This document shows positions 1 through 64,000 of a stretch of 64,000 nt of DNA, piece by piece. The position numbers were made by a program, and so were the translations under genes. Each line of letters opens with the position of its first letter. Position 1 is the first letter of the stretch. The DNA comes from Lotus japonicus (taxonomy: Eukaryota > Streptophyta > Magnoliopsida > Fabales > Fabaceae), in assembly GCF_012489685.1 (NCBI RefSeq), contig NC_080042.1, forward strand, positions 24,256,150-24,320,149, in the 5' to 3' direction. Under the pieces are notes generated by a model. It saw nothing but the letters and a program-made list of their open reading frames with translations. It was not told where the DNA came from and searched no databases.

Positions 1-2
1 AA

Positions 3-1844
3 AGGTTCGAATATTGGAAAGATAGACTGGAAAGTTTCTTTCTGGGTTTCGATGCAGATCTCTGGGATATTATTGTGGATGGCTACGAGCGTCCAGTTGA
101 TGCAGATGGCAAGAAGATCCCAAGGTCAGAGATGACTGCAGATCAAAAGAAGCTGTACTCACAACATCACAAAGCAAGAGCAATTCTTCTAAATGCTATT
201 TCCTATGAAGAGTACCAGAAGAATACAGATCGTGAGTTTGCTAAAGGCATTTTTGAATCTCTAAAGATGTCTCATGAAGGAAACAAGAAAGTCAAAGAAT
301 CAAAGGCATTGTCTTTGATCCAAAAGTATGAATCCTTCATCATGGAGCCAAATGAATCCATTGAAGAAATGTTCTCCAGATTTCAATTGCTTGTAGCTGG
401 CATACGACCTCTCAACAAGAGCTACACAACAAAAGATCATGTCATAAGGGTCATCAGGTGTCTTCCTGAAAGTTGGATGCCCTTGGTGACTTCAATAGAG
501 CTCACGAGAGACGTTGAGAATATGAGTTTAGAAGAACTCATCAGCATTTTGAAATGCCATGAGCTGAAGCGCTCAGAGATGCAAGATCTGAGGAAAAAGT
601 CCATAGCCTTGAAATCCAAATCTGAAAAGGCTAAGGTTGAGAAGTCAAAGGCTCTTCAAGCTGAAGAAGAAGAATCTGAAGAAGCATCAGAAGATTCTGA
701 TGAAGATGAGCTGACTCTGATCTCCAAGAGACTCAACCGCATCTGGAAGCACAGGCAGAGCAAGTTCAAAGGCTCTGGAAAGGCAAAAGGAAAGTATGAG
801 TCCTCAGGCCAGAAGAAGTCTTCAATCAAGGAAGTCACATGTTTTGAGTGCAAAGAATCTGGGCACTACAAAAGTGATTGTCCAAAGTTGAAGAAAGACA
901 AGAAGCCAAAGAAGCACTTCAAGACCAAGAAGAGTCTGATGGTGACATTCGATGAATCAGAGTCAGAGGATGTTGACTCTGATGGTGAAGTCCAAGGACT
1001 CATGGCCATTGTCAAAGACAAAGGAGCAGAGTCAAAGGAAGCTGTTGACTCTGACTCAGAATCAGAAGGAGATCCTAACTCAGACGATGAAAATGAGGTA
1101 TTTGCTTCTTTCTCTACCTCTGAACTGAAACATGCTTTGTCTGATATCATGGATAAGTATAACTCTTTATTGTCTAAGCATAAAAAGTTGAAAAAGAACT
1201 TATCTGCTGTCTCCAAGACTCCTTCTGAACATGAGAAAATTATTTCTGATTTGAAAAATGAAAATCATGCTTTGGTAAATTCTAACTCTGTGCTTAAGAA
1301 CCAGATTGCTAAGTTAGAAGAAATTGTTGCCTGTGATGCCTCTGATTGTAGGAATGAATCTAAGTATGAAAAGTCTTTTCAAAGATTCCTAGCTAAAAGC
1401 GTGGATAGAAGCTTAATGGCTTCAATGATCTATGGCGTAAGCAGAAATGGAATGCATGGCATTGGCTATTCTAAACCAATTAGAAATGAGCCTTCTGTGT
1501 CTAAAGCTAAATCCTTATATGAATGCTTTGTTCCCTCTGGTACCATATTGCCTGATCCTGTACCTGCTAAAGTTGCTAAACATCCTCTTAAAAAGGGATC
1601 TTTCTCTATGACTAAATATCATGCAAATATTCCTTTAAAATATTATGTTGAGACACCCAAGGTGATCAGAACCTCTGGGGTAACTAACAATAGAGGACCC
1701 AGAAAGTGGGTACCTAAGGACAAGATTATCTATGTTGCAGATATCCTTGATAGCTCCACTGAAACACCAATCATGGTATCTGGACAGTGGATGCTCGCGT
1801 CACATGACGGGAGAAAAGCGTATGTTCCGAGAGCTGAAACTTAA
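3..1844 (+). CDS. gag: Sirevirus gag (capsid/nucleocapsid), N-terminus cut by window edge
   Basis: Forms the virus-like particle and binds element RNA in the cytoplasm. The frame is open from base 3; the sister copy shows that 23 N-terminal residues are missing. The N-terminal third is a UBN2/retrotransposon-gag type capsid region ([12 protein letters not shown], then [19 protein letters not shown]). It is followed by a Lys/Glu-rich linker, a single CCHC zinc knuckle ([14 protein letters not shown], near 840-881), a long acidic Ser/Asp/Glu region, and a coiled-coil-like stretch at about 1110-1330. The ORF ends at 1844 and overlaps pol, which lies in the +1 frame. The last 30 or so residues after WVPKDKI are probably an overlap tail rather than a functional domain. 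Compared with the minus-strand copy it has a handful of amino-acid changes and no break. Confidence 0.92.
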
Positions 1845-4836
1845 GCCTGGAGGCGAAGTTGGCTTCGGAGGAAATGAAAAGGGTAAAATTGTTGGTACTG
1901 GTACTATTTGTGTAGATAGTAGCCCATGCATTGATAATGTTTTATTGGTAGACGGCTTAACACATAACTTATTGTCTATAAGTCAATTAGCTGACAAGGG
2001 TTATGATGTTATATTCAATCAAAAGTCCTGCCGGGCTGTAAGTCAGATCGATGGCTCTGTTCTATTTAACAGCAAGAGGAAGAACAACATCTATAAGATC
2101 AGATTATCTGAGTTGGAGGCTCAGAATGTGAAGTGCCTTCTGTCTGTTAATGAAGAGCAGTGGGTATGGCATAGACGGTTAGGGCATGCCAGTATGAGAA
2201 AGATTTCTCAGCTGAGCAAGCTAAACCTTGTCAGGGGCTTACCCAATCTGAAGTTCGCTTCAGACGCTCTTTGTGAAGCATGTCAGAAAGGCAAATTCAC
2301 AAAAGTCCCTTTCAAGGAAGAGAATGTTGTCTCAACCTCAAGGCCGTTGGAACTTCTGCATATCGACCTTTTTGGACCAGTGAAAACTGAGTCTATAGGT
2401 GGCAAGAGATATGGGATGGTTATCGTTGATGACTATAGCCGCTGGACATGGGTAAAGTTTCTAACCCGCAAGGATGAGTCTCATGCTGTGTTCTCTACCT
2501 TCATTGCTCAAGTGCAAAACGAGAAGGCTTGTAGGATTGTGCGTGTCAGAAGTGACCATGGTGGAGAGTTTGAGAAAGACAAGTTTGAGAGTCTGTTTGA
2601 TTCCTATGGAATTGCACATGATTTCTCTTGTCCCAGAACTCCTCAACAAAATGGTGTTGTTGAGAGGAAGAACAGAACTCTTCAGGAGATGGCTAGAACC
2701 ATGCTCCAAGAAACTGGCATGGCTAAGCATTTTTGGGCAGAGGCAGTAAATACAGCATGTTACATTCAGAACAGAATCTCTGTGAGACCAATTCTGAATA
2801 AGACTCCTTATGAATTGTGGAAGAACATAAAACCCAACATTTCTTATTTTCATCCTTTTGGCTGTGTTTGTTATGTTCTCAATACTAAGGATAAATTGCA
2901 TAAATTTGATGCTAAGTCTTCTAAGTGTCTATTACTTGGTTATTCTGATAGATCTAAAGGTTTTAGATTTTATAATACTGATGCTAAGACTATTGAAGAA
3001 TCTATTCATGTTAGATTTGATGATAAGCTTGACTCTGACCAGTCAAAGCTAGTTGAAAAGTTTGCAGATTTAAGCATTAATGTTTCTGACAAAGGCAAAG
3101 CTCCAGAGGAAGTTGAGCCAGAGGAAGATGAACCAGAGGAAGAAGCTGGTCCCTCTAACTCACAAACTCTGAAGAAGAGCAGAATCACTGCAGCTCACCC
3201 TAAGGAATTGATTCTAGGCAACAAAGACGAACCAGTCAGAACCAGATCTGCCTTCAGACCCTCTGAAGAGACCTTGCTGAGTCTGAAAGGATTGGTGTCC
3301 TTAATTGAACCCAAGTCCATAGATGAAGCTCTTCAGGACAAGGATTGGATTCTGGCCATGGAAGAAGAATTGAATCAATTTTCCAAGAACGATGTTTGGA
3401 GCTTAGTGAAGAAGCCTGAGAGTGTCCATGTTATTGGAACGAAATGGGTATTCAGAAACAAGCTGAATGAGAAAGGAGATGTAGTCAGAAATAAGGCAAG
3501 GCTAGTTGCTCAAGGCTACAGCCAGCAGGAAGGAATAGACTACACTGAAACATTTGCTCCAGTAGCAAGACTGGAAGCAATCAGACTGTTGATCTCTTTC
3601 TCAGTAAATCACAACATAGTTCTACATCAGATGGACGTAAAGAGTGCCTTCCTAAATGGTTATATCTCAGAGGAAGTCTATGTTCATCAACCCCCAGGTT
3701 TTGAAGATGAAAAGAAACCAGACCATGTGTTCAAATTGAAGAAATCACTCTACGGTCTGAAGCAAGCTCCCAGAGCATGGTATGAGAGACTTAGCTCATT
3801 CCTTCTGGAGAATGAGTTTGTAAGGGGTAAAGTAGGTACAACTCTTTTTTGCAAGACTTATAAAGATGATATCTTAATTGTGCAAATTTATGTTGATGAT
3901 ATTATATTTGGTTCTGCTAATCAATCTCTATGCAAAGAATTTTCTGAGATGATGCAGGCTGAATTTGAGATGAGTATGATGGGAGAATTAAAGTACTTTA
4001 TGGGAATACAAGTTGATCAAACACCAGAAGGAACATATATCCATCAGAGCAAGTACACTAAAGAACTTCTGAAGAAGTTCAATATGCTGGAATCTACAGT
4101 GGCCAAGACTCCAATGCATCCTACATGCATTCTGGAGAAAGAAGATAAAAGTGGTAAAGTATGTCAGAAGCTCTATCGTGGCATGATAGGTTCACTTCTA
4201 TACTTAACTGCATCTAGGCCAGACATATTATTTAGTGTTCATTTATGTGCTCGATTCCAATCAGATCCAAGGGAAACCCACTTAACTGCTGTTAAGAGGA
4301 TCCTAAGGTATCTGAAAGGCACCACTAACCTTGGCTTGATGTATAAGAAAACATCAGAGTATAAGCTTTCAGGTTATTGTGATGCTGATTATGCTTGAGA
4401 TAGAACAGAGAGAAAAAGTACTTCCGGAAATTGTCAATTTCTGGGAAGCAATCTAGTCTCATGGGCAAGCAAGAGGCAATCAACCATTGCACTATCAACT
4501 GCAGAGGCAGAATATATCTCAGCAGCAATATGCAGCACTCAGATGCTCTGGATGAAACATCAGCTGGAGGATTATCAGATCCTTGAGAGCAATATCCCAA
4601 TCTATTGTGATAACACTGCTGCAATCTCATTGAGTAAGAATCCTATCCTACATTCAAGGGCAAAGCACATTGAGGTAAAGTATCACTTTATTAGAGATTA
4701 TGTACAGAAGGGCGTACTTCTTCTGAAGTTTGTTGATACTGACCATCAATGGGCAGATATCTTTACAAAGCCCTTAGCAGAGGATAGATTTAATTTTATT
4801 CTGAAAAATCTAAACATGGACTTTTGTCCAGAGTGA
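1684..4836 (+). pseudogene. pol: Sirevirus pol: protease, integrase, RT, RNase H; one internal stop
   Basis: The pol frame opens after a TAA at 1681-1683; the first ATG is at 1732. Protease motif [13 protein letters not shown] is followed by the GAG-pre-integrase zinc region ([11 protein letters not shown]...[10 protein letters not shown]). The integrase DDE triad is at codons 2365 (HIDLFGP), 2554 (RSDHGGEF) and 2662 (GVVERKNR), with 35 residues between the second Asp and the Glu. RT has [11 protein letters not shown] and the catalytic YVDD at 3889-3900. RNase H has SGYCDADYA and STAEAEYISAA. A TGA at 4396-4398 interrupts RNase H; the same frame resumes and ends at the 4834 stop (TKPLAEDRFNFILKNLNM). 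Protease to RT are otherwise uninterrupted, so decay is recent. Expression from gag would need a +1 frame change within 1684-1841. Confidence 0.93.
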
Positions 4837-5279
4837 AGATGGATCAGAACCTCTGACTATGATACTTCTTGATCAGAAGATGTCTAGTCCAGAAGGTAAC
4901 TCAATCAGAGTGTGTGTGCCCAATGGTACTGACTCTGAAGCTGAGACAACAACACGTGCGTCAGAATTTCTGATGCATAGTTCCTTGTGCCCGTGTGACA
5001 GTCTGTTATGATTGCGTGTAGATATGCTTATCTCCTGTGTGTGATTGTGTATTTTACTGTTACTATCTATCTTTAATTTTCAGCCGTTGATCTTAAAGTG
5101 CTTTTTGAATCAACAACGGTTATTTGATAAAACCCACTATACACACACGTTCTCTTTCACTTCCGGTTTTCACTCTCGCTCTCTCTGCTTTTCAAAACCG
5201 CCTTTTTCTCGATTTCTCTTTCGATCTCTCTTCAACTTTCAACCTTCATCTTCTACCTCAAACCTTCAACCTCTTCAAA
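4837..5279 (+). other. pol to env-position spacer with CT-rich leader
   Basis: No ORF is supported here. The left half is rich in CTCTGA/CAGAAG words like the rest of the element. From about 5120 to 5279 the strand becomes strongly pyrimidine-rich (TCTCTTTC, CTCTCTCTGC, CAACCTTCAACCTC) and ends directly at an ATG in a favourable AAAATGG context at 5280. This looks like a plant 5' untranslated leader with a Y-patch. A subgenomic promoter or acquired host leader is possible but unproven. Confidence 0.4.
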
Positions 5280-8138
5280 ATGGTGAGACAAACCAGAAGA
5301 TCTACTGCAGATGCACCTCAGTTCCCTCACATGGTAGTTGGTCTAGCAACGGGTCAGAGGGGCTCTGAGAATCCAACTCAAGAACAAGTTCAAGCTCAAG
5401 AACAGAGTGTTCCAATTGCAGAACGGGGCTGTGCCGTTCACTGTGTTTATCCTCCTGAGGAACTCCAAGTCCTGGCAGAATGGAGATTCAACCTCGACAA
5501 CTTGGCTGCAAATGGGTTTGATCTTCGTCCTGAAGTCCAAGCTCAAGGTTGGGGAAATTACTTCGACAGACTTCGAGGACCGGTGTATGATAGATTGGTA
5601 AAGGAATTCTGGAAGCACGCCGACTGCGATGATACTCAGGTGGTCTCTCACATTCTTGGAAGGAAGATCATCATCACTGAGAAGTCATTCGTGAATCTGC
5701 TAGGTGCAGAAACTGCTTATGGGTATCGGTTCCAACTGACGGAATCGAAGCTGAAACCCAGCACCAAAGACACAGTCAACCAGGCTCTGTACACCACCTT
5801 CAAACCGGGCAAGACGAGTTACAAGGTGATGGATCTTCATCCCAAACTAAGGATCTAGCACAAGATCCTGCTCAACTGCATAAACCAGAGACCGAAGGGC
5901 AGTTCCCCAGACTACATCAACTTCAACCAGAAGGCGATGTTGTTCTTCATCCAAAATCAGGAGAAGATCTGCCTTCCCTACTTCCTGTTCTCCTACTTGA
6001 AGGAATGTATCCGGAAGTCTAGGACAACTGCCTCCATCAAGTCAGCAATCAAGTATATCCCTTTTGGGAGACTGTTGTCTGATCTCTTGATTGAGAGTGG
6101 CCTCATTCAAGATCTGATCAATGCTGGTTGCACAGAGGATTTGAGCACAATTGTCAGTGATGTCTTCACTGCAAACTCCCTGAAGAAGATGGGTTTGGTC
6201 CAGAAGAAGATTGCTCCTGCTCATGAAGACACATCTTCTGAAATCAGAGGAAGAAGAATGCCTCTGAATGACTACCCTCTGTGGACACAAGCGGACAATC
6301 CTGACGCCATCAGATGCTATGTTGAAGACCTCAGGGCTCAAGGTTTCGAAATTGACCTTGATGATTTCGTCAGCAGACTGCCGCCAGCTCTAGAGTTTCC
6401 TTCTCCTCCCAAGAGGAAAGCTCAGAGGAAGATGGTTCTGGACGAATCTTCTGAGGAATCTGATGTCCCTCTGGTCAAGAAGACGAAGAGAAAGCCTGAT
6501 GATGGTGATGATAGTGATAGTGAGGATGGTTCTCCCAAGAAGAAGAAGAAGAAAGTCAGAATCGTGGTGAAGCCTACTCGGGTGGAACCAGCTGCTGAAG
6601 TGGTCAGAAGGACTGAACCTCCTGCCAGAGTGACTCGATCATCAGCACATTCAAGTAAGCCTGCACTTGCTTCTGATGATGATTTGAATTTATTTGATGC
6701 ACTCCCTATTTCTGCTATGCTCAAACACTCCTCCAATCCCCTCACTCCTATTCCTGAATCCCAGCCAGCCGCACAAACCACCACTCCACCACATTCCCCA
6801 AGATCTTCCTTCTTTCAACCTTCTCCTACTGAAGCACCTCTCTGGAATTTGCTTCAGAACCAACCCTCTAGGTCAGAAGAACCAACCTCTCTCCTCACCA
6901 TTCCGTACGACCCATTACTTTCTGAACCAATCATCCATGAACAACCCGAGCCAAACCAAACAGAACCACAACCCAGAACGTCTGATCACTCTGCTCCCAG
7001 AGCATCAGCACGTCCTGCTGCTAAAACCACGGATACAGACTCTTCAACAGCCTTTACACCTGTATCCTTCCCAACCAATGTTGCTGATTCTTCTCCCTCC
7101 AATAACTCTGAATCCATTCGAAAATTCATGGAGGTTAGAAAAGAAAAGGTGTCTTCCTTGGAAGAATATTACCTAACTTGTCCAAGCCCTAGGAGATATC
7201 CTGGCCCTAGACCTGAACGTCTAGTAGACCCAGATGAACCTATCTTGGCTAATCCTTTACAAGAGGCAGACCCCTTGGTTCAACAAGCTCACCATGTCCC
7301 TGACCAACAAGAGCCTATTCAACCAGAACCTGAACCCGAACATTCAGTGTCTAACCAATCCTCGGTTAGATCACCTCATCCTCTGGTTGAAACTTCAGAC
7401 CCTCACCTTGGAACCTCTGAACCCAATGCTCCCATGATTAACATTGGTTCTCCACAAGGTGTCTCTGAAGCTCATAGCAGCAATCACCCAGCCTCTCCTG
7501 AAACCAACCTCTCCATAATTCCCTATACTCACCTTCAACCCACCTCTCTCTCTGCGTGCATCAATATTTTCTATCATGAAGCCTCCTTGAGGCTCCGCAA
7601 TGTGCACGGTCAGACTGACCTCAGTGAGAATGCTGAAAGTGTGGCTGATGAGTGGAACAATCTGAGCACTTGGCTAGTGGCTCAAGTTCCAATTATGATG
7701 CAGCTCCTGCATGCAGAGGGAAGTCAGAGCATTGAGGCTGCAAGGCAAAGGTTTGCTAGAAGGGTGGCTCTTCATGAACAAGAACAGAGAAATAAGCTTC
7801 TTGAAGCCATTGAAGAAGCCAAGAGAAAGAAGGCTCAAGCAGAAGAAGCTGCGCGTCTTGCAGCAGCTCAAGCTGAACAAGCCAGACTTGAGGCAGAGCG
7901 ACTTGAAGCTGAGGCTGAAGCTCTTAGATGCCAAGCACTTGCACCAGTTGTGTTTACTCCTGCTGCTTCTGCTTCCATTCCAGATCCTCAAGCTGCTCAG
8001 AATGTTCCTTCCAGTTCTACTCAGCCAAGCTCATCCAGACTCGACATCATGGAACAACGTCTTGACACTCATGAATCCATGCTGATTGAGATGAAGCACA
8101 TGATGATGGAACTTCTGCGACGCACTGACAAACCTTAG
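5280..8138 (+). pseudogene. Sirevirus extra ORF in env position (env-like); one internal stop
   Basis: A 952-codon frame opens at ATG 5280 (AAAATGG context) and ends at the 8136 stop; a TAG at 5856-5858 splits it after about 192 codons. The N-terminal part (residues 60-330) is a globular, plant-transposon-type domain (YFDRLRGPVYDRLVKEFW, GRKIIITEKSFVNLLG). Then comes a long disordered Pro/Ser region that begins with an acidic patch followed by a Lys cluster (GSPKKKKKKVRIVVKP, about 6526-6570), a strong nuclear-localisation-like signal. The C-terminus has an Ala/Glu/Arg coiled coil (EAIEEAKRKKAQAEEAARLA) and a last helix (MEQRLDTHESMLIEMKHMMMELL). No signal peptide or membrane segment is visible, so the historical envelope label is positional only. 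It follows pol by 443 bases and faces the antisense ORF tail to tail. Confidence 0.82.
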
Positions 8139-8327
8139 TTTTAGGATCTCTTCTTTTTCTTCTTTTTCGTTAACATTGTTTTCTTTTTGTTAAACTCTGT
8201 TCCCTTTTTAATTTGTTCGTTTGTGATTATATATGCATATCTATTTACTTGTGTCACATATGTTTGCTAAACTCGTTTTATTCATAATCTTTTTATGTTT
8301 ACATCATACATTACTTCCCTATAAAGT
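8139..8327. other. T-rich spacer between convergent ORFs
   Basis: AT-rich with T runs (TTCTTTTTCTTCTTTTTCG) right after the stop of the env-position ORF. It would serve as 3' untranslated sequence for that ORF and for the convergent antisense ORF. No coding signal is seen. Confidence 0.4.
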
Positions 8328-8720
8328 CTAGAATGGAGGATCTCTCCTCATTCTTCTGCACTCCTGGCGCTGCTCTGACCTATATTTCTCCAGATGCTCC
8401 AGTACATGCTGGATGTTGCTGAGCCTGTTCTTTAGCTCATCCCTCTCCAGAATCTCTTCTGAAGTCTTGAGCTTCTCTTCCAAACACTCTTTCTCTTCCA
8501 GCAGCTTGAGTTCAAGCCGGCTGAGTTCTTGCACCTCCTCCACGAAGGCAAGAAATTCCTTCAGGTCTCTCTCCAACTCTGGACGCAGGTCCTCTTCCAG
8601 CAGTGTCCGTGTTAGCTCCGAGATGGTCGTTGTACCCTCTGGATACCTGATGTTCAGGAACAAGTCCTCTTCAAAGGCCTTCTTCCTCAGCTCTTCTAGT
8701 GCTACGTTGTATGATGCCAT
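8328..8720 (-). CDS. Antisense coiled-coil ORF inside the Sirevirus 3' region
   Basis: A complete 130-codon ORF on the strand opposite to gag-pol, with ATG at 8718-8720. The product is highly charged and helical: MASYNVALEELRKKAFEEDL, then ISELTRTLLEEDLRPELERD, then a long Glu/Leu/Lys heptad-like stretch (EELSRLELKLLEEK type) to a basic tail RRMRRDPPF. It does not overlap a sense ORF, so it is not a shadow. A TATAAAAA lies 54 bases upstream of the ATG at 8774-8781, a plausible spacing for a short 5' leader. I do not recognise a named family. Possible roles (antisense regulation, a partner for gag or for the env-position coiled coil) are inference. The absence of stops and the promoter-like arrangement favour a real gene over chance. 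Confidence 0.62.
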   Translation of the reverse strand: MASYNVALEELRKKAFEEDLFLNIRYPEGTTTISELTRTLLEEDLRPELERDLKEFLAFVEEVQELSRLELKLLEEKECLEEKLKTSEEILERDELKNRLSNIQHVLEHLEKYRSEQRQECRRMRRDPPF

Positions 8721-8773
8721 TCTTTTTTACTGAAAATTGTTCGAGGTGTGAAGCTTACCTTTCTCTCCAACGC

Positions 8774-8781
8774 TTTTTATA
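8774..8781 (-). promoter_or_regulatory. TATA box for antisense ORF
   Basis: On the minus strand the bases read TATAAAAA, followed by a short purine-rich leader to the ATG at 8720. Transcription would start near 8745-8750 if usual plant spacing holds. Confidence 0.45.
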
Positions 8782-8970
8782 GGCTTCACTTTCTCTCTGC
8801 AAGTTAATGCTCCTACAGTTTCTCGAGGTTAAGTTCTTGGTAACTGACCCTTCTATTTACTCACTTGACCGGTGGTAAACGTTCATCCCTTGCATTAACT
8901 CTTTTATTTATTTCGCCTAACTCTGATTCTTACATCGTTTTCGTTTTCTTTAAACTTAGACCTTCTCTAA

Positions 8971-9356
8971 GGGGGAGTACCTTGTACTTCAAGCTAAGTT
9001 TTTCACACCCCAGGCTTTTTGCTTATGACAAAAAGGGGGAGTAAACCCAGTTTTTGATGTGTAAGATGTGTTAGTGTGATTTATTTTTCTTTTGGAGATT
9101 TTAAGAGTTCCACCTTCATGACCATAGATATGTCACTGGGCAAATACAAGGAATACATTTCACTTCTTCTGAAGTGATTCTAAGTTGACTCTGATACCCA
9201 AGACTCTGATACCTTGTTCATGACTCTGATTACTTATGCGCTCTGTTTACTCGATTTTCATCTATGTCATAAGTTTTTCACTCTGAACTCTTATATTATT
9301 TAGCTCAGAATCTAGACTTTACTAACGTTTTCATCAAGTATTAGATTCAGGGGGAG
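8971..9356 (+). repeat. Internal polypurine-tract-like motifs (three) upstream of the true PPT
   Basis: GGGGGAG occurs at 8971-8977, at 9035-9041 (within AAAAAGGGGGAG from 9030) and at 9350-9356, in addition to the PPT at 9509-9520. Multiple polypurine motifs before the 3' LTR are a described Sirevirus feature. The region has no coding signal and is rich in CTCTGA-type words. Confidence 0.7.
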
Positions 9357-9508
9357 CTAAGCTCAGAATCAAGCAGTGACTTGAATTCAGAATGAGCAAG
9401 ATAAACTATTCACATCAGGATAAGTCTTATTCTATATCTCTAAACTCTGAGTGAATTCAGTTTAATGTTTAAGAATTGTTCATCAAAAATTTTAGTTTTG
9501 TCATCATC

Positions 9509-9522
9509 AAAAAGGGGGAGAT
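9509..9522 (+). other. Polypurine tract of Sirevirus 1
   Basis: AAAAAGGGGGAGAT lies directly before the LTR start TGTAAG at 9523; it primes plus-strand DNA synthesis. Confidence 0.85.
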
Positions 9523-10732
9523 TGTAAGATCAAGTTTTGATCTAGTAGTACAACTCTATGTTTTGATGATTACAAGTTAACCTTTTGATATGAACAATTG
9601 TGGTACTCTAACGTGTTTTTCTGAGTGTGCTATTTACAGGCTCTGACCTCAACTCAATCTCACACAAATCAGAAGCACTGTGTATAAAGAGTAACCCAAG
9701 CAACGCTTTCGCATTCACCATGTTCAGTATGAACAGTGGAAAAGCTTCAGAAGTTCTGAAGCTATACAAACTCTGATGTGGACTCAGTCGCTAGAAGCTC
9801 TGAAGATCCAGAAGTTCTGATAACCAAGAAACACTGAAGGTTCAGATGTTCTGATGGTGTAGAAGACTCTGAAGATCCAGAAGCTGAATAGTGGAAACTC
9901 TGAAGTCCAGAAGCAAGAAACTCTGAAGGCCATGTTCTTCCCTCTGAATTCAGAATCAGAAGATACAATGGTCAGAGGATCTGTGCTTTCCCTCTGACTC
10001 TGATCAACCGGCTTCACAAGTTCCAATATGAAGTATTCCCCTGATCAGAAGTCTCCTAGGTTAAAAGGTCAAGTCGCTATCCAAGTACAAAAGCAAGTGT
10101 ACCTTCCTGACGACCTACCTAACGTTCTCAGCCACAGCAGAAGCTGGATTTTCCAGAACTGCCCTCCAACGGTAGCATTTCCCATGCAACGCTCAACCCT
10201 AATCCTTGGAGTATATATAGAGGCTGAAGATTGAAAGAAGCGGCTAGAAGAAGCAACACATACGCGCAAGACATATTAAAAATATTCTAAGCTTTCTTTC
10301 ATCTGAAATTCATTGAGTTTACTATTAGCTTTTTAGAAGCAAATCTCTTGTAAACATTTCTTTGATAAACAGTTTGTTTAGTTCCTTTAGGAGATCAAGG
10401 TTGATCGGATCCTAGAGAAGACTAAGAGAGTGAATCTTAGTGTGAGCTAAGTCAGTGTAATTGTTAGTCACTTGTAGGTTTCAAGTGCAGTTGTAACTCT
10501 TACCTGATTAGTGGATTGCCTTTATTCTAAGAAGGAAGAAATCACCTTAACGGGTGGACTGGAGTAGCTTGAGTGATTTATCAAGTGAACCAGGATAAAA
10601 TCCTTGTGTGCTTCTCTATCTCTTATCTTTAGCACTTAAGTTCTCGAAAGATTTGTCAAAATCTTTAAGGTGGAAGTTTTGTACTGAAAACGTTATTCAA
10701 ACCCCCCCTTTCTACCGTTTTTCATACCTTCA
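9523..10732 (+). repeat. 3' LTR of Sirevirus 1 (1210 bp)
   Basis: Begins TGTAAGATCAAG after the PPT and ends ACCTTCA; the same end abuts a primer site in the minus-strand copy (53583-53597). TATATATAG at 10212-10220 is the likely TATA box. The U3 half is filled with short repeats of the CTCTGAAG / CCAGAAG type. Small ORFs inside are not supported. Confidence 0.92.
10212..10220 (+). promoter_or_regulatory. TATA box of Sirevirus LTR
   Basis: TATATATAG within GGAGTATATATAGAGG, about 690 bases into the LTR. It is conserved in the duplicated copy (15029-15037) and in the minus-strand LTRs. Confidence 0.6.
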
Positions 10733-11378
10733 AGGACATCTTTGTCATATTGATTTGGAAAATCTTCAAAGTTCACAAATTCAAAAATGTGGTGGGGAAT
10801 TATGCTATCACCATTTTCTATTTCCTTCACTATAGTTGTATAATCAAATTGTAACATCGAAGGATTTTTGTCAACCACAGGAAAATTTTCTTTATTCTTT
10901 GTGACCATAAAATTTGTGATTGTGTATATTTTCCCTTCTTTTAAAATATTCTTGAATCTGGGTGCAAAATTTCTCCCTATAGTAGCATGTATGTAGTTAC
11001 TCTGAAAAAATTTTAACAATGAGAAATCAAAAGTAAGAATTAGAAATCAAGAGAAGTTTGTTTAGTGATTATAAAAAGCTATTAGACAATATAAAATTCA
11101 AACCTTTTCATCAATTAGAACCATATCAGTGCTAATTAAGTCCTTGTTCCTGTATATATTGAGAGTGTCCCATATTCGTGAAACTCGCACTTTAATTTTC
11201 CAATCTCCCGCAGTGGAGGATAGATCACTAAGGAATGTGTGTTCTTTGTTGTTGTTGATGATCTTTCTCCTGAAACAAAGAAATAATAAGAAATGAGTAA
11301 TATGTAATAAGGACTTTTTTTTTTGCTAATGTGATGAAAAATGACATACTTGTTGAAATAGCTTGTGTCAGTTGCCAT
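10733..11378 (-). pseudogene. RPA1-like (replication protein A 70 kDa subunit-like) gene, truncated by Sirevirus
   Basis: Three exons with standard splice sites can be read on the minus strand. Exon 1 is 11350-11378 (MATDTSYFNK...), exon 2 is 11104-11269 and exon 3 is 11001 down to 10733. Phases match: exons 1+2 total 195 bases. The product contains DWKIKVRVSRIWDTLNIYR and then IHATIGRNFAPRFKNILKEG and YTITNFMVTKNKENFPVV, the style of the OB-fold/DUF223 N-terminal domain of plant RPA1-like proteins, which bind single-stranded DNA. Exon 3 runs straight into the Sirevirus LTR after NQYDKDVL, so the rest of the gene must lie left of the element. Many plants carry numerous RPA1-like genes and Helitrons also encode them; either origin is possible. 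The remaining fragment is only one partial OB fold. Confidence 0.75.
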
Positions 11379-12413
11379 TCTTTTCTTGTAGGATGTTCAA
11401 GTCTAAGGTATGTATGATTTGAGTGTGTTTGAGTTGTTTATATTGAGATATGCAATAGTGTATGATTTAGTGTAATTCAATTATTTCAAATTTATGTAGG
11501 TAGATGAATATGTTCTTTGTATTGGCAAATTTTATCAGTTTTGCAGGGTGGTTTATTGCTTTGAAATGGCAGGTTATGGATTTTTGCAGAATTGATGAAA
11601 TTGAGAGACAGTGTATTTATTTCAATTTACATTGTTATTTAAAAAGTGTGTTCAAAATTCCAATAGTGAGAAAGATTCTCCGTTGGAAAAATTTCTTTAA
11701 TGTGACTATGTAGTATTGTAGTCAGTTTTATATTTATCATTTCCATTAAGTGCTATATAGTCAGTTTCAAAATACATTCCTAACTTTAAACGGTGGTTAC
11801 AATCATTAACAGTATTTAGGCGGGTCAAAGCCCATGGATATATGTTCTTAGCTATTCTATGCGCAAACTCAAGTTTTAGCTTCGGCCATTTTATTTTTCA
11901 TTAAGTCACAAAAAAAGGATTTCATTTAACTTAAGTAACTGAAAATGGAAATTAAAATAGATTGTTAATGTGTTTAATGCAATTTTTCAAGTGTTTAATA
12001 CTTATAGCTCAAGTGAACTTTACATATATATATAGAAATATAGTAATTACATCTAGTCAATTTAATACGCACGACCCATGAAGGAATAAAAGGTTCATGA
12101 ATTGAAGAGATGTGATAGCAGCAACATAGGGATAATCTGCTTATCCTATGGTGCTCACAAAGTGCAAATCGGTACCGATGTGAACATCACGAAAAATTGA
12201 TCCTGAGGTAAATAAATGATTTCATTGAAGAATACAAGTTTGCATTCTGCTGATAACTGCTCTCCATAGGGTTTTGATTAATTTCGTTGCAGTCTAAAGG
12301 GAAACCCCATATCTAATTGGAATTGGATGCGTTTTGGCAGTGCATGTGCAGCTATAGTTATAGTCTACAAGAACAGAGAAAGAGAAAGGGATTCAGATTG
12401 ACGTGAGGCTGAG
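11379..12413. other. AT-rich host spacer upstream of RPA1-like fragment
   Basis: Probably the promoter side of the RPA1-like gene. AT-rich with TATATATATA near 12023. Around 12125-12385 there are exon-like pieces (ATCCTGAGGTAAAT as a possible donor, TTTCGTTGCAG as a possible acceptor), but no protein is recognisable. The short ORF at 11504-11713 shows no family resemblance and I do not call it. Confidence 0.35.
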
Positions 12414-13971
12414 TGTAAGACCTGGATTTTCAGAACAAGCTAGTTTCCGACTCACGCGTAGAATCAGTGTAAGCGTGACAAGAGTTTGATATTTGAGGAA
12501 GATTAATGAAGAAGAAAGTTCAGGAATTGCTTGAGGAATGTTGCGTAGTTGTTTTCAGAGTTAGTGCGAGTCGTCTGCACACTTGCCTTAGGGCGAGCGT
12601 GTCCAGAATAGGCTATTTCGCTCTTAAAGCAACGTTTTGAGTGAGATTTCGAACTCTCGGAAAATTTAAAGATTCTCTTTATTTTTCCATCGACCAGCGT
12701 TTCATTTCGGAACTCTGGACTGTACGCACGATAGGTTTCACTTTTCGGATGTCCGCCGACGCTAATTTCTTTGCTTCGAAACCCTATTTTCGAGCAATGG
12801 ATGAAGACTTTTTCTATTCGGGACTTCTAACGAAGATTCCGTCCGCGCTGCCAGATTTTTTTCGACGTTTCCAATCTTTCTTCAGAAGGAAGTTTTGTCG
12901 TCCGACGATCACAGCAAAAAGTAGTTTTTCGGGACAGATTTAACTTACACCGCTTTTGAGATTTTCGATATCGTTTTTCCCATATCATAGATATTTGTTT
13001 TGAGTTCTGGATTTCTGACGCCAGAATCTCTCTTAGAATTCCTTGGTGAACGTGCTGCAAAAATCGGAATCGCGAAATTTTCATTTTTCCCGGGATTTCG
13101 CCCGCCTATAAATAGGCGAAAAAGCAAAATATCTTTCATTTTCCTCCATTAGTGGCCCAAATTCGTGGAGAGCAAGGGGGGAGGAGATTTTCGCGAAAAC
13201 TTGACCAATCTTCGTGCAGTTCGTCCCTACTTCTAGGTATCGAGGTAACTAACACGATTCCTACCTTTGATTGTTGTTTCTGTTGCGTTTCTAAAGTCGT
13301 TTATGTGCTCACAGTTTTGAGCTTTTTCTAAAATGGTTCGATTTCTTCGATTTCTTGGTTGGGTTATGTTCCTTACGTTCCCCTGAGTCTAAAACCTCTG
13401 TCAGTAAACGCTGATTGTGATCCAGTTGTCCAGGATCTGAAAAACTGTTTCAAAACCCTTTTTGTCTCACATTTCGAAACTTTATTGTCGAAAAGACTTA
13501 ATCTGACTTCGTGCCTTTAGGATTTGTTGTCACGGATGTCATGAGGATCATTGCTGTCAAATTTGTTTTCAGAACTGATAACTTTGAAGTTTTGAGCCTT
13601 TATTTTGGACCAAAATGCCCCTGGATAGTTGTATTTCGGCCCGATTGTCCGAAAATTGTTCCGACAGTTTCTTTGCCTTAGTTTTACCCTAAAACTACCT
13701 TGTAAACTGGTTTGATCGAAGAAAAAGAGCCGAAGCCCTTTTCTCCTTATGGCCGTGGGTTTTTCCTAAGGGGGGGGGGGGGAGTTTTTCGTTTTCGAAA
13801 ACTTGTCCTTTCGTACCCGTTTGTCGTATTCTGAAGCTTTGATGCTTTGTCTATCGTTTATGTATTGTTTTGCGATCGAACTAATCGATTTTGTTTGAAT
13901 TCTGCTTTGTTTTTCTCCGAGGTTCAGTTGAAGGAACTTTGGAATATTCAGAGCAACTGTTTGAGGACAAC
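12414..13971 (+). repeat. 5' part of Tekay-type gypsy LTR, copy in duplication unit 1
   Basis: Starts TGTAAGACCTGG after CTGAG and matches 17232-18789 and 24228-25785 base for base apart from scattered changes. It stops at the ACCTTG breakpoint, so it is a duplication fragment and not a separate insertion. The TATA box TATAAATAGG is at 13107-13116, inside the inverted repeat CGCCTATAAATAGGCG. A run of 12 G lies near 13771. Confidence 0.9.
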
Positions 13972-14058
13972 CTTGTCCGTGACTCTGATTACTTATGCGC
14001 CTTGTCCGTGACTCTGATTACTTATGCGCCTTGTCCGTGACTCTGATTACTTATGCGC
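13972..14058 (+). repeat. 29-bp motif in three tandem copies at the duplication joint
   Basis: CTTGTCCGTGACTCTGATTA plus CTTATGCGC is present at 13972-14000, 14001-14029 and 14030-14058. A single slightly different version is at 9213-9241 (CTTGTTCATGAC...). The array sits exactly where the end of unit 1 meets the start of unit 2. Confidence 0.93.
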
Positions 14059-14339
14059 TCTGATTACTCGATTTTCATCTATGTTATAAGTTTTTCACTC
14101 TGAACTCTTATATCATTTAGCTCAGAATCTAGACTTTACTAACGTTTTCATCAAGTATTAGATTCAGGGGGAGCTAAGCTCAGAATCAAGCAGTGACTTG
14201 AATTCAGAATGAGCAAGATAAACTATTCACATCAGGATAAGTCTTATTCTATATCTCTAAACTCTGAGTGAATTCAGTTTAATGTTTAAGAATTGTTCAT
14301 CAAAAATTTTAGTTTTGTCATCATCAAAAAGGGGGAGAT

Positions 14340-15549
14340 TGTAAGATCAAGTTTTGATCTAGTAGTACAACTCTATGTTTTGATGATTACAAGTTAACCT
14401 TTTGATATGAACAATTGTGGTACTCTAACGTGTTTTTCTGAGTGTGCTATTTACAGGCTCTGACCTCAACTCAATCTCACACAAATCAGAAGCACTGTGT
14501 ATAAAGAGTAACCCAAGCAACGCTTTCGCATTCACCATGTTCAGTATGAACAGTGGAAAAGCTTCAGAAGTTCTGAAGCTATACAAACTCTGATGTGGAC
14601 TCAGTCGCTAGAAGCTCTGAAGATCCAGAAGTTCTGATAACCAAGAAACACTGAAGGTTCAGATGTTCTGATGGTGTAGAAGACTCTGAAGATCCAGAAG
14701 CTGAATAGTGGAAACTCTGAAGTCCAGAAGCAAGAAACTCTGAAGGCCATGTTCTTCCCTCTGAATTCAGAATCAGAAGATACAATGGTCAGAGGATCTG
14801 TGCTTTCCCTCTGACTCTGATCAACCGGCTTCACAAGTTCCAATATGAAGTATTCCCCTGATCAGAAGTCTCCTAGGTTAAAAGGTCAAGTCGCTATCCA
14901 AGTACAAAAGCAAGTGTACCTTCCTGACGACCTACCTAACGTTCTCAGCCACAGCAGAAGCTGGATTTTCCAGAACTGCCCTCCAACGGTAGCATTTCCC
15001 ATGCAACGCTCAACCCTAATCCTTGGAGTATATATAGAGGCTGAAGATTGAAAGAAGCGGCTAGAAGAAGCAACACATACGCGCAAGACATATTAAAAAT
15101 ATTCTAAGCTTTCTTTCATCTGAAATTCATTGAGTTTACTATTAGCTTTTTAGAAGCAAATCTCTTGTAAACATTTCTTTGATAAACAGTTTGTTTAGTT
15201 CCTTTAGGAGATCAAGGTTGATCGGATCCTAGAGAAGACTAAGAGAGTGAATCTTAGTGTGAGCTAAGTCAGTGTAATTGTTAGTCACTTGTAGGTTTCA
15301 AGTGCAGTTGTAACTCTTACCTGATTAGTGGATTGCCTTTATTCTAAGAAGGAAGAAATCACCTTAACGGGTGGACTGGAGTAGCTTGAGTGATTTATCA
15401 AGTGAACCAGGATAAAATCCTTGTGTGCTTCTCTATCTCTTATCTTTAGCACTTAAGTTCTCGAAAGATTTGTCAAAATCTTTAAGGTGGAAGTTTTGTA
15501 CTGAAAACGTTATTCAAACCCCCCCTTTCTACCGTTTTTCATACCTTCA
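14340..15549 (+). repeat. Sirevirus 3' LTR, duplicated copy
   Basis: Same sequence as 9523-10732 at +4817, preceded by the same PPT (14326-14337). It belongs to the tandem duplication and is not an independent insertion. Confidence 0.92.
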
Positions 15550-16196
15550 AGGACATCTTTGTCATATTGATTTGGAAAATCTTCAAAGTTCACAAATTCA
15601 AAAATGTGGTGGGGAATTATGCTATCACCATTTTCTATTTCCTTCACTATAGTTGTATAATCAAATTGTAACATCGAAGGATTTTTGTCAACCACAGGAA
15701 AATTTTCTTTATTCTTTGTGACCATAAAATTTGTGATTGTGTATATTTTCCCTTCTTTTAAAATATTCTTGAATCTGGGTGCAAAATTTCTCCCTATAGT
15801 AGCATGTATGTAGTTACTCTGAAAAAATTTTAACAATGAGAAATCAAAAGTAAGAATTAGAAATCAAGAGAAGTTTGTTTAGTGATTATAAAAAGCTATT
15901 AGACAATATAAAATTCAAACCTTTTCATCAATTAGAACCATATCAGTGCTAATTAAGTCCTTGTTCCTGTATATATTGAGAGTGTCCCATATTCGTGAAA
16001 CTCGCACTTTAATTTTCCAATCTCCCGCAGTGGAGGATAGATCACTAAGGAATGTGTGTTCTTTGTTGTTGTTGATGATCTTTCTCCTGAAACAAAGAAA
16101 TAATAAGAAATGAGTAATATGTAATAAGGACTTTTTTTTTTTGCTAATGTGATGAAAAATGACATACTTGTTGAAATAGCTTGTGTCAGTTGCCAT
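15550..16196 (-). pseudogene. RPA1-like gene fragment, duplicated copy
   Basis: Same three exons as at 10733-11378, shifted by 4817-4818: exon 3 at 15550-15818, exon 2 at 15921-16086, exon 1 at 16168-16196. The only difference noticed is one extra T in the intron 1 T-run. It is truncated by the copied LTR edge in the same way, so it cannot encode a complete RPA1-like protein. Confidence 0.75.
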
Positions 16197-17231
16197 TCTT
16201 TTCTTGTAGGATGTTCAAGTCTAAGGTATGTATGATTTGAGTGTGTTTGAGTTGTTTATATTGAGATATGCAATAGTGTATGATTTAGTGTAATTCAATT
16301 ATTTCAAATTTATGTAGGTAGATGAATATGTTCTTTGTATTGGCAAATTTTATCAGTTTTGCAGGGTGGTTTATTGCTTTGAAATGGCAGGTTATGGATT
16401 TTTGCAGAATTGATGAAATTGAGAGACAGTGTATTTATTTCAATTTACATTGTTATTTAAAAAGTGTGTTCAAAATTCCAATAGTGAGAAAGATTCTCCG
16501 TTGGAAAAATTTCTTTAATGTGACTATGTAGTATTGTAGTCAGTTTTATATTTATCATTTCCATTAAGTGCTATATAGTCAGTTTCAAAATACATTCCTA
16601 ACTTTAAACGGTGGTTACAATCATTAACAGTATTTAGGCGGGTCAAAGCCCATGGATATATGTTCTTAGCTATTCTATGCGCAAACTCAAGTTTTAGCTT
16701 CGGCCATTTTATTTTTCATTAAGTCACAAAAAAAGGATTTCATTTAACTTAAGTAACTGAAAATGGAAATTAAAATAGATTGTTAATGTGTTTAATGCAA
16801 TTTTTCAAGTGTTTAATACTTATAGCTCAAGTGAACTTTACATATATATATAGAAATATAGTAATTACATCTAGTCAATTTAATACGCACGACCCATGAA
16901 GGAATAAAAGGTTCATGAATTGAAGAGATGTGATAGCAGCAACATAGGGATAATCTGCTTATCCTATGGTGCTCACAAAGTGCAAATCGGTACCGATGTG
17001 AACATCACGAAAAATTGATCCTGAGGTAAATAAATGATTTCATTGAAGAATACAAGTTTGCATTCTGCTGATAACTGCTCTCCATAGGGTTTTGATTAAT
17101 TTCGTTGCAGTCTAAAGGGAAACCCCATATCTAATTGGAATTGGATGCGTTTTGGCAGTGCATGTGCAGCTATAGTTATAGTCTACAAGAACAGAGAAAG
17201 AGAAAGGGATTCAGATTGACGTGAGGCTGAG
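16197..17231. other. Duplicated host spacer, ending in CTGAG
   Basis: Copy of 11379-12413. Its last five bases, CTGAG at 17227-17231, are the left target-site duplication of the gypsy element at 17232-27814. No coding signal. Confidence 0.6.
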
Positions 17232-20200
17232 TGTAAGACCTGGATTTTCAGAACAAGCTAGTTTCCGACTCACGCGTAGAATCAGTGTAAGCGTGACAAG
17301 AGTTTGATATTTGAGGAAGATTAATGAAGAAGAAAGTTCAGGAATTGCTTGAGGAATGTTGCATAGTTGTTTTCAGAGTTAGTGCGAGTCGTCTGCACAC
17401 TTGCCTTAGGGCGAGCGTGTCCAGAATAGGCTATTTCGCTCTTAAAGCAACGTTTTGAGTGAGATTTCGAACTCTCGGAAAATTTAAAGATTCTCTTTAT
17501 TTTTCCATCGACCAGCGTTTCATTTCGGAACTCTGGACTGTACGCACGATAGGTTTCACTTTTCGGATGTCCGCCGACGCTAATTTCTTTGCTTCGAAAC
17601 CCTATTTTCGAGCAATGGATGAAGACTTTTTCTATTCGGGACTTCTAACGAAGATTCCGTCCGCGTTGCCAGATTTGTTTCGACGTTTCCAATCTTTCTT
17701 CAGAAGGAAGTTTTGTCGTCCGGCGATCACAGCAAAAAGTAGTTTTTCGGGACAGATTTAACTTACACCGCTTTTGAGATTTTCGATATCGTTTTTCCCA
17801 TATCATAGATATTTGTTTTGAGTTCTGGATTTCTGACGCCAGAATCTCTCTTAGAATTCCTTGGTGAACGTGCTGCAAAAATCGGAATCGCGAAATTTTC
17901 ATTTTTCCCGGGATTTCGCCCGCCTATAAATAGGCGAAAAAGCAAAATATCTTTCATTTTCCTCCATTAGTGGCCCAAATTCGTGGAGAGCAAGGGGGGA
18001 GGAGATTTTCGCGAAAACTTGACCAATCTTCGTGCAGTTCGTCCCTACTTCTAGGTATCGAGGTAACTAACACGATTCCTACCTCTGATTGTTGTTTCTG
18101 TTGCGTTTCTAAAGTCGTTTATGTGCTCACAGTTTTGAGCTTTTTCTAAAATGGTTCGATTTCTTCGATTTCTTGGTTGGGTTATGTTCCTTACGTTCCC
18201 CTGAGTCTAAAACCTCTGTCAGTAAACGCTGATTGTGATCCAGTTGTCCAGGATCTGAAAAACTGTTTCAAAACCCTTTTTATCTCACATTTCGAAACTT
18301 TATTGTCGAAAAGACTTAATCTGACTTCGTGCCTTTAGGATTTGTTGTCACGGATGTCATGAGGATCATTGCTGTCAAATTTGTTTTCAGAACTGATAAC
18401 TTTGAAGTTTTGAGCCTTTATTTTGGACCAAAATGCCCCTGGATAGTTGTATTTCGGCCCGATTGTCCGAAAATTGTTCCGACAGTTTCTTTGCCTTAGT
18501 TTTACCCTAAAACTACCTTGTAAACTGGTTTGATCGAAGAAAAAGAGCCGAAGCCCTTTTCTCCTTATGGCCGTGGGTTTTTCCTAAGGGGGGGGGGGAG
18601 TTTTTCGTTTTCGAAAACTTGTCCTTTCGTACCCGTTTGTCGTATTCTGAAGCTTTGATGCTTTGTCTATCGTTTATGTATTGTTTTGCGATCGAACTAA
18701 TCGATTTTGTTTGAATTCTGCTTTGTTTTTCTCCGAGGTTCAGTTGAAGGAACTTTGGAATATTCAGAGCAACTGTTTGAGGACAACCTTGATTTCGAAG
18801 CTGGAACAGCTCGAGGTTAGGGCAACTTGCTATATTTAGCTATGATTTCATGATAGGCGTCGATAAACTCGACCTATGCTTTATCTGATGTTGTATATGA
18901 TGATTGTTTCATAACTTATGATATTGATGATGTGTTGAATTGAGCGTTTTGACGCAACTTCGGAGTGGAGGTTCATTGATCCGGTGATCTTTGACATTCC
19001 GGGTTGGATGAACAAACCTAGGCAAGTCCAAATGTGGGGTTTGAGACTTAGCCATTTGTTGGGATTCGTTGGAATTCCTAGACTTTCCCCGGGAAATGTA
19101 TTTTGGGTGGTTGATTTTTGGAAACTTAGAATGATAGAGCTTTCGAAAAATAAAGACTTGGGAAACTTAGACTTTGAGAAATAAACTCATAATTTGACTA
19201 ATTTGAATTGAAATCATTTTTATTAACGTTTAAGCATAGGAGAACTGAAGGGGAAAAATATTTACGAAAGGCGGGGAAAAGTCGACCTTTGTTGTGGGTT
19301 TGGAGAGTTATCGGAATTGGGAAAGCCACTAAGGTGAGCTATGGTGATGATTGAAAGTCACCGAGTACGTTAGTACTCTTGGGGAGTGTTGTGGAGCCGT
19401 GTTGTATTGACCGACACCTAGTGATCTTGTTGTTTGGGCTGTGTTGTATTGACCGACACCTAGTGATCTTGTTGTTTGGGCTGTGTTGTATAGACCGACA
19501 CTAACTCTTGGGTTGTTTTGAGTTTGGGTCGGAGCAGTTTTTGACCATTGAGATTTGATGAGTCAGATGACTCAAGAAGTCATCAAGGGTGATCGCACTC
19601 CTTTCATAATTAATTGTCTTTTGTCGCCGAATCGATATATACCTTCGGGTACAGTATATACCTTCGGGTACAGTATATCTATATACCTTCGGGTACAGTA
19701 TATCTATATACCTTCGGGTACAGTATATACCTTCGGGTACAGTATATCTATATACCTTCGGGTACAGTATATACCTTCGGGTACAGCATGCCTTCGGGTA
19801 ACTCGGGCATTCGTTGGAGGGAAAAGTCGACCCGCAGGGTTAGGACTGATCCGACTATGTCAAGGTTGTAAGTGACACCCGAGGGTTATGGTCGGCACAA
19901 TGCTAGTGCTAGGACCGACTCGATCGTGCCCAGCCTATTTCTTCCGGAACCTTCTTAATTGACGTTGCATTGACATATCATGCACTCTAACTATATCTGT
20001 TGAGATATTGATGATTTGATGTTGATAAACATCGTTATGTGTTTTGATGATTGAATTGTATTAGGGAGTTGATACAATACATAACTTATATGTATATATA
20101 CAACATATATATATACCCCCTTTATCGCATGTTGATTGTATATCTATTGTATTCTGTAAGTTGACCCTAGCACCTTGGCTTTGTTTGTATGTTTGTGTTT

Positions 20201-20817
20201 GGGCGGTCGGCCTGCTGCCAGGCGTCTGTCAGCCGGTTCGTGATGATTCGTTGTGCGGGAAAGACCCGGAGCGAAATGTCTATTACTGAAGCTTTCGACG
20301 AGGACCCGGACTTCATGGCTGATCGAGGGAGAGTCGATAATAGTAGTGTGGGATATGGGTGGTTAGAGTCTTTTGAGTTGGTTGTCACTGTCATAGCTCT
20401 GATTCGTCTTACTTTTGGGACCGGGTAGGTTCCCGATATATGGCTTTTTGTGTGGTTCTCTTGCTGAGGATCACAGGGAGTCTGTCGGACTATAGGGGTC
20501 TTGGGTTGAGGCCATTTTGAGGCCGACTTTCTCTTGGATAGTGGTATATTTGATGCTTTTGCGTACAGTTCTGGTTTGTATATATTCGCCTACGGGCACG
20601 CTACCTTGGAGTCACTGCGTGTGCGCGTGACGGGATAGTGCAGCAGAGGCTGTACCTTTGTATATGTTGTTTATCGGTTAGTTTAGTTGTTGGGCTTTGT
20701 CTTTATTTCTTTATTGCTTTTATTAAAAGGAAACAATCAAAAAAAAAAAATTACCTGTTTTCCGCGTAAAGTTTATTTTTGGTTATTAAAGTAACACCTG
20801 GAAATCGGGGTGTTACA
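17232..20817 (+). repeat. 5' LTR of the non-autonomous gypsy element
   Basis: TGTAAGACC...GGGTGTTACA. The TATA box TATAAATAGG lies near 17925. The LTR contains a direct repeat around TTGTATTGACCGACACCTAGTG (about 19393-19500) and the hairpin array at 19637-19800. Its 3' end (AAATCGGGGTGTTACA) is shared with the minus-strand Tekay LTRs, so the families are related. Confidence 0.92.
19637..19800 (+). repeat. Array of ACCTTCGGGT hairpin units in 5' LTR
   Basis: Eight copies of CCTTCGGGTA, seven of them in the form TATACCTTCGGGTACAGTAT, spaced 18 or 25 bases apart depending on an extra CTATATA. In RNA each unit can form UACC-UUCG-GGUA, a stem closed by the very stable cUUCGg tetraloop. Confidence 0.85.
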
Positions 20818-20820
20818 TTG

Positions 20821-20832
20821 TGGTATCAGAGC
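20821..20832 (+). other. Primer binding site (tRNA-iMet type)
   Basis: TGGTATCAGAGC three bases after the 5' LTR end. Confidence 0.85.
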
Positions 20833-21026
20833 TTAGTCGAGTCTTTTGGGAGTCTTTGGGGAATAGGTCTTCTGTGCTAGGTTGTGTGACTCTGCAAAGA
20901 GTGAAAATTGATTGTCTGCAGAGCGATTTTCGCTCTAATTGCTTGCGTTACTACTCAATCAGATTGAGTGGTTTGTCTAGTGCTACCGTATGGTTAGTAC
21001 TAATCGGACGTTCGATGGGATATAGG

Positions 21027-21680
21027 ATGGTGGATCTTAACCGGATGGCGGAGGCTACACGTGAGCATCATCAACGACTGATGGCGACAGCAATGTATCA
21101 ACAAAGAGGAATGAACCGAACTGGAGCTGGGGGACCAATGAGGTCAGGTTCCCAAGGCTACAACGGAAGGAAGAGCTACCATAAGTGGGGACCGTATCAG
21201 CGTTTCAAGGGAAGAGATCTTATCTCAAGAGTCTACAAACCAACGACTGCTGAAACTGGAGGGGAGCCAGTTGGTGACAAAGGTGTGACATGTACTCGTT
21301 GTGGAAAGTTTGGGCATTTTGCTAACAAGTGCTCAGTGACTGGATGGAGATGCTTCAAGTGTAACCGAGAGGGGCATCTAGCTGTGAACTGCAAGACACC
21401 CCAGGAGGAAACGTCTGATAGTAAGATGAAAGGGAATGATGCTACCGAAGGGACATGAAACAAGACTTCGGGAAGAGCAGTGACGTGTTACAGGTGCAGG
21501 GAAGTAGGGCACTATGCTAGTAAGTGCAAGATCAAGGGAAAACTGTGCTTTAATTGCAACCAACCGGGACATTTCTCCAGAGATTGTAAGGCACTCAAGG
21601 GCGAATCATCAGGGAATGTTGGGAAAGGAAAACAACTTGCTCCAGAGGAAAGGATTCATGCCAAGGAGGGCAAGAGCTGA
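21027..21680 (+). pseudogene. Capsid-less gag remnant with four CCHC zinc knuckles
   Basis: The frame from ATG 21027 (MVDLNRMAEATREHHQRL) ends at the 21678 stop and has one in-frame TGA at 21456-21458. The N-terminus resembles that of the Tekay gag and then jumps directly to the linker ([16 protein letters not shown]). The whole capsid region present in the intact element (about residues 70-240 there) is therefore missing. Zinc knuckles are CTRCGKFGHFANKC, CFKCNREGHLAVNC, and, after the stop, CYRCREVGHYASKC and CFNCNQPGHFSRDC: two pairs where the intact Tekay protein has one pair. The product would be a basic RNA-binding protein without particle-forming ability. The ATG choice is by homology to the Tekay start region. 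Confidence 0.7.
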
Positions 21681-24190
21681 GGAGTTGAACGAGGAAGAAC
21701 GTGGGAACGATGTAGGACCTTATTCGAGGTTGCTCGTGATTTAACTATAGAAGTTACACGAGGTTGGGAATAGCACACTAAGTCTAGAAAGTAGTCTTCC
21801 ACCGATGCGTTTATGAGGAAGCTAGTAGTTGAAGAACGAATCTTAGGGAGATTCCGTATGGGTAGTATACGTGTTATGTTGAGGGTGTGTAGTTCCGTAG
21901 CGGGATCCTTAAAGGATTTAGTATCAGGATATTTGTGACTACTGGAGGATAGGAACTCATTGACTGTTCCAGTGGGTTTTTCTAAATTTCCACCTTCGAT
22001 GTATTAGGCCTGATCAACCTAATATTGAGGGGGTGATATTCGGAATCACAGCTGGTTATGGACTTTGATAGAAGGATGTGTAAGATGAATTTGAATTGAT
22101 TGAGGATTAGTCGGATTTGGGAGGAAAGTTCGTGTTAAGCACTTGATTGTGAAAGATTAAGATTTAAATCTTTGGAATTCGATGAGTGTCGTATAGACAT
22201 TGATTGGTTAGTTCGTGTGATTACTCCAAGTAGAGGTAGACTAAGTCAAGAGGTTTAATGCCGGAAAAGTATTAAGTAGTTTCTCGGAAGTTATGAAGTC
22301 ATAGGTTATGTGATTACTGAGTGGAATTGTTAGAGACTAAATAAGTTGAATGTAATCAGGTTTTAGATGATAGCTTGATGGTAGCGAGATTGAGAAGAAT
22401 TAACTCTGAACTAGATTGCTATAGTCGAGTTCGAGGAATAAGTTTTGCTAAGCGTTGGATTAATATGTGGAGACATTATAGTCTTAAGAGATGAATTTTC
22501 GCTTGAAAAGTGTTGAATTAATGATTAAGTTGGAGAAAGAAAGTTTTAGCATAAGTTGAATACTTGAGGTTGTTGATATGGATTCCAAAGAAATATGCTA
22601 AGATTACTAAGTGAGATTTACTAAGTTGGATTGAAATCTTAGGGTTAAGATTGAATCTTGAGAGTCGAGAATCGCGTACGAATAGAAGATCTTATGGTTG
22701 TAGGTGTGACAATAGGAGTTGAATCTTAGAAGATTGAAGACCTGAAGGTGAGCTTCGGGTTAAGACCATTGAGGTATAATATAAGGGAGATCTTGAAGTA
22801 AAGGAATTCTGGGTTGTGTGGAGTGTTAAGGTTGGTGATCGATTGATGTTGATTATGAGGTTGCGGACATAATGACCATGTGACAAGATTTGAATGATGT
22901 TAGCATAATAAGTTGTGAATGTGAAAGCATGACGCCACTGGTCAGGTCGTTTGGGTAAGTGAAGGAGTTATAGTTTTTAAGAAACGGATATTCATTTAAG
23001 AAGTATTGAAGGATTAAAGGTCACTAGAGGACCAAACTTGGTGAAGGTTTAGGTTTTAAATCTATGAATGTCTGTCTAAGGTGTGTAAGACTCGAAGGTT
23101 GTCAGAATTTGATTGAGAGATTAAGAAGTTGATTGACGAGATGATGATTGAGTCACAAAAAGGAAGGTGTTAGTATTAAGATGAATACCTGAGGTTGTTA
23201 TATTTTGACGAGTTTCGTAGAGTATAAGAGTCAATGGGACTTTGTTATGGATTTTGATGATGCATATTACGGGTAACAAGTGAATTTTACTAAAGTTGAA
23301 TGAGAATCCTAGGGCTAAGGTTGACCTAGTGAGCTGAGATTCATGTACACATAAGAGATTTAGTGGTGTTAGCGGCTACGATAACAGTTAAATCTCAGAA
23401 TGTTGAAGGATCGGATGATAAAATGGCTAGTTAAGTCCCTTGAGGTATAGTTATGATTTAATCTTCTAGAGGATAAGTCTCGATTTGTGCGAAGTGTTAG
23501 GGATTTCAGTAAGTGTAAATGGGTTTGAGTGAGGGAAGTTTTGAGGAAGAAGACGATAATAATGGATTGTTAGGTATTAAGAGGAGGATTATCTTATAAG
23601 TTGTTGATAAATTGATGTTGAAGGGGATAAGATTAGTGAAGGACAAGAAATAAGGACATAAGTCGATTTTTAATTCGAATGGTGACTAAGTAGGAGATTG
23701 ATTTCATTGTGCGAGTGATGATAGTTACGAAGTTGGATGTGACGTTAATGGACTATTAGATTCCAACGCAATATTTCGTCTAGGAGTTATCGAACGGACA
23801 AGTGGAGTTTTGGACTGTAGATGAAGGTCACGAGGACGAGTTGAGTATTTACCTTGAGATGACAGAGAGGCACCGAGTTTAAGAAGAATTTCGGACGACC
23901 GAAAGTAAAGAAGTAAGTGGCTAAGGTTGTGCGACTGCACGGAGTGCCAACCGGTATCATTTCAAGCAGAGATCCGACGCAAAGTGATCGAGCCAGACGA
24001 CATGAAGTTGAATGATGGTTTGTCTTTTGAGACACCGACATTTAGCAGTGGGGATAGAAGAGTGAAACAGTTAAGGGAAAAACAGCTTGCTTAAGTAAAG
24101 GTTATGAGGAACAATGACACGGGCAATGCTACATGGGAATTGGAAGACCAGATCAAGGAACTGTATTCCGGAATTTTCTCAGAACTCTGA
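21681..24190 (+). pseudogene. Decayed Tekay pol remnant
   Basis: No long ORF remains, but islands of homology to the intact Tekay pol can be read. Near 23926-23980 [10 protein letters not shown] and SSRDP match the integrase core. Near 24000-24190 KLNDGLSFETPTFSSGDRRV and, after an in-frame stop, NDTGNATWELEDQIKELYSG match the integrase C-terminus and chromodomain-like tail. Much of protease, RT and RNase H cannot be recognised by eye. The stretch 21750-23700 is unusually rich in GA and TTAAG words, consistent with heavy mutation. Confidence 0.6.
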
Positions 24191-24227
24191 GTTTCGAGGA
24201 CGAAACTTTCTTTTTGGAGGGGAGTAT
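24191..24227 (+). other. Polypurine tract region of gypsy element
   Basis: TTGGAGGGGAGTAT directly before TGTAAGACC. The same TTTTTGGAGGG core precedes the 3' LTR of the minus-strand Tekay element. Confidence 0.7.
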
Positions 24228-27200
24228 TGTAAGACCTGGATTTTCAGAACAAGTTAGTTTCCGACTAACGCGTAGAATCAGTGTAAGCGTGACAGGAGTT
24301 TGATATTTGAGGAAGATTAATGAAGAAGAAAGTTCAGGAATTTCTTGAGGAATGTTGCGTAGTTGTTTTCGGAGTTAGTGCGAGTCGTCTGCACACTTGC
24401 CTTAGGGCGAGCGTGTCCAGAATAGGCTATTTCGCTCTTAAAGCAACGTTTTGAGTGAGATTTCGAACTCTCGGAAAATATAAAGATTCTCTTTATTTTT
24501 CCATCGACCAGCGTTTCATTTCGGAACTCTGGACTGTACGCACGATAGGTTTCACTTTTCGGATGTCCGCCGACGCTAATTTCTTTGCTTCGAAACCCTA
24601 TTTTCGAGCAATGGATGAAGACTTTTTCTATTCGGGACTTCTAAAGAAGATTCCGTTCGCGCTGCCAGATTTGTTTCGACGTTTCCAATCTTTCTTCAGA
24701 AGGAAGTTTTGTCGTCCGGCGATCACAGCAAAAAGTAGTTTTTCGGGACAGATTTAACTTACACCGCTTTTGAGATTTTCGATATCGTTTTTCCCATATC
24801 ATAGATATTTGTTTTGAGTTCTGGATTTCTGACGCCAGAATCTCTCTTAGAATTCCTTGTTGAACGTGCTGCAAAAATCGGAATCGCGAAATTTTCATTT
24901 TTCCAGGATTTCGCCCGCCTATAAATAGGCGAAAAAGCAAAATATCTTTCATTTTCCTCCATTAGTGGCCCAAATTCGTGGAGAGCAAGGGGGGAGGAGA
25001 TTTTCGCGAAAACTTGACCAATCTTCGTGCAGTTCGTCCCTACTTCTAGGTATCGAGGTAACTAACACGATTCCTACCTCTGATTGTTGTTTCTGTTGCG
25101 TTTCTAAAGTCGTTTCTGTGCTCACAGTTTTGAGCTTTTTCTAAAATGGTTCGATTTCTTCGATTTCTTGGTTGGGTTATGTTCCTTACGTTCCCCTGAG
25201 TCTAAAACCTCTGTCAGTAAACGCTGATTGTGATCCAGTTGTCCAGGATCTGAAAAACTGTTTCAAAACCCTTTTTGTCTCACATTTCGAAACTTTATTG
25301 TCGAAAAGACTTAATCTGACTTCGTGCCTTTAGGATTTGTTGTCACGGATGTCATGAGGATCATTGCTGTCAAATTTGTTTTAAGAACTGATAACTTTGA
25401 AGTTTTGAGCGTTTATTTTGGACCAAAATGCTCCTGGATAGTTGTATTTCGGCCCGATTGTCCGAAAATTGTTCCGACAGTTTCTTTGCCTTAGTTTTAC
25501 CCTAAAACTACCTTGTAAACTGGTTTGATCGAAGAAAAATAGCCGAAGCCCTTTTCTCCTTATGGCCGTGGGTTTTTCCTAAGGGGGGGGGGGAGTTTTT
25601 CGTTCTCGAAAACTTGTCCTTTCGTACCCGTTTGTCGTATTCTGAAGCTTTGATGCTTTGTCTATCGTTTATGTATTGTTTTGCGATCGAACTAATCGAT
25701 TTTGTTTGAATTCTGCTTTGTTTTTCTCCGAGGTTCAGTTGAAGGAACTTTGGAATATTCAGAGCAACTGTTTGAGGACAACCTTGATTTCGAAGCTGGA
25801 ACAGCTCGAGGTTAGGGCAACTTGCTATATTTAGCTATGATTTCATGATAGGCGTCGATAAACTCGACCTATGCTTTATCTGATGTTGTATATGATGATT
25901 GTTTCATAACTTATGATATTGATGATGTGTTGAATTGAGCGTTTTGACGCAACTTCGGAGTGGAGGTTCATTGATCCGGTGATCTTTGACATTCCGGTTT
26001 GGATGAACAAACCTAGGCAAGTCCAAATGTGGGGTTTGAGACTTAGCCATTTGTTGGGATTCGTTGGAATTCCTAGACTTTCCCCGGGAAATGTATTTTG
26101 GGTGGTTGATTTTTGGAAACTTAGAATGATAGAGCTTTCGAAAAATAAAGACTTGGGAAACTTAGACTTTGAGAAATAAACTCATAATTTGACTAATTTG
26201 AATTGAAATCATTTTTATTAACGTTTAAGCATAGGAGAACTGAAGGGGAAAAATATTTACGAAAGGCGGGGAAAAGTCGACCTTTGTTGTGGGTTTGGAG
26301 AGTTATCGGAATAGGGAAAGCCACTAAGGTGAGCTATGGTGATGATTGAAAGTCACCGAGTACGTTAGTACTCTTGGGGAGTGTTGTGGAGCCGTGTTGT
26401 ATTGACCGACACCTAGTGATCTTGTTGTTTGGGCTGTGTTGTATTGACCGACACTAGACCCTCGTGTAATCTTGTTGGTGGAGTTGTGTTGTATAGACCA
26501 ACACTAACTCTTGGGTTGTTTTGAGTTTGGGTCGGAGCAGTTTTTGACCATCGAGATTTGATGAGTCAGATGACTCAAGAAGTCATCAAGGGTGATCGCA
26601 CTCCTTTCATAATTAATTGTCTTTTGTCGCCGAATCGATATATACCTTCGGGTACAGTATATACCTTCGGGTACAGTATATCTATATACCTTCGGGTACA
26701 GTATATACCTTCGGGTACAGTATATACCTTCGGGTACAGTATATCTATATACCTTCGGGTACAGTATATACCTTCGGGTACAGCATGCCTTCGGGTAACT
26801 CGGGCATTCGTTGGAGGGAAAAGTCGACCCGCAGGGTTAGGACTGATCCGACTATGTCAAGGTTGTAAGTGACACCCGAGGGTTATGGTCGGCACAATGC
26901 TAGTGCTAGGACCGACTCGATCGTGCCCAGCCTATTTCTTCCGGAACCTTCTTAATTGACGTTGCATTGACATATCATGCACTCTAACTATATCTGTTGA
27001 GATATTGATGATTTGATGTTGATAAACATCGTTATGTGTTTTGATGATTGAATTGTATTAGGGAGTTGATACAATACATAACTTATATGTATATATACAA
27101 CATATATATATACCCCCTTTATCGCATGTTGATTGTATATCTATTGTATTCTGTAAGTTGACCCTAGCACCTTGGCTTTGTTTGTATGTTTGTGTTTGGG

Positions 27201-27814
27201 CGGTCGGCCTGCTGCCAGGCGTCTGTCAGCCGGTTCGTGATGATTCGTTGTGCGGGAAAGACCCGGAGCGAAATGTCTATTACTGAAGCTTTCGACGAGG
27301 ACCCGGACTTCATGGCTGATCGAGGGAGAGTCGATAATAGTAGTGTGGGATATGGGTGGTTAGAGTCTTTTGAGTTGGTTGTCACTGTCATAGCTCTGAT
27401 TCGTCTTACTTTTGGGACCGGGTAGGTTCCCGATATATGGCTTTTTGTGTGGTTCTCTTGCTGAGGATCACAGAGAGTCTGTCGGACTATAGGGGTCTTG
27501 GGTTGAGGCCATTTTGAGGCCGACTTTCTCTTGGATAGTGGTATATTTGATGCTTTTGCGTACAGTTCTGGTTTGTATATATTCGCCTACGGGCACGCTA
27601 CCTTGGAGTCACTGCGTGTGCGCGTGACGGGATAGTGCAGCAGAGGCTGTACCTTTGTATATGTTGTTTATCGGTTAGTTTAGTTGTTGGGCTTTGTCTT
27701 TATTTCTTTATTGCTTTTATTAAAAGGAAACAATCAAAAAAAAAAAATTACCTGTTTTCCGCGTAAAGTTTATTTTTGGTTATTAAAGTGACACCTGGAA
27801 ATCGGGGTGTTACA
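24228..27814 (+). repeat. 3' LTR of the non-autonomous gypsy element
   Basis: Begins TGTAAGACC after the polypurine tract and ends GTGTTACA before CTGAG. It differs from the 5' LTR in the spacing pattern of the hairpin array and in a segment near 26450-26490 that replaces one of the direct-repeat units. Confidence 0.92.
26639..26797 (+). repeat. Array of ACCTTCGGGT hairpin units in 3' LTR
   Basis: Also eight CCTTCGGGTA units, but with a different order of short and long spacers than in the 5' LTR. The spacers have been shuffled since insertion while the hairpin core is unchanged. Confidence 0.85.
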
Positions 27815-28299
27815 CTGAGTAAGATCATGTTTTTCTTATTTGCGTTATTGTAACACCCCGATTTCGGTGGCGTCACTTTAGTAACCAAAGGAAAATACTT
27901 TAAGCGGAAAAACGTGAATTATTTTTTTTCGACAATATAACTAAAGACAGAAAGCAATAAAACTCCCCAACAAAAGATAAAAGGAACTACTATACAACTA
28001 TATATACATGCCTCGTGACGGGTAACAGAAAAGAGTAACGCCCGAGGGCAATATGTACAGTCCAAGATAAAGATACTGTGTCCGCAACACTATCCTACAA
28101 AAACTGAGAGCAAGTTGGCCCAGCGGACTAAGAAAAGACCCCCTAAATCCAACCAGCTCTCTGCGATCTCCATAGGAAACCACACAAAAGCTACCGGTAG
28201 GAAAACTACCCTGTCCCCAAAAACGGAAGCATGACGGTCAGAGCATCGACACTACTCCTACACTATCCCTACCCGAGGAGCCCACACTAGCACTCGATC

Positions 28300-28782
28300 C
28301 TACACGCTAGCGCGGTCGTCATCCGAATCTGCATCCAGGACGACTAGGTCGACGTACTCAACACTGCCCTCTCTGTCCACCCTAATGCGCTCCCGCACTG
28401 GACTCTCGGGCTCGGGGCCCGGAACGAGATCCGCAACGACAGCAGCAGCAGTAGACGGACTAGACTCCGTCGAAGCCCCACCTACTGGCAACTCCTCAGA
28501 AGGATCCTCATCGTCTGAAGGAGATGGTGGCGGTGGAGGTACTCCCAAGCCGGGTCCACAGTGTACTCCTGGAGGCAGGTTGAAGCTCACTATGTGCCTC
28601 CTCATCACTCCCTCCGTCAAGCGTCCGAATCGATCGACACGGTCCTCCATGATCCGACCGGTGTAGGTCGCACGGTGGCCCTCGGGATCGACCACCCATG
28701 CACCTGGGTCGTCTTGGTCAAGCATCTCGTACCTGGTCCCCCCTGATGGGCTGACCATGGTAAACCAATCCCCCATACTCAT
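28300..28782 (-). CDS. LTR-encoded ORF, copy A (160 residues), SIM-like C-terminus
   Basis: Sense-oriented ORF inside the LTR; ATG at 28780-28782, stop at 28300. The product starts MSMGDWFTMVSPSGGTRYEM, continues DQDDPGAWVVDP, HRATYTGRIMED, FNLPPGVHCGPG, a PPPPP/acidic linker, and ends DLVVLDADSDDDRASV. The homologous ORF in the Tekay 3' LTR (42774-43253) keeps these blocks. In the 13 codons around FNLPPGVHCGPG there are seven synonymous and no amino-acid changes. The 18 codons before the ATG show four changes, all amino-acid-changing, which supports this start. LVVL followed by an acidic Ser/Asp tract resembles a SUMO-interaction motif. I recognise no named family; function is unknown. Confidence 0.7.
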   Translation of the reverse strand: MSMGDWFTMVSPSGGTRYEMLDQDDPGAWVVDPEGHRATYTGRIMEDRVDRFGRLTEGVMRRHIVSFNLPPGVHCGPGLGVPPPPPSPSDDEDPSEELPVGGASTESSPSTAAAVVADLVPGPEPESPVRERIRVDREGSVEYVDLVVLDADSDDDRASV

Positions 28783-29504
28783 CTGACAAATGGCGTAGTC
28801 CGCCCAAACACACACAGCAGACGCGAGGGTCAACTCCAAAGAATTATATAATTAATAAAACCAGATATAATTATAGGATAATAAATACTCGCCTCTCAGG
28901 CTTATAAGTTTTGGGATAGCTTCCTAGGGTTACATGTATCACAATAAATATAAAGAGCCATAAAACAAGTAGCATGCCTCAAAAAAAATAGGTTAAACAG
29001 TTACCAATCACACTCAGCAACTAAGTTAGCATGTATGTTGCATGAAATGCAATGCTGGGTAACAAAATGCATTCCGGAAGAAGGATGGACATCAACGAGA
29101 CGGCCCTAACACCAGCCACGGTGGGTACCTTCCTGCTCGCGTGTCTCTTACACCACACAAAAGTAGTCAGATCAGCAGTGAACCCGTAGGTCTGCCATTC
29201 CGTCTGCTACTGAGGACCACCGTAGTGTCCTAAATATGGAAATCCGGGTCTTATGACCATTTTGGAATCCACCGAGGTCCGGTATCACGCCGTGTATTAA
29301 CCTCAAAATGAGTGCATGAATGCAAGTGATTAGCCAAACAACGTCTCCGACCTCACCCGACACGTCGCCACGTGTTCTAGATTAACTTAAAGTCTCTAAA
29401 AGAATACCCTAAGGTAAATGTCGATTCTGCGACAAAATACAATTAATCATAAACAAAAGAGTGCAACCACTCACGACAACTCTTCGAGTCATCAATGCTC
29501 TCAC

Positions 29505-29755
29505 GAAGTCTCACGCTTCTGTGGAGTCTCACACATTCACAAAGTCTCACGCTTCAGTGAAGTTTTATGCTTTCACAAGGTCTCACGCCTCAGTGAATTT
29601 ACACACTTGCACGAAGTCTCACGCTTCAATGAAGTTTCATGCTGTTCACGAGGTCTCACGCCTCAGTGAAGATCCATGCTTTCCACAAGGTCTCACGCCT
29701 CAGTGGAGTATCACGCATTCACAAGGTCTCACACCTCCGTGAAGCTTCTCGGCTC
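29505..29755 (-). repeat. 36-bp minisatellite in solo LTR
   Basis: Seven units of about 36 bases, each with GTCTCACGC(C/T)TC and usually followed by AGTGAAG, at 29508, 29544, 29580, 29617, 29653, 29690 and 29726. The apparent ORFs here only reflect the period being a multiple of three. Confidence 0.85.
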
Positions 29756-31286
29756 ATCCCTTGGATGGCTAAACAATTGCTCCCAGAGCGAATGAGTATT
29801 AACATACCCAAAACTCGAAATCTTCCCAACACTTGGATCCGACGACACTTCTCATTTTCCAAAACTAAACTTCAATCCAAAGCTTGCATCCGTGATTGTT
29901 ATCTTTATTTAAAGGTTTAGAGGTTGTTTAATATCTTATGAATTTCTTTATAAAAATAGCTTTTTTTTGTCTTATCGTATTCCCTATGAGTTCAAAGTTC
30001 CCATAAACCCAAGTAATTCCCTGAGAAGGTCTCGATCCATTGGAGCATGACAAGGTCCGAACTCCGTTCGTCCTTTTTAAAACTCTCTCAAAATCTCATA
30101 AAAATTCGGCATGACCTGCCCGCAATCCTCACTTTTCAGAATCTCAGGTACAAGTGTAATAGCATCATTGAAACAGCTCAACCAAAAGACATAAACAGCA
30201 TATTCCAACACATCCTAAGTTAACCATGTAGCACATAGCATGTGAATCATTTAGCACACAATATCATGGCATCAAGTACTCAACAAGTTCGGCCGAAGCC
30301 TCAGAAATCATTTCAGACATTTAGCAATTAGGTGCATAACACATAAATCAAGTCGAATTTCATCGACACCTAAAGCATTATCTAGTAATTCAGAGAGTAG
30401 CCCTCACTGGTGGGTCTTCCAGCTTCCTCCTCCAAATGTTCTTCAAGCTCTTCTCCTTGGTTTCTTGGAATCTCCTCAAACGAACCTTAAGCAAAAATCA
30501 CAGAAATCAACACCAAGAGTCAGAAACTCAGCAATCAAAGAGTCCTAGGGTTACACAGTACACTACTACCTCCGTGGTACGACAATCTAACGCGTTAAGA
30601 CAAGTTTTCGAAAAATCGGATTCTCCTCCCCCCTTGATATAGCTCTCGGCCACTTTCCTTAATTGGGAGGGTCGATTTTTCTTCGATCAAACTTGGTTCC
30701 TAGGTTAACATAAGCCGTAACTAAGACGGTTCTAGGCTCGGAAAAATTTTCGGATCGAAAACTGATATAGGGGTAGTTTGGTCATTATTTTTAGCTCAGA
30801 ATTTCAAAATTGGATTTTTGAAAAACAAATTGGATGGGGACGTCCACAACGACGTTTATGACGACAAATCCTACTAGCACTAAGCCAAGTCGATAGATTA
30901 GAGCGTAAAGGTTGCGACTTTGCCGAAAAATGGGTATTTAGGGTAGAAATTGATCCCGGCGGCATTTCGTCGACATTTGACAAAATCTAATCCGCAGAAC
31001 ACGCTCAGGAGCATGCAGGGAAGAAGTTTAGACGCTGAAATCAACTGATTTGAACAGTTTTTCAAAAACCTCAAAATTTTGAACTCAGAAAGTCGCAGGA
31101 GAAATGGACAGAAACGACGATTCGAAGGAGAGTATAGATTACCTACCTCGAGGTCTTCGATTAGTGACGAACGGTGAAGCAAACGGGCAAGAAACGACGA
31201 AGATCCGGATCTCTCTCTCTCTCTAGAAACTCGCGGCTTGGAGGGGTGGGGAAAATGGGTTTTGTGAAAAAATCTAATTTTTCAAG

Positions 31287-31296
31287 CTATTTATAG
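31287..31296 (-). promoter_or_regulatory. TATA box of solo LTR
   Basis: Minus strand reads CCTATAAATAGC, about 675 bases into the LTR, matching the TATA position in the related LTRs. Confidence 0.6.
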
Positions 31297-32060
31297 GTTT
31301 TGGAAAAAAACGGAAAAATGATTTTTTTGCGATTCCGATTTTTCCTGCGCGTTCCTCTGCGCATTCTAAGACAGGTTCTGGCGACAGAATTCCAGAACTC
31401 AAAATAGTATTCTTGGAATTAAACCAAAAGATCCAAAATCGGCATAGGTCGGTGTAAGTCGGTTTATCCCGAAAAACTACTTTTTGCAGTGATCGTCGGA
31501 TGAGAAAACTTCCTTCTGAAGAAAGATTAGGAATGATGAGAGAAGTAGGAGAACGCGGGTGGAATCTTCATTTGAGTTTCCGGATAGAAAAAGTCTTCAT
31601 CGTCTGTCGATCTTAGGTTTTTCGAACTATCAGGGATTCCGTTTCGGCAGACTTCCGAGAATTGGAATTTGACGTTCGTACATTCCAGGATTTCGCATCG
31701 AAATGGTTGTTTAAGGACGGAAAAGAGAAGTTCTAACATTTCTCTGAGGATTTTTGGAATTAGTTTCCATCGTGTCCTAAAGCGTAAATTAACTATTCAC
31801 TAATACCTTCGACCTAGGATTTAGCGTATGTTAATCGTGCTATAACTCTTTCGGTTTTTCGATACATTCTTGGACTTTTCCTGAGCCTCTTTCCTTCCCA
31901 AATTTATCTTAATCAAATAACTCTTTTATTTTATTCACTTATCCAAAGCGTTAAAACTTGGGCCTTACAGTTATCATTGAGTTTTGGTATTTCTTTGTCT
32001 ATTTCTTGCTTACACTAATTTTGCCATGTTCCTTTCCTAAAATTCAGTTTTATGTTACAG

Positions 32061-32382
32061 ATAACTACTATGGAATTGCTCAAACAGTATAACCAGTTCA
32101 AACAAGAGACAAAAAAAGAAGAGCAAGAAGCACAAGCAAGGGTTGCAGGTATCTCATATCCTCTCTCAAGATTGTTGACTATGTAGGTTCTGATATTTCA
32201 TCTTTTCAAAGGAACATCAACTTGGCTTTTGAAAGTCTTGCCGTTTTTCTCATTTCTGAAGCTATTAAATGCCCTGAGCTTTTAATTATCTATTTGTATA
32301 TCTATTGAACTCTGAATTAGAACTACCTTTTTGTTGGTTCAAGATATCAGAGGGTGGAAGGAGTGCCAAACAACGACATATG
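32061..32382 (+). other. Two possible exons of an unidentified host gene
   Basis: Exon-like 32061-32148 lies between ATGTTACAG and GGTATCTC; exon-like 32344-32382 lies between TTGGTTCAAG and GGTACC. Joined, they keep phase and read MELLKQYNQFKQETKKEEQE, AQARVADIRGWKECQTTTY, a charged helix followed by a short conserved-looking segment. I do not recognise the protein. The gypsy element and solo LTR interrupt the sequence just upstream and could lie in an intron of the same gene. A chance ORF is possible. Confidence 0.35.
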
Positions 32383-32997
32383 GTACCATTATTTGTCCAT
32401 TTTATTTATTAATTTTCATCACTCTTTTTGCATTCTTGATTAGTTCACATCTGAAGAGAACTTTGTGCTTATAAGGATTGGGGTCTTATATAGTGGGGGC
32501 GATGTTAATAATTGTGGTTTTCATTACTAGCTTAAATCTGAAATTTATGGTGTTGATTTTAGAACTCAGTTTTGGTTTGAGAAACCTCTTTATTTTTGTG
32601 GAAATTTCTTTACCTGACCCAAATTGCTTTGAAAATGGAGAAGCAATGACCGAGAGCATCCAGAGGCAACAAGTTGATGGATTGAGTGCTCAAATAAGAT
32701 CAACCTACATGAAAGTCTCTATAGTCTGTATCAATATTTGAGAAACGTCCTCGAAGATTGATGAAAAGTCTGATCTTAATTTTCTGATGTGATGTACGTA
32801 TTTTATGATGCATTTTTCTTGATTAGCTTTGCAGAGTTTCAGTGGAGAGTGAGAGTACAGATGACTCGGCAGTCACTGGTGTTCATGTTTACGGTGGTGT
32901 TGAGTGTGGCTTAAGCCGCAGGATCATCGAGCTTTGAGGAGTCGGATCAAATCTGTTTGGGTCTTAATCTGCTTTGAGGTCTAAATTATGAAAATTT
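32383..32997 (+). other. AT-rich spacer, weak exon-like pieces
   Basis: Around 32640-32720 a frame reads AMTESIQRQQVDGLSAQIRS, which could be another exon of the unidentified gene. No confident family or splice structure was found. Confidence 0.25.
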
Positions 32998-33018
32998 TGG
33001 CGGCCATGATTTAGCGAC

Positions 33019-33670
33019 GACACAAGAATTTGTCAGCATATGAAACCTATAGCCACGGTAAACAACTTTCTATTGGTATATAATGTCAATACACACATAC
33101 TTTATATCTATGACTATATAATATAGTAACGAAACCTATATCTGTAGGTATAGGTAATATATACCCACAACTTTTCAATTTGTCGCTAAAAGATATAGTG
33201 ACAAAATAAGATGTCTGTTGGTATATAATGTCTTTACCCATAGTTTATGTTCCGTCACTAATGGCTTTGGCTACAGTAATATCCATCTGTAGGTATATAA
33301 TACCTATAGCCACGGTTACAAATTTTTCTGTCGGTAAAAAAATGTCTATACCCACATGCTCTATATCCATGGCTATATAATATAGTGACGAAACCTACAT
33401 ATGTAGGTATAGGTAATATATACCCACAACTTTTAAATTTGTCGCTAAAAGGTATAGTGACAAAATAAGATGTTTGTTGGTATATAATGCCTTTACCTAT
33501 AGTTTATGTTTTGTCACTGATGAGTTTAGTTACAGTAATATCAATTCGTAGGTATATAATACCTATAGCCACGATTACAAATGTTTCTGTCAGTAAAGAT
33601 TGTTTATACCCACGGTTTGCCTTAGTGTCACTAAAAATATCCGTTGGTATATGGCAAATTTCTTGTAGTG
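33019..33670. mobile_element. End of a CACTA (En/Spm-type) DNA transposon with subterminal repeats
   Basis: The right edge, read on the minus strand, starts CACTACAAGAAATTTGCC (33653-33670), the classic CACTA terminus, and is followed by TAA, a possible 3-bp target duplication. Inside lie direct repeats of about 258 bases (ACCTATAGCCACG near 33045, 33302 and 33561) with TATAATATAGTGACGAAACC-type units, typical of CACTA subterminal regions. A weak match to the terminus (CACAAGAATTTGTCAGCATA, 33020-33039) could be a degenerate left end, making a short non-autonomous copy; this is uncertain. No transposase is seen. Confidence 0.65.
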
Positions 33671-33673
33671 TAA

Positions 33674-34258
33674 GAACCAGTCAAATTTTTATTAGATAAT
33701 ATTCAGTATGTGCATATTGCCTATGCTGATATTCATATTGGTTTGTACGAGGAGGAACGTTTGCAAGAAATTATGGTTCTTTCTAGCAAGATTCTGATGC
33801 AATTTAAAAATGTGGAATGTTTGAAGTTTCAGAAGTGGTTGAGCAAGGTGATGCTAGCAAAAGATTTATTGGCAAATATTCCTTCATTCAGAATGTTAAG
33901 TTATCTGGAGCTAGGACATGTTACTGGTGAAATTCTTTTGGCATTACTTCTACAAACACCAAATGTAAAGACTCTTATTTTTCAGGACCTACTACAATCT
34001 AACCAAGAACGGTTGAATTATGACCCTATGCCTGAATGTTTGTTAACTACTCTTCAAGTGGTAAAGTTTGGTAATTTTAAAGGTTCTGGGCATCAATTAA
34101 GTTTTGCTAAATTTCTGATGGGAAATGCTCTTGCCTCGAAGAGGATGAGTTTCATCCCCACATGGAATCTATTCAACTCCAATTTGGAAGAAGTAAAAGA
34201 GAAGATATTCTCATTTAAGAAATGTTACAGTTTTATTTTAGAATTCTCAACTGTGTAA
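33674..34258 (+). pseudogene. F-box/FBD/LRR protein gene, C-terminal part only
   Basis: The open frame begins at the CACTA edge (EPVKFLLDNIQYVHIAYADI) and ends at the 34256 stop. It contains leucine-rich segments (ADIHIGLYE, FRMLSYLELGHV, LLLQTPNVKTLIFQD) followed by an FBD-type domain (CLLTTLQVVKFGNFKGSGHQ, LSFAKFLMGNALASKRMSF, ILEFSTV at the end). In plants such proteins are substrate receptors of SCF ubiquitin ligases. The N-terminal F-box and first repeats are absent to the left, so the gene was cut by the transposon or a later deletion. Family call is by motif style and is fairly secure; activity is unlikely. Confidence 0.7.
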
Positions 34259-36000
34259 ATTATTGAAGGTTCACAAGAAGGTCAATAATACATGGTTATT
34301 CTCTGCTTTATAAAAAAAAAAAATTGACTATGTGCAATGTCTTATTTGAGCCAGTGATTAATTGTGTATTTAAAGCGGTTTATGTCTCTCTTATGTCTGT
34401 GAAGGGCCTATGTGCATTAGTTTGATGCTAAATTAGCAATGTGATCTAATGATGAATGCTTTGGTTGCTTTATTAACCTGCATAAATTTTAGACTATTGT
34501 TTTAGCATAGTGATAAAAATTCAGCCATTTCAGTTTGGGCAATGACTTTATGTTGTTGGTTGTTGATTTGTTTATCCCTTTTGCTTTGAGACTGTTAGTT
34601 GGATGCTGCTGGACTTTTCTGATTTTTCTACAACCACGGGAGGGTTGCTATTGAATCCATTTTGGGTTGTAGCACTAGTAACTAATGCTTTATCTTTATC
34701 TTTAATTTGTAATGTTTCTTAGTTTATATCTTTCCCTTTGTTTTTTCCTTGCTGTAGCTTATCTGGGAGAGCATGTTCCCAATGCCTACTTTCTTTCATT
34801 AATAAAGTCTCTTTTTGTTGTAAAAAAAAAACCCTAGCTTAATCACTTTTGCTGGAAATCATCTAAGAATTTGCTGGAATTGAATATTTCTACTTCTTAG
34901 TGAGCGGGTGCCAAATTTTATATTAACACAAGAAAACTCTTTACTCTTGCAATATTTCTTCTACCACTAACTGTTTCAGATAGTGCTGTTAGCCGCAATG
35001 AATTCTGGCTGATGCAAACGTGATAGTGGAGTTAGTGTTTTTTTTTAAGAATTTGCCAAATATAGTGAAAACTTTATCTTCATGAAGGTGATGTAGTGAC
35101 ATGTGCAGTTAAAAGGGGGAGATTTTATAGTCATTTAATGTAATGTTTTTCATAGTAGCTATATTTTTAAAGCAACATATATGACTTTTAGCATTATGGG
35201 TTCTAAAAAAAAAACATTTTCAAAACTATTAGGATAACAAACGTGGCCCAACCCAAAACAATTAAGAAAATGCATTAAAGAAACAAAAGTTGGAGGTGCA
35301 ATAAATTAACTAAATAACCATCAGCAAAGCAAAGCAAAATAAGTGGAGGGAAAAAAGTTAGAAAACCATCCCAAACTATCATCATCTGCACTGCAATATC
35401 AGTAAACAAAACTTATGGGGAAAAAATTATGCGGAAGCCAACGGAAGATGAAATATCACTCTAATTGAAGTGCTCATAGGAGCTTGAATCGATTTTCTTT
35501 CGATATCACATTCGGGGAAGAATTTGGAGTTATGATATCATAAGATTTTATCAATATAAAAAAATGAAAAACATCCTCACTCTACAAAACTGGAACCCAT
35601 TAAATAAATGGATACTAGCCTGGTCTATTATTTGGAAACTTCGGTTTGTATTTTTTTTTTTAATTTGCAATTTTTATGTATGAAAGATGCAGCATCAAAA
35701 TAACTTTTTTATCAACTTCAGATGATAACAATTTGTCTAAACTGGACTGCTCCCATACTCAGTGATTGCTCCAACAAATCTGCAAACAATAATATCTTGT
35801 ATTTCTATTGCAAAAACTATTATGATCTGCTGAATATGAAATCAACGATAATGCTAATACCTGGTATGAATACTACAATATTGAGTGTTCAACTTCTATT
35901 GCAATACATGCGCATGAATAACAATATGTTTGGTAAAAAATACTCATTTCTCCATCAGTATTTAACATAGAAAATGCTTCAATTTGAACATAAAAACTTG
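34259..36000. other. AT-rich intergenic spacer
   Basis: No ORF of note. A-rich runs at 34312-34323, 34823-34832 (after AATAAAG, possibly the 3' end of an old retroposon) and 35204-35213. The 82-codon ORF at 35722-35970 shows no family features. Nothing else recognisable. Confidence 0.4.
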
Positions 36001-36035
36001 GTCTTTAGTCTTTGGTCTTTGGTCTTTGGTCTTTG
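36001..36035 (+). repeat. 7-bp tandem repeat (GGTCTTT)
   Basis: GTCTTTAGTCTTTGGTCTTT continuing in the same way to CTTTG, directly at the copia left edge. CTTTG at 36031-36035 would be the target duplication. Confidence 0.85.
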
Positions 36036-36542
36036 TGTAGGTTTCTAACAAATAAGGATTTGTTCCTAACCACATGCTTTTCTACCCATATAGAAAATAG
36101 GAGCATAATCCTAAACCACACTTGATTAACCCATACCCGAAAAACATGATGAAGATCTAGAGCGGAAGCGTACCTGAATGAGCCATGAGAATCGCTGAAG
36201 GATCTGGGGTTGTGATCTTCCAATTGTAGATCACCCTTATGGTTTCCTGATGTTTTCCTCTGATGGGGATGAGGAGAAACTTTTCACGTTACTGTGTTGT
36301 GTCTACAATTGGGGACCATAACCCTATAAGTAACTGCATCAGTTACAATTCTGTTTTCAATATTTCTAATTTGGCCCCTCATCAAATTAGAATATTGCCT
36401 TATGGTATCTGCACAATACCTTTTCATAACACATATGCCCTTAGCCATAAGATCAATATTAAATAGACCACTTTAGTTTTGGCTAATTAAATAATGGCCC
36501 TAACACAATTAAAAGTTACATTTGTGACCCAAAATTCTAACA
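36036..36542 (-). repeat. 3' LTR of the copia element (507 bp)
   Basis: Plus-strand ends TGTAGGTTTC and AAAATTCTAACA. Its first 200 bases match 42086-42285 with only a few differences (for example AATAAGG versus AATAAAG). Confidence 0.9.
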
Positions 36543-36560
36543 ATCTTCCACTGGTCACAT
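36543..36560 (-). other. Polypurine tract of the copia element
   Basis: Minus strand reads ACCAGTGGAAGAT immediately before the LTR start TGTTAGAATTTT. Confidence 0.7.
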
Positions 36561-36967
36561 ATGTAACTCTACACATGTGTTAGACTTTATGAGCTCAAAA
36601 ATGCCATTATATACCTTGAGCATATCCAAATAATCTCGTCCATTAGCCATGCCAGTACATAGAACCAAAGTGATTTTCGTTATATCAATCATAACTAAAC
36701 CCATCAATGATTACTAGTACTGACATAACTAAATGACATAGATTCATTATGAAATGTGCAGCATGAAAATCACAAGAAGGTGGCCTGTACTTGTCAATTT
36801 TCAACTGGTCCTACTTTACTTTAGTGAGATCATTCAATAACCTTATTGTACAAAGCATAAATAACAGAATATCAAACTTTATAATTAACCAAAAAATATC
36901 CAAATACTAGAGTATGCATGCATAATACCAAACATAGAACACAAAATTTATATATGAGTAACTCCCA
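36561..36967. other. copia 3' untranslated segment
   Basis: AT-rich sequence between the LTR and the pol stop. No ORF, no repeat recognised. Confidence 0.5.
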
Positions 36968-39900
36968 CTAAACTAAGCATTCCTCACACTGCAAAACACC
37001 CATGTGAGCAGTGTGCTCATGAAAGACCTTAGGCGGAAGACCTTTTGTAAGAGGATCCGCTATCATGGAGTTTGTCCCTATGTGTTCTATAGAAATCTGT
37101 CCACTTTGTACCCTTTCCTTAACAACTAGGAACTTGATGTCAATATGTTTTGACTTGGTCGAGCTCCTATTATTGTTGGAAAATAAGACGGCTGATTTAT
37201 TGTCACAGTATAACTTAAGCGGTCTTTCAATTCCTTCCACAATTCGCAGCCCAGTGACAAGATTCCTCAGCCAAATCCCATGGTTAGATGCCTCAAAACA
37301 AGCTACAAATTCTGCTGCCATGGTGGATGAAGCTATGAGAGTTTGCTTGGCACTACGCCAAGAAACTGCACCACCAGCCAACATGTAGATATAGCCTGAA
37401 GTGGATCTCTTACTATCTTGGCATCCAGCAAAATTAGAGTCAGAATATCCAATGATCTCCAATTGGTCTGACCTCCTATATGTGAGCATATAATCTTTTG
37501 TTCTCTGTAAATACCTCATAACCCTTTTGGCTGCTTTCCAATGATCCATTCCTGGATTGCTCAAATATCTGCCTAACATCCCAACTATGAACACTATATC
37601 TGGACGCGTACAAACTTGGGCATACATAAGACTCCCTACAGCTGATGCATAAGGAATCTTTTGCATTTCCTGAATTTCTAAGTTTCCTTCTGGGCATTGA
37701 CTGAGACTAAATTTGTCTCCCTTAGCAACTGGAGTATCCCCTGATGTACAATTCTGCATGCCAAACCTTTTAAGTACCTTTTCGATATAGCTCCTTTGTG
37801 ACAATCCCAGAATACTCCGAGATCGGTCTCGGTGTATCTGAATTCCTAATACAAAGGAAGCGTCACCAAGATCTTTCATTTCAAATTTTCTTGATAGAAA
37901 TCTCTTGGTTTCGTGCAACATGCCTATATCATTAGTGGCAAGCAGTATGTCATCAACATACAGAACCAGGAAAATATATTTGCTCCCACTGAATTTGTGA
38001 TACACACAATCTTCAACAACATTCACCTCAAAACCGAATGAGAGAATTACTTCATGAAATTTGTGGTACCACTGACGAGATGCCTGCTTTAGTCCATAAA
38101 TGGATTTTGTCAATTTGCAAACCGTATTCTTTGGGTCTCCTGACACAAAGTTTTCTGGTTGCACCATATAGATTGTCTCATCAATGTTTCCATTGAGAAA
38201 CGCTGTCTTGACATCCATTTGATGGAGTTCCAAATCATAATGTGCAACAAGAGCCATGATTGTCCTAAAAGAGTCTTTCGATGAAACCGGAGAGAAAGTC
38301 TCTTTAAAGTCAATCCCTTCCTTTTGAGTATAACCCTTAGCCACAAGACGAGCCTTATACCTCTCCACATTACCATTAGAATCCCGCTTGGTCTTAAATA
38401 TCCATTTGCAACCAATGGGTTTCACACCTTCCGGTAATGGGACAAGTTCCCAAACCTTATTGTCTTGCATGGACTTATACTCTTCCTTCATTGCTTCAAT
38501 CCACTTTTCAGAGTTGGAATCCTGCATGGCTTGCTGGAAGTTGATTGGATCAGCTTCCATCATACCATTATTTTCCTCATGTTCTTGGAGAAAGACTATG
38601 TAATCATCTGGAATAGCATTTCTCTTTCTCTAGTGGATCTCCGCAAAGGTATTGGTTCTTGTAACACTTGTTCTTGAGGATCTTGAGTTTGTTCTTCATG
38701 AACCACCATATCATCTTGAGTAGGAGGAGATTCAACAACAATGTCTTGTAGAGGTTCTGTACTTGCTTCATCAGAAGCAACTGTATGAATCAGTTTTGGA
38801 ATTGTTACCGACTCTTCCTCTAAAGCAAAGTCCCTAATCTTGTTCTCCCCTCCAAACTCAATTTCCTCAAAGAACATGGCTGTTCCCGTCTCAAAAATTG
38901 TCTTTAATTTGGGATCATAAAATTTATAGCCCCTGGATCTTTCAGAATAACCAATAAAGTAGCTGCTCACTGTTCGGGATTCCAATTTCTTTTCATTTGG
39001 CCTATAAGGCCTTGCCTCAGCTGGACATCCCCATACATGAAAATGTTTCAAACTAGGCTTTCGCCCAGTCCAAAGCTCATAAGGTGTTTTGGCAGCTGCT
39101 TTAGTTGGCACTCTATTTAGAATGTAAGCTGCAGTCTTTAGTGCCTCTCCCCAGAGTGACTCTGGCAAAGTAGAATGACAAATCATACTCCTTACCATAT
39201 CCTTAAGAGTCCGGTTTCGTCTTTCAGCCACACCATTCATGCTAGGTGACCCTGGCATGGTGGTGACCCTGGCATGGTGTACTGTGGGACGATTCCACAT
39301 TCCTCTAGGTATTTGGCAAAAGGCCCTGGACGTTGTTCACCTGAACCATCATATCTACTGAATATTCACCACCACGGTCAGATTTGATACTCTTAATTCT
39401 TTTGTTGAGTTGGTTCTCAACTTCAGCCTTAAATGATTTGAACACATCCAGTGATTGAGATTTTTCATGTATAAGAAATAAGTATGCATATCTCGAATAA
39501 TCATCTATGAATGATATAAAATATTGTTGACCATTCCAAGAAGGTGTTGGAAATGGTCCACAAATATCCGTATGTATCAATTCCAAGACGCCTGTAGCTC
39601 TATATGCACCAAATTTCTTTGTTTTGGTCTGTTTACCTTTAACGCATTCAACACAAACATCAAAGTTTGTGAAGTCAATGGAATCCAAAATTCCATCTGA
39701 CACTAGCCGCTCAACTCTATTTTTAGAGATGTGACCTAGGCGCTTGTGCCATAATGCTCCTGAATTGTTATTATCAATTTTACGCTTAGTACCACGTGAT
39801 TCCACATTCAGGGATTCACTATAGGTGGCTACAGTGCTCAGCAAATACAGATTATCATATCCAATAAGTGAACCGGTTCCAACAATATTTGAATTAAAAG

Positions 39901-41245
39901 ACAACTCGGCTTTACTGTTTCCAAATGAACATGAATAACCTGATTTGTCCAAATTAGAAACTGAAATTAAATTTCGTCTAAATGACGGTACCACAAAAGT
40001 GTCTTTCAAATCCAAATAAAATCCAGTACACAATAATAATCTAAAATGCCCTATAGCTTCCACCTCCACCGTCTTGCCATCTCCAACATAGATGTATCTT
40101 TCAACATCATTTGGCTTCCGGTAGCTTAGGCAACCCTGCATTGAAACACTGATGTTAGTAGTTGCACCAGAGTCTAACCACCAAGTGTTTCTAGGTACTG
40201 AAGCTAAATTGACCTCAGAACAGACCAAAGCAAAAAATGTACCTTTCCTTGCACACCAAGCGTGATATTTAGTACATTTCTTTTTCATATGCCCAGACAC
40301 ATTGCAAAAGTAACAGGTATCATCCTCTTTCTGTTTCTTTTGTGCTGGAGCATCTGCAGCTTCATTCTTGGGCTCAACAGTTTTCTTTCTTTTGCCCTTG
40401 TCTTTAGAGGTGCTAACAAAATGAGCACTTTCTTTCCTTTCTTGCTTCAACCTTTCCTCTTCTTGCACACAAAATGAAATGAGCTCGTTAAGAGACCATT
40501 TCTCCTTTTGACAGTTATAAGATATCTTAAACTGACTGAATTGTGCAGGAAGAGAAAGCAGTACTAAATGAATGAGCAAGTCATCCGACAGCTCAAGCTT
40601 TAGCGCCTTAAGTTTTGAAGCAATATTTGACATGCCCATAATGTATTCCCTTATATTTCCTTTGCCCTGATATTTCATGGAAATCAAGTTCTGAAGAAGA
40701 GTACTTGTTTCCGCCTTATCGCTTTTTGCAAAGCGCTTTTCAATTTCAGCAAGGAAATCTTTGGCACCTTTTATCTCTTCCGAGATAGTACCCCTAAAGA
40801 CCTCAGGAATGCCGCGCTTAATGATCATAAGACTCATGCGATTGGAGCGATCCCACTTCTCATAATCTTTCCTCTGTTCAGAGGTACTAGATTCCGTAGG
40901 AGAAGCGGGTTTCTCCACCATTAGTGCAAGGTCAAGATCCATGCAGCCAAGAACAATTTCCATGTTCTCTTTCCAATCCTTAAAATTTGTTCCATCAAGG
41001 ATCGGAACCGAATTCAGATTAGCAGATATCGAACCGATAGTAGCTGAAAATAGAACAAAAAAAAATGCTATAAATATACTCACATTAAGAAAAATTGAAT
41101 CATCAATACGTTCAAATAATGGCATAACCCATCTCAAGATACCTAGTGCACCATCAATATCATGTCTTTTGACAGTAATACTAATTGCTAGTGGTACTCT
41201 TGTTGTAATGATCAAACATTGATAATAAATCATGTCAAATAACAA
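36968..41245 (-). pseudogene. gag-pol: copia gag-pol with two frameshifts
   Basis: Three consecutive frames make up one polyprotein. 41245-39305 holds gag (VPILDGTNFKDWKENMEIVL), a zinc knuckle (CYFCNVSGHMKKKC), protease (WWLDSGATTNIS), the GAG-pre-integrase domain (LWHKRLGHIS) and the first half of integrase (DRGGEYS). 39300-38596 holds the second half of integrase ([18 protein letters not shown]). 38563-36968 holds RT (QMDVKTAFLNGNID, YVDDILLATND) and RNase H (GYSDSNFAGC, SSTMAAEFVAC). The frame is lost inside integrase near 39300-39360, beside a 16-base tandem duplication, and again near 38570-38610. The RT/RNase H block alone is uninterrupted. The gag start is uncertain: no ATG lies close to the gag homology, and a CAG acceptor with a T-rich tract precedes it near 41044. 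Confidence 0.9.
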
Positions 41246-42071
41246 ACCCTTCTTTGGATTGATTTATCATTCACATGTAAACCCTTAAAATTATCACATG
41301 TTTATCATCACAGGTGTGTATGAAATACGGCCAAGCATTAACTTTTCCTTTGGGGTCCATTAATACTCGCATGGATAAACATACACACGCACAAACTTTT
41401 AATATTTCTTATGAGTAATCTCCATAAAAAGAGGTCACTTTTGTGACTTTCTTATTTTAATCAACTCATTTAAAATATTAAACAATTGTATAAAGATACA
41501 ATCTATAGCCAAAATTTGATCACACTGAATAACTCAAGCACTGAAACTCAATCTTTATATGAAATTCATATACACCTGAATGTTGTTGAATCCAAAACAG
41601 TAAATATATATTCCAAAGCTTACTGGTGTTAAAAACAAAGTTTTGGATTCAAAAACCAAACTGAATTCATACATACAAAATAATACCACTTGCATATTAT
41701 ATGATCCAAAAAATAATTAGCTTATATATAATACGTGAATATCATAAAACCGCACCACCAAGGTGCTTTCTGTTACGACATCTGAATGAATTTGATCAAC
41801 AATTAAAAAAAAAACCCAATAATTCACCAACGAAACTGAATGATCATGGTTCATAATCAATAATCAAAACCGAAATCACAATTCCATATCAGCATAGACA
41901 TGATCGAAATTACAAAACCCATATGCATTCATTCAAACACTGAACCAAGTATATAATATTAACGAAACTTATAATCCAAAACTGAATGATGAATAACAAT
42001 TCCCAATAACCGAACAATGAAAACCCTAATTTTAAGAATTACCAAAGTCATACATGAATCAGGCATGGGTG
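41246..42071 (-). other. copia leader between primer site and gag
   Basis: AT-rich untranslated leader, no recognisable gene. Confidence 0.5.
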
Positions 42072-42083
42072 GCTCTGATACCA
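42072..42083 (-). other. Primer binding site of the copia element (tRNA-iMet type)
   Basis: Minus strand TGGTATCAGAGC, two bases inside the LTR edge at 42086. Confidence 0.85.
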
Positions 42084-42085
42084 GT

Positions 42086-42285
42086 TGTAGGTTTCTAACA
42101 AATAAAGATTTGTTCCTAACCACATGCTTTTCTACCCATATAGAAAATAGGAGCATAATCCTAAACCACACTTGATTAACCCATACCCGAAAAACATGAT
42201 GAAAATCTAGAGCGGAAGCGTACCTGAATGAGCCATGAGAATCGCTGAAGGATCTGGGGTTGTGATCTTCCAATTGTAGATCACC
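42086..42285 (-). repeat. Partial 5' LTR of the copia element
   Basis: Matches the first 200 bases (plus strand) of 36036-36542, then stops at TCACC, the expected 5-bp target site of the Tekay insertion. Confidence 0.9.
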
Positions 42286-42773
42286 TGTAACACCCCGATT
42301 TCGGTGGCGTCACTTTAGTAACCAAAATAAACTTAATGCGGAAAAACGTGAATATTTTTTTTTTTTAATAATAACTAAGACAAGACGGAATTAAATAAAA
42401 CCCAACAATAACAAAAATCAGAATTAATATACAATATATAAACAGCCCCCGCTGTAGTAGCAACCTCGTCACGAGTAACCTCCAGTGACGGAAAGAAAAG
42501 TGCAACGCCCGTAGGCAATATATACAAACCAAATGAAAAGGGTGAAGTGCCCGCAACACCATCCCTCAAAACTGAGAATCAGCTGACCCAATGGCCTGAA
42601 AATAAGACCTCCTAAGTCCAACCAACTCTCTGTGATTCCCGTAAGGAAACCACACAAAAAGCTATAGGCGGATCTACCCTGTCCCCTACGTAACAAATGA
42701 AGCAAGACTGTCAGAGCTAAAACTCTACTCCTACACTAATCCTAACTCGAGGAGCTCATACCAACACTCAAAA

Positions 42774-43253
42774 CTATGTGCTAGCATGATCGTCGTCTGA
42801 ATCAGAATCCAGAACGACCAAGTCTACCAACCCTATCCGTCCTCCCCTCGTAACCGCAGTACGCTCCGATGCTGGACTCACGGGCTTAAGGCCCGAACCC
42901 TGATCATCGATGATCGCAACAGAGGGTGCACTAGACCCTGCCGAAGGCACTCCCACTGGACTCTCCTCTGAGGGATCCTCCTCCTCTGAAGATGACGGTG
43001 GCGGCGGTGCTCCTCCGAATCCTGGTCCACAGTGAACGCCCGGTGGCAAGTTGAAGCTGATAGAGCATCGCCTCAACACTCCTGACCTCAAGAGTCCTCC
43101 ACTATCCACGTGGTCCTCCATGATACGCCCCGAATACGTCGCTCGGTGGCTCGCGGGGTCAACCACCCACGACCCGGGGTCGTCCTGGTCGATCATCTCG
43201 TACCTAATCCCCCCCGAAGGGTGGACCATTGCGAACCAATCCGCAATGTTCAT
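42774..43253 (-). CDS. LTR-encoded ORF, copy B (159 residues), SIM-like C-terminus
   Basis: Homologue of the ORF at 28300-28782, at the same distance from the LTR 3' end; ATG at 43251-43253. Starts MNIADWFAMVHPSGGIRYEM, then DQDDPGSWVVDP, HRATYSGRIMED, FNLPPGVHCGPG, a Pro/Glu/Asp linker and a C-terminus DLVVLDSDSDDDHAST. Many codons differ from copy A only at silent positions (for example D-Q-D-D-P-G, H-R-A-T-Y, D-L-V-V-L-D). The open frame extends further upstream, but that part is not shared in copy A, which has no upstream in-frame ATG. The ORF would lie in the long R/U5 leader of the genomic RNA, about 2.3 kb after the likely start site and before gag. Function unknown. Confidence 0.7.
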   Translation of the reverse strand: MNIADWFAMVHPSGGIRYEMIDQDDPGSWVVDPASHRATYSGRIMEDHVDSGGLLRSGVLRRCSISFNLPPGVHCGPGFGGAPPPPSSSEEEDPSEESPVGVPSAGSSAPSVAIIDDQGSGLKPVSPASERTAVTRGGRIGLVDLVVLDSDSDDDHAST

Positions 43254-43922
43254 CTGACAAAAGGCGTTGTCCGCCAAAACACACACAGAAGACGCGAGGG
43301 TCAACTCTAAAGAACTATGTAGATAATAAACCCAATAGGTACAAATAATAGATAGCCACTTAGGCTTATAGCTAAAGATATCATTCCTAGGGTTGCATGT
43401 TCCACAATAACATGAACGCAATAATAACACTTAGCATGTTACAAGTAAGATAATCAAATAGCAATCACACTCAACCACTAAATTAGTATGCATGTTGCAT
43501 GATATGTATGCAGGTTAACCCAGTCAACCAATATGCAATCCGGAACGGATGGACATCAACGGATCAGCCCTTCACCAGCCACGGTGGTGCCATTTCGGCC
43601 CGCGTGCCTCTTACTCCAACAACAACGGTAGTCAGATCAGCCGTAACCCGTAGGTCTGCCATTTCGGTCTGCTACAAGAGACGTCTACAGACGCTCTATC
43701 ACGGAAATCCGGGTCTTATGACCATTTTGGAATCCGACGAGGTCCAGAGTACGTCCTGTGTTAATACCCCATTAATGTTGCATGAATGCAAGATGCTTAG
43801 TCAAACAACGTCTCCGTCCTCACTCGACACGTCGCCACGTGTTCTAGGTAAATTAAAGTCTCTAAAATCTTACCCTAAGGCAAAGTCGATTCTGCGACAA
43901 AAGACACACTTCACAACACACA

Positions 43923-44082
43923 TCGCTGCTCCAACAGCACAAGAGTATCACATACTCGGGAACTAACGGTTCCCCGGACTTATCCCCAGGATAGCCCAAC
44001 AACATCGCTGCTCCAACAGCACAACAACCAACGCTGCTCCAACAGCACAACAACAAACGCTGCTCCAACAGCACATCAACAA
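43923..44082 (-). repeat. 26-bp minisatellite in the Tekay LTR
   Basis: CGCTGCTCCAACAGCACA at 43925, 44006, 44032 and 44058; the last three are tandem with a 26-base period. It occupies the place where the solo LTR carries an unrelated 36-bp array. Confidence 0.85.
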
Positions 44083-45603
44083 CAGACTCAACACTTGGAT
44101 CCGACGACACTTCTCGTTTTCCAAAACTATGATTTTCATCCAAAGCCTCCTTTCGAGATTATTACCCTTACTTAAATATTTAGAGGTTGTTTAATGTCTT
44201 ATGAATTTTCTTTTCAAAATAATATCCTTTTTCGTCTTATCGCAATTCCTATAAGTTCTCGGGATCTTCGAATCCCCAAATGACTCCAGAGAATGTCTCG
44301 ATCCATAAACCCTATACAAGGCCCGAACCTCGTTCGTCCTATCAAACTTTCTCAAAACTCTCAAAATAAAATCGGCATGACCTGCCCGCTATTCTCACCA
44401 TTCAGAATCTCAGATTTTCAGTGTAAAGCATATTTAAAACATCACAATCAACAACATGTCATATATCAATAAATCGCGTCATAAACACTTAGCACTTAGC
44501 ATATAAAGCATGCACCACACATCCTAGATTACCCACATAGCACATAGCATGTAAGTCAATCTTCAAAAACATTCAGTAGATGAATCATCTACATTGTCAG
44601 CCGAAGCCTCAGAAAACATTTTCAATCACACACAATCTCAGTGCATAAACAGTAAACAATGTCGAAATATCGACCCTAAGCATTAACTAGAGATTCAGTG
44701 AGAAGCCCTCACCTGAAGGTTCTCCAGCAAAAACTTCAAACTCTTCTTCACAAGCAAGGTGTTGATCCTCAGGAAATTCCTCAAAATCACCTTTAGAACA
44801 AAACCACAAAAATCAATCAGAATCTATCGGAAACTAAGCTATCGATACTTACTAAGGTTACTCGAAGTAATCTATACTCTAAGGTACGATAATCTAGCGC
44901 GAAAAGACAAGTTTTCGGAAAAGGAAAATTTCCTCCTCCCCCCTTATAGCTCTCGGCCACTATAGGTAATTGTAGGGTTCGATTTTTCTTCGATCAAACT
45001 TGGTTCCTATGCTTTCATAAGCCGTAACTAAGGGTATTCTGAACTCGGAAAAATTATCGGATCAAAAACTGTCGCAGGGGTATTTTGGTCATGATTTTTA
45101 ACTTAGGATTTTCAAAACTGAAATCCCAAAAATAAAATTTTGCAGGGACGTCACCAACGACGTTCATAACAACTAATCCTACTAGCACTAAGCTAAGGCG
45201 ATAGTTTACAGCCTAAAGATTGGAGCTTTACACCAAAAACTACATAAATGGGTATTTTAGGCTCAAATTGATTCCGACGGAATTCGGCGACATAACGGAA
45301 AATCTAATCCGGCAGAAGTGATCTTGGGCATACATAGAAGAGGTTTAGAATCAGAAATGAAAGATTCAGGATAGTTTTGCAAAAACCCATAAACTATCCA
45401 CTCAGAAAACTCTACAGAAAAGCTATGGAAAAAGCGATCGGAGGTAAGGATTAGCGACTATACCTCGAAGCCTTGAAGTAGCAACTGATTGATCGACGAT
45501 CAAGAAAACGATGAAGAAAAACTCTTCTTCCTTCTTCCTTGTTCTTGGCCGCGGTTTAGAGGAGAGAAAATGGAGGAAAATTGTGTTTTTTCTTCCTTTG
45601 TTT

Positions 45604-45614
45604 GCTATATATAG
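45604..45614 (-). promoter_or_regulatory. TATA box of the Tekay LTR
   Basis: Minus strand reads CTATATATAGC about 720 bases into the LTR. Confidence 0.6.
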
Positions 45615-46330
45615 AAGGTGGAAATTCGCGGGAAAATGAAAGTTCCGCGAATCCGATTTTTCCGGCGTCATTCACCATGAATTCTAAGATAGGTTTTGGC
45701 AAAGGAATTCCCAAGCTAAGAAGATGTCTCCTTGTATTTTTGGCAACTAATGCAAAGTCGGTGCAAAGTCGGTGTAAAACTATTTTACCCGATAAGTTGC
45801 TTTTTGCCTCGAATGTCGGAATGGAAAACTTCCTTCTGAAGAAAGATTGAAATCATCAAGAGAAATGGGTGTACGCGTGTGGAATATTCATTTGAAGCTC
45901 TGAATAGATAAAGTCCTCAAAGTCGGGAAATTCTAGGGTTTTGAAATACCAGGGATTCGGTTTCGGCAAACTTCCGATGATTGGAATCGGACGTTCGTAG
46001 ATCCTAGAGTTTCGCCTCGAAACGATTGTTATATATGGAAGAAGAGAAATTCTAACATTTCTCTGAAGATTTTTGGAATTAACTGCCAGCGTGCCTAAAA
46101 GTGAAAATTAGCTATATACTAGGGTTTCTGACCTAGGTTTAAGCGTAAAACGTTCGTGCTATAACTTTTATCGATCATAATGAAATCCTTGAACTTTTCC
46201 TGAACTTTCTCCTTCATAAATATATTTCATTTAATAAACTTTCGTTCAGGTTTCCCTTCACATTACATCAACCCTAATCGTGAATAAAAAGTTTATTCAC
46301 TTAACATAAGCCTAAAACTCGGGCCTTACA

Positions 46331-46360
46331 TTACTACCCTCCAAAAAGAAAGTTTCGACC
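46331..46360 (-). other. Polypurine tract of the Tekay element
   Basis: Minus strand reads TTTTTGGAGGGTAGTAA just before TGTAAGGCCC. Confidence 0.75.
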
Positions 46361-46367
46361 TCGAAAC

Positions 46368-49300
46368 TTAAGGGTTAGTAAATAGTTCTGGATATTGTTC
46401 TTGAATCTTCTCCTTCAGCTCCCATGTCGCATCACCAGTGTCTTTGTTCCAAATGACCTTCACTAGCTCGATCTCTTTCCCTCTCAACTGTTTTATCCTG
46501 GTGTCACCAATGCTAATTGGCGGTGTCTCGAAAGACAGATCATCCTTCAACTCAATGTCATCCAGCTCGATAACATGTGTCGGATCCGCAATATATTTCC
46601 TCAGTTGTGACACGTGGAATACGTCATGAATGTTTGATAGAAATGGAGGTAGTGCAATCTGATATGCGACTGGTCCAATTCGACGAGTGATCTGATACGG
46701 TCCAATGAACTTGGGCGTAAGCTTCTTTGACTTGATTGCTCGACCAACACCCGTCGTCTGAGTAACTCTCAGAAATACATGATCTCCTTCTTCGAACTCC
46801 AGAGTTCTGCGCCTCTGATCTGCATAACTCTTCTGTCTACTCTGAGAAGTCCTCATCTTCTCTCTGATCTGCTTGATCCTCTCAGTGGTCTGTTGCAGAA
46901 GTTCCGGTCCTACCAACAGATTTTCTCCGTTTTGGTACCAACACAAAGGTGTTCTACACTTGCGGCCATACAAAGCCTCATACGGTGCCATACCAATGCT
47001 CGTATGAAAACTGTTGTTGTATGTGAACTCAATCAATGGCAATAAGGTATCCCAACTCCCCTTGTTGTCCAGAACGCAAGCGCGTAGCAAATCCTCCAAC
47101 GACTGAATAGTTCTCTCAGTCTGTCCATCAGTCTGCGGATGATAAGCAGAACTTAGTCTCAGCCTTGTTCCCAAAGCCTCTTGAAGAGCTCCCCAAAAAT
47201 GTGATGTAAACTTCGGGTCTCGATCGGATACAATACTTGTCGGTACTCCGTGAAGTCGTACAATCTCCGCTATATATAACTCTGATAGTTTCTCCACGTT
47301 GTACGTAGTCCTCACCGGTACGAAATGAGCCGACTTAGTCAGTCGATCCACGATTACCCAAATAGAATCGTATCCCTTCTGAGTTCTTGGCAAAGCCACA
47401 ACGAAATCCATCGATATGCTATCCCATTTCCATTCTGGCACATCCAAGCTTTGTAGCATACCTGAAGACTTCTGATGTTCCACCTTCGCCTTCTGACATG
47501 TCAAACATGCGGCTACATACTCAGCCACTTGTCTTTTCATTCCTGGCCACCAAAAATTCATCTTCAAGTCTTGGTACATCTTCTTCATTCCAGGATGAAT
47601 GCTTAACTTGCTCTTGTGACCTTCATCCATAATCAATCTTCTCAATTCAGGGTTGTTAGGCACACAAACCCTATCCTTGCACCGTAGGATGTTGTCACTT
47701 CCTACCTTGAATTCTGGGTCTTTACCTTGACTTACCAAATTCCTTTTCCCGAGCAGAAACTCATCTTGTAACTGTTGATCTCGGATTTCTTCCATCAATC
47801 CATTGGTAATTCTGATCATCCCGAACTTCAGTTCTCCCTCGGACAATCTCACATCCAAGCTCAAATCTCGAAATTGCTCTAACAGCTGCAGCTCCTTCAC
47901 CATCATCGACGAGATGTGCATCTTCCTGCTCAAGGCATCAGCAACAACGTTCGCCTTTCCAGGATGATATTGTAGAGTGAACTCGTAATCTTTAAGAAAC
48001 TCCATCCACAGACGCTGCCTCATGTTCAGCTCCTTCTGCTCAAACAAGTACTTCAAGCTCTTATGATCACTGAATATAGTGAAATTGCATCCATACAAGT
48101 GATGCCTCCAAATCTTCAGTGCAAATACGATCGCAGCTAGTTCCAAGTCATGAGTTGGATAATTCTTCTCATGCACCTTCAGTTGTCTTGAAGCATAAGC
48201 AACCACCTTCCGATGTTGCATCAGCACACATCCCAAACCTTGATATGAAGCATCACAGTATACCTCATAAGGTTCCTCCGGTTGCGGTAAGACGAGTACA
48301 GGTGACGTCGTCAACCGTTCCTTCATCGTCTGAAAGCTAGTCTCGCACGCTTCAGTCCATGCAAAAGGTTGGTCCTTCCTCGTCAGTTGAGTCAAAGGTC
48401 CAACTATCTTCGCGAAATTCTCGATAAAACGGCGATAGTATCCCGCCAAACCGACAAAACTTCTGATCTCCGTCACTGTCTTCGGCCGTTCCCATGACAA
48501 TACGGTCTCCACCTTTGCTGGGTCCACAGCTATTCCCTCCTTAGAGATCACATGACCTAAGAATTTTACCTCTTCGAGCCAAAATTCGCACTTGGAAGGA
48601 TTGGCATACAACTCCTTCTCCCTCAGCACTTGTAAAACTTGTCGCAAGTGCTCCTCGTGGTCTTCGGCATTCTTCGAGTAGATTAAGATATCGTCGATAA
48701 ACACCACGACGAATCGATCCAGGAACGTATGAAAAGTCATATTCATGTAAGCCATGAATATTGCAGGTGCGTTCGTTACCCCAAATGGCATCACTAAGTA
48801 CTCATAGTGTCCATAACGGGTTCTGAATGCCGTCTTCTGGATATCCTCGGTCTTGACCCTGATTTGATGATAACCCGACTTCAGGTCGATCTTCGAGAAT
48901 ACCGTAGCTCCTCGCAGTTGATCCATCAAATCATCAATCCTAGGTAACGGATACCTATTCTTGACGGTTACTTTGTTCAGTTGCCGGTAGTCGACACATA
49001 ATCTCGATTTCCCGTCCTTCTTCTTCACCAATAAGACTGGAGCTCCCCAAGGTGAAACGCTTGGTCGTATGAATCCCTTCGACAGAAGATCTTCGAGTTG
49101 GGACTTCAGTTCCACTAGCTCCGCAGGTGCCATACGATATGGTGCAATCGAAATCGGCCCTGTTCCCGGTACGATGTCTATAGCAAACTCAATGTCGCGC
49201 ACAGGCGGCAATCCAGGTACATCGCCAGGAAAAACATCAGTGAATTCTTTCACCACTGGAATACTGCCAACTTCTGGGTTCCCTTTGCTCTCCAAGCTTA

Positions 49301-50807
49301 GCAAAACAGAATACTCCTGAGATCCCTCGTTCAAAGCGACGCTGATGTGATTGGCAGATAGATACTCGGAAAGATCTGAATCAGGAAATACCACTCTCTT
49401 TCGGTTGCAGTCCAAAAGACAATGATAGCGGGACAACCAATCCATTCCTAGGATAACATCTAGGTTCTTAAGAGTTAGGCATACTAGGTTAGCATGGTAG
49501 ATCCTATTGTTGTATGTTATCGGACAATACATGCATGCTGAATTAGCAAGTAGAGTCTTGGCAGGAGTAGCAACTATCAGATCGAAGCTCAAAGCAGTAA
49601 TGGGAAGTCTTAATCTGATCGCACACTCTCTAGAGATAAAAGAATGCGTTGCACCGGAATCAAAAAGTACGGATAGAAGGTTACCGTCAATCTCGCCGTC
49701 GCCTCTAATCAGTCCATCGACCCCCTCAGCATCCTCACCATCCATGGTGTAGACTCTCGCCTTCGCAGCAGGACGCTTCCCTCGGGCAGTGTTGACGGCT
49801 GATTCCGCCTTTGGTACCTTGCACTGTGCCGCAGTATGCCCCAGTTTGTTACAGTTGTAACATTGAGGTCTCGTGTCGGGACAATCACGAGCATAATGCC
49901 CTTGCTTTCCACACTTGAAGCAAGTCAGTTCCCGGTTCTGAGTCTGACCTCCTGAACCACCAGCAGCACCCACCATGGGCCTGTAAGATCCCGAAGCAAA
50001 TCCCCTACCAGCAGGACGCTGATATGGCCTCCTGTTCTGAAACCTTCCCCTGTTCTGAATATTCTGGGAGCCCGACCTCATCGGCCCTCCAGTTCCAGCC
50101 CGGTTCAACCTCCGGTTCTTCATCAGCTCCACTTCCGTGGCTTTCTCCACCAATGATTGGAATCGCATGATTCCCAGTGGCCTCACTGAGTCCTCAATAT
50201 CCGGCCTCAGTCCATTCACGAAGCGCTTGCACATGTAGCGCTCGTCAACATGATCATTAAAGAATTGGAAATGCTTCGCCAAAGACTCCAGCTTCGAAGC
50301 AAATTCCGGTACAGACATACCTCCCTGACGGAGGGTTAGAAACTGTGACTCCCGCTCATCCCGAGCACTAGTTGGAAAGTATTTCTCCAAGAATGCGTCC
50401 CGGAAAGAGTTCCAGTTAACCTCTTCATGGTTGGCTTCCATGATCCCCTTGTGGCCCTTCCACCAGTACTCGGCATCACCGAGCAACAGATAAGTCGCCA
50501 TGCCCACCTTGGCACCCTCAACAGTCTGTAGGACGCCGAATATCTTTTCAACCTCCTGAATCCAGAGATCTGCTTTGTCTGGATCAGTACCACCAGAGAA
50601 CTTGGGTGGGTTTTGCCTCCTGAAGTCATTGAGGCCTTTGTTCTGGTCCAGAGTTATTTCCCTCTGGCGCTGATGTTGTTCACGTGCTTCTTCAGTAGCA
50701 CGCCTCATGGCATTATCATTTGCCTGGGCGGTTACCGCTTGGGCCTGCGCTGTTACCGCTTGGGCCATAGTGGCCATCATCTCAGCTAGCTGGTTATTAT
50801 TCACCAT
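46368..50807 (-). CDS. gag-pol: Tekay gag-pol polyprotein, 1479 residues, intact
   Basis: One uninterrupted frame from ATG 50807. Gag capsid region at about residues 75-240 ([28 protein letters not shown]); two zinc knuckles [14 protein letters not shown] (about 294) and [14 protein letters not shown] (about 315). Protease [12 protein letters not shown] near 380. RT with [20 protein letters not shown] and catalytic FIDD near 703 (IDD at 48690-48698). RNase H with [13 protein letters not shown] and [12 protein letters not shown]. Integrase zinc region ([11 protein letters not shown]...CLTCQKAK) and DDE core ([40 protein letters not shown]). The tail [20 protein letters not shown] is chromodomain-like, thought in this lineage to guide integration to chromatin. 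All catalytic residues I can see are present. Gag and pol share one frame, so no recoding is needed. Confidence 0.95.
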
Positions 50808-51006
50808 ATTCTGTTAAAGGAAGCAAACAGTCAGTACTTATCATAAGATAGCATCTAGCATCACTATACAATATGAGTAAGCAATAACTTCAATCAATTT
50901 TTAAGCGAAAAAATCGCTTGCAGACAATCAATTTTCACTCTTTGCAGAGTCACACAACCTAGCACAGAAGACCTATTCCCCAACAACTCCCGAAAGACTC
51001 GACCGT
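50808..51006 (-). other. Tekay leader between primer site and gag
   Basis: Homologous to the leader of the plus-strand gypsy element (20833-20945). No separate gene. Confidence 0.6.
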
Positions 51007-51018
51007 GCTCTGATACCA
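51007..51018 (-). other. Primer binding site of the Tekay element (tRNA-iMet type)
   Basis: Minus strand TGGTATCAGAGC, three bases from the LTR edge at 51022. Confidence 0.85.
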
Positions 51019-51021
51019 CAA

Positions 51022-51185
51022 TGTAACACCCCGATTTCGGTGGCGTCACTTTAGTAACCAAAATAAACTTAATGCGGAAAAACGTGAATATTTTTTTTTT
51101 TAAATAATAACTAAGACAAGACGGAATTAAATAAAACCCAACAATAACAAAAATCAGAATTAATATACAATATATAAACAGCCCC
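51022..51185 (-). repeat. 5' LTR of the Tekay element, partial
   Basis: Begins TGTAACACCCCG and matches 42286-42450 almost perfectly until the gap. Confidence 0.9.
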
Positions 51186-51285
51186 NNNNNNNNNNNNNNN
51201 NNNNNNNNNNNNNNNNNNNNNNNNNNNNNNNNNNNNNNNNNNNNNNNNNNNNNNNNNNNNNNNNNNNNNNNNNNNNNNNNNNNNN
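51186..51285. other. Assembly gap (100 N)
   Basis: Exactly 100 N, a standard size for a gap of unknown length. The left side is inside a Tekay LTR and the right side inside Sirevirus pol, so at least the rest of the LTR and of the copia LTR is missing. Confidence 0.99.
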
Positions 51286-51726
51286 ATGCCATACCCACTG
51301 CTCTTCATTAACAGACAGAAGGCACTTCACATTCTGAGCCTCCAACTCAGATAATCTGATCTTATAAATGTTGTTCTTCCTCTTGCTGTTAAACAGAACA
51401 GAGCCATCGATCTGACTTACAGCCCGGCAGGACTTTTGATTGAATATAACATCATAACCCTTGTCAGCTAATTGACTTATAGACAATAAGTTATGTGTTA
51501 AGCCGTCTACCAATAAAACATTATCAATGCATGGACTACTATCTACACAAATAGTACCAGTACCAATAATTTTACCCTTTTCATTTCCTCCAAAGCCAAC
51601 TTCGCCTCCAGGCTTAAGTTTCAGCTCTCGGAACATACGCTTTTCTCCCGTCATGTGACGCGAGCATCCACTGTCCAGATACCATGATTGGTGTTTCAGT
51701 GGAGCTATCAAGGATATCTGCAACAT
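51286..51726 (-). CDS. pol: Sirevirus pol, N-terminal fragment
   Basis: Starts with the same residues as the plus copy ([20 protein letters not shown]), has the protease DSG motif and [15 protein letters not shown], and reaches the GAG-pre-integrase motif NEEQWVWH, where the gap begins. The frame is +1 relative to gag, overlapping it between 51614 and 51726. Translation from the ATG at 51726 is only nominal: protease-integrase is normally made as a gag fusion or by recoding. Confidence 0.85.
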
Positions 51727-53524
51727 AGATAATCTTGTCCTTAGGTACCCACTTTCTGGGTCCTCTTTTGTTAGTTACCCCAAGGGTTCTGATCACCTTG
51801 GGTGTCTCAACATGATATTTTAAAGGAATATTTGCATGATATTTAGTCATAGAGAAAGATCCCTTTTTAAGAGGGTTTTTAGCAACTTCAGCAGGTACAG
51901 AATCAGGCAATATGGTACCAGAGGGAACAAAGCATTCATACAAGGGTTTAGCTTTAGACACAGAAGGCTCATTTCTAATTGGTTTAGAATAGCCAATGCC
52001 ATGCATTCCATTTCTGCTTACACCATAGATCATTGAAGCCATTAAGCTTCTATCTACGCTTTTAGCCAGGAATCTTTGAAAAGATTTTTCATACTTAGAT
52101 TCATGCTTACTATCAGAGGCATCGCAGGCAATAACTTCTTCTAACTTTGCAATTTGATTCTTAAGCACAGAGTTAGAATTAACTAAAGCATGGTTATCAT
52201 TTTTCAAATCAGATATGATTTTCTCATGTTCAGAAGGAGTTTTAGAAACAGCAGATAAGTTCTTTTTCAGCTTCTTATGCTTAGACAACAAGGAGTTATA
52301 CTTATCCATGATATCAGACAAAGCATGTTTCAGTTCAGAGGTAGAGAAGGAAGCAAATACCTCATTTTCATCGTCAGAGTCTGGATCTCCTTCTGATTCT
52401 GAGTCAGAGTCAACAGCTTCCTTTGACTCTGTTCCTTTGTCTTTGACAATAGCCATGAGTCCTTGGACTTCACCATCAGAGTCAACATCCTCTGACTCTG
52501 ATTCATCGAATGTCACCATCAGACTCTTCTTGGTCTTGAAGTGCTTCTTTGGCTTCTTGTCCTTCTTCAATTTTGGACAGTCACTTTTGTAGTGCCCTGA
52601 TTCTTTGCACTCAAAGCAAGTGACTTCCTTGATTGATGACTTCTTCTGACCTGAGGATTCAGACTTACCTCTTGCCTTTCCAGAGCCTTTGAACTTGCTC
52701 TGCCTGTGCTTCCAGATGCGGTTGAGTCTCTTGGAGATCAGAGTCAGCTCATCTTCATCAGAATCTTCTGATGCTTCTTCAGATTCTTCTTCTTCAGCTT
52801 GAAGAGCCTTTGACTTCTCAACCTTAGCCTTTTCAGATTTGGATTTCAAGGCTATGGACTTTTTCCTCAGATCTTGCATCTCTGAGCGCTTCAGCTCATG
52901 GCATTTCAAAATGCTGATGAGTTCTTCTAAACTCATATTCTCAACATCTCTCGTGAGCTCTATTGAAGTCACCAAAGGCATCCAACTTTCAGGAAGACAC
53001 CTGATGACCCTTATGACGTGATCTTTTGTTGTGTAGCTCTTGTTGAGAGGACGTATGCCAGCTACAAGCAGTTGAAATCTGGAGAACATTTCTTCAATGG
53101 ACTCATTTGGCTCCATGATGAAGGATTCATACTTTTGGATCAAAGACAATGCCTTTGATTCTTTGACTTTCTTGTTTCCTTCATGAGACATCTTCAGAGA
53201 ATCAAAAATGCCTTTAGCAAACTCACGATCTGTAATCTTCTGGTACTCCTCATAGGAGATAGCACTTAGAAGAATTGCTCTTGCTTTATGATGTTGTGAG
53301 TACAGCTTCTTTTGATCTGCAGACATCTCTGACCTTGGGATCTTTTTGCCATCTGCATCAACTGGACGCTCATAGCCATCCACAATAATATCCCAGAGAT
53401 CTGCATCGAAACCCAGAAAGAAACTTTCCAGTCTATCTTTCCAATATTCGAACCTTTGACCATCGAACATAGGAGGCTTTGCGTTGTAACCATCTCTTTG
53501 AGTTTCACTGGTGGTGGCAGCCAT
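51614..53524 (-). CDS. gag: Sirevirus gag, complete, 636 residues
   Basis: ATG at 53524 (MAATTSETQRDGYNAKPPMF) gives the complete N-terminus missing from the other copy. Capsid region [19 protein letters not shown] to [12 protein letters not shown]; Lys/Glu linker; zinc knuckle [14 protein letters not shown] at about residue 302; acidic Ser/Asp region with [12 protein letters not shown]; helical region [15 protein letters not shown]; basic C-terminus [11 protein letters not shown]. It ends after overlapping pol by about 110 bases. It starts 59 bases after the primer site. No break. Differences from the plus copy are scattered and mostly conservative. Confidence 0.93.
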   Translation of the reverse strand: MAATTSETQRDGYNAKPPMFDGQRFEYWKDRLESFFLGFDADLWDIIVDGYERPVDADGKKIPRSEMSADQKKLYSQHHKARAILLSAISYEEYQKITDREFAKGIFDSLKMSHEGNKKVKESKALSLIQKYESFIMEPNESIEEMFSRFQLLVAGIRPLNKSYTTKDHVIRVIRCLPESWMPLVTSIELTRDVENMSLEELISILKCHELKRSEMQDLRKKSIALKSKSEKAKVEKSKALQAEEEESEEASEDSDEDELTLISKRLNRIWKHRQSKFKGSGKARGKSESSGQKKSSIKEVTCFECKESGHYKSDCPKLKKDKKPKKHFKTKKSLMVTFDESESEDVDSDGEVQGLMAIVKDKGTESKEAVDSDSESEGDPDSDDENEVFASFSTSELKHALSDIMDKYNSLLSKHKKLKKNLSAVSKTPSEHEKIISDLKNDNHALVNSNSVLKNQIAKLEEVIACDASDSKHESKYEKSFQRFLAKSVDRSLMASMIYGVSRNGMHGIGYSKPIRNEPSVSKAKPLYECFVPSGTILPDSVPAEVAKNPLKKGSFSMTKYHANIPLKYHVETPKVIRTLGVTNKRGPRKWVPKDKIIYVADILDSSTETPIMVSGQWMLASHDGRKAYVPRAET

Positions 53525-53582
53525 TGTTTTTCACACCGGCCCGGATCACTGAACACTGTTAGGTGTGGTAATCAGAACTTGC

Positions 53583-53594
53583 GCTCTGATACCA
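53583..53594 (-). other. Primer binding site of Sirevirus 2 (tRNA-iMet type)
   Basis: Minus strand TGGTATCAGAGC, two bases from the LTR edge at 53597. This also fixes the LTR 3' end as ACCTTCA. Confidence 0.88.
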
Positions 53595-53596
53595 AT

Positions 53597-54813
53597 TGAA
53601 GGTATGAAAAACGGTAGAAAGGGGGGGGGGTTTGAATAACGTTTTCAGTACAAAAACTACCACCTTAAAGATTTTAACAAATCTTTTCGAGAACTAAGTG
53701 CAAAAGATAGAGATAGAAAAGCACACAAAGATTTTATCCTGGTTCACTTGATAAATCACTCAAGCTACTCCAGTCCACCCGTTAAGGTGATTTCTTCCTT
53801 CTTAGAATGAAGGCAATCCACTAATCAGGTAAGAGTTACAACTGCACTTGAAACCTACAAGTGACTAACAATTACACTGACTTAGCTCACACTAAGATTC
53901 ACTCTCTTAGTCTTCTCTAGGATCCGATCAACCTTGATCTCCTAAAGGAAAAATCAAACAACTGTTTGAGGTTGGTGTTTACAAGGGTTTGCTTCTGAAT
54001 AAGCTGAGTGTAAACTAAAATAAATTACAAGATGAAAGAAAGCTTAGAATATGTCTTGCGCGTGTGTATTGCTTTTTGTATATTTTTTTTTTTCTTCTAG
54101 CCGCTTCTTTCAATCTTCAGCCTCTATATATACTCCAAGGATTAGGGTTGAGCGTTGCATGGAAATGCTACCGTTGGAGGGCAGTTCTGGAAAATCCAGC
54201 TTCTGCTGTGGCTGAGAACGTTAGGTAGGTCGTCAGGAAGGTACACTTGCTTTTGTACTTGGATAGCGACTTGACCTTTTAACCTAGGAGACTTCTGATC
54301 AGAGGAATGCTTCGTATTGGAACTTGTGAAGCAGGTTGATCAGAGTCAGAGGGAAAGCACAGATCCTCTGACCATTGTATCTTCTGATTCTGAACTCAGA
54401 GGGAAGAACATGGCCTTCAGAGTTTCTTGCTTCTGGACTTCAGAGTTTCCACTATTCAGCTTCTGGATCTTCAGAGTCTTCTACACCATCGGAACATCTG
54501 AACCTTCAGTGTTTCTTGGTTGTCAGAACTTCTGGATCATCAGAGCTTCTAGCGACTGAGTCCTCATCAGAGTTTGTATAGCTTCAGATCTTCTGAAGCT
54601 TTTCCACTGTTCATACTGAACATGGTGAATGCGAAAGCGTTGCTTGGGTTACCCTTTATACACAGTGCTTCTGATTTGTGTGAAATTGAGTCAGGGTCAG
54701 AGCCTGTAAATAGCACACTCAGAAAAACACGTTAGAGTACCACAATTGTTCATATCAAAAGGTTAACTTGTAATCATCAAAACATAGAGTTGTACTACTA
54801 GATCAAAACTTGA
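53597..54813 (-). repeat. 5' LTR of Sirevirus 2, last bases missing
   Basis: Homologous to 9523-10732 throughout. At the outer end it reads GATCAAAACTTGA and then switches to internal LTR sequence, so the terminal ten or so bases (to TCTTACA) are missing. Confidence 0.88.
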
Positions 54814-55760
54814 GATTCACTCTCTTAGTCTTCTCTAGGATCCGATCAACCTTGATCTCCTAAAGGACTCTAGGATCCGATCAACCTTGATCTCCTAAAG
54901 GAACTAAACAAACTGTTTATCAAGAAATGTTTACAAGATATTTGCTTCAGAAAAGCTAATAGTAAACACAATGAATTTCAGATGAAAGAATGCTTGGAGG
55001 TTTTTGAATATAGCTTGTGCTTGTGTAAATTCTTCCAACCGCATCTTTCAAACTTCAGTCTCTATTTATACTCCGAGGATTAGGGTTTGAACGCTGCATG
55101 GAAATGCTACCGTTGGAGGGCAGTTCTGGAAATTCCAGCTTCTGATGTGTCTGAGACAGTTAGGTAGGTCGTCAGGAAGGTACAATTGCTTTTGTACTTG
55201 GATAGTGACTTGACCTTTAAACCTAGGAGGCTTCTGATCAGGGGAATACTTCATGTTGGAACTTGTGAAGCCGGTTGATCAGAGTCAGAGGGAAAGCACA
55301 GATCCTCTGACCGTTGTATCTTCTGATTCTGAACTCAGAGGGAAGTACATGGTCTTCAGAGTTTCTTGCTTCTGGACATCAGAGTTTCCACTATTCAGCT
55401 TCTGAATCTTCAGAGCCTTCCACATTATCAGAACATCTGAACCTTCAGTGTTGCTTGGTTGTCAGAACTTCTGGATCTTCAGAACTTCTAGTGACTGAGT
55501 CCTTATCAGAGCTTGTATAACTTCAGATCTTCTGAAGCATTTCTACTGTTCATGATGAACATAGATGTTGCGAAAGCGTTGCTTGGGTCACTCTTTATGC
55601 ACAGTGCTTCTGATTTGTGTGAGATGGAATCAAGGTCAGAGCCTGTAAACATCACACTCAGAAAAACACGTTAGAGTACCATAATTGTTCATACTCAAAA
55701 GTTAACTTGTAATCATCAAAACATAAGAGTTGTACTACTTGATCAAAACTTGATCTTACA
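54814..55760 (-). repeat. Truncated older Sirevirus LTR
   Basis: Starts inside an LTR (GATTCACTCTCTTAGTC) and runs to the outer end TTGATCTTACA at 55760. It is more diverged from 9523-10732 than the neighbouring LTR. About 290 bases of its inner end are missing. Confidence 0.85.
54833..54902 (+). repeat. 35-bp tandem duplication near the LTR/LTR junction
   Basis: CTCTAGGATCCGATCAACCT and the following 15 bases occur at 54833-54867 and again at 54868-54902, in a sequence present once in the intact LTR. Confidence 0.9.
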
Positions 55761-57320
55761 AGTATGACATTATTGTGTTTATTCCAAGTCATCCAAGTTT
55801 GAGTCAATATTGCAGGGTACCTAAAGAATAAAATAATAACACAACTTGAAATCTTTATAGTATCATGATAATCAATACTCACTTGGTCATTGTTGTGGTC
55901 TTGCTCAGACAAACTCAATCAAGCCACATATCCGCATAAGCCATAGCACTGACCACCCACAAACTTTATCAGACACATCAACAGTATCACTGCCATACCA
56001 TTTCAGTGTTAATTTTAAATGAAAAGTTCATTGGTCGAGCTAAAATTATCAATAAGTTTAAAGAGACACATTTGACTAAAATTATCGAAATTGAGAAACT
56101 CTTCCTCCACTTCCTTCTTCTTCCATCAGATATAAACATATTTTTTGTTGCTTTCAACTAATACATATTAAATCATCATGCCATATTATGTGTAAAAAAC
56201 TATCAGCTAGAAAGGCAACTATCCAACACTTCAAAACTGAGAATTTGTTTCAATTCAGAACAATCTTAAAGAATTCATTCTTGACATTTTTAGACAATTC
56301 AATGTCATTACTGGAAGCTCTTCCTCACTGCCAAAATCTAAATCTAAAGGTCATTGTGGCTCGTGCTCTTATATCTTCATAAATGAGAGGCTTGCTCCAG
56401 CAAAAGAACCTTATGTTTCGAATCAGCAAAGTCATTTTGTATTCAGTTGGCTCATGTTCATTTCCTCTGGAACAACATCACGCATTTGAACCAAGCTTTG
56501 AAGATGGTGGAGAATGAAATGCGAGATTGGCGGGGGTGAACTTGAAGTTAGAGTACTCTTTGCAGATTTTATTATTCTGTTTATTTGCAACTCTTAAAAC
56601 TTAAAAGTAATTCAAGAATCAAAGAATAGAGATTGAGGTGGTCCTTCTCATGAATTAGTAAATGCTTGACTAACTTGACCCAGTTTAACCAGTTCCAGAA
56701 TCTGGGTGCTTTTATATTGCTTCTTGATCTTGCTTATACTAATTCTGAACTGACAACACTATTGATAGAAAAGTTTTGCTAAACCTATCCTTAACATCTG
56801 TATTTACATACTGACGCTGAAAGCAACTTCCATCAACTCCATATGTGATAGAATATTTTTTATGTCTGCATAATAGATATAATCAGTAGCTAATTTTACA
56901 GAAGAAGGTCGAGAACGTTGCTTTCCAGCAATCACCTTGGACCAACGCAAAATGCAATTGAAGCAAAACTCCTCTGCAATATTAGGAATGAAAGCATAGC
57001 AGCATCAGTAACATGGTTCAGTTAGCTCTAATTGTTTCTGGAATTTCAACTAATGAACCCAATAAATCTTCTATTGATATATAAATTCTTTCCAACCAAA
57101 AGTAACCCGAACAATCAAAACTTTGATGGAATCAATTTCAATTGCTTCGAATTCGACTAAGTCAGTGCTTAAATCAATTTTAATTACCAAAAAAAAGAAT
57201 TAACAAATTGAGAAAGGGAAAAACGTTTTGGGACCCAGGGGATATGATTATATACATATAATAAACTTTGATAATTATAGATAGAATGGAATAATAAGCA
57301 CGTATGAGCAAAGGTTTTAC
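55761..57320. other. AT-rich host spacer
   Basis: No protein family recognised on either strand. Small ORFs (55658-55918 minus, 56188-56382 plus) lack support. It may include introns or flanks of the glutathione peroxidase pseudogene to its right, but no further exon of that gene could be read. Confidence 0.4.
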
Positions 57321-57439
57321 CTTGTTAAAAACAGGGAACTCGATTTTGAAGAGAGTTCAAACAAACTCTTGTATCTGTTCATTATCTCCAGGTTCCTGTG
57401 CCCGAAACTGATTACATGGGAAGGCTAGAATTTCAAGAC
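57321..57439 (-). pseudogene. Glutathione peroxidase-like exon, with an in-frame stop
   Basis: A 119-base exon on the minus strand between TTCTTTATTCAG and a GTAAAA donor. It reads [27 protein letters not shown], then a TGA, then [20 protein letters not shown] and QEPG are the hallmark motifs of plant phospholipid-hydroperoxide glutathione peroxidases, which reduce lipid peroxides with thioredoxin. The TGA (57357-57359) takes the place of a Cys that follows the active region in the family, so the copy is dead. Gly to Arg after CNQF is another change from the usual NQFG. No flanking exons were found, so only this exon is supported. Confidence 0.72.
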
Positions 57440-57886
57440 CTGAATAAAGAAGACCAAGTTTTTTAGATAGACAAAGAGACCCCACAGTTTGTGAGTTGTT
57501 TGAACCTTGAAAACATGAGAAGCTTATTGCTATATGGTATATATAGCCAAAATCTTGAATCAATCCATAATTAATAATGGTCCTTAACTAAGAATGTCAA
57601 AACTCAAAAAAATGTTAAAAATTAGTAGCAAGCATTGTGTCTTATTAGTGATATGCAATTCTGCCAATACATAACTTGAGTTGTTAGAAAATCGAACAAG
57701 AAAATAACTCAGCAATGAAAGGGACACCAACAAAGCAACATACGAGAAGGAAAACAATGAGAACAAGATAAGGACACATAATAGAAAACAAACATTTTGA
57801 TTTGTATTTCTCATGCAACGGGCTCAATTCTGTGTAATTTGAATTAGTGAACCAACTGTAGAGACATCATCAGTTTTGAAACTTAA
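57440..57886. other. AT-rich spacer left of a gypsy relic
   Basis: Nothing recognised apart from the polypyrimidine tract of the preceding acceptor. CTTAA at 57882-57886 may be the target duplication of the next element. Confidence 0.35.
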
Positions 57887-58258
57887 TGTAAGGGAATTGG
57901 CCATCGCAAGTTTCAGGTAAAGGAACAACAAAAGAAACTAGACTGGGCGAGACCCCTGGGTCCCTCGCCCAGGAGACTTGACCTTGGGCGGGGGACGCAT
58001 CATGACCTTGGGCCTCCCTTCCCGAGGCCCAACTGGCCCATCTGAATAGGAAAGAGGCGCCGAAGCCCAACTCCACCTCTATAAATAGGAGGGAAATACC
58101 AATTGTAAAGGATTTTTAGCTCATTTGAATAATAATAGCATTGAAATTCAGTTACATTTTCTCTCTCTAAGTGGTTAGAGCTTCCCTCTCTAAGCATTCT
58201 CATCACCTTCCTCATACTTTGGGTACTACCTTCCCTCTCTATGTTCTAGCACGGAACA
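57887..58258 (+). repeat. 5' LTR of the Tat-like relic (about 372 bp)
   Basis: Starts TGTAAGGGAATTGG and ends near CACGGAACA, just before the primer site. TATAAATAGG near 58079-58088 lies in the dyad CCTCTATAAATAGGAGG. GC-rich U3 (GGGCGAGACCCCTGGGTCCC). Confidence 0.75.
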
Positions 58259-58260
58259 TT

Positions 58261-58278
58261 TGGCATCGTCTGTGGGGA
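58261..58278 (+). other. Primer binding site of the Tat-like relic
   Basis: TGGCATCGTCTGTGGGGA, the usual position and style for Tat-branch elements; the exact tRNA is not assigned here. Confidence 0.6.
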
Positions 58279-58451
58279 TCGGTAGATTTCTATTCCCGGA
58301 CTACGTGGATCGTGATTCAGAGGAGTGAAACTCATTTTTCTGAGCAATTTTCTGAAATTTTCTTCGTAGATAGTGATTGAGAGGAGAGATTCCTTGATTC
58401 TGAGTTTCGAAGATTTTCCGTTGGAGCATCTAGGAAAACTAGTGGAGCTCA

Positions 58452-58952
58452 ATGGTGAGGCATCGATTGTCAGATGGAGAGAGGTTAGAGCGAGCACGCG
58501 AGCCGCCGCAACGACACGATGAGCAAGCAAGGTCTTTAGCTTCTTTCTCGAGAAACGAGGGAGGTGTGCAGCTTCAACCTCAAGAACCGAGTGATGGAGC
58601 GGGTTGGCGAGGGCTGATTCGCGACGTCATAAATCGCCTGGAACAACATGATGCGGAAACGAGCGCCACAAACACAGCGCCAGAGCTTGATGCTTCATAC
58701 AGACAACATTACCGAGATTCCATACAACGACTGGAGTCTCCTTTTTCTCAAAGACAGATGGAAGAGGAGTGGTGTGCTTATCACCGAATCTCAGGACACG
58801 ATACTGGAAAATGTCGGCCTCTACAGCGCACGGTGGTAAAGCTGATTGTAGCAGGGAAATCAGCCACGACGCGGGGCAATGTGTTTCCGACGGCGAAAGA
58901 GGTTCGCACGATTGCTGGAGGTTTCGGTGGAGGAACGGAAGCGATACGTTAG
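58452..58952 (+). pseudogene. Tat-like gag remnant, internally deleted
   Basis: The 166-codon frame starts MVRHRLSDGERLERAREPPQ, has an Arg/Gln-rich N-terminus and a spacer LIRDVINRLEQHD. It then jumps to the end of gag, WCAYHRISGHDTGKCRPLQR, a zinc-knuckle-like segment, and the junction RTIAGGFGGG that normally precedes protease. The capsid core is missing between them. Members of this branch usually have a much longer gag, so this is a deletion derivative. A stop at 58950 separates it from protease. Confidence 0.6.
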
Positions 58953-60173
58953 AGCGGTGAATGCAGTTACAGAGATTCCTTTTGGTTTTCAACATCTAGA
59001 TATCAAGTTTTCGTCTGCTGATTTATGCGGAATAAAACCGCATTTAGATGATCCGAGATCTCCCTCCGTGTTAATCAACTCACCGTGCAGCGAGTACTTC
59101 TAGACCAGGGACGTTCGGCGGACATCATTTACGGCGGAGCGTTTGCTTGGCTCGGTGTGCGCGAGGGAAGTCTTGCTCCTTATGGGGGAACCCTGGTGGG
59201 ATTCGCGGGCGAGCAAGTATGGGTGAAGGGCGCTATTGACCTTGATACCACGTTTGGCGAGGAAGAGAACGCTAGGACGATCAGCGTCAAATATTCCTTG
59301 AGGCGGAGGGGTCATACAACATGATCATCGGGCGAAACACCTTAAACCGTCTGTGCGCCGTGATCTCAACAGCACACCTGGCGGTGAAGTATCCACTGCC
59401 GAGTGGGCATATTGAAAGAATTGTTGTGGATTAAAGGATCGCAAGGGAATGCTACTGTAATGCTGTGGATCGGTATGGGAAGAAAAATGCTTCAGTCGGG
59501 CACCGTTGCAGCGAAGTTGAAGCGCCAGAAGAAAATTTGGACCCAAGGGGCGAGGGACGTGTCAGTAGGCCCACACCGATAGAAGAAACCAAAGAGCTGA
59601 AGTTCGGCGAGAAGATACTCAAGATAGGAACCAAGTTAAGTAAGGACCAAGAACAAAGGTTATCAAAGTTGTTAGGCAACAATCTAGACCTTTTTGCCTA
59701 GAGTCACAAGGATATGCCAGGTATAGACCCAAACTTCATTTGCCACAGGCTTGCATTGAATCCAGGGGCTAAGCCTATAACCCAAACTCGCCGGAGAATG
59801 GGAAACGAGAAAGAGAAGGCTATCCAGCAAGAGGTAAACAAGTTGCTTGCGGCAGACTTCATACGGGAAATCAAGTACCCTACCTGGTTGGCAAATGTTG
59901 TGATGGTCAAGAAGGCGAACGGGAAGTGGCGAATGTGCATGGATTATACAGACTTGAACAAGGCATGCCCAAAGGATTCCTATCCCTTGCCGAGCATAGA
60001 TAAGCTGGTGGACGGAGCATCAGGGAATGAACTTCTGAGTTTAATGGATGCTTATTCAGGATATCATCAAATCAAGATGCATCCGTCGGACGAAGACAAA
60101 ACAGCTTTTATGACCGCAAGGGTGAACTACTGTTACCAAACTATGCCTTTTGGGTTGAAGAATGCGGGGGCGA
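58953..60173 (+). pseudogene. Tat-like protease and RT remnant
   Basis: Protease-type motifs FSSADLCGIKPHLDDP (near 59010) and VLLDQGRSADIIYGGAFAWL (59094) are followed by GTLVGFAGEQVWVKG. The frame then changes near 59310-59330 (IIGRNTLNRLCAVISTAHLA in another frame). A third segment from 59465 contains RPTPIEETKELKFGEK, a TAG at 59699-59701, then RT: MPGIDPNFICHRLAL, ADFIREIKYPTWLANVVMVK, RMCMDYTDLNKACPKDSYPL, MDAYSGYHQIKM, TMPFGLKNAGA. It stops at 60173 before the catalytic Asp-Asp motif because another element's LTR begins there. Confidence 0.75.
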
Positions 60174-61558
60174 TGATGACCCGGGTTTGTATGATGTTTT
60201 TATGGTTTTTCCTTGTAGGTTTTGAGTCCTTTTCTTGTGTCTCATGTAGTGTTTCATGCATTCTCATGCATTTTTACTTTTATTTGTGCATTTGCATTAG
60301 TTTAGTAATTGTGTAGTTTTATAAGGACTTTAGTTGCATTTTAGTATAGTTTTGAGTCTTTTGTTAATTGTCATTAGTTTTGAGTCCCTTGTGCAATTAA
60401 ATGGTTGGTATTCTTGATATTTTTCCTTGAGCTTTGATGAGAGTAATCAGGTCTGAAACTGAAGAAGAAGGAAGGTCAAGAAGCTTGGTGAATTGAAGGG
60501 AGGCTTAAAGAGGCATAAAGAGGAGTTAAAATGAAAATCAAGGGACTTTCCAGCGAGTCTGAGCGCCTAGGCATGCTCCATTGGCGCCTAGGCGCCAATT
60601 GCCCTGTTCCAGAAATTGGAATTGGCGCCTAGGCGCTCTGAATTGGCGCCTAGGCGCCAATTACCTCCAGGGGCCATATTTTCAGCATGGAATTGGCGCT
60701 CAGGCGCTCTGAATTGGCGCCTGAGCGCCCGGAACAACCCAAACTCGTGATTTTTGGCTATAAATAGGATTTTAGTCATTTTCTTTTGTAATCTTTGATA
60801 CCCATTCCATTTTTACATAAGTTTAGAAGGAGAGGAACATCTAGGAGAGTGAGAGAAGGCTTCCAAGCTTGTAATTCAGGTTCTTAGCCAAGTATGGCTC
60901 TTGCCATGCTTGGCTAATCTCTCTTCTTTTACTTTGGTTTTCTTGTAAGACTTTTCCTTTTAAGTTATAATCTTAAGTTCTTTCCCACATGTTCTTCTTC
61001 TTTCCTTGAATCCCATATCCATTCTTTATGTTTCAAGTTAGAACATGTGCTAGCTTTATGCTTTTCTATAATAGAACGGAAGTTTGTTATAGATTAGGGA
61101 CTTGTTATGGGATTACCTCTTCTATACTTGCTGCTAGGAATAGAGGAAGGGTTGGGGTTTGTTGGCCTGAACTTTATAATCTTTATGCTTCAAACAAGTG
61201 TTTAAGTACGCAAGGAATTAGACTTATCTTTTGGTTTGAAAGAATTATCTATGCGAGGCATCGATAGGTAGTTGCTTAGGCTATAACATCAAGGAGAGAT
61301 TCATGAGAACATGTGCTTAGAATGATGTGCTTGAATTGATTAGTTGAGCAAGAACCCAAAGTAAATCACTCTTTCTTTTCATTCTCTGTTTCATTTCTGA
61401 ATTTATATTTTCTTTTTCCTTATTACTACTTCGTCATATGTTTGCCTCAATAAAACAAACCTTCAAACTCAAAGCTTGAACCGATTCTATTCATTCACAA
61501 TCCCTGTGGTTTGATATTTAAAACCAGGTGGATTCGTACACTTGCGGATTTACCAACA
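60174..61558 (+). repeat. Gypsy LTR with Athila/Tat-type primer site, inserted in the RT relic
   Basis: Begins TGATGACCCGGG (60174, or 60177 if the first TGA is target sequence) where the RT homology breaks, and ends TTACCAACA. TATAAATAGG lies near 60761-60770. It contains a cluster of GGCGCC palindromes at 60559-60730. Only about 80 bases of its interior follow before the next relic. Confidence 0.72.
60559..60730 (+). repeat. Cluster of GGCGCC(T)AGGCGCC palindromes
   Basis: A perfect 20-bp palindrome at 60580-60599, a perfect 22-bp palindrome at 60641-60662 (core TTGGCGCCTAGGCGCCAA in both), plus variants GGCGCCTAGGCGC (60624) and the inverted pair GGCGCTCAGGCGC / GGCGCCTGAGCGCC (60694-60729). 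All lie just upstream of the TATA box. Confidence 0.9.
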
Positions 61559-61564
61559 AGTTTT

Positions 61565-61582
61565 TGGCGCCGTTGCCGGGGA
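61565..61582 (+). other. Primer binding site, Athila/Tat type
   Basis: TGGCGCCGTTGCCGGGGA six bases after the LTR end. Confidence 0.75.
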
Positions 61583-61639
61583 TTGTTTGTGGTTTTCGGT
61601 TTAAGTTAAAGAGTTTGTTTGTTTGTGTTACTAAACATT

Positions 61640-64000
61640 GCATTGTAGACATAGCCACTATGGATTGAAATGATGACTTCCAACATATAGGTCTCCCTGC
61701 AAGAGTAAATACATATCATGTTGTAGACCTTCTATCATCCAGATTACCTGTATAGTTAGAGTCCACATATCCCACAATTGATGGAACATCGTGCTCCTTG
61801 TTGAACATGATACCACGATCTGTTGTACCCTTCAAATACCTTAGGATCCACTTGACTACTTCCCAATGCCGCTTCTCTGACTTGGACATGAACTTACACA
61901 CTTGACTAACTGCTTGTGCCAAATCTTATCTAGTGCAAACCATAGCATACATCAAACAACCAACTGCACTAGCATAAGGAATCTTAGACATACCTTCAAT
62001 CTCTGAGTTTGTCTTCGGACATTGTTCCGGAGAAAGCTTAAAATGATTCGCCAATGGAGTACTCACAAGATTTGCCTTGCTCATGTCAAATCTGCTCAAA
62101 ACACCTTCAACATAGCTCTTCTTAGACATCCATAATTTTTTAGCGCCTCTGCCCCTGTGAATTTCCATCCCATGAATCTTCTTTGCAGCACCCAGATCCT
62201 TCATGTCAAAATCCTTACCCAACTTGGTCTTCAACTCATTTACATCATGTAAATGGTTGACAACAATCAGCATATCATAAACATAAAGTAATAGGAAAAT
62301 AAAAGAGCCATCATCAAGGCTCCTCACATAAACACATCAATCATAGTCACACCTTCTATATCCAATCCGGAGCATGTATGAATCAAAGCGCTTGTACCAC
62401 TGCCTTGGAGACTGCTTCAAGCCATTCAAAGACCTCTTCAATTTGCAAACAAGTCTGCCATCTCCAGTTTCACTGAATCCCTCTGGCTGCTCCATGTAGA
62501 TTTGCTCCTCTAGATTACCATGGAGGAAAGCTGTTTTCACATCCATCTGCTCTAAGTGCATACCCAGCTGGCTACCAAAGCTAATACTCCCCTGATAGAA
62601 GTGTGTCTAACCACTGGACTGAAAATCTCATCATAATCAATTCCCTTCTGCTGCGAATACCCCTTTGCAACTAGGCGAGCCATGAACTTTTCCCATTCTT
62701 TTTCTGTTACTGCTTGCTTTTTCTTGTACACCCACTTACAACCAATAGCTCTCTTTCCATGGGGCAGCTGAACAAGATCCCATATCTCATTCTTTTTCAA
62801 GGACTTCATCTCCTCCACCATAACACCCATCCACTTATCTTTCTCCTGGCTAGCCATAGCCTCATGATAAGTAGAGGGGTCTCCTGAGCTGGTAAGAAGG
62901 ACATATGCTGCTAAGTCTTCAAACTCATATCTCACTAGAGGTGTAATACGACGATGCTCCCTATCACGCACAAGTGTATAGTCTTGTACTCCACCTGAAT
63001 CTGAGCCTGGTACACTCTGTTGTTGGGCTACAATCTGCCTACGACTCATTGGTGTCTCCTCAATGCCCACCTGAATCTTGTCCTGACTGGAATTTTCTAC
63101 CTCAATATCTGGCACAACTATCACATCTGACTATTTCAACATTGACTGCTCAACAAATACAACATCTCTACTGGCAACCACTTTCCTCTTGACTGGATCC
63201 CACCACTTGTACCCCTTCACACCTTTATTATAGACAATAAAGATGCACTATTTTGACTTTGGCTCAGTTTAGACCGATCTTCACTGGAAATATGCACATA
63301 TGCTGGACACCAAAAAATCCTCAAATTACTGAGATCAATGGTGTTACCTGTCCACACCTCCTCTGCAACTTTTCCATCCAAAGAAGCTCGTGGTGACCTG
63401 TTGACTAGATAGCACGCCATATTGATTGTTGCTGCCCATAAACCTTTTGAAAGACCAACATTCAACCGAAGGCACATGGCCTTCTCTGTCAGAGTTCTAT
63501 TCATCCTCTTTGCAACACCATTCTGCTGTGGTGTCTTCCTCACAGAAAAGTGCCTCTGAATTCCATTCTCCTCACATAAATGCATGAACTTCTTGTCAGT
63601 GTATTCAGTTCCATTATCAGACCGCAAATACTTTATTTTTCTCCCTGTTTGATTCTCAACCTCTGCCTTCCACAATTTGAACTTGGCAAAGACCTCAGAT
63701 TAATATTTCATAAAATAAACCCAGACCTTACGAGAAAAATCATCATTAGGCCCCTAAACATCAGAATGGACATAATCTAAGATTCCCTTGGTCTTGTGTT
63801 GCCCGGTCTTGAAACGAACTCTACACTGTTTCCCACGAACACAATACTTGCACAATCCAATTGTGCAACTGCGAACACCCTTCAGCAGATTCCTCTTATG
63901 TAGTTTTATCATCTCACATTCACTGAGATGACCCAAGCGCATGTGCCACAGTTTGGTTGCATCATCATCAGTTTGGAAGTCACCAGTTCAATCCATAGTA
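61640..64000 (-). pseudogene. Decayed Ty1/copia pol (Tnt1-like), continues past the window
   Basis: Read right to left: GAG-pre-integrase (MRLGHLSECEMIKLHKRNLL, 63942), integrase (LRSDNGTEYTDKKFMHLCEE and TPQQNGVAKRMNRTL, 63675-63217), RT (KARL-type ARLVAKGYSQQKGIDYDEIF, MDVKTAFLHGNLEEQIYMEQ, LYVYDMLIV, 63124-61926) and RNase H ([29 protein letters not shown], 61922-61716), ending at about 61640 with no LTR. At least five stops or frame changes separate these pieces. Two catalytic residues are also changed: the integrase Glu is Lys (63508-63510) and the first Asp of the RT YVDD box is Tyr (YVYD, 62274-62285). No activity is possible. Confidence 0.85.

What the first reader, a model, noticed from the sequence alone, without database searches (positions are those of the whole stretch)
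42774..43253. A protein-coding gene inside plant gypsy LTRs, with signs of purifying selection
Two Tekay-type LTRs that are well diverged elsewhere, and even carry unrelated minisatellites, share an ORF of 159/160 codons at the same place (42774-43253 and 28300-28782, both in LTR sense). Codon comparison by eye: in S-F-N-L-P-P-G-V-H-C-G-P-G seven of thirteen codons differ and all changes are silent. Silent changes also dominate D-Q-D-D-P-G, H-R-A-T-Y and D-L-V-V-L-D. In the 18 codons just before the shared ATG the four changes all alter the amino acid, as expected of non-coding DNA. LTR-encoded proteins are rare (the mouse mammary tumour virus sag gene is the classic case) and I know of none described for Tekay elements. 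The ORF would sit in the long R/U5 leader ahead of gag.
Basis: partly seen in the sequence, partly recalled or inferred. Interest (0 to 1): 0.9.

Follow-up and report, generated by a model that had tools for sequence, protein, structure and literature searches.

The report
Intron-containing gene inside retrotransposon LTRs
The long terminal repeats of an abundant jumping-gene lineage in a legume carry a small gene, apparently with its own promoter and introns, that evolution has kept intact, so even a single leftover repeat could act as a gene.

Summary
Two Tekay-type LTRs in the window (70-74% alike, minus strand) share a 159/160-codon ORF with dN/dS 0.21. The signal starts at the ATG and fades after the stop; the one indel inside is 3 nt, against 3 of 53 multiples of three outside. 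Gag-pol of the same two families has similar dS and omega 0.046.

The ORF lies inside the LTR: five of five genomic elements checked in one family, and one of a second family, have 5-bp TSDs and the ORF in both LTRs. Each genome search (own genome; named homologs all Lotus japonicus) filled its list of 150 scored copies.

New here: the LTR looks like a three-exon gene. TATA box, two introns and a 78-nt middle exon are kept in four LTR families; the predicted spliced leader has no AUG; the last intron ends right before the ORF's ATG. An NCBI protein model fits three of the four splice sites. RNA evidence was not available to me.

Function is inferred only: a small acidic protein, beta-rich N-terminus, SUMO-interacting-like C-terminus, perhaps an accessory or counter-silencing factor. 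Closest known: Tekay ORF0/5'aORF, MMTV sag, Triticeae Revolver.

The parts
42774..43253 (-). LTR-encoded ORF of family A, 159 aa (P0001), stop included
28300..28782 (-). LTR-encoded ORF of family L, 160 aa (P0002), stop included
   Evidence: genomic copies
42286..46330 (-). 3' LTR of element A (4045 bp), directly after a polypurine tract
27849..31969 (-). solo LTR of family L (4121 bp), TSD ATAAC at 27844-27848 and 31970-31974
46368..50807 (-). intact gag-pol frame of element A (1479 aa)
51022..51185 (-). remaining 3' end of the 5' LTR of element A, cut by the N run 51186-51285
51007..51021 (-). primer binding site (TGGTATCAGAGC)
45604..45613 (-). predicted TATA box, LTR A
   Evidence: same alignment column in four families
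45464..45581 (-). predicted exon 1, LTR A (start assumed 32 nt after the TATA box begins); no ATG
44791..45463 (-). predicted intron 1, LTR A (673 nt, GTATAG...CTAAAG)
44713..44790 (-). predicted exon 2, LTR A (78 nt, no ATG)
43254..44712 (-). predicted intron 2, LTR A (1459 nt, GTGAGG...GTCAG), ends directly before the ORF's ATG
31147..31263 (-). predicted exon 1, LTR L (no ATG)
30486..31146 (-). predicted intron 1, LTR L (661 nt)
30408..30485 (-). predicted exon 2, LTR L (78 nt, no ATG)
28783..30407 (-). predicted intron 2, LTR L (1625 nt), ends CAG|ATG
17232..20817 (+). LTR of family B: TATA box, all four splice sites and 78-nt exon 2 kept, ORF missing
24228..27814 (+). second LTR of family B, likewise without the ORF

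Best explanation
The LTRs of this Tekay/Del-type Ty3 lineage carry a genuine accessory gene. SHOWN by sequence: an ORF of about 160 codons (222 in a second subfamily) lies in the 3' third of the roughly 4-kb LTR, in sense with gag-pol; it is present in both LTRs of the complete elements checked and in a solo LTR, and has been kept by purifying selection while LTR families diverged. STRONGLY INDICATED, no RNA seen: the LTR is built as a three-exon gene. A TATA box near position 700 starts transcription; intron 1 (about 0.67 kb) and intron 2 (about 1.3 to 1.6 kb) carry away the upstream AUGs; exon 2 is 78 nt; intron 2 ends CAG|ATG, so the spliced mRNA has a short AUG-free leader and the ORF's ATG comes first. 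Unspliced RNA would remain the genome that restores full LTRs. INFERRED (about 0.3): the product is an acidic accessory protein whose beta-rich N-terminal domain binds a partner and whose C-terminal hydrophobic-acidic motif (VDLVVLDSDSDDD type) binds SUMO or sumoylated silencing factors, or acts as an acidic activator, to keep LTR promoters active. A gene in the LTR is doubled in every element and survives solo-LTR formation, so leftover LTRs could supply it in trans.
For: Coding; yardstick gag-pol omega 0.046 at dS 0.90 against ORF 0.21 at dS 1.11; third family C: omega 0.33 with A, 0.16 with L. In the LTR: 5 of 5 L-family pairs have LTR ends, PBS, PPT and matching 5-bp TSDs; C element TSD CCGCT on both sides. 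Copies: 150 scored of 8224 candidates, 0 with stops; 150 of 7415, 9 with stops; 150 of 9066, 5 with stops. Gene structure: TATA box and four splice sites aligned in 4 of 4 families, exon 2 78 nt in 4 of 4, predicted exons without ATG in 4 of 4 against 45, 47, 38 and 46 ATGs in the introns. NCBI model P0003: residues 3-28 are the translation of exon 2 in 4 of 4 loci fetched, then CAG|ATG; 0 of 150 scored matches continue upstream of residue 28 next to the ORF.
Against: No transcript, ribosome or peptide data. Whether the NCBI models rest on RNA reads is unknown; P0003 begins with two residues I did not trace. The one cDNA-like record (P0014, 97 aa) is a shortened form. ATG-free segments of these sizes also occur by chance: random placement gave 241 and 289 of 5000 for A and L, and the families are related, so the four are not independent. 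A search for a retrocopy with the C-type spliced junction found 0; the L-type and exon 1/2 searches did not complete. Omega in the linker half is higher (0.34); within the C family it is 0.25 over 66 pairs, but the single pair C/L032 gives 0.51. Copies were picked by best score, so they lean to intact frames. Family B has lost the ORF, yet its copies are young (98.7% alike), so the ORF is not needed in cis. The SUMO-type motif is weakly supported: 7 of 8 tails match a pattern that 52 to 173 of 2000 shuffles also match, and P0002 itself does not match.
Confidence: 0.8

Rival explanations
1. The introns serve gag-pol, not the ORF: leader splicing removes upstream AUGs so that gag can be translated, and the ORF is a translated but mainly regulatory upstream cistron.
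For: Family B keeps TATA box, splice sites and the 78-nt exon although its ORF is gone. The A leader has only 2 ATGs after the ORF in the LTR and 3 more before gag.
Against: Amino-acid constraint over 160 codons is more than a regulatory upstream ORF needs; the acceptor lies exactly at the ORF's ATG.
Confidence: 0.12
2. The ORF is a captured host gene or is kept by host copies outside LTRs, and the LTR copies are passengers.
For: NCBI annotates several relatives as ordinary Lotus genes; the origin of the ORF is unknown.
Against: ORF dS equals that of gag-pol between the same two families; copies come in LTR pairs in two subfamilies; protein searches found no relative named from another organism. 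Not every copy was checked for an LTR around it.
Confidence: 0.05
3. Non-coding: an open frame kept by chance, or constraint on the DNA or RNA itself.
For: The region is GC-rich, and ORFs of this length arise in 7 and 13 of 300 block shuffles.
Against: Third-position excess, edges at ATG and stop, one frame-keeping indel, and the same pattern in three families.
Confidence: 0.03

Closest known systems
ORF0 / 5'aORF of Tekay (Del) elements: Retrosat2, RIRE3, RIRE8 (PMC3485330) and sunflower Tekay group 2 (PMC11728184)
   Same: An extra ORF in sense ahead of gag-pol in the same lineage, long LTRs, purifying selection weaker than on gag-pol (Ka 0.26 against 0.08 at similar Ks in PMC3485330), no known domain.
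   Different: Those are described as upstream of gag-pol; the passages I read do not place them in the LTR. No sequence match to them came up in my protein searches; 402 aa in sunflower against 160/222 here.
Revolver of Triticeae (PMC2851119, PMC3203089)
   Same: TATA box, three exons (342, 88, 292 bp), two introns (750, 1237 bp), small ORF (139 aa), ends TGT...ACA, 3' part related to LARD LTRs.
   Different: Published as a DNA-transposon-like gene, not as an LTR; sequence not compared here. [quoted passage not shown]
sag of mouse mammary tumour virus (recalled)
   Same: A protein encoded inside an LTR.
   Different: sag lies in U3 and encodes a membrane superantigen (recalled); here the ORF lies downstream of the predicted TATA box, and the product is acidic and soluble-looking.
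VANC anti-silencing proteins of VANDAL transposons (mentioned in PMC11728184 and PMC12844716)
   Same: A transposon-encoded accessory protein that counters silencing is the function I propose.
   Different: DNA transposons; no sequence link found; function here untested.

Membership tests
Tekay/Del chromovirus (the carrier element) | Single gag-pol frame with PR, RT, RNase H, INT; PBS; long LTRs ending TG...CA | tested here: met
   that this PBS and these ends are typical of Tekay is recalled
Tekay/Del chromovirus (the carrier element) | Type II chromodomain after the integrase | tested here: inconclusive
   no Pfam chromodomain match at E 0.001; the C-terminus printed looks like one from recall only; no named Tekay sequence was compared
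Tekay ORF0 / 5'aORF | Extra sense ORF between promoter and gag | tested here: met
   position downstream of the predicted TATA box and before gag
Tekay ORF0 / 5'aORF | Sequence relationship to published ORF0/5'aORF proteins | tested here: not met
   three protein searches returned only Lotus japonicus or unnamed records; ORF0 proteins were not compared directly
Revolver | Three exons, two introns, short middle exon, small ORF, TG...CA ends | tested here: met
   against PMC2851119 sections 5 and 6; exon 2 78 nt here, 88 there; here the whole ORF is in exon 3
Revolver | Sequence homology to Revolver DNA or protein | not tested
   Revolver sequence not at hand
MMTV sag-type LTR gene | Gene in U3, upstream of the LTR promoter | tested here: not met
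   ORF 2.2 to 2.5 kb downstream of the conserved TATA box; start site itself not measured
SUMO-interacting proteins (mechanism considered) | Hydrophobic core followed by an acidic/serine run that binds SUMO | tested here: inconclusive
   motif seen in 12 of 16 aligned members, the other 4 (P0013-P0016) lack that end; pattern also matches 52 to 173 of 2000 shuffled tails; binding not testable here

The most novel reading that the evidence does not exclude
Plant Tekay-type LTRs can be complete, self-contained three-exon genes, so that every LTR, solo LTRs included, is a gene copy acting in trans for the element family. Revolver of Triticeae would be the same kind of thing, the solo LTR of such an element. 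LTR-resident genes would then be an old, overlooked feature of the lineage in monocots and eudicots, perhaps including the conserved 3' CpG islands reported in grass Del LTRs (PMC4029996).
Probability: 0.35. Interest if true: 0.9.

Novelty: new variant of a known kind. Interest (0 to 1): 0.8.

Why it matters
LTRs are treated as regulatory DNA and masked as non-coding. A conserved, apparently spliced gene in a high-copy LTR would change how solo LTRs and 'orphan' gene models in legumes are read; several annotated Lotus 'uncharacterized proteins' belong to this family. It also offers a direct model, in a genetically tractable legume, for how a retrotransposon family might act in trans against silencing.

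Tried and rejected
Tried without result: Pfam (0 of 2 proteins; 0 of 16), solved-structure sequences (5 weak matches to a 26S proteasome subunit, best E 0.077; 0 with the profile), viral contigs, bacterial and archaeal genome contigs, Foldseek against PDB and BFVD (0 matches at E 0.001 in each), a retrocopy with the C-type spliced junction (0 matches). Ten literature searches listed no title or abstract that describes a gene inside a plant Tekay LTR; only open-licence PMC papers were searched and most listed papers were not opened.

Considered and rejected: ordinary non-coding LTR; ORF in the internal region; U3 position as in MMTV sag. The first AlphaFold model (mean pLDDT 49) was not used further. 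CpG enrichment does not explain the ORF: CpG observed/expected is 0.91 and 0.84 in the ORFs against 0.99 in the rest of the LTRs.

Rows dropped before counts: P0008 and P0010 from alignment A2; P0008, P0010 and P0019 from A4 and A6 (fusion-like or internally shortened). The 12 C-family copies compared are the best-scoring of 150 scored among 7415 candidates. The C1 place (L009-L011) is a tandem arrangement with an incomplete upstream LTR and was not used for the claim that both LTRs carry the ORF; its gag-pol was used as yardstick.

Full report
What is there. The window lies in a 553.7-Mb genome of 65 contigs; all named protein relatives are Lotus japonicus, and the contig length given for the Lotus record P0004 equals that of contig C3. 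On the minus strand sits a Ty3-type element A: gag-pol 50807->46368, a polypurine tract, and a 4045-bp 3' LTR 46330->42286. The matching 5' LTR end is at 51022, next to the primer binding site, and is cut by an N run. A second LTR, L (31969->27849, 4121 bp), is a solo LTR with 5-bp TSD ATAAC. Both carry the ORF at the same place, 488 and 451 nt before the LTR end.

Is it coding? dN/dS is 0.21 (0.12 in the first 80 codons, 0.34 in the rest). The same substitutions placed at random 5000 times never gave so low a pN/pS or so many third-position changes, and left no stop in 3.2% of trials. In-frame windows switch from 0.87 just before the ATG to 0.18 just after it, and give 0.71 and 1.17 after the stop; a 26-codon window further on is again low at 0.28. 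Of 53 indels outside the ORF 3 are multiples of three; the one inside is 3 nt. GC rises from 0.38 in the 200 nt upstream to 0.58 and 0.60 in the ORFs. Gag-pol of the two families (A in the window, L from C1 of the genome) has omega 0.046 at dS 0.90. The ORF thus diverged together with gag-pol, under weaker but clear constraint, much as ORF0 relates to ORF1 in rice (passages of PMC3485330).

Is it in the LTR? A genome search with P0002 scored 150 of 8224 candidates; all 150 had no stop, many were 100% identical, and many lie in pairs about 8.79 kb apart. Five such pairs were examined at their four boundaries: 5 of 5 show TGTAAGGCCC starts, GGTGTTACA ends, PBS, PPT and matching 5-bp TSDs. A second subfamily of 222 aa (P0011; 150 scored of 7415, 9 with stops) also occurs in pairs about 8.66 kb apart. 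One such element, C, has a 3994-bp LTR, PBS and TSD CCGCT on both sides. Its ORF gives omega 0.33 with A and 0.16 with L; synonymous sites are near saturation there (pS 0.64 and 0.74). Within that subfamily 66 pairs of 12 best-scoring copies average 0.25, and the pair C/L032 gives 0.51. Family B in the window (17232-20817 and 24228-27814) has the acceptor sequence found in this subfamily's copies but no ORF after it and an internal part of only 3410 bp: an ORF-less, internally shortened derivative, yet with LTRs 98.7% alike.

How is it expressed? A TATA box stands at the same alignment column in A, L, B and C. Downstream, four splice sites are kept in all four: CGAG|GTA, a T-rich run with AG|GT, GT(G/T)AGGGC, and CAG at the ORF start. 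As background, 29 of 170 GT and 16 of 146 AG of the A leader are kept in both L and B. The middle exon is 78 nt in 4 of 4. Predicted exons 1 and 2 contain no ATG in 4 of 4, against 45, 47, 38 and 46 in the introns; two random segments of the same sizes are ATG-free in 241 (A) and 289 (L) of 5000. The second intron was found with the help of NCBI protein P0003; the first came from A and L alone and was then met again in B, C and P0003. P0003 reads MQ and then VLLRRFLENKEKSVKDTWRRKLEDPP, which is the translation of exon 2 from acceptor 1 to donor 2 in 4 of 4 fetched loci, and goes on with the ORF at CAG|ATG. None of 150 scored matches extends upstream of residue 28. The two residues MQ were not traced, so acceptor 1 is supported less firmly than donor 2 and acceptor 2. 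In 11 of 12 fetched copies of the 222-aa subfamily the ATG follows CAG. A retrocopy of the C-type spliced junction was not found.

What does the protein do? Homology gives no answer: no Pfam, profile-PDB or fold match. pI is 4.1 to 4.7 in the 12 proteins analysed. Residues 21-70 are predicted beta-rich (pLDDT about 80 in the P0011 model, mean 58.7 overall); a Pro/Ser/acidic linker follows; and 12 of 16 aligned members keep a hydrophobic core plus acidic-serine run at the C-terminus, the other 4 lacking that end. I propose a SUMO-interacting or acidic-activator accessory protein, at about 0.3; the shuffle control for the motif is weak.

Comparison with the literature. Extra ORFs in plant LTR retrotransposons are known; the review PMC7264820 (parts 1 and 2 of 3 read) speaks of the internal region. 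Tekay 5'aORFs of sunflower and grasses are known (PMC11728184, sections 9 and 10 and passages). A survey of 2432 Del elements from ten genomes (PMC4029996, passages) has no occurrence of 'ORF' or 'open reading frame', finds no CpG islands in eudicot LTRs, but a highly conserved 3' CpG island in some grass LTRs. Most striking is Revolver (PMC2851119 sections 5 and 6; PMC3203089 passages): three exons of 342, 88 and 292 bp, introns of 750 and 1237 bp, a 139-aa protein, and ends that read like LTR ends. [quoted passage not shown] The Lotus LTRs look like such a case, and Revolver may be another; I could not compare its sequence.

Verdict. The LTR-resident gene is as good as shown by sequence; its splicing is strongly indicated but unseen in RNA; its function is open. 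I file it as a new variant of plant retrotransposon accessory genes.

Noticed in passing
window 17232-27814 (LTRs 17232-20817 and 24228-27814; a further LTR start at 12414): Family B element with a 3410-bp internal part and no ORF in its LTRs, although the splice acceptor is kept: a young, internally shortened derivative of the 222-aa subfamily.
   Followed up: partly
G000:C1:67940780-67953900 (L009-L011): Tandem arrangement of L-family elements with a shortened copy and an incomplete LTR upstream of a complete gag-pol and 3' LTR.
   Followed up: no
P0015, P0016 against window 20396-20425 (family B LTR idx 3165-3194): The C-terminal tails of these two short protein records (ALIRFAFGTG) match B-LTR sequence downstream of the ORF site (ALIRLTFGTG, E 5e-4), so they look like ORFs with internal deletions inside LTRs.
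   Followed up: partly
window 43499-43966 (+): A 155-aa ORF on the opposite strand within predicted intron 2 of LTR A; no ORF of that length at the matching place in L.
   Followed up: no
window 5937-8138 (+): A 733-aa ORF without any Pfam match at E 0.001.
   Followed up: no
PMC4029996, LTR 3' CpG islands of grass Del groups VII-IX: These GC-rich, highly conserved stretches at the LTR 3' end lie where the Lotus ORF lies; they could hide coding sequence. The Lotus ORFs themselves are not CpG-enriched.
   Followed up: no
window 1-2172 and 51286-53457: Inverted, 97% identical copies of a Ty1/copia-type element; the second lies right after the N run that cuts the 5' LTR of element A.
   Followed up: no
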